From positions 1-22,209 of IMG/VR virus record IMGVR_UViG_3300027906_001959: a stretch of 22,209 bases of DNA. One strand, given 5' to 3'. Position numbers and translations under genes: made by a program. Shown here piece by piece: positions 1-22,209 of the stretch. The notes under the pieces were generated by a model that had not been told where the DNA came from, ran no database searches, and worked only from the letters and a program-made list of their open reading frames with translations. The stretch comes from a virus. Position 1 is the stretch's first letter. Each line of letters opens with the position of its first letter.

Positions 1-258
1 TCCGAATTTACCCTTGGCATCATACTTCTTACATACCAATTTAGCATATTCGCCCTCTTGGCAGAAGTTCTTACAGAAGTCTTTTGCCGCCAGTCCTAGT
101 TTCTTTTCTTCTAAGTCTCGCGTTCTACTCTCTGGGGCGTTGATGCCTGCCAGTCTTACTCGCTGGTCATTTAACCATACTCCAAAGCCTAGGTCAATAT
201 CGACATCTACTGTATCGCCATCCACCCATCTCTGTATTACTACATTATACTCGTACAT
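1..258 (-). CDS. Staphylococcal nuclease-like (SNase/TNase) protein, 3' end cut by window edge
   Basis: An open frame of 86 codons runs off the left edge, so the C-terminus is missing. The ATG at 258 follows GGAG with an 8-base gap and overlaps the upstream stop by 14 bases. Residues 12-16 read VDGDT and residues 33-43 read RVRLAGINAPE, the signature of the thermonuclease fold, a Ca2+-dependent phosphodiesterase. Counting from the start, D15, R35 and E43 fall where the fold carries a metal-binding Asp, an Arg and the general-base Glu. The second metal-ligand position, Asp in the classical enzyme, is Asn40 here, so activity is uncertain. No signal peptide is visible, which suggests action inside the host cell, perhaps in DNA degradation or repair. 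The family call is confident; the role is inferred. Confidence 0.8.
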   Translation of the reverse strand, partial: MYEYNVVIQRWVDGDTVDVDIDLGFGVWLNDQRVRLAGINAPESRTRDLEEKKLGLAAKDFCKNFCQEGEYAKLVCKKYDAKGKFG

Positions 259-586
259 GTTGTGTTCTCCAATCAAAAATTAAACCATCTCCTTTATCAT
301 GCATGATTTTGTAGACGATTTTTCCGTTTTCTTTTCCGACCTTCACCACTTTAGGTTTCGGGCCATCCTCAGTCGCGTATGACAAATGAGCGTTATATAA
401 CTCAGTATGCATAGACGATATTAAACTATAATCAATTAATTCGTTTTCCTTCGCTTCGTGTTTAGTGCGAATAGATAACGGCACATCTCCCAGCATCTCC
501 ATCTCGTATTCCATTTCCCAATTCCATGAAAACTTCTGGAGCATTGTTTGGTATTGTGTTAAACTAGGATTCTTCTTCCTCGCCAT
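245..586 (-). CDS. Conserved-looking small phage protein, function unknown (113 aa)
   Basis: I do not recognise this protein. It starts at an ATG that overlaps the end of the upstream membrane protein by 23 bases, and its own end overlaps the SNase-like gene by 14 bases, which fits translational coupling. The N-terminal half is rich in Met, Glu and aromatic residues (around residues 18-32) and looks helical. The C-terminal half has alternating Lys/Val/Gly residues (about 78-95) that would suit a small beta sheet. There is no signal peptide, membrane segment or cysteine motif. It is the fifth gene after the promoter at 2064-2092. Confidence 0.7.
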   Translation of the reverse strand: MARKKNPSLTQYQTMLQKFSWNWEMEYEMEMLGDVPLSIRTKHEAKENELIDYSLISSMHTELYNAHLSYATEDGPKPKVVKVGKENGKIVYKIMHDKGDGLIFDWRTQHVRV

Positions 587-797
587 CTTCTAACCTATCC
601 ATCCACCTATGTACGCGGTTCATGTTTTTGCCTAGCGTGATATCTGTCCAATCCGACCCTTGACTATGATTGAGAAATTCCCTCATAATAATCATAGTGG
701 CGTGGGCGGATGTAGCGGTTCCTTTGCGAAATCCAATATAATATGCTATATAAAGACCGATGCCAAAAACGGCACAGGCCAACTCTAATCCAATCAT
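564..797 (-). CDS. Small membrane-anchored protein, unknown function (77 aa)
   Basis: A hydrophobic stretch at about residues 2-22 looks like a single N-terminal transmembrane helix. After it come a basic turn (FRKG) and a soluble tail of about 50 residues ending in a run of Glu. Under the positive-inside rule the tail is probably cytoplasmic. The start ATG follows GAGGAG with a 5-base gap, a strong ribosome binding site, and lies one base past the stop of the gene before it. No family is recognised. Small inner-membrane proteins encoded early in infection often alter host envelope functions, but nothing in the sequence shows that here. Confidence 0.75.
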   Translation of the reverse strand: MIGLELACAVFGIGLYIAYYIGFRKGTATSAHATMIIMREFLNHSQGSDWTDITLGKNMNRVHRWMDRLEDGEEEES

Positions 798-798
798 T

Positions 799-981
799 TT
801 AACTCCTCTTCTTAAATTCTTCTACCAGAAAATCCTTATTCTTTGCTAGATAATCTTCGTATGAGAGGAGCGGTTGATTATACGCTTCCCTCTCAGCACA
901 GTTCTGGTGAAATAACTCGTGGCAAAAAGAATCAAATTCTCTGCCCGAATCGTGGTCAACTTCCTTTAGTAAGCGTGTCAT
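799..981 (-). CDS. Small acidic/basic soluble protein, unknown function (60 aa)
   Basis: This short reading frame has a good ribosome binding site (GGGAG, 7-base gap) and overlaps the HAD gene by 26 bases. The protein is highly charged, with a few Cys and His residues in the first half (C20, H21, H25, C28) that could bind a metal, although the spacing matches no zinc finger I know. The C-terminus is a Lys/Glu-rich helix. No function is proposed. Confidence 0.65.
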   Translation of the reverse strand: MTRLLKEVDHDSGREFDSFCHELFHQNCAEREAYNQPLLSYEDYLAKNKDFLVEEFKKRS

Positions 982-1558
982 AGATTTGCTCCCAATTCTT
1001 GACTACTGTAGCACTTCCTGTATAATTTAGGTTGTGTCCATGTTCTATTAGAAATCCTTGGAATCCAAATTTCATACCAGTTTCTACATTGACATATTTG
1101 TCTTCTACCCAAGGCGCGCCATAGTATTTATGACTCAATTCCTCTAGGATATCATCCTTGTCAGCTCCACAATCCAAATAGTGATACTCAACAAATGTAT
1201 CTTCTCCAAATAACTTTTTAAGGTTTTGTGTTCTCAGTTCTTGTGCGTATGGGTCACTATGCAAACTAGTCACCGCGACAAACTTATATCCGTGTTTCTC
1301 TGCCAACAACTTCATATAGTGTTGTGCATCCCTCAAAGGGGGCAGAAATCCGATAGCGGCAGAACTGTTGAACTGCCCTGTTAATCTCTGACCTTCGGCG
1401 TAACTAACTCCAAATGTATCAGAAACTTTATACTTGAGTTTGTGGTCATCACCAACTGGATTCATTCCGTTGTGTGCCATCCATTGTGTGAAAGAGAATT
1501 CCCAATCAAGGCAAACTCCATCACAATCCGTTAAAATTACTTTCTTATGTTTAACCAT
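956..1558 (-). CDS. HAD-superfamily phosphatase, possibly 5'(3')-deoxyribonucleotidase type
   Basis: All four HAD motifs can be read. Motif I is DCDGV at residues 11-15, with D11 as the expected nucleophile and D13 as general acid/base. Motif II is the Thr of VTSLHSD (T97). Motif III is a Lys in GADKDD (K134). Motif IV is the acidic pair E152-D153. The cap-like region between motifs I and II is moderate in size. The DxDGV form followed by a Trp and an acidic residue resembles the deoxyribonucleotidase branch, which would fit nucleotide recycling in a phage, but the substrate is an inference. The ATG directly follows the TAA of the gene before it. Length, 200 aa, is normal for the family. Confidence 0.8.
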   Translation of the reverse strand: MVKHKKVILTDCDGVCLDWEFSFTQWMAHNGMNPVGDDHKLKYKVSDTFGVSYAEGQRLTGQFNSSAAIGFLPPLRDAQHYMKLLAEKHGYKFVAVTSLHSDPYAQELRTQNLKKLFGEDTFVEYHYLDCGADKDDILEELSHKYYGAPWVEDKYVNVETGMKFGFQGFLIEHGHNLNYTGSATVVKNWEQIYDTLTKGS

Positions 1559-1786
1559 TTACCACCCACTACTCGCGTGAACATAAGCTTCTGGACAATT
1601 GTATTCTCCACAATAACATTGCCCACCAGCGTGGTCAATTCCATCATCGTCAAACTGTTCACAGTATCCATCGATATGTGCTTGTTGTCCAGCATCTAAC
1701 TGGTCATAGGTAGTGCCTTTGGGGGCACCCATTTTCTCAATCAACTGATTCATAGTTACTGTTAATGCGATTTCTTGTTCTGCCAT
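1559..1786 (-). CDS. Small Cys/His-rich protein, unknown function (75 aa)
   Basis: The start at 1786 is chosen because the ATG follows TGGAG with a 6-base gap; an upstream GTG at 1798 lacks such a site. The first 40 residues look helical and acidic. The C-terminal third carries C42, H52, C57, C59, C64 and H70, enough ligands for one small zinc site, although the spacing is not one I can name. The gene starts one base after the stop of the 81-aa gene and its own stop directly abuts the HAD start. No family is recognised. Confidence 0.7.
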   Translation of the reverse strand: MAEQEIALTVTMNQLIEKMGAPKGTTYDQLDAGQQAHIDGYCEQFDDDGIDHAGGQCYCGEYNCPEAYVHASSGW

Positions 1787-1787
1787 A

Positions 1788-2033
1788 TTAAACTCCACTC
1801 AATTTGATAGCGTACTGATACATAGTCAAAGCATCACTATCTTTTTCAAAACCATATTCACTAGCGAAATCCATTGAAGAAGAACCCATAACTGAATTCG
1901 CCACTCCATGTTTCGCAATAATCAAAGCACACTCTTCAAGTGTACCACCAAAAAACGATTCCTTGGTGTTCTCTAAAGTAAATACAAGACCACCCTTCTC
2001 TGCGTTTAAATAATCAATTTTGTTTGTTTTCAT
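1788..2033 (-). CDS. First gene of the leftmost early-type operon, unknown function (81 aa)
   Basis: This is the first gene after the promoter at 2064-2092. The ATG at 2033 sits behind GTGAGAGAT, a weak ribosome binding site; a GTG at 2045 is an alternative that would leave a very short leader. The protein is small and soluble, with a mix of strand-like (LVFTLENT) and helical (LEECALIIAKHG) segments consistent with a compact alpha/beta fold. There are no membrane segments and no catalytic motif I recognise. Being first behind a strong host-type promoter suggests early expression. Confidence 0.7.
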   Translation of the reverse strand: MKTNKIDYLNAEKGGLVFTLENTKESFFGGTLEECALIIAKHGVANSVMGSSSMDFASEYGFEKDSDALTMYQYAIKLSGV

Positions 2034-2063
2034 ATTATCTCTCACTTTCTTAATTACATGTAT

Positions 2064-2092
2064 ATGATCCCATAATTTAGGGCAAAAGTCAA
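2064..2092 (-). promoter_or_regulatory. Sigma70-like promoter for the leftmost operon
   Basis: Reading the minus strand, TTGACT (2092-2087) is followed after 17 bases by GATCAT (2069-2064). It has the same CGCTTGAC upstream context and the same ATCATATA downstream context as the promoter at 4855-4884. It lies in the only intergenic region longer than 100 bases (2046-2165), just ahead of the 81-aa gene. One of only two GATC sites I found in the window falls inside its -10 element. Confidence 0.65.
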
Positions 2093-2165
2093 GCGAAATA
2101 GCGGAAAATCCGCCTCTGTAAGCTATTGATTTAACTTGAAAAAGCAGAAAAATTGAAAATAAAAT

Positions 2166-2696
2166 TCACTCATTTGGTCTGTATTTGTCGTAATATCGTC
2201 CCCATTGCCATTTTTCGGGTATTTCACCGTCTGCTCTGACTAAATGGGACTTGCCATCGGGTTCTACACACCACCTCATCTTTGGGCGTGCATATGCCTT
2301 CTGTCTTATTAGTTCTATGGTATGCGCTTTGTGTGTTCGCCCATACATAGGATTGAATTCACCCTGTCTAGTACCTGTCATAGTCTTCGATATCTTCGCC
2401 CTATGCGCCTCTGACAATCCTGTTGAATTGGGGTTACTCTGACCCAGTTTTGCCTGTTTGATGCGTTCTCGACCCTCTGGCGTGTGCCAAGCGGTACGGT
2501 CTCTGCATCTATCAACTATGGGTAGGTCTTGGGGGTTTTGTGTGATGACATATTCTCTGACCTTTTCAACGGTAGAGAATTTAATTATCATCTCGCGTGG
2601 TTTCGGTACTTCCTGTAGATTATGTTCATCTACAATCCAAAATTCATTCTTCCAACCACCACATTTAAATAAAAAGAATCTACTAGCTCGTGCCAT
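2166..2696 (-). CDS. NUMOD3-containing DNA-binding protein without a visible nuclease domain
   Basis: The 176-residue protein carries two tandem NUMOD3-like segments, at about residues 84-105 (GQSNPN then AHRAKIS) and 111-133 (GEFNPMYGRTH then a basic helix). NUMOD3 is the DNA-binding module of GIY-YIG and HNH homing endonucleases. Near the end is EIPEKWQWGR (158-167), a tail often found with NUMOD3 in phage proteins. I see no GIY-YIG, HNH or other nuclease motif in the first 70 residues, so it is either a stand-alone DNA-binding protein or the remnant of a homing endonuclease. The start overlaps the previous gene by 14 bases behind AAGGG. It is the last gene before the intergenic promoter region. 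Confidence 0.75.
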   Translation of the reverse strand: MARASRFFLFKCGGWKNEFWIVDEHNLQEVPKPREMIIKFSTVEKVREYVITQNPQDLPIVDRCRDRTAWHTPEGRERIKQAKLGQSNPNSTGLSEAHRAKISKTMTGTRQGEFNPMYGRTHKAHTIELIRQKAYARPKMRWCVEPDGKSHLVRADGEIPEKWQWGRYYDKYRPNE

Positions 2697-2937
2697 CTTC
2701 CCTTAAAAAACTCAACTGGTTATTGTCTGGTACTTCAAGTGTATCTAGTGCCTCTAGTTTATCCTTGAATTCAGCAATCTTGCCAAGTTCATCCTCAATC
2801 GTTTGCATTATATCTGGATGTTCTGCAACTCCCACGCTTTTCTGCATCAAAATCTGTACATTGATTTTATGCTTGTTTATCTGACTCTCGAAATAGATTT
2901 TTAAAGTATGGGTTAGTTGCTTGGTTAAATCTGCCAT
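2683..2937 (-). CDS. Conserved short helical phage protein (84 aa), unknown function
   Basis: The protein is almost entirely helical, with a motif of the form GVAEHPDI followed by a Glu/Lys-rich helix (DELGKIAEFKDKLEAL). I recognise this shape from small conserved genes of T4-like marine phages, but no function is known to me. Its ATG overlaps the stop of the preceding gene as TAATG, so the two are probably translated together. Position alone, downstream of RNase H, recalls the region of T4 that carries late-transcription and helicase-loading genes (33, 59), but I see no sequence support for either identity. Confidence 0.75.
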   Translation of the reverse strand: MADLTKQLTHTLKIYFESQINKHKINVQILMQKSVGVAEHPDIMQTIEDELGKIAEFKDKLEALDTLEVPDNNQLSFLREDGTS

Positions 2938-3428
2938 TATCCTTCCTTTTTCTTTCTAGGTTTTCTTTTCTTCTTGGGTTTGTTATACTCGGTAATTCCC
3001 AATGGTTCCATGAGTTTTTCTAACTTCGGGTACAGTCCAAGTAAAGTTCCATCCTTCACGGCAGTTAGTATCTTTGCCTCTTCTGGATGTACTCCCTCAA
3101 GAATCTGTAACCAATTCATTTCTTGTTTCCAAGTAGGCAGATTCTTCATATTAGAAGCGGGGTCTGTAAACTGTTTGATTCTACGCCACTCCATTTGGAT
3201 AGATGTTGCACCTAATCCATCTGGCGTATCTTCTTCCAGTTTAGTAGTTTCGGGCATCCCTTCTGGTAATCCCCAATCTGGTTTCTCCGCACCTACACCA
3301 ATTCGCACTATAGGAACTAGTGCTTGGTTAGTTTGTCCCCATTGTTTTAGGCGATTTACTTGTTCGCCAAGGTTTTCTCCTTCAAATACAAAGTCGAAAC
3401 CCTCATTCATTTGTCTAAATTTTCGCAT
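2937..3428 (-). CDS. Conserved T4-like marine phage protein, DUF6433-like
   Basis: The middle and C-terminal parts match a pattern I associate with a conserved phage family (DUF6433): an aromatic and basic WRRIKQF segment at about residue 81, then WLQILEGVHPEEAKIL (about 106-121), then KDGTL and a LYPKLE segment. The protein ends in a very basic KKKRKPRKKK tail that may contact nucleic acid. The N-terminus has an acidic Gly/Glu-rich stretch. It lies 11 bases after RNase H behind GAGG, and its stop overlaps the next start. The family name is from memory and should be checked; the function is unknown. Confidence 0.75.
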   Translation of the reverse strand: MRKFRQMNEGFDFVFEGENLGEQVNRLKQWGQTNQALVPIVRIGVGAEKPDWGLPEGMPETTKLEEDTPDGLGATSIQMEWRRIKQFTDPASNMKNLPTWKQEMNWLQILEGVHPEEAKILTAVKDGTLLGLYPKLEKLMEPLGITEYNKPKKKRKPRKKKEG

Positions 3429-3439
3429 ATTTTACCTCA

Positions 3440-4324
3440 TTAAAATTCGTCAATCACATCAATTAGTTTATCAAGACTGAAACTTGTAAAGTATTTATAC
3501 ATGTCCTCAGCCGACTTATTTAACTGTTTCGTGTATTGGAATACAATCTGTTCCTTTATTTCCTCTGGTGTTTGTGATAAATCCACCATTGTCTTATTTC
3601 GGATATAGGCAGCTGCCATTTCACCTGTTACCCATTGCTCTGGTTTTTGTGTCTTCCATTCAGCAATAAGTGTTTTACGAATAGGTCTCTGTCTTATACC
3701 CTCAACGAATGAATTATCTTCACTCATTATGTTTGGAACACCATCGCCCTTGTCTCCGCGTATAATGTGTTCCCTCAATATCGCTTCAGCGGGTTCTTTA
3801 ATCTTCACGAACCTCTTTTTAAGGGGCGAAAACTGTACAACATTTTTCCATTTCTGCAACTGTTGGAAATCGTGGTCACCAGATACAATGAGTAATGGTC
3901 TAGGCGATTCAAATAATCCTTCCTGTACCAAATCATTAGTCTGACTCCACTCTGCCAATGTACCAATTACATCATCTGCCTCTGCACCCTCAACATCTAT
4001 AACTGGATACGGCATGTGCTGTTGTAACTCTTGTTTAACTAGTGAAAGTCCTTCAAAGATAGAAGTCCAATCGTACCCACTATCCTCGCGTGTTTTCTTT
4101 CTACTCGCCTTGTATTGGGGAAATACTTGTCTTCTCCAATATCGCCTGTTATCACAAGCAATTACTAGGTCACCATACTCCTCACCATACTTTGTTTTAT
4201 AACTCCGCAAAGTATTGAGTATCATATGCCGAACCAAGTCTATGTTAATATCTGAATCTTTGGAACCATTGAGTTCCGCCATTAGATTACTGATACTGAT
4301 TTGGTTGTAATCAACTATAATCAT
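3440..4324 (-). CDS. rnh: T4-type RNase H (5'-3' exonuclease / flap nuclease)
   Basis: This FEN-1-family nuclease removes RNA primers and short flaps from lagging-strand DNA. The visible signature residues are D5 (IVDYNQ), D58 in IACDNRRYWRR, the E115/D117/D118 cluster in EADDVIG, D150 and D152 in SGDHDF, and D191/D194 in RGDKGDGVPN, which together form the two-metal active site. Length, 294 aa, is close to T4 RNase H. The start at 4324 is chosen because ATG follows GAGGAG with a 7-base gap; upstream Met codons in the frame lack this. It overlaps the preceding gene by 14 bases. It would work with the primase at the other end of the window. Confidence 0.93.
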   Translation of the reverse strand: MIIVDYNQISISNLMAELNGSKDSDINIDLVRHMILNTLRSYKTKYGEEYGDLVIACDNRRYWRRQVFPQYKASRKKTREDSGYDWTSIFEGLSLVKQELQQHMPYPVIDVEGAEADDVIGTLAEWSQTNDLVQEGLFESPRPLLIVSGDHDFQQLQKWKNVVQFSPLKKRFVKIKEPAEAILREHIIRGDKGDGVPNIMSEDNSFVEGIRQRPIRKTLIAEWKTQKPEQWVTGEMAAAYIRNKTMVDLSQTPEEIKEQIVFQYTKQLNKSAEDMYKYFTSFSLDKLIDVIDEF

Positions 4325-4826
4325 CTTCGGACTCCTCACCCTTCCAGACAAATCCAAGGTCATCATAATAAACACCGCGTTGGCGTTTTATGTTCCCATC
4401 ACTATCATAGGCGGGGGCGATGCTTCTAAAGGTTACTTTCCTTTCTTGGTTTTCACCAGCAAACATATCCGTCCATGTACTACTCTTTAGATAGTTTTCC
4501 ATAGCACGGATATAACTAGCAACTGATTCGTGTTGAGCAATTGCACCTTTCACATTTGCTCTCATCTGTCGTTTAAGTTCGGGTAACTTTTCTTTGTTCA
4601 CCTTTATCCATTGTTTCACATTCTTGTAAGAGAATGTATCCTCATCTGGCAATGCCAGAACATTTGGATGAACATGTTTAAGTTTAGGCGGGTTCTTTTT
4701 CAAACGCGCCTCCCTTGCTTTCGCCAACCTTTCAGTCGCTGCCGCCTTTTGTTCCTCAGTCATAGGCTTTCGGCGCCTACGCTTCGGTTTGTCTGGACGA
4801 AAATCGTCCTTAGTAATTCTTGCCAT
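4311..4826 (-). CDS. Basic conserved phage protein, possibly nucleic-acid binding (171 aa)
   Basis: The N-terminal 45 residues are extremely basic, with KPKRRRRKP at about 13-21 followed by a Lys/Arg/Ala helix, so binding to DNA or RNA is plausible. The middle is a helical domain and the C-terminus contains a strand-rich section ending in an acidic tail. Proteins with this layout occur in T4-like marine phages without known function. It is the first gene after the strong promoter at 4855-4884, with AAGGAG placed well before the ATG, so it is likely made early and in quantity, just ahead of RNase H. Confidence 0.8.
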   Translation of the reverse strand: MARITKDDFRPDKPKRRRRKPMTEEQKAAATERLAKAREARLKKNPPKLKHVHPNVLALPDEDTFSYKNVKQWIKVNKEKLPELKRQMRANVKGAIAQHESVASYIRAMENYLKSSTWTDMFAGENQERKVTFRSIAPAYDSDGNIKRQRGVYYDDLGFVWKGEESEDDYS

Positions 4827-4854
4827 TATTGGACTCCTTGTTTATCAGCTATAT

Positions 4855-4884
4855 ATGATAACACAAGTCTAGTCCAAGTGTCAA
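4855..4884 (-). promoter_or_regulatory. Strong sigma70-like promoter for the RNase H operon
   Basis: On the minus strand, TTGACA (4884-4879) is a perfect -35 box, followed after 18 bases by TATCAT (4860-4855), which differs from consensus at one base. It lies in a 65-base gap between genes, about 30 bases upstream of the 171-aa gene, giving a short leader with AAGGAG. The -35 is preceded by CG in the shared context CGCTTGAC. This indicates use of the host RNA polymerase. Confidence 0.8.
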
Positions 4885-4891
4885 GCGTTTT

Positions 4892-5170
4892 TTATGCTAA
4901 AGCGCCAACCAAAGTCTTTTCTGATACTCCAGTTTTGATATTTCCTATCTGGTCAACCAATAAAGTTCTCCATTGCTCTTTCTGTGTATCAAAAACAGTC
5001 AAATGAGTTTCTTTAACTGGGGCAGGATTCTTTACTTCTGGAATCTTACTCGGAATCAATGTCGCGTGGACATCCCTCTTCGTACCATCTTTCTTGGTAT
5101 AACTGATAATTGCTTCCTGTTCTACCAACATGTCACTAAGTTGTGACCTACTATATTTCACATTATTCAT
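4892..5170 (-). CDS. DUF2693-like small SH3-barrel phage protein (92 aa)
   Basis: The pattern is a short helical start, then ISYTKKDGTKRDVHATL (about 22-38), a Pro/Lys linker, and LTVFDTQKEQWRTLLVDQI. This matches a short family common in T4-like phages (DUF2693, predicted SH3-like barrel), as far as I can recall. Its role is unknown. The ATG overlaps the upstream stop as ATGA, with AGGAG six bases before it. It is the last gene of the long upstream run, ending only a few bases before the -35 box of the next promoter. Confidence 0.75.
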   Translation of the reverse strand: MNNVKYSRSQLSDMLVEQEAIISYTKKDGTKRDVHATLIPSKIPEVKNPAPVKETHLTVFDTQKEQWRTLLVDQIGNIKTGVSEKTLVGALA

Positions 5171-6192
5171 AATATTCTCCTATTCATGATTTCATTGTAC
5201 ATCCGCTCTGCGAATACTTTATGACATTGTTCATTGGGATGACCGCCAGGCATTTCACCAATGTACATGTCGTTACTTTCGGGGGTTAGTGCCCTAGTTT
5301 GCCTCGAAAAGTAATTTCTGTATGGGTGACCATCATATTCTTTCAAACTTATCACCGCATTATATAATTTGTTAAACTTCTTACTCATGTTAGATTTCTT
5401 TACATATCTAAACCATGTCAAATAATCTTTATCGTTCCCTTGATATTCTTCTGTAGTTTCTAATAAAAGCAAGGGGATTTTTTCCATTTTCTCCAGCATC
5501 ACATCTTCAGGCAACTCTGTTATTTCTTCTAACTCCCTTTTGATATATGAACACATTGTAAACGCTTCTAGCATATCAACAATCAAATGTGGTATATTGT
5601 GATATGTAAACATGTTGTGCAAATATAAAACATGTCTTAAATAATCAAAGAAGTTATGCATCTGGTCATTGAGTAAAAAGAATCCTGTCAATTCTTCTCT
5701 CATATCTTTATAATGACTTTCAAGAAGGTCTCCATTCCCGAAACTGTTTAATTGATGTTGTTCACCCCAATTCCAATGACTGTATTCTTCATATCCGCCA
5801 CCCATATCGCTGGCAGGCCCATATATTCCACCAGTAGCCCAATCAAAAATAGTGGGCGTAACCTTTGTTGGATTCCACCTCTTTAGAAAATCGAAACTGA
5901 TAGGTATCTGAAATCTGCTAGGTTCAGTCATCTGTATGACCGCGAGAGATACACTATTCTCTAGTAAATAGTCTTGTGTTGTTCTCCATATACGCCAATT
6001 AGAACCACCACCCCTAGAAAGGTTCTTTGCTTCCATTTCTAACATCTCAGCAAGTATAGTAGACCATCGATGTTTATTTCTATAATCTGTATCACAATGT
6101 TGATACTTATTACCATCCTCAAAAGTTCTGGTCTCTTCTCCTAACTCAGCGCCAAGAGTAATTGAACAACCATTTGTCAAAAGTTTGGGCAT
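5167..6192 (-). CDS. SGNH-hydrolase-like protein (third copy in window, 341 aa)
   Basis: The N-terminus reads KLLTNGCSITLGAEL, a GxSxT block I in which S10 would be the nucleophile. A Gly-rich GGGSN segment after about residue 60 fits blocks II-III. Near the end, GGHPNEQCH (316-324) supplies the candidate catalytic His318; the Asp normally three residues before it is replaced (P315), so the catalytic triad may be incomplete. The long helical insertion in the middle is unlike simple esterases. The start at 6192 is chosen because AAGG precedes it; an upstream start would extend into the receptor gene. It follows the TonB receptor by 10 bases. Possible roles are deacylation or acetyl transfer on surface glycans; the substrate is unknown. 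Confidence 0.75.
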   Translation of the reverse strand: MPKLLTNGCSITLGAELGEETRTFEDGNKYQHCDTDYRNKHRWSTILAEMLEMEAKNLSRGGGSNWRIWRTTQDYLLENSVSLAVIQMTEPSRFQIPISFDFLKRWNPTKVTPTIFDWATGGIYGPASDMGGGYEEYSHWNWGEQHQLNSFGNGDLLESHYKDMREELTGFFLLNDQMHNFFDYLRHVLYLHNMFTYHNIPHLIVDMLEAFTMCSYIKRELEEITELPEDVMLEKMEKIPLLLLETTEEYQGNDKDYLTWFRYVKKSNMSKKFNKLYNAVISLKEYDGHPYRNYFSRQTRALTPESNDMYIGEMPGGHPNEQCHKVFAERMYNEIMNRRIL

Positions 6193-6202
6193 ATAATCTA
6201 CC

Positions 6203-7792
6203 TTATAAGATTCTGTCGAATGTGAGTCTAACTGTTCTTCCACCAGCAGCATAATCTGGTATCACCTCAAAATTGTTATCAAAAATATCATCTATATCTA
6301 ACATTATATAAAGATTAGGTGTAGCATATACACCAAACTTAAAACTGACAACACTAATATCATCAATTGGTCTTGCATCAAAATCTAATCCCTTATCAAA
6401 TTCTCCTAGATACTCCAAAGCGGTATCCCATTGGATACCACCACTAAACCGTCCAGATGTCCAATAACTTAGTTTAGTCTTATATCTAGGTATTCTAATA
6501 TTATCTGTTTCTGTGTACTCAGTATACACGAAAAGAGACCCATTGTCAAGCAAAATTTGGTCTTGATAGCGAATTCCATGTGTGGAATATTCCCCAGAAT
6601 TAACATGTTGATAACTGGAATAGTCAAAATCTATACCTTCCTCAAATTCATAGTAGTAAATGGACACATCCTTGTATCCAAATTCTGTGCCAATACCCTC
6701 TTCTGGTTGTAGGTTAGGATTTGCTCTAACCCAACTATCACCCCTTTGTTCATATAAATTGGGCAGTCTGTAACTATTTGCAACTGAAAATCTAAATTCT
6801 CCGCGTTGTAGTCCAATTCTTCCAATGTGTTGTTCTGCCATGGCAGCAGTACCTTCTAAAAACTTATATCCAATTCCAATGAAATCATTTTCCCAATTCC
6901 AATAAACTGAATACGAATCTCTACCTGTTACCTCGTACTGCTCATTCTCTGCTGTTACTCCTAGCACATGACCATATTTTTTGTACATAGTGAAATCAAG
7001 ATAACTTCTTTCTGACTCCATTATATACCCTGTATTATGTTCCGCTTGGTTTCTGGTATGTCCCAAGACTAAATGTTTAGTTCTAAGTGATAGAGTATCT
7101 TTCTTACCCTTAACATCACACATCCAATCTTCCCACTCGTTAGGCGGTAACATCCACCAACATTGGTCATAATCAGAATCATAGTCTATAGTCTCCACAT
7201 TTATCTTAGCAAACTCATTCGCGTAAGCAAACTTTACTGTGGTGTTTTCATACCAATCCAACTCATTATTATATGTCATGGCAGAACCAGTAGAACCGTT
7301 GTAATGGGCAACCTGTACACCTACTTCATGTGCATTGGGATACCACTCATAACTAGCAACTAGTAAAGACTCATGTTCACCAAATCTGGCGGACAGATTT
7401 CTTTCAAAGTTATCTTCTATGAGAACAGCACCCGCCATAGAACCACTACCATATTGGACACTATTGGGCCCAGATATTAGTTTTATGTTTTGAAATGCTG
7501 GTAAATCGTTACCAAAGTCGTACCACCCAGAACTGGGGTCATTGACAGGCACACCGTTTTTATATACTGCGGTATGTTTTGAATCAGTACCATTTAATTG
7601 TATACCATGAAATCCACCTAACCCACCAGCGACATATCTTTTGGTGTAATCAATACTCTCCAAAAGGTTATTATCATATGTTGGGTCACCGTATCCATTA
7701 TATACTTTAGAACCGATAACAATAGTCTCTTCTACATCTGCATAGGCGCCGAGACTTAGCATCGCCAATGCAATCATCATTATATTTTTCAC
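6203..7792 (-). CDS. TonB-dependent outer-membrane receptor (BtuB-like architecture) encoded by the phage
   Basis: TonB-dependent receptors are 22-strand outer-membrane barrels with an internal plug that import siderophores, cobalamin or glycans. Here the GTG start at 7792, behind AGGAG with a 4-base gap, gives a clean signal peptide (Lys2, a hydrophobic core, then AYA before Asp19). The TonB box follows at about residues 21-27 (EETIVIG). The plug spans about 30-127, with YKNGVPVNDPSSGW (77-90) and the IKLISGPNSVQYGSGSMAG segment (103-121), both typical of the plug domain. The remaining 400 residues show alternating aromatic and polar strands, with two Cys in one loop. The mature protein, about 511 aa, is compact for the family, and the end (TFDRIL) lacks the usual final Phe. 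It lies one base after the coiled-coil gene and shows no border of insertion. Ligand unknown. Confidence 0.88.
   Translation of the reverse strand: MKNIMMIALAMLSLGAYADVEETIVIGSKVYNGYGDPTYDNNLLESIDYTKRYVAGGLGGFHGIQLNGTDSKHTAVYKNGVPVNDPSSGWYDFGNDLPAFQNIKLISGPNSVQYGSGSMAGAVLIEDNFERNLSARFGEHESLLVASYEWYPNAHEVGVQVAHYNGSTGSAMTYNNELDWYENTTVKFAYANEFAKINVETIDYDSDYDQCWWMLPPNEWEDWMCDVKGKKDTLSLRTKHLVLGHTRNQAEHNTGYIMESERSYLDFTMYKKYGHVLGVTAENEQYEVTGRDSYSVYWNWENDFIGIGYKFLEGTAAMAEQHIGRIGLQRGEFRFSVANSYRLPNLYEQRGDSWVRANPNLQPEEGIGTEFGYKDVSIYYYEFEEGIDFDYSSYQHVNSGEYSTHGIRYQDQILLDNGSLFVYTEYTETDNIRIPRYKTKLSYWTSGRFSGGIQWDTALEYLGEFDKGLDFDARPIDDISVVSFKFGVYATPNLYIMLDIDDIFDNNFEVIPDYAAGGRTVRLTFDRIL
6521..6549 (-). promoter_or_regulatory. 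Possible intragenic sigma70-like promoter inside the TonB receptor gene
   Basis: On the minus strand, TTGACA (6549-6544) is followed after 17 bases by TATACT (6526-6521), an 11 of 12 match to the sigma70 consensus. The -35 is preceded by GC, as in the two intergenic promoters (GCTTGAC). It would start transcription within the receptor's 3' third and express the SGNH protein and the DUF2693-like protein. The bases also encode normal protein, so coincidence is possible. Confidence 0.4.
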
Positions 7793-7793
7793 T

Positions 7794-9152
7794 TTACTCC
7801 TGTGATTTTTTCTTATCAATTAACCATTCCAATTTCTTTTTATCGGTATCGGAAAGGTTCTCCATTCCAGAACTAGTCCCATACTTGTCCTTAACCCAAT
7901 CTTCCATCTCTGGTAAAACATCGGTAGGCATTGGTGATGGTTCTTCTTCTGGTATTATTTGCTCTTCAACTACTGTTTCATCAACTGTCATTGGTGTTAT
8001 GAGTTCTCCTTGCCTTTCCTTCCAACTAAGGTTGGCGGCAAGTACTAACACAATCGCCAATGGGTCAAATACAAACACTAGTAATAAAATAAGAAGTGTA
8101 ACGGCATTATCCACCGCACCAGCACCGCTGTTACCATAGAGCAACTGGGCAACATATTTAATCGGGCCAACTTCTTTTTCTATGTCCCTTACAATAGATT
8201 GTTTATCGAACAACTCTATATTGTACTCATCAATCTTTTCGTATGCACTATCAATTCTTTCTTGTATAGTGTCAATTTGTTCATCTCTGGATGCTTGGTC
8301 ATCAGCACCCTGTTCTCGTAATTTGTTTATCTCTCTGTTCGCACCATCAATGGTGTCCTGTACAGAACTTCTATAATCTTTTATCTGGTTACGATATCCA
8401 GCAATCTGGGTCTCTGCGTATCCCCTCAATTCGCCCATCTCCAGAGCAATCCTATCTCTCTCTGGTTTCTGTTCCTCGCGTACTTCTCTACCCTTCGCTA
8501 CATTATCAACTACTATGTCTCGTTGAAATGCGCCTGCATCCTGTGTGGTTGTCCCTTGGTCTGTGTATGACTTCACTATGGCATCAAGGGCATCTAATTC
8601 AGTCTGTTTCTTACTTAAATCTGACTCTAATCCTTCGCGTATCTTTGCAATTTGATTCTCTGCATATTGTACATCATCCTGTATTCTATTCCATGCTGTA
8701 TCTCGTATCTCTTCCTGTTGTTTGATACTCTCTGACACATCTAAAGTACCACCAGATTCTATTCTGGTTACTTGTTCCTCTGCTGTAGTGATTCTTAGGT
8801 TCTCTCGTTGTATAAGGTCTTCTATTCTTTCGACTTGTGCTACTGCGTCACCTGTAGACGCGGATTGGTCTAAATGTGCTTTAGATAGAAACCCAAATAT
8901 ACCTATGGATGTAATAACTGATAGTATAATCACGGCGGACACCATGTAACTTCGCATCAAGAAAGAAGTCTTCTTCCAATATTGGTACACCCACGAAGCA
9001 GTTACAAGTTTAGCAATTTCCAATACTATACCCATAGCAAGTATAGACTGTGGTAATCCACTAAAGATTGCCATCAATCCAACAATCGAGAAGTAAGCGG
9101 CAACTGCCGATACTGCGAGTGCTGAGAATAATAATCCTATTAAGTGTCCCAT
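7794..9152 (-). CDS. Four-helix membrane protein with long coiled-coil domain (452 aa)
   Basis: Three hydrophobic segments at about residues 4-30, 36-57 and 66-89 are followed by some 240 residues of charged heptad-like sequence (100-340), then a fourth hydrophobic helix at about 346-376 and an acidic Pro/Glu-rich tail of 76 residues. The general layout recalls DUF4407-type membrane proteins and coil-containing membrane proteins of T4-like marine phages. The coiled coil lies between membrane helices and would form a rod on one side of the inner membrane. The start at 9152 is preferred because GGAGG stands five bases before it, while the ATG at 9164 has no such site. It directly precedes the TonB receptor. 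Function unknown. Confidence 0.8.
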   Translation of the reverse strand: MGHLIGLLFSALAVSAVAAYFSIVGLMAIFSGLPQSILAMGIVLEIAKLVTASWVYQYWKKTSFLMRSYMVSAVIILSVITSIGIFGFLSKAHLDQSASTGDAVAQVERIEDLIQRENLRITTAEEQVTRIESGGTLDVSESIKQQEEIRDTAWNRIQDDVQYAENQIAKIREGLESDLSKKQTELDALDAIVKSYTDQGTTTQDAGAFQRDIVVDNVAKGREVREEQKPERDRIALEMGELRGYAETQIAGYRNQIKDYRSSVQDTIDGANREINKLREQGADDQASRDEQIDTIQERIDSAYEKIDEYNIELFDKQSIVRDIEKEVGPIKYVAQLLYGNSGAGAVDNAVTLLILLLVFVFDPLAIVLVLAANLSWKERQGELITPMTVDETVVEEQIIPEEEPSPMPTDVLPEMEDWVKDKYGTSSGMENLSDTDKKKLEWLIDKKKSQE

Positions 9153-9505
9153 TCGGGCCTCCATTCTACGGGCTCAAAATCTGTCAAGTAACTAATTCTT
9201 AATCTAATGTGTATCATATCATTTAAACAATTGGGGTCTTTGCGTTGTTGCCATTGTAACAGGAATTCCTGTATCTTGGCAGGAGCCCTTTGGTCAAATT
9301 CTGCAATAGTCTCTTTCCTCAGTTCACCTTCGTACTCTTTAACTATCTTAGAACTACCATAATATTTTTCATACAACTTCTCAGGCTTGCATGAGTAACC
9401 TATATAATATCTCCCATCTGGAAAGTATGTACAATAAACTCTATGAGTCTTCGGTACTTTCTTTCTGGATGATTTTCGTTTTCTTTTCGTTCCATTCATA
9501 ACCAT
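9140..9505 (-). CDS. GIY-YIG-like domain protein, probably degenerate (121 aa)
   Basis: After a very basic N-terminus (residues 7-19), the sequence reads RVY at 22-24, then YYIG at 33-36 behind a PDG turn, then EKYYGSSKIV. This is the first part of a GIY-YIG nuclease fold as seen in phage homing-type proteins, where the YGS(G)K segment is common. The canonical GIY is changed to RVY, and I do not see the conserved Arg in its expected place, so nuclease activity is doubtful. The ATG at 9505 follows GAGG with a 9-base gap and is preferred to the GTG at 9520. Both ends overlap neighbouring genes. It could be a domesticated or decaying homing endonuclease. Confidence 0.65.
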   Translation of the reverse strand: MVMNGTKRKRKSSRKKVPKTHRVYCTYFPDGRYYIGYSCKPEKLYEKYYGSSKIVKEYEGELRKETIAEFDQRAPAKIQEFLLQWQQRKDPNCLNDMIHIRLRISYLTDFEPVEWRPEWDT

Positions 9506-9644
9506 CTGGTAATTCCTCACTTGTGGAATTACTATTTATGGTCTTTTCAGAACCCCATAATCTGTCCCATGCCTCTTCCTTGGGTACATCCTTGATTGTT
9601 GGTTTCTTTCTGTTGTAATTTATTACTTTCTTTTTATTCTTCAC
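9441..9644 (-). CDS. Small basic protein with GTG start, unknown function (67 aa)
   Basis: The GTG at 9644 stands behind TTAGGAG with a 9-base gap and overlaps the end of the methyltransferase gene. The frame stays open for 67 codons and overlaps the next gene by 65 bases. The first 22 residues are strongly basic; the rest is polar and charged with a WDRLWG segment. No family is recognised. The long overlap makes this less certain than its neighbours, but the ribosome binding site is good, and without it there would be a gap of about 130 bases in an otherwise tightly packed run. Confidence 0.55.
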   Translation of the reverse strand: MKNKKKVINYNRKKPTIKDVPKEEAWDRLWGSEKTINSNSTSEELPDGYEWNEKKTKIIQKESTEDS

Positions 9645-10233
9645 GATTAAATACTCCTAACCACATTTTCCCATTTTTGCCTGGCACCTTATTCTCATCT
9701 CTTCCAAGATAAAATGTAAAGTCTTCGTTACCAAGTACATCTTTATAGTCCCAGTATTTATCTAACTTCATGGGCGTTGTTTCTATAGCTCTTACGAAAT
9801 CGTCTTTACCAGCGGCCAAGTGTATCTTTAGAGGATGCTTGATACCTTTATCTGGCCATGCATTACCAGTTGTATTAAATAGTTCTTCACCAATACCATT
9901 TCCGCCTATTAAGACAGTAGGCCCTGTCTCAACTATTAATGTATCTGGTTCCGACTTATTGATAATTAATTCCAGTAAATGAAAAGGACTATGCAAGTGA
10001 TACAATAATCCCATACATGTTACTACATCAAATTTATCTACTGTTGTGTTGTAGTAGTCGTTAGCAGTACCTCTGAAAGTGGTTTTGCCAAATGGGTCTA
10101 CTGTTTCCACATGACTCGCACCAGCATTTTTAATGCAGTCGGTAATCCTAAAATTCAATGCACCAAGTTCCAAGACACTTTTGCCCTTGACTAAAGGAAA
10201 AACTTCATTTGTTAAAAAGTCTTCGTAATTCAT
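9634..10233 (-). CDS. Class I SAM-dependent methyltransferase, CmoB/Methyltransf_11-like (199 aa)
   Basis: Motif I is LELGALNFR (21-29), where SAM binds; an acidic residue after the second strand (D46) fits motif II. MGLLYHLHSP at 74-83 closely resembles the loop of CmoB-type methyltransferases and relatives, followed by a strand ending in IVETGP. The family normally methylates or modifies small molecules, sugars or tRNA wobble uridine. I infer no specific substrate. It is the last of three methyltransferases in this block, starts one base after the stop of the large glycosyltransferase-like gene, and has GGAG nine bases before its ATG. Confidence 0.78.
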   Translation of the reverse strand: MNYEDFLTNEVFPLVKGKSVLELGALNFRITDCIKNAGASHVETVDPFGKTTFRGTANDYYNTTVDKFDVVTCMGLLYHLHSPFHLLELIINKSEPDTLIVETGPTVLIGGNGIGEELFNTTGNAWPDKGIKHPLKIHLAAGKDDFVRAIETTPMKLDKYWDYKDVLGNEDFTFYLGRDENKVPGKNGKMWLGVFNREE

Positions 10234-10234
10234 A

Positions 10235-11335
10235 TTATGCTTCTCCGTAATTGCGGTATGAATACTTTCTAATCAACGCCTCAGGCAAACTCATCGTATC
10301 CACACTATGTTCCAGAAGTCTTTCATGAAGTGTCTGGTTTCTTGACTGAAACAAATTGTAATTGTGTTCAACCATTTCTCTAATTCCATTTTTATATTTT
10401 CTACAGTTATTAAAAAATTCCAATATTGCTTCCGCGAGGTTATCTCTAAGTGACCCGAAATTCATGTTTGGTATAGATGGTATGAACTCTAAAAATGTTT
10501 CATAACCCATATTCCTTAGATGGGGATAAGCTTCCCATTGTCCTATCAATATAAATGGATGTTTGTTGATTATAGGCATAAATGTTTTTTCTGTCAGCCA
10601 TGGAATGTAGTCTTCATTGAGATAATGTGAACCTTTAAATTCCGTTTCCGATATCAAACTAAAGAGGGTATTTTCATAAGTTTTAAAATCATATGGGAAT
10701 CCAGTATAGTGATAATTTCCTTCATTGAAAGCAACCCTGCCATCGATATCAATATCTCTTTCATACTCTCTAAGAGTTTCACACCCACTCCCTATTAGTT
10801 CATGACATGCTTGGTCAATGTCATGCCAGTATGGTGTATTCTTTTCTGGTAATCTAAATCCGTAATCAAATTTTTCCAATAAACCACTCTTTATTAAAAC
10901 ATCCAACATTACAGTCCTATGCGGTCTGTACAATTTGCCTGGCTTAAACAATGCCTTACTCGCGTCACTATTCCAAGAGTTCGCATGTGCATGACCATCA
11001 TATAAGTGCCTTAAAAATGTTTGGTACTCAAACCACTCTATCCTATCAAATCCCATCTTTGGTGAGGCAGTCATATTTGTAAGAAAAAGTAATTTCTCCT
11101 CTGGTCGAAACCCATACTCTACCATCATATCATATATTGTTTGTTTGTAACGAGAAAGTTCAAGACTGTCTTCAACTCTTTCATTCAAATAAAATATCAA
11201 CATTGAACCATCTGATACATTCAACCATTCGCGGAACTCCTTTTCTGGTGGAGGTAGATTTACAAAACTCCGAGTGTCTTTCGGTAAGTTGAAATGCCCA
11301 TAGTTTAATAAACCTAGACTATGTGTAAAATTCAT
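10235..11335 (-). CDS. Putative glycosyltransferase-like phage protein (366 aa)
   Basis: Two segments are recognisable from a family of uncharacterised proteins in marine phages. KLYRPHRTVMLDVLIKSGLL (134-153) resembles the HR-containing segment found there. WLTEKTFMPIINKHPFILIG (246-265), followed by LRNMGYETF, resembles the nucleotide-sugar-binding region of GT-B or exostosin-like glycosyltransferases. The first 100 residues match nothing I know. The start overlaps the preceding stop as TAATG. Together with the SDR, SGNH and methyltransferase genes upstream it suggests glycan or small-molecule modification, but glycosyl transfer is an inference and no DxD motif is clearly placed. Confidence 0.55.
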   Translation of the reverse strand: MNFTHSLGLLNYGHFNLPKDTRSFVNLPPPEKEFREWLNVSDGSMLIFYLNERVEDSLELSRYKQTIYDMMVEYGFRPEEKLLFLTNMTASPKMGFDRIEWFEYQTFLRHLYDGHAHANSWNSDASKALFKPGKLYRPHRTVMLDVLIKSGLLEKFDYGFRLPEKNTPYWHDIDQACHELIGSGCETLREYERDIDIDGRVAFNEGNYHYTGFPYDFKTYENTLFSLISETEFKGSHYLNEDYIPWLTEKTFMPIINKHPFILIGQWEAYPHLRNMGYETFLEFIPSIPNMNFGSLRDNLAEAILEFFNNCRKYKNGIREMVEHNYNLFQSRNQTLHERLLEHSVDTMSLPEALIRKYSYRNYGEA

Positions 11336-11517
11336 TAAGCACTAGGTAGGAATATCCAGACCTCTCCTGTTAACCACCATATAATAAAAACGAATGGTGA
11401 TGTTATTATTATGATTCCTATAATCTCAACTAGTAATCGTTTCCAGAAAGGCAGAGTATCTTGCCATTCTCTGTAGGGTTCCATCTTGTCATATAACCAT
11501 TTACTAAATCTTCCCAC
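11335..11517 (-). CDS. Small single-pass membrane protein with GTG start (60 aa)
   Basis: The GTG at 11517 stands five bases behind AAAGGAG, one of the best ribosome binding sites in the window, and it decides the start. Residues 1-28 are amphipathic and basic (WKRLLVE); residues 29-49 are a strongly hydrophobic helix with many Ile; the end is short (GEVWIFLPSA) and partly hydrophobic. It overlaps the preceding small membrane protein by 14 bases and is coupled to the next gene by TAATG. Small phage membrane proteins of this size include holins and antiholins, but nothing here is specific to those. Confidence 0.7.
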   Translation of the reverse strand: MGRFSKWLYDKMEPYREWQDTLPFWKRLLVEIIGIIIITSPFVFIIWWLTGEVWIFLPSA

Positions 11518-11818
11518 GATATCTCCTTTCTACTCCTTTGTAGATAAACATTCTCCACCAAGGCATTCGTCTTGGCATTTTCTTCATTGTGTATTCCCAC
11601 AATTGCCCTCCAGCATCTTGGTAAACACAATGGTATCCTCTCCACCGCCTACTGGCAACTGGAATAATCTTACCTTTAAATCCTTCTAATATGTACCTCT
11701 TAAATGAGTAATACCAACAATTAGAATATGGTATAAATGGTAGAATAGGCAACATGACTATCCCCAAAAATATCAACCATATTGTAACTAGTTTCTTCAG
11801 AGTCTTGCCATCCGCCAT
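11504..11818 (-). CDS. Small membrane-anchored protein, unknown function (104 aa)
   Basis: A hydrophobic helix at about residues 9-30 is followed by an aromatic stretch (NCWYYSFKRY) and a very basic, aromatic C-terminal domain rich in Arg, Trp and Tyr. With a cytoplasmic N-terminus the basic domain would face the periplasm; the reverse orientation would leave it in the cytoplasm, and the positive charges argue for the latter. It overlaps the methyltransferase gene by 22 bases and the 60-aa membrane protein by 14. No family is recognised. Confidence 0.7.
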   Translation of the reverse strand: MADGKTLKKLVTIWLIFLGIVMLPILPFIPYSNCWYYSFKRYILEGFKGKIIPVASRRWRGYHCVYQDAGGQLWEYTMKKMPRRMPWWRMFIYKGVERRYRGKI

Positions 11819-12516
11819 AAATTAAACTTCCACTTATAGTCATCACCATTCTTGATGTAACTATCTCCTTGTTTCGTGTAAAAATATTGTTCCGTAGTAG
11901 GAACTGCCCCTCTTTTGGGGTCTAGGTTATCTAAGTTTGCCATCAATCGTCTTGAAAAGGGAATCTCCTGTGAGAATATAATTTCCCCCTGTGTCATGAG
12001 TCCTGTAAAAATCATCATCAATTGTATCTTCTGTAGGTCTGACCATGATGTTGTGCATATGTACAACTCTCCACCCTTGTTTAAATACTCTGGTGAATTC
12101 TTGACTGCTTCACAGATTAAATCTGACCCTGTAGTATCTGCTGTTGGCACTCCTTCTGGAAACCAACCTGTCATCTCCGCGACTCTCCTGTCTACTCCAG
12201 ACACATCGCAACAAATGACATCATATTTACCTGTAACATTTTCAAAGATATCACTCTCAAATACTTCTATATCTACATCGTTCTTCTCTGCGTTTATCTT
12301 TGTGTATTCTATATGTTTATCGTACACATCGGTGGCAGTTACAGACTTAGCACCATTCTTTGCAAAGTATATTGATAGTGGGCCAACACCACATCCAAGG
12401 TCTAACACCTTTTTGCCCTCTACTGGTACTCTTGGGGCAGTCAGTTCGCTAACTGTAGTCGGTCTGAATACAGTCTCATCACATTCTAATTCGTAACCAT
12501 AGAAATCAACTATCAT
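11797..12516 (-). CDS. Class I SAM-dependent methyltransferase (239 aa)
   Basis: Motif I is VLDLGCGVGPLSIYFAKNG (37-55), a textbook SAM-binding loop, followed by TATDVY at about 59-64 (motif II acidic residue). The expected motif IV is CDVSG at about 98-102 instead of the NPPY of DNA and PrmC methyltransferases, so a nucleobase or glutamine substrate is not indicated. The C-terminal part has a long insertion before the final strands. It starts inside the end of the preceding methyltransferase gene behind AAGGA. The substrate is unknown; the fold call is firm. Confidence 0.85.
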   Translation of the reverse strand: MIVDFYGYELECDETVFRPTTVSELTAPRVPVEGKKVLDLGCGVGPLSIYFAKNGAKSVTATDVYDKHIEYTKINAEKNDVDIEVFESDIFENVTGKYDVICCDVSGVDRRVAEMTGWFPEGVPTADTTGSDLICEAVKNSPEYLNKGGELYICTTSWSDLQKIQLMMIFTGLMTQGEIIFSQEIPFSRRLMANLDNLDPKRGAVPTTEQYFYTKQGDSYIKNGDDYKWKFNLWRMARL

Positions 12517-13123
12517 TTTTAATCCTTATCGATATCATTTTTGACTCTGGGTATGAAGTTATCTCCCACCCTGTTTTATCTATAAACTCATCTACTGCTT
12601 TTTTGAGTCCTTCCCATTGCGTATGGTTGTAATCATCAACAACCAATACATTACCATCAACAGCAACCTCACTCCAGTACTGAAGAATATCTCTGGTTTC
12701 CTCATAACTATGTGAACCATCATAAAACATTATATCGGGACTGACTACTGGATAATCATAACCAAATTCCCATTTATCATCAATAAAGGTTATGTCCCTA
12801 CCCAGAATATTTCTATGTATCTCATCAAACTGTTCTTCTGCTGTACTTCTATTCGCATCACGCATTGCCTTGAAATTGTCATCTAGTCCCAACATCTCGA
12901 CTATTTCATCTGAAGGCCCTGTCCAACCCTCACACACATCCATTGTTAGTATGTGATGGGGTACAGTCCTCAATGCGTCATCAAAAGCAATAGCACTTTT
13001 ACCATATAGGGTTCCTATCTCAAACACCTCAACATAATCTCTGTTAAGGAACTCTGAACAAATCTTCTCTATGGCATCATAGTCACCATCCATCATCCAT
13101 CCGCGTATGTCATTTTTTTCCAT
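12506..13123 (-). CDS. Class I SAM-dependent methyltransferase, Methyltransf_24-like (205 aa)
   Basis: Residues 33-43 (VFEIGTLYGKS) give the SAM-binding motif in the form typical of Methyltransf_24 and macrocin O-methyltransferase-like proteins. Residues around 132-142 (MFYDGSHSYEE) provide the conserved DGxHxY segment of that group, whose Asp and His bind metal and substrate in O-methyltransferases. A LVVDDY strand follows. Such enzymes often O-methylate sugars in surface polysaccharides or antibiotics. It overlaps the SGNH gene by 14 bases and the next methyltransferase by 11. Good fold support; the sugar substrate is an inference. Confidence 0.82.
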   Translation of the reverse strand: MEKNDIRGWMMDGDYDAIEKICSEFLNRDYVEVFEIGTLYGKSAIAFDDALRTVPHHILTMDVCEGWTGPSDEIVEMLGLDDNFKAMRDANRSTAEEQFDEIHRNILGRDITFIDDKWEFGYDYPVVSPDIMFYDGSHSYEETRDILQYWSEVAVDGNVLVVDDYNHTQWEGLKKAVDEFIDKTGWEITSYPESKMISIRIKNDS

Positions 13124-13862
13124 GCTCTATTACCTCTAGTATTTTTTCTGAAATATATTTGTTTTGTTCTGCGCCTGTATGCATCAAGTCTCTGGCTAAG
13201 TTTTCCATTCCCTGTTCGCCAAACTTTGAAGGAGCGCCGTCTGGAATATCATAAAATTTAGAACCAACTCTAGAAGATACCATTTCTATAGCGTCTATGT
13301 TTTTTTGTCTATTGATATTTAGGTTGTCTTCGCTGGATACCCATTGAGAATAAAAGTCACCGAAATTAATATGTTCTGTTTTTGTATTATCATGTGCCGG
13401 CAAAAAACTATGCCAGTATTGAAAGTCAGGCTCCAATGGCGTGACTTTCATTTCAAACCTATATTCTGATACAACTTTGTGTATAACAATTTTTGGTTTT
13501 AGTATTGGTATCCAATAAGACCCAAGTCGATAACATGTATCATTTGACCCTCCAATAACGGCAAGATTACACAGATTCATTCCCAATGCTTCTGATACCA
13601 AATATGCCCAAGTTTTTTTAAGAGGAAGTCCAACGCCAACAGTATGACTGCAACCAAGAACAACTATATTATTATTGGACTCAGAAAAAGGAGGCGACCT
13701 AAACCCATATTCATTCATATCATATGTTATATCAACACCTTCCCATTGTTTCATGACTGTGGGATGTTCTAAGACATTCTTCTGATAATTCTCAAAGGAG
13801 TCTGTGGGCAACCATTTGGGTGATGTGTTTCTTAGAGCATACATACTTCCATCAATTTCCAT
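13110..13862 (-). CDS. SGNH-hydrolase-like protein (second copy, 250 aa)
   Basis: Block I is VVLGCSHTVGVGLP (67-80) with S72 as the predicted nucleophile, and the C-terminal triad is DLMH at 225-228 (D225, H228). The stretch DMNEYGFR (48-55) before block I and the LARDLMH ending are shared with the protein at 19523-20353, so the two are paralogs. SGNH enzymes are esterases or acyl transferases; the role here is unknown, perhaps acyl removal from glycans. The start is the ATG at 13862, which overlaps the SDR stop as TGATG; the frame could extend to a TTG but the overlap start is more natural. Confidence 0.82.
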   Translation of the reverse strand: MEIDGSMYALRNTSPKWLPTDSFENYQKNVLEHPTVMKQWEGVDITYDMNEYGFRSPPFSESNNNIVVLGCSHTVGVGLPLKKTWAYLVSEALGMNLCNLAVIGGSNDTCYRLGSYWIPILKPKIVIHKVVSEYRFEMKVTPLEPDFQYWHSFLPAHDNTKTEHINFGDFYSQWVSSEDNLNINRQKNIDAIEMVSSRVGSKFYDIPDGAPSKFGEQGMENLARDLMHTGAEQNKYISEKILEVIEHGKK

Positions 13863-14458
13863 CAATGCATCTCCATTTCTTGTATAGTTCCAGTTTCATC
13901 AAATACTTTTCTATTATATGACTCGTCAATTGTCATGATAGTATTATACATATCAGACGCCATGTCATCAACGGTCTTTTTATAAAAACTTGGTGCGAGA
14001 CAACAATAAATGCCATCTTTGTGTAGAGAAAACATTTTCATAAGTTCCACATTCATAAGTTTCAACCCAATGTATAGTCTAAACTGGTCAGCATAATCCC
14101 TCAACTGTTCTGGGTAATCTTTATTCACGCGGATGAATCCTGTCACAACCATGATAACTTTTGGGGATTTGGATTGTTTCTGCATGATATAGTATGGCAA
14201 CTGGTGATTGGTGAATAGAGTTTGATTCCATTGGTTTATGTCTATAATCCCATCCTCAAGATTATTAGGTAGAGCCCCACCATTTTGATTGAATACAATC
14301 AAATCAAAATCATCCTCCACAGTTTCAATCGAATCCATACCTCTAGTATCCCAACTGCCACTAATCTGAGTAATCTCATAGTTTTTTGATAGGTGTTTTG
14401 ATAGTTTCAAACCTACCCCATGTCCACACCCAACTAACAATGCTTTAGGCAATTCCAT
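13862..14458 (-). CDS. Short-chain dehydrogenase/reductase-like (SDR) protein (198 aa)
   Basis: The N-terminus is a Rossmann strand with LLVGCGHGVG (7-16), the glycine-rich dinucleotide-binding loop. FNQNGG (56-61) sits where SDRs carry NNAG. T106 lies on the strand that usually bears the catalytic Ser, and Y129-I-G-L-K133 is a YxxxK pair. These together support a distant SDR with NAD(P) binding; the protein is shorter than the usual 250 residues. The start at 14458 follows GAGGG with a 7-base gap and overlaps the radical SAM gene by 14 bases. It may act on a sugar or on the product of the radical SAM enzyme; the substrate is unknown. Confidence 0.7.
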   Translation of the reverse strand: MELPKALLVGCGHGVGLKLSKHLSKNYEITQISGSWDTRGMDSIETVEDDFDLIVFNQNGGALPNNLEDGIIDINQWNQTLFTNHQLPYYIMQKQSKSPKVIMVVTGFIRVNKDYPEQLRDYADQFRLYIGLKLMNVELMKMFSLHKDGIYCCLAPSFYKKTVDDMASDMYNTIMTIDESYNRKVFDETGTIQEMEMH

Positions 14459-15536
14459 ATAATCCCTCACCGTTAAATATTTGTTGCATGATTGGTTTCT
14501 GTGTTTCACTCAAGTTACAACTACCCACACAAGTCAAACATTTTTTATCTTCCCAATTTTCGTATACCCATCTGAATGGGTCACTATCTAGTATTTCTTT
14601 TAAAGACCACTCATTTAAATCTATCTTTTTATCTTTAAGAATATGATTGACCTGTGCCTTGTGATATTGACTGTTGTGTCTTGGATAGTGTCGCATATGT
14701 CCAAACATACAACAAGGCATCACTTCTCCCTTATGAGTCACTCTGATTTCCATACCATCTCGCAAAGAAAAACATTTTATTTCACCAACCGTATCTTTAT
14801 GCCATGTCTCTACCTGTTCTTGTATCTCAGTATAGATGATGCGGTTCGCCTTAGGTAGTGGATTTTTAATCTGTTCTTGATTAATCGGTTCTATTTCATA
14901 TATAACATTATAATCCGCATCTTTGACCAACATATTACTACCTTCAAATCCTTCTGGTAGTTTTATATTTACTCTGTCAAATCCCAAAGTGTCAGCAAAA
15001 CTCTTGACCTCTTCGACTTGATGTTCATTGTGTTTGAAAGTTAAAAAGTCCCAATGAGATTTGGCACCAGTAGACATATATGCACTCACATTTTTCATGA
15101 GTTTATCCCACTTCACATTTCTCCTGTAAATGTGATTGGTATCTTCCAGACCGTCAATTGAAAAAACCACCCACATATCATGTCCAACAAAGAGGTTGCC
15201 AAGTTGAGTCCAGAACTTATCGTTCTTCATGCCACCGTTTGTGTTTATTTGTATCCGCGTATCTGGGTTGATATTTATTGTGTGTTCTAGTATCTCAATC
15301 AACTGTGGATTGGTACAGGCGTCACCGTAGTCACCACTATAAGTCCAAAACCTTACTTGTTTTATAAAGTCTTCTGAAAAGTATTTTTTGAACTTCTCTA
15401 ATGAGATATATCCAACATCAATTTCTGGGTTAACATTGGTTGACATGTCAATATATCTTGGACACCACGGACAAGCGGCGTTACATACACTCGACACCTC
15501 TAAATTTACATGTGTAATGTCCTCATACTTCCACAT
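14445..15536 (-). CDS. Radical SAM enzyme with SPASM-like C-terminal cysteines (363 aa)
   Basis: C18, C22 and C25 form the CxxxCxxC that holds the [4Fe-4S] cluster cleaving SAM. YSGDYGDA (66-73) and INTNGG (97-102) fit later radical SAM motifs. The C-terminal part has C255, C275, C276, C333, C336 and C340, the set expected of a SPASM-type auxiliary cluster domain. Enzymes of this type modify peptides, sugars or cofactors. No precursor peptide is visible beside it. The start is the ATG at 15536, overlapping the deaminase stop as TGATG. Downstream come an SDR, an SGNH protein and methyltransferases, so a shared pathway is likely. It needs iron and sulfur from the host. Confidence 0.88.
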   Translation of the reverse strand: MWKYEDITHVNLEVSSVCNAACPWCPRYIDMSTNVNPEIDVGYISLEKFKKYFSEDFIKQVRFWTYSGDYGDACTNPQLIEILEHTININPDTRIQINTNGGMKNDKFWTQLGNLFVGHDMWVVFSIDGLEDTNHIYRRNVKWDKLMKNVSAYMSTGAKSHWDFLTFKHNEHQVEEVKSFADTLGFDRVNIKLPEGFEGSNMLVKDADYNVIYEIEPINQEQIKNPLPKANRIIYTEIQEQVETWHKDTVGEIKCFSLRDGMEIRVTHKGEVMPCCMFGHMRHYPRHNSQYHKAQVNHILKDKKIDLNEWSLKEILDSDPFRWVYENWEDKKCLTCVGSCNLSETQKPIMQQIFNGEGLYGIA

Positions 15537-15970
15537 CACATCTTCCTAACAATGACTCCAGATTTCTGTAGGAATTTTATTCCATCTTGTGTTCTATAAT
15601 CGCTCTCGTAAAAAACTGATATAATACCAGATTGGTATATTAATTTAGAACATTCTAGACATGGTGCGTGTGTGGTATATAATACAGCACCCTCAGAACT
15701 TTCTGAAGACTTTGCTACTTTAGCAATTGCGTTTGTCTCTGCGTGTAGTACTTCTGGTTTAGTTTTTAACTCTATGACATTGCCTGTCAATGCACCTCGT
15801 TTACTTGGATATTCACAATTGTTATCCCACCCAGACGGCGTACCATTATATCCTATAGATATTATTCTACTTTCTTTCACCAGAATTGCACCAACCTTTA
15901 ATCTTTTTGCTGGTGACAATCTTGCATATACTTTTGCTGTTTGCATATGCGCTCTATCAAATTTATCCAT
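15536..15970 (-). CDS. dCMP deaminase (144 aa)
   Basis: The zinc site is complete: H76-A-E78 (HAE) and P103-C104-L-E-C107 (PCxxC), and YNGTPSGW (41-48) is typical of the deoxycytidylate deaminase family. The enzyme turns dCMP into dUMP, the substrate of thymidylate synthase, which is encoded in the same run as ThyX. T4 encodes the same activity (gene cd). The ATG at 15970 overlaps the stop of the zinc-ribbon gene as TAATG; the frame could extend two codons to a TTG, which is less likely. Length is normal for a short phage form. Confidence 0.93.
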   Translation of the reverse strand: MDKFDRAHMQTAKVYARLSPAKRLKVGAILVKESRIISIGYNGTPSGWDNNCEYPSKRGALTGNVIELKTKPEVLHAETNAIAKVAKSSESSEGAVLYTTHAPCLECSKLIYQSGIISVFYESDYRTQDGIKFLQKSGVIVRKM

Positions 15971-16152
15971 TACCAATCCTCAATAATCTCTTCTTTATCC
16001 CAATCCTCCTGCTCTAGTTCTTCTTCAAGTTCTAGGTCACTACCACAAAATGTACAGTATGTAATACGGTAATGCGAGTCTGCCATATCATACTTTACCC
16101 TGTAAACAGCGTCACACGAGATGCACTCTACTAATTTTGAAGGTTTCGACAT
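15970..16152 (-). CDS. Small zinc-ribbon protein with acidic tail (60 aa)
   Basis: CISC at residues 10-13 and CTFC at about 33-36 form two CxxC knuckles, the expected ligands of a zinc ribbon. The last 20 residues are almost all Glu, Asp and Trp. The ATG at 16152 overlaps the nrdB stop as TAATG, and its own stop overlaps the deaminase start the same way, so it is translated as part of the nucleotide block. Small zinc ribbons of this kind often bind nucleic acid or polymerase, but the acidic tail argues against simple DNA binding. Function unknown. Confidence 0.75.
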   Translation of the reverse strand: MSKPSKLVECISCDAVYRVKYDMADSHYRITYCTFCGSDLELEEELEQEDWDKEEIIEDW

Positions 16153-17141
16153 TATACTGCAGCTGTCCCCCAAACATCATCCCACTTCCCTTGAAGCGCC
16201 CCCCTCGCATAATCGGTTGCTCTATTTTCAAAGAAATTTGTGTGTGTAGGTGCGTTAATCATTTCCTCTACCCATAGTAGCGGATTGCGTTTTACTTTAA
16301 ATATTCCTCTCATACCCAAACTAATCAATCTCCTGTCAGCAATGTATCGAATATATGTTTTAACATCTTCTGGTTTTAAATTCTCCATTGGGCCCATAGC
16401 AAATGCAAGGTCAATAAATTTCTCTTCTAGTTCTACCATGTTCTCAGCGATAGTGTATATTTCTCTTTTGAGACTATCTTTCCATAGTGTTCTATTTTCT
16501 TCTATGTATGTCCTAAACAACTTAATCATAGACTCAGCGTGCATAGTTTCATCCACAATAGACCATGTAATAATCTGACCCATACCTTTCATCTTACCAT
16601 GACGCGGAAAGTTCAATAACATAATGAAAGAACTAAACAACTGCATACCCTCAGTAAATGCACTAAAGGCGGCGATGTTAGTCGCAACACTTTCTTTAGT
16701 TCCATTTGCCTTCGATAAATCCATGAAGTACTCATGTTTGTCTGCCATCGCTTCATAGTCCAAGAATTCACTATATGTAGACTCTGGCATTCCAAGAGTT
16801 TCAATTAGATGTGAGTAAGCGGCAACATGCAATGCTTCTCTAGCGGCAAATCCAGATAACATCATTCGTATTTCTGGTTGCGGAAAATATGGCAGATAGT
16901 TAGTCACATATCCATCTGCCACATCTATGTCACCCTGTGTGAAGAATCGAAATATATTAGTAAGAAATGCTTTCTCTTCTTGTGATAATCGTTCTTTCCA
17001 ATCTTTTACATCTTCTGCCATCGGTACTTCAGTATGCAACCAATGAGATTGCTCATGTTTCAACCACGCCTCGTATGCCCAAGGGTAGTTAAATGGTTTA
17101 AAATATTCTCTTTTACTTGTTAAATCTTGTTTTGGGCTCAT
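16152..17141 (-). CDS. nrdB: Class I ribonucleotide reductase beta subunit (R2), NrdB (329 aa)
   Basis: The carboxylate and histidine ligands of the di-metal site are D71, E102, H105, E164, E198 and H201, and Y109 sits four residues after H105, where the radical Tyr is expected. Spacings D71-E102 (31) and E164-E198 (34) equal those of Escherichia coli NrdB. The enzyme therefore looks like a tyrosyl-radical class I R2 that supplies the radical to NrdA. The ATG overlaps the stop of the QueC-like gene as TAATG, behind GGAG. It needs iron (or manganese) and oxygen. No glutaredoxin or thioredoxin partner is present in this window. Confidence 0.95.
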   Translation of the reverse strand: MSPKQDLTSKREYFKPFNYPWAYEAWLKHEQSHWLHTEVPMAEDVKDWKERLSQEEKAFLTNIFRFFTQGDIDVADGYVTNYLPYFPQPEIRMMLSGFAAREALHVAAYSHLIETLGMPESTYSEFLDYEAMADKHEYFMDLSKANGTKESVATNIAAFSAFTEGMQLFSSFIMLLNFPRHGKMKGMGQIITWSIVDETMHAESMIKLFRTYIEENRTLWKDSLKREIYTIAENMVELEEKFIDLAFAMGPMENLKPEDVKTYIRYIADRRLISLGMRGIFKVKRNPLLWVEEMINAPTHTNFFENRATDYARGALQGKWDDVWGTAAV

Positions 17142-17782
17142 TAGTTCTCTCCAATATCTTCCTGTCTTATTTCTTTAAATGCCCATTCTCTTTCTTTACA
17201 CCACCAGCAATTATTACATCTGCCCCTGTCTAATTCGGTACAACTATGAGTAATAGGCGCAATCTCATTCGCTATACCTAAGTCAAATCCCAACTGCACT
17301 ATCGCATCTTTTGTCAATTCAGCAAAAGGTTGACTTAAATGTTTATGTTCTTCTGTCTTAACAAATCGGTCATTGGGTAGAGGATACCCCTCTGGCATGA
17401 AAGACCTTTGATTAGGCGGATACTTATTCACCGCACTAAACAAATGTTCTGCCAATCCCTTATTCCATATCTCATAACCACCACTAGTAACATAATCAGA
17501 TGGATTATCAGATGATATATCCCCTACGATGGTTGTCTTCGTTAGGGCGTGTCCTAGACGGTTTGAAGACCATTCTAAGACCTTATTTGCATAATGTTCC
17601 GCGCCATCTATCTTTGGTACGGTAAAGGGTTCACATTCTTGATTGCGTTCAATACATATGGATTTGACCATGTACCATAGAACGGCACTATCCCATCCAC
17701 CACTAACTAAAACCGCAATCTTCTTATTTAGTGGTATGTCTCTTTCTAACTTAACCCTCACAAGCAACACAGTCTTCACCAT
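17141..17782 (-). CDS. QueC/ExsB-like PP-loop ATPase with Cys4 zinc site (213 aa)
   Basis: SGGWDS at 27-32 is the PP-loop (ATP pyrophosphatase) motif, and C181, C189, C192 and C195 (C-x7-C-x2-C-x2-C) are the zinc site typical of QueC, the enzyme that makes preQ0, precursor of queuosine and of 7-deazaguanine DNA modifications. The middle differs from bacterial QueC: I do not find the PGRN segment, so the substrate may be different. It sits between nrdA and nrdB, overlapping nrdA by 32 bases and nrdB by one. The start is uncertain: the ATG at 17782 has only a weak AAGAG before it, and in-frame GTG codons follow. No queD, queE or transglycosylase is in this window. Confidence 0.75.
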   Translation of the reverse strand: MVKTVLLVRVKLERDIPLNKKIAVLVSGGWDSAVLWYMVKSICIERNQECEPFTVPKIDGAEHYANKVLEWSSNRLGHALTKTTIVGDISSDNPSDYVTSGGYEIWNKGLAEHLFSAVNKYPPNQRSFMPEGYPLPNDRFVKTEEHKHLSQPFAELTKDAIVQLGFDLGIANEIAPITHSCTELDRGRCNNCWWCKEREWAFKEIRQEDIGEN

Positions 17783-19535
17783 CTATCATACTCTTGAAAT
17801 CAATTTCTTTGATTACTTCTCTTTCAATGCGTTTCGATACCTTGTCTGCTTTCCCTAACTTCTCAGACCTACAGTAGTACAAAGTTTTCATACCTTGTTT
17901 CCACGCTAGATAGTGTATTGCATGTAAATATTTAATGTTAACATCTGGTCTAAAGAATAGATTAACTGACTGTCCTTGGTCAATCCATTCTTGTCTAGTA
18001 GATGCGTGTTCGACTACCCATCTCTGGTCAATTTCCATAGCAGTCTTGTAAATTTCTTTCTCTTTCTCATCAAGACATGTTACATGTTGTACTGACCCAT
18101 CGTTGGCAATTATCGATGACCAAATTTTGTCATAATCCAACCTTTTATTCTTCTCGCATTTATCTTTAATGATAATATCCAGATGCTTGTTCTTATTGAG
18201 ATGCGCTCCAGAAAGTGTGTCTTGCCTGTAAGCGTTTGCACGATAAGGTTCAATAGACGGCGAGGTGTTTCCCATAATAATAGAAGAACTAGCATTAGGA
18301 GCGACAGCCATAACATGACTAAATCTTCTTCCTGTCCCCTCCGCATCAATAGCTTCCCCTCTTTCTTTGCCCAGTTCAAAATTTGCTTCATCAAGTTTTC
18401 CTCTTATTAATTTAAACATTCTTATATTAGTGGATTTCGCCATGAACCCCTCAAACGGAATACTGTTCTTCTGTAGGTAAGCATGGAATCCTAAAGCACC
18501 AATACCTATACTGCGTTCTTGTTTAGCAGAGTAAACTGCCCTAGAAACTGTAGGCGGTGCGTTATCAATGAAATACTGTAATACATTATCTAACATCTCT
18601 GCGACATCTTTTAAGAATGTAGTACTCTTTGACCATGCATCATAGTGTTCTAGATTTACAGACGATAAACAACATACAGCAGTTCTACTTTCATTCGTAG
18701 GTAGAATAATCTCTGAACAAAGATTAGACTGATTTATCTTTAATCCCTTTTCCTTTAACCAATCTGGCATATGTCTGTTACTAGTGTCAACAAAATGTAA
18801 ATATGGTTCACCTGTCTCCATACGCATTTCAAGTATCTTCTGCCACAATGCTTTTGCCGATACTGTCTCGCGTACTTCTCCTGTATGTGGGTCTGCTAAA
18901 TTCCACCTATCATCAGCATCTGGGTCTGACATGCATTTTTCAATCATCTCCATGAACCTATCACTAATATTAATACCGTGATGTAGGTTTAGACATCTGA
19001 GGTTTTGGTCTCCTGTTGGTTTACGCATTTCGAGAAACATTGTAATATCGGGGTGACTAATGTCGAGGTAAGCGGCATAACTGCCCCTTCGTGTCTTACC
19101 CTGTCTATAGGCCAATGAACTTGAGTCGTAGGTTTTGAGATGTGGCAAGACACCAGTAGACTTATCATCACTAGCTCTGATACCAAACCCAATGCCAACA
19201 CCCCCACCAAGCATACTAAGCCAATTTGTTTCCGATAGATTTTCAACTAATCCCTCCGCTGTATCGTTAATATAATTTAAGAAACATGATATGGGCAATC
19301 CTTTATTCGACCTACCGAAAGATAATATCGGTGTAGAATAAGATAACCAATGTTTACTCGCGTAATCATACAATCGCTGGGCATGTTCATCATTTGATGC
19401 AAATGCCTCACTTACAAAAGCAAACCTTTCTTGAGGACTTTCTTCTTCCTCTTTCATGTAACTTTCTTTTAATCTTTGTAGTCCCAGTTTATCAAATAAC
19501 TGGTCTCTCTCTAAATCTATTTTTATTCCTGCCAT
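17751..19535 (-). CDS. nrdA: Class I ribonucleotide reductase alpha subunit, NrdA, without ATP-cone (594 aa)
   Basis: NrdA reduces ribonucleotides to deoxyribonucleotides. The visible active-site residues are C84 and C288, which form the redox pair, N271-C273-E275 in NLCSEI, and Y553-Y554 in LYYC, which carry the radical from NrdB. The C-terminal C589-x2-C592 pair is the shuttle that is re-reduced by glutaredoxin or thioredoxin. At 594 residues it lacks the N-terminal ATP-cone of about 90-100 residues, so it should not be switched off by dATP. The start at 19535 is chosen because AAGGA precedes it; the ATG at 19553 lacks a site. It overlaps the SGNH gene by 13 bases. Confidence 0.96.
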   Translation of the reverse strand: MAGIKIDLERDQLFDKLGLQRLKESYMKEEEESPQERFAFVSEAFASNDEHAQRLYDYASKHWLSYSTPILSFGRSNKGLPISCFLNYINDTAEGLVENLSETNWLSMLGGGVGIGFGIRASDDKSTGVLPHLKTYDSSSLAYRQGKTRRGSYAAYLDISHPDITMFLEMRKPTGDQNLRCLNLHHGINISDRFMEMIEKCMSDPDADDRWNLADPHTGEVRETVSAKALWQKILEMRMETGEPYLHFVDTSNRHMPDWLKEKGLKINQSNLCSEIILPTNESRTAVCCLSSVNLEHYDAWSKSTTFLKDVAEMLDNVLQYFIDNAPPTVSRAVYSAKQERSIGIGALGFHAYLQKNSIPFEGFMAKSTNIRMFKLIRGKLDEANFELGKERGEAIDAEGTGRRFSHVMAVAPNASSSIIMGNTSPSIEPYRANAYRQDTLSGAHLNKNKHLDIIIKDKCEKNKRLDYDKIWSSIIANDGSVQHVTCLDEKEKEIYKTAMEIDQRWVVEHASTRQEWIDQGQSVNLFFRPDVNIKYLHAIHYLAWKQGMKTLYYCRSEKLGKADKVSKRIEREVIKEIDFKSMIDGEDCVACEG

Positions 19536-20353
19536 TCTAGTTCCTTTTTCCATCTCTCTACCATAGCCTCATGAAAGTAGAGGCCTGGGTGCATTAGGTC
19601 TCTTGCTAATGCATATTTTGTATCTTTATTTTCTTCCCAATCCTTGTATCCTATTTCGTTTCTTTCTAATGCGGATACGAGTTTAAATTGAACCTTATTC
19701 ATGTCACACAATTCTTTTATTGCCATTAAGTTCTTGCGTCTGTTCAAATATCTCTCAGTTTTACTCTGGCATAATTCCTGTTGCCAATCCAAATCTGACC
19801 AGAACCCAATGCAAGTATTCCACTCTTCGTTGTTCTCATCAATATACCAAGTCTCTCTTGCTAGAGTACTATTCTCTAACATAAGAACTGCCTTGGGTTT
19901 TATTACTGGCAACCAAGTCAAAAGAGTTCTGAAACTAGTGTCTAGTCCTGTAGTACATAGTCCTAAGTTCCACACCTTCTTCTGTATACTTTTCTCCAGT
20001 AGGGATGTCCATGACATATCAGCAGGCAATCCTGTCCCATATGTAAAACACTCACCTATACCCACATAAGAATCTCTGTCTTCATGAAACTCATCGCATC
20101 GATACCCATAACTATTCAAGTCATAGAATATCTCTGTGTCTAACCAACCATACTTTATAAGTTTCTCTTTCTGGTTCTTTAGATTAGACTCGAAAGCATC
20201 AGCACTATCTGTAGAACTCCATTCTACTCTAGTTGCTTCTTTTAATCTCCTATTCCAAGGGAAGGCATAAGGAATCCTTTCCTTTACCTTCTCTATATCA
20301 GAATTCTCATCTTCTGCCTTTGCGAGGGCAACCGCTAACTGATTAGATATCAC
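19523..20353 (-). CDS. SGNH-hydrolase-like protein with Cys in place of the nucleophilic Ser (276 aa)
   Basis: The protein is a paralog of the one at 13110-13862: both have a D-L/M-N-x-Y-G-Y/F-R segment, then block I, then a C-terminal LARDLMH. Here block I reads GIGECFTYGTGLP (98-110) where the paralog has LGCSHTVGVGLP, so Cys102 stands at the Ser position (codon TGT). D252 and H255 (DLMH) are intact, giving a possible Cys-His-Asp triad. The start is a GTG at 20353 inside the end of thyX; I find no later ATG before block I. The gene lies between thyX and nrdA, an odd place for a surface enzyme. Activity is uncertain. Confidence 0.75.
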   Translation of the reverse strand: MISNQLAVALAKAEDENSDIEKVKERIPYAFPWNRRLKEATRVEWSSTDSADAFESNLKNQKEKLIKYGWLDTEIFYDLNSYGYRCDEFHEDRDSYVGIGECFTYGTGLPADMSWTSLLEKSIQKKVWNLGLCTTGLDTSFRTLLTWLPVIKPKAVLMLENSTLARETWYIDENNEEWNTCIGFWSDLDWQQELCQSKTERYLNRRKNLMAIKELCDMNKVQFKLVSALERNEIGYKDWEENKDTKYALARDLMHPGLYFHEAMVERWKKELEWQE

Positions 20354-21008
20354 TTTGTTTTACCGCCTTTGCTACATCTGGGAAATGACCTTCAATAATA
20401 TTCCAACACAATTCAGCAATCTCTGAGTGTTCTTTTTGCGTACCGTTGGTTCGCCTCAGTTGACAATAATGAATCCAAGAGCGTAGTGTACCAGCCATGT
20501 AAATCGTACTCATGGTATTACCTTCTGGTAACACCGCTCTTGCTTGTTCCTTGGCAATACCTTGTTTCAAGGCCCACTCATAAGACTCTTTAGCTTGATT
20601 AATAACCTTCATTTGTTGCATGTTCCAATCTTCAGCAAGAAGTTTATCGTCTGTTTCGATACTATTTTGCCTATTCTTTTCATCTTGCAATCTCGCTTCA
20701 CGAGTTATCCATTCTTCTGATACAGCATATCTCTGACTAAATTCTTGAAAAGAAAAACTACGATGTCTTAGTATTTGTCTACCAATATCTCGCGTGGTTT
20801 TTATTTCAATTGTCATAGAAACAATCTCAAAAGGAGACCAATGTTCATGCTTAATTAAATAAGCAAGTAACTTTGGTGCAGTTTTGGCATTCGCCTGATT
20901 CTCTGGGTTACTCACCCTAGCCGCATATGCAATTAATTCATTTGCGGAATGACAACCAGTTGAAGCTGAAGGCTGGGTCAAACCAACCAGACTCACTTGT
21001 GGTTCCAT
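20343..21008 (-). CDS. thyX: Flavin-dependent thymidylate synthase ThyX (221 aa)
   Basis: The ThyX signature RHRx7S is present as R81-H82-R83 followed by S91 (RHRSFSFQEFSQRY). KHEHWSPFE (53-61) is the conserved segment that precedes it, and RSWIHYCQLR near the end is also typical. The enzyme uses FAD, NADPH and methylenetetrahydrofolate to turn dUMP into dTMP; dUMP can come from the dCMP deaminase in the same run. Length is normal. The ATG follows AGGA with an 8-base gap. T4 itself uses ThyA, but many marine phages carry ThyX, often near nrd genes. Confidence 0.96.
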   Translation of the reverse strand: MEPQVSLVGLTQPSASTGCHSANELIAYAARVSNPENQANAKTAPKLLAYLIKHEHWSPFEIVSMTIEIKTTRDIGRQILRHRSFSFQEFSQRYAVSEEWITREARLQDEKNRQNSIETDDKLLAEDWNMQQMKVINQAKESYEWALKQGIAKEQARAVLPEGNTMSTIYMAGTLRSWIHYCQLRRTNGTQKEHSEIAELCWNIIEGHFPDVAKAVKQSDI

Positions 21009-21010
21009 AA

Positions 21011-21346
21011 TTATTTTCCTAGTTTATGATTATTACCTTCGATTGCGGATAATAAATCCTCAATCATCGCTTTTTTGGTTTTCCTTCGGTCAAGCTTAAT
21101 ACCTTTAGCTTCACCAAATTCATCGATTTTTGCTTTAGTTAATTTCTGCAATTCCTCGATTTTAAACATGTCGGTAGTCACACCTTCTACATACTTACCA
21201 TCTTTTGTGATGGCAGCAACCTTCTTAGAAGGTTTAGCAGCAGGCTTTGATTCAACTGGTTCTGAAGGTTTCAGATATCCAATAATCAACGCAACCGCGA
21301 CAATTACACCAAAAACAGCTAGGTAAATATATTCTTGTTCACTCAT
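21011..21346 (-). CDS. Membrane-anchored protein with C-terminal SAP/HeH-LEM-like motif (111 aa)
   Basis: An N-terminal hydrophobic helix (about residues 6-25) is followed by a Pro/Ala/Lys-rich linker (about 27-44) and a C-terminal helical segment, about 62-103, of the form LTKAKIDEFGEAKGI-x-KKAMIEDL. That pattern resembles the SAP, Rho-N and HeH/LEM helix-extension-helix motifs that bind DNA or RNA. The protein could thus tether nucleic acid to the inner membrane. It lies between primase and thyX, behind AGGAG. No family name is certain. Confidence 0.65.
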   Translation of the reverse strand: MSEQEYIYLAVFGVIVAVALIIGYLKPSEPVESKPAAKPSKKVAAITKDGKYVEGVTTDMFKIEELQKLTKAKIDEFGEAKGIKLDRRKTKKAMIEDLLSAIEGNNHKLGK

Positions 21347-21355
21347 ATTTTGCTC

Positions 21356-22209
21356 CTAACATTTTTTCCATTGGTTTAACAAAAACTTGGCAGTCAATCC
21401 ACTATGTGTATTACTACTAATAACATCGCGTACATCTATACCATCGTTCACCATATCATTTATATCTTTTTGAACAATCGTTTCTGGCCATATGACAACA
21501 TTATAATCCAAGTCAACATATTTTTCAACCAGTTTAACAACATCTTTGTTTCTAGGTTGATTGTCGAATACAACTGTAATCTTATCACGGTCTAGGTTCA
21601 ACTGTTCAATTTTGTTGAAGGATGTTCCAGAACAAGCAATACTGTTTTCAAGAAACAAACTGTCTATCGGGCCTTCAACAACCGATATGGGTTTAGACTT
21701 ATCAACTTTATCTAAACCGAATACTGTAGGTGCATCCTCTTTAACTTTAACTAGAATATACCTAAGCGTTTCCCCTCTCATAGCCCTCAGCGACACCGAC
21801 ATTAACTGCCCATCATGGTCAAAGAAGGGGATGACCAATCTGGGTTCTTCCGTTACAATCGATTTTATGTATTTGTCGTTGAGTTGTACTATATTTTTTA
21901 TGTTGTCAATATAATAAAGTCGATCCCATTTATCATTTGGGATATTTCTACTTTTCACATATTGAACTACTTCGTGGTCATATGGAAGTGTGTCCACCGC
22001 GTCCACGAGTTTATCAAATAAACTAAATTTTGGTGTAAATTTGGGCGGTTCTACTGGTTTATCATCGAACAATTTATGTCCGTTTGGAGTCCAGTTTGCA
22101 CCTTTTGGTTCCCAATTTTTGTTCTCATTCTCACCGAATTTTTCAAGACAATATTCTTTATGAGTAGTCGGTGCGAGTTCTTTGAGAACAGTATTCATGC
22201 TAGCACCAA
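21356..22209 (-). CDS. T4 gp61-type DNA primase, 5' end beyond the window
   Basis: The visible part aligns by eye with T4 gp61 over its full length: EEPRLVIPFFDHDGQ (117-131 counted from the first Met), the Toprim VVEGPIDSLFLEN (173-185, catalytic E175), VVFDNQPRNKD (209-219, D212), and the C-terminal GLTAKFLLNQWKK. The frame stays open through the right edge (codons for Gly, Ala, Ser before the first Met), so the Met at 22198 is probably internal and the N-terminal zinc-finger part lies outside. The enzyme makes RNA primers for lagging-strand synthesis with the gp41 helicase, which is not in this window. Primers would be removed by the RNase H encoded at 3440-4324. Confidence 0.9.
   Translation of the reverse strand, partial: GASMNTVLKELAPTTHKEYCLEKFGENENKNWEPKGANWTPNGHKLFDDKPVEPPKFTPKFSLFDKLVDAVDTLPYDHEVVQYVKSRNIPNDKWDRLYYIDNIKNIVQLNDKYIKSIVTEEPRLVIPFFDHDGQLMSVSLRAMRGETLRYILVKVKEDAPTVFGLDKVDKSKPISVVEGPIDSLFLENSIACSGTSFNKIEQLNLDRDKITVVFDNQPRNKDVVKLVEKYVDLDYNVVIWPETIVQKDINDMVNDGIDVRDVISSNTHSGLTAKFLLNQWKKC

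Follow-up and report, generated by a model that had tools for sequence, protein, structure and literature searches.

A gene belonging to a phage-specific branch of the QueC family of PP-loop proteins resides within the ribonucleotide reductase (RNR) operon of a 22,209-nucleotide stretch of viral DNA, record IMGVR_UViG_3300027906_001959 of IMG/VR, referred to here as the window. Members of this branch are characterized by a conserved ATP site and a cysteine-rich zinc-type site, lack the residues that make up the catalytic signature of QueC, occupy a slot of changing content between nrdA and nrdB in the window and its close relatives, and are statistically associated with radical-SAM genes. The gene probably performs chemistry other than the making of a modified DNA base. 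The best available explanation, held at even odds, is that an AMP-forming ligase with the QueC fold has been put to a new use in a phage system linked to radical-SAM enzymes.

Such a protein would be an ATP-pyrophosphatase in which SGGxDS, for ATP, and the four-cysteine zinc site of the fold are retained while the substrate pocket has been exchanged, so that preQ0 would no longer be made from CDG. ATP would be used to adenylate a carboxylate, or a similar oxygen, of a substrate; AMP would then leave and be replaced by ammonia or an amine, giving rise to an amide. The reaction would belong to a larger programme of modification or biosynthesis which the phage encodes and in which radical-SAM enzymes take part, and the gene itself would be cargo in the nrdA–nrdB slot, enjoying the expression of the RNR operon with no need for a function in ribonucleotide reduction.

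The gene and its place in the operon

The QueC-like gene (17141..17782) is an open frame of 213 amino acids from its ATG and lies on the minus strand, as do all the window features described here. It is preceded by nrdA, encoding the RNR large subunit (17751..19553; 600 amino acids as listed, C-terminus CVACEG; Pfam 353.8 bits, phrog_84), and followed by nrdB for the small subunit (16152..17141; 329 amino acids; Pfam 254.8 bits, phrog_86). Further upstream in the same gene run is thyX (20343..21008; Pfam Thy1 144.1 bits). Downstream, a small Cys-rich ORF of 67 amino acids overlaps nrdB (15970..16173) and is followed by a dCMP deaminase gene (15536..15976; phrog_174 173.9 bits, and Pfam) and, in the same overlapping run, by a gene for a radical SAM protein (14445..15539; Pfam Radical_SAM 39.4 bits). 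ORFs of the 67-residue type adjoin nrdB or the dCMP deaminase gene and are conserved in many loci, and a glutaredoxin ORF precedes nrdB in many loci (a cluster of 47 ORFs, with Pfam on one member). After the RNR operon comes one run of methyltransferase-like, SGNH-like and other cargo genes (9634-14509), the SGNH-like label being our own reading of the sequence. Elsewhere in this phage contig, an ORF with a TonB-dependent receptor plug domain is found (6203-7819; Pfam Plug 33.4 bits, cut-off 23.9).

The initial annotation described the gene as overlapping nrdA by 32 bases and nrdB by one. Both overlaps exist in the window: counted from the ATG the gene runs 32 bases into nrdA, which ends at 17751, and at its other end the TAA has a single base in common with the start codon of nrdB (17141). 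The longer overlap does not extend to the whole family: 34 of 46 distinct loci have the ATG which creates it and 12 do not, and the start of the gene is therefore uncertain. Part of the apparent N-terminal conservation of the QueC-like protein is accounted for by the codons of nrdA itself; since these overlapping codons inflate the conservation, the true start may be nearer the nrdA stop. We infer that the gene is co-translated with the RNR genes.

A first search of viral contigs disclosed 34 related loci, a number that rose to 76 with a profile. The location wedged between nrdA and nrdB, first recognized in the window, recurs in 74 of these 76 close relatives, the other two (L012 and L081) being cut by contig ends. 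Where nrdA is present (75 loci), the gene starts no more than 50 nt from the nrdA end in 71 cases and is separated from it by another gene in four. An alignment of 41 sequences, down to 26% identity, contains 22 invariant and 45 near-invariant columns: together with the 76 related loci, this conservation indicates that the gene is more than a chance frame. Three loci (L052-L054) have a radical SAM gene within the slot and show the order nrdA, radical SAM, QueC-like, second QueC-like, nrdB. In 50,697 cultured phage records, tblastn of the window protein gave no match at 1e-3 and the second QueC-like copy of L052 none either; the L065 version returned 31 matches at E up to 1 and, among the matches listed, most were annotated as QueC. 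A megablast search with window positions 12000-22200 had no match, and one narrow pattern scan of cellular genomes (11 stretches) disclosed no relative.

A QueC-type fold with the substrate residues missing

At the level of family profiles, the window protein scores above the curated cut-off of Pfam QueC (PF06508, aligned to residues 120-205: 38.4 bits against 22), matches the phrog_1550 'QueC-like' profile with 40.8 bits, and falls below the threshold of the NCBIfam QueC model TIGR00364 (28.4 bits versus 150.3). Against PDB sequences the protein alone had one match only, with an E of 0.86; the family profile found QueC at 0.0019 and ThiI at 0.0049, and a profile–profile alignment with QueC matched just 62 C-terminal columns. 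An AlphaFold2 model based on 41 sequences (pLDDT 90.5, pTM 0.90) had QueC 3bl5 as its best Foldseek match (E 1.5e-6), with Cap9 at 3.4e-5. VIA-align, run over Foldseek's top 1000 structures, placed Cap9 at Z 14.6 (157 aligned, 2.6 Å), QueC at 13.7 (163 aligned, 3.3 Å), a second QueC at 12.8 and QatC at 12.5, just above asparagine synthetase (12.2) and LarE (12.1). Scores with Cap9, QueC and QatC span 14.6 to 12.3, and those of other PP-loop folds are 12.2 and below. The two highest values are read as tied, and the predicted fold appears QueC-like by a small margin over other PP-loop enzymes.

The PP-loop and the Cys4 site attributed to the gene are both in place, as SGGWDS at residues 27-32 and as C181-x7-C189-xx-C192-xx-C195. 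Across the 77 family ORFs (49 distinct), SGGxDS is invariably present, as is PF followed by [TY]K; Cx7CxxCxxC occurs in 74 of the 77, and the canonical QueC spacing Cx8 in none. The family also carries marks of its own: TxPKxD is found in 77/77 ORFs, and CxxCxWCxERxW in 50/50 distinct nrdA-type proteins, in 52/58 distinct other relatives and in 0/6 QueC references.

The missing PGRN segment, likewise pointed out in the initial annotation, proved to be one facet of a broader loss. VPxRN is absent from the window protein, and YGQ, V[PT]xRN, YxDC and [ST]CY are each found in 0/77 family ORFs (49 distinct), whereas six of six QueC references have all four. Among 58 distinct distant relatives, five show YGQ and one [ST]CY; VPxRN and YxDC occur in none. 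These marks form the QueC catalytic signature as described in the accessible part of PMC13329287, which also reports that the Escherichia coli QueC mutants Y35A, R99A, Y131A and Y189A are inactive. In a tree of 40 proteins, seven QueC references split from 33 phage QueC-like proteins with support of 100/100, and the 14 nrdA-type proteins group at 89/87. On the missing motifs, the TIGR00364 score and the tree, we reject a canonical QueC. The early caution that the enzyme might act on another substrate is supported.

The high rank of Cap9 draws attention to a conjugase similar to Cap9 or QatC, which would attach carboxy-deazaguanine or another carboxylate to a protein N-terminus. The top Z-score of Cap9, tied with that of QueC, favours such an activity, as do the similar C-x7-CxxCxxC spacing of Cap9 (in the portion of PMC13329287 available) and QatC as a precedent for the loss of CDG residues (according to the available text of PMC13279940). 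However, neither the Cap9 mark YxDC nor the VPxRN loop is found in any of the 77 ORFs, no MG N-terminus was seen by eye in the NrdA and NrdB starts, and a search of 12 related contigs gave no genes for a source of CDG. A conjugase is accordingly unlikely, by our estimate somewhat more so than the RNR-serving role considered below. N-terminal glycine on the RNR subuni­ts was not seen in the NrdA and NrdB starts.

DNA modification, RNR function and the nrdA–nrdB slot

A role in 7-deazaguanine DNA modification had seemed attractive when the gene was first described, and a search for queD and folE in the rest of the genome had been suggested. The window phage is known by 22 kb only; the search covered 12 nrdA-type contigs (G001-G012) of 40-166 kb, possibly incomplete. 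No queD or folE emerged: the PTPS (QueD) and FolE families were found in 0/12 of them, and so was the TGT family PF01702, with positive controls in each case; the single QueC-family match in each contig is the QueC-like gene itself. The 9g proteins DpdA, FolE and QueD matched nothing below E 0.4 in the 618,660 bases of G001-G004 (best DpdA E 0.45); the match of the 9g QueE protein, at 3.7e-4, was to a gene of the radical-SAM type. The DpdA family profile phrog_887 was silent in all contigs, controls included. In the nrdA-type contigs, the QueE profile phrog_2076 gave only partial matches to radical-SAM genes, none above 33.4 bits, compared with 174.7 in G014.

The picture is different in two of three larger contigs harbouring distant relatives, G013 (303 kb) and G014 (231 kb), which contain FolE, PTPS and a QueE-like gene; a deazaguanine link is thus possible for those contigs. 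In G014 (L133:1480-9718), genes for FolE, a QueD-like and a QueE-like protein are accompanied by an ORF with the motif GDSGGFQ, and no canonical QueC was found in the contig, which has no QueC-family match beyond its two QueC-like genes. The GDSGGFQ ORF (L133:1480-3075) has no Pfam or NCBIfam match; its motif is known from transglycosylases.

The shortage of restriction palindromes, cited in favour of modified DNA, is real but may point the other way. The window contains no ACGT where 24.4 are expected and two GATC where 80.6 are expected. Analogous deficits are observed in G001 (ACGT 0 versus 184, GATC 34 versus 590), G003 (CGCG 0 versus 108) and G004 (CCGG 3 versus 73.6); G002 shows no such purge for any of the four tetramers tested. 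A phage that shields its DNA with modified bases would presumably have no reason to shed palindromes, and full loss of single tetramer palindromes is what would be expected of unprotected DNA. In our view the shortage therefore argues against protected DNA.

A true preQ0 or ADG synthase, taking CDG from the host to place a 7-deazaguanine in phage DNA, would fit the QueC fold, the zinc site and the pathway genes and GDSGGFQ ORF of G014, a contig exceeding 200 kb. It is nonetheless improbable given that all four QueC marks are missing, that the E. coli substitutions listed in the accessible part of PMC13329287 abolish activity, that FolE, QueD and TGT are found in 0/12 contigs, and that palindromes are purged. 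The modification role first envisaged is not supported. Lower still, and very improbable, is a booster of host queuosine, a tRNA modification: this role has been proposed for phages with pathway genes and no DpdA (available part of PMC6884629), but the QueC residues are missing here and no other pathway gene was found in the contigs.

The position of the gene raises the question of whether it serves the reductase, as a nucleotide-level enzyme which amidates or alters a nucleotide or base and thereby lets the reductase supply a modified dNTP for phage DNA, or which tunes the reductase. The nesting in 74 of 76 close relatives and the proximity of thyX and the dCMP deaminase gene speak for this role, as do Campylobacter phages of a group without DpdA that are reported to be highly modified by dADG (Hutinet et al., PMC6884629, in the part accessible). 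A different picture emerges when loci are gathered by the NrdA profile alone. Among the best 80 of 585 such loci, the gene stands between nrdA and nrdB in 29; three more contain it but do not extend as far as nrdB, 45 show nrdB and no gene, and three cannot be assigned, so that 45 of 77 informative loci lack it, at NrdA identities of 77-95%. The 45 gene-less slots comprise 17 gaps shorter than 50 nt and 28 filled with other sequence; SGGxDS was found in none of their gap ORFs.

The occupants of the slot, as seen in the gaps of L136-L211, are diverse. They include 2OG-oxygenase-like ORFs in 12 loci plus one, of which the two that were scanned match Pfam below its cut-off; a fatty-acid desaturase; ORFs for thioredoxin and glutaredoxin; and two families read as acetyltransferase- and sulfotransferase-like, which have no Pfam match. 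L170 has, next to its QueC-like gene, both an HNH endonuclease and an ORF resembling methyltransferases. On the NrdA tree the gene requires at least eight gains or losses, three of them forced by well-supported branches, and 0/500 shuffles gave a number as low. The nrdA–nrdB gap is a cargo site whose occupant changes or is missing between related phages, and nesting in the operon is therefore weak evidence for a role in RNR. The gene's absence from most informative loci, the empty or otherwise filled slots, the NrdA tree, the distant relatives that are not beside nrdA and the purged palindromes all tell against the RNR-serving enzyme, which we consider unlikely.

Association with radical-SAM genes and comparison with known systems

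The ligase reading draws on the neighbourhoods of distant relatives, collected with a profile headed by one of them (A5). Within the best 80 of 219 relatives, 66 loci were taken as non-nrdA: a radical-SAM ORF is present in 52 of these and absent from the locus in 14, and in 31 it follows the gene directly, in the same orientation. Counted as distinct proteins, the corresponding figures are 39 and 24 of 49. The two downstream partners scanned belong to the N_Twi_rSAM family NF033640 (329.6 and 392.3 bits, cut-off 170).

This family exceeds its cut-off in 24/24 hand-picked contigs that carry the QueC-like gene, as opposed to 1/10 NrdA-related contigs without it, the contigs being chosen by us and differing in length. 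For contigs of at least 60 kb the figures are 7/7 with the gene versus 1/6 without (Fisher p 0.005, confounded by descent). In 11 of 17 non-nrdA contigs, counted by hand, an N_Twi_rSAM gene begins about 60 nt or less downstream, a placement with P of about 3e-9 on gene density, the rows not being independent. A run of radical-SAM genes in G014 (L132:4832-19812) has two QueC-like genes among them.

Around nrdA the link is looser. With flanks of up to 4 kb, a radical-SAM gene is in the locus in 5/28 nrdA-type loci with the gene and 2/48 without, and the N_Twi_rSAM arrays of G001-G003 are located tens of kb from it. The radical SAM protein of the window (14445-15539) scores 46 bits against NF033640, far below the cut-off of 170, and is only a distant member. 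G019, of 125 kb, has nine N_Twi_rSAM matches, and no QueC-like gene was found in it. The search concerned, with the A2 profile in 12 nrdA contigs lacking the gene, found nothing and had no positive control of its own.

The array of G005 sits among genes for a desaturase, a UDP-sugar dehydrogenase and an NAD-dependent epimerase, and these neighbours make a glycan-type product as conceivable as a peptide one. As to a small conserved precursor ORF for a peptide product, clustering gave many short ORF families, possibly antisense or chance frames. Taken further, the phage branch marked by CxxCxWCxERxW may work with twitch radical-SAM arrays as a biosynthetic or modification machine of which the window gene is a dispersed member, a proposal to which slightly less than even confidence is attached. 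Family membership, the predicted fold, the missing QueC residues, the behaviour of the slot and the statistical link to radical-SAM genes are shown, whereas adenylation, an amide product and a pathway shared with the radical-SAM enzymes are inferred.

Such a machine, if true, would add to the uses that the QueC fold has in preQ0 synthesis, in Cap9 and in QatC, and a functional radical-SAM link would mean undescribed phage chemistry with a clear gene set. In surveys, queC figures among the common viral metabolic genes and is read as nucleotide modification (PMC9301287, in the part available); if a branch without CDG residues is counted as queC there, DNA modification may be over-inferred. No description of this QueC branch or of its radical-SAM link was found in the literature searched, most subscription papers being outside it.

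With QueC (PDB 3bl5, 2pg3) the family shares the PP-loop fold, SGGxDS, a Cys4 zinc-type site, a similar length and a conserved K before the C-terminal part; unlike QueC, it lacks YGQ, VPxRN, YxDC and [ST]CY, carries TxPKxD and CxxCxWCxERxW as marks of its own, and was not accompanied by queD or folE in any of 12 contigs. The 9g-type 7-deazaguanine DNA-modification systems also employ a QueC-family protein, whereas FolE and QueD were not found in those related contigs. Cap9 of type IV CBASS (PDB 9nto) has the best Z, tied with QueC, and a similar C-x7-CxxCxxC arrangement; in contrast to the phage family it belongs to host defence and has YxDC and VPxRN. QatC of qatABCD (PDB 9y01, 9y02) has a QueC core from which the CDG-binding Y and D have been lost (as stated in the accessible text of PMC13279940), but is about 400 amino acids long, versus 213 for the window protein, which is devoid of the N- and C-terminal extensions and falls short of QatC in size. 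On the radical-SAM side, the closest known counterparts are the radical-SAM cassettes of pelagimyophages, whose available description (PMC7029224) mentions no QueC-like gene, and the N_Twi_rSAM family, the one present in all 24 contigs tested with the QueC-like gene.
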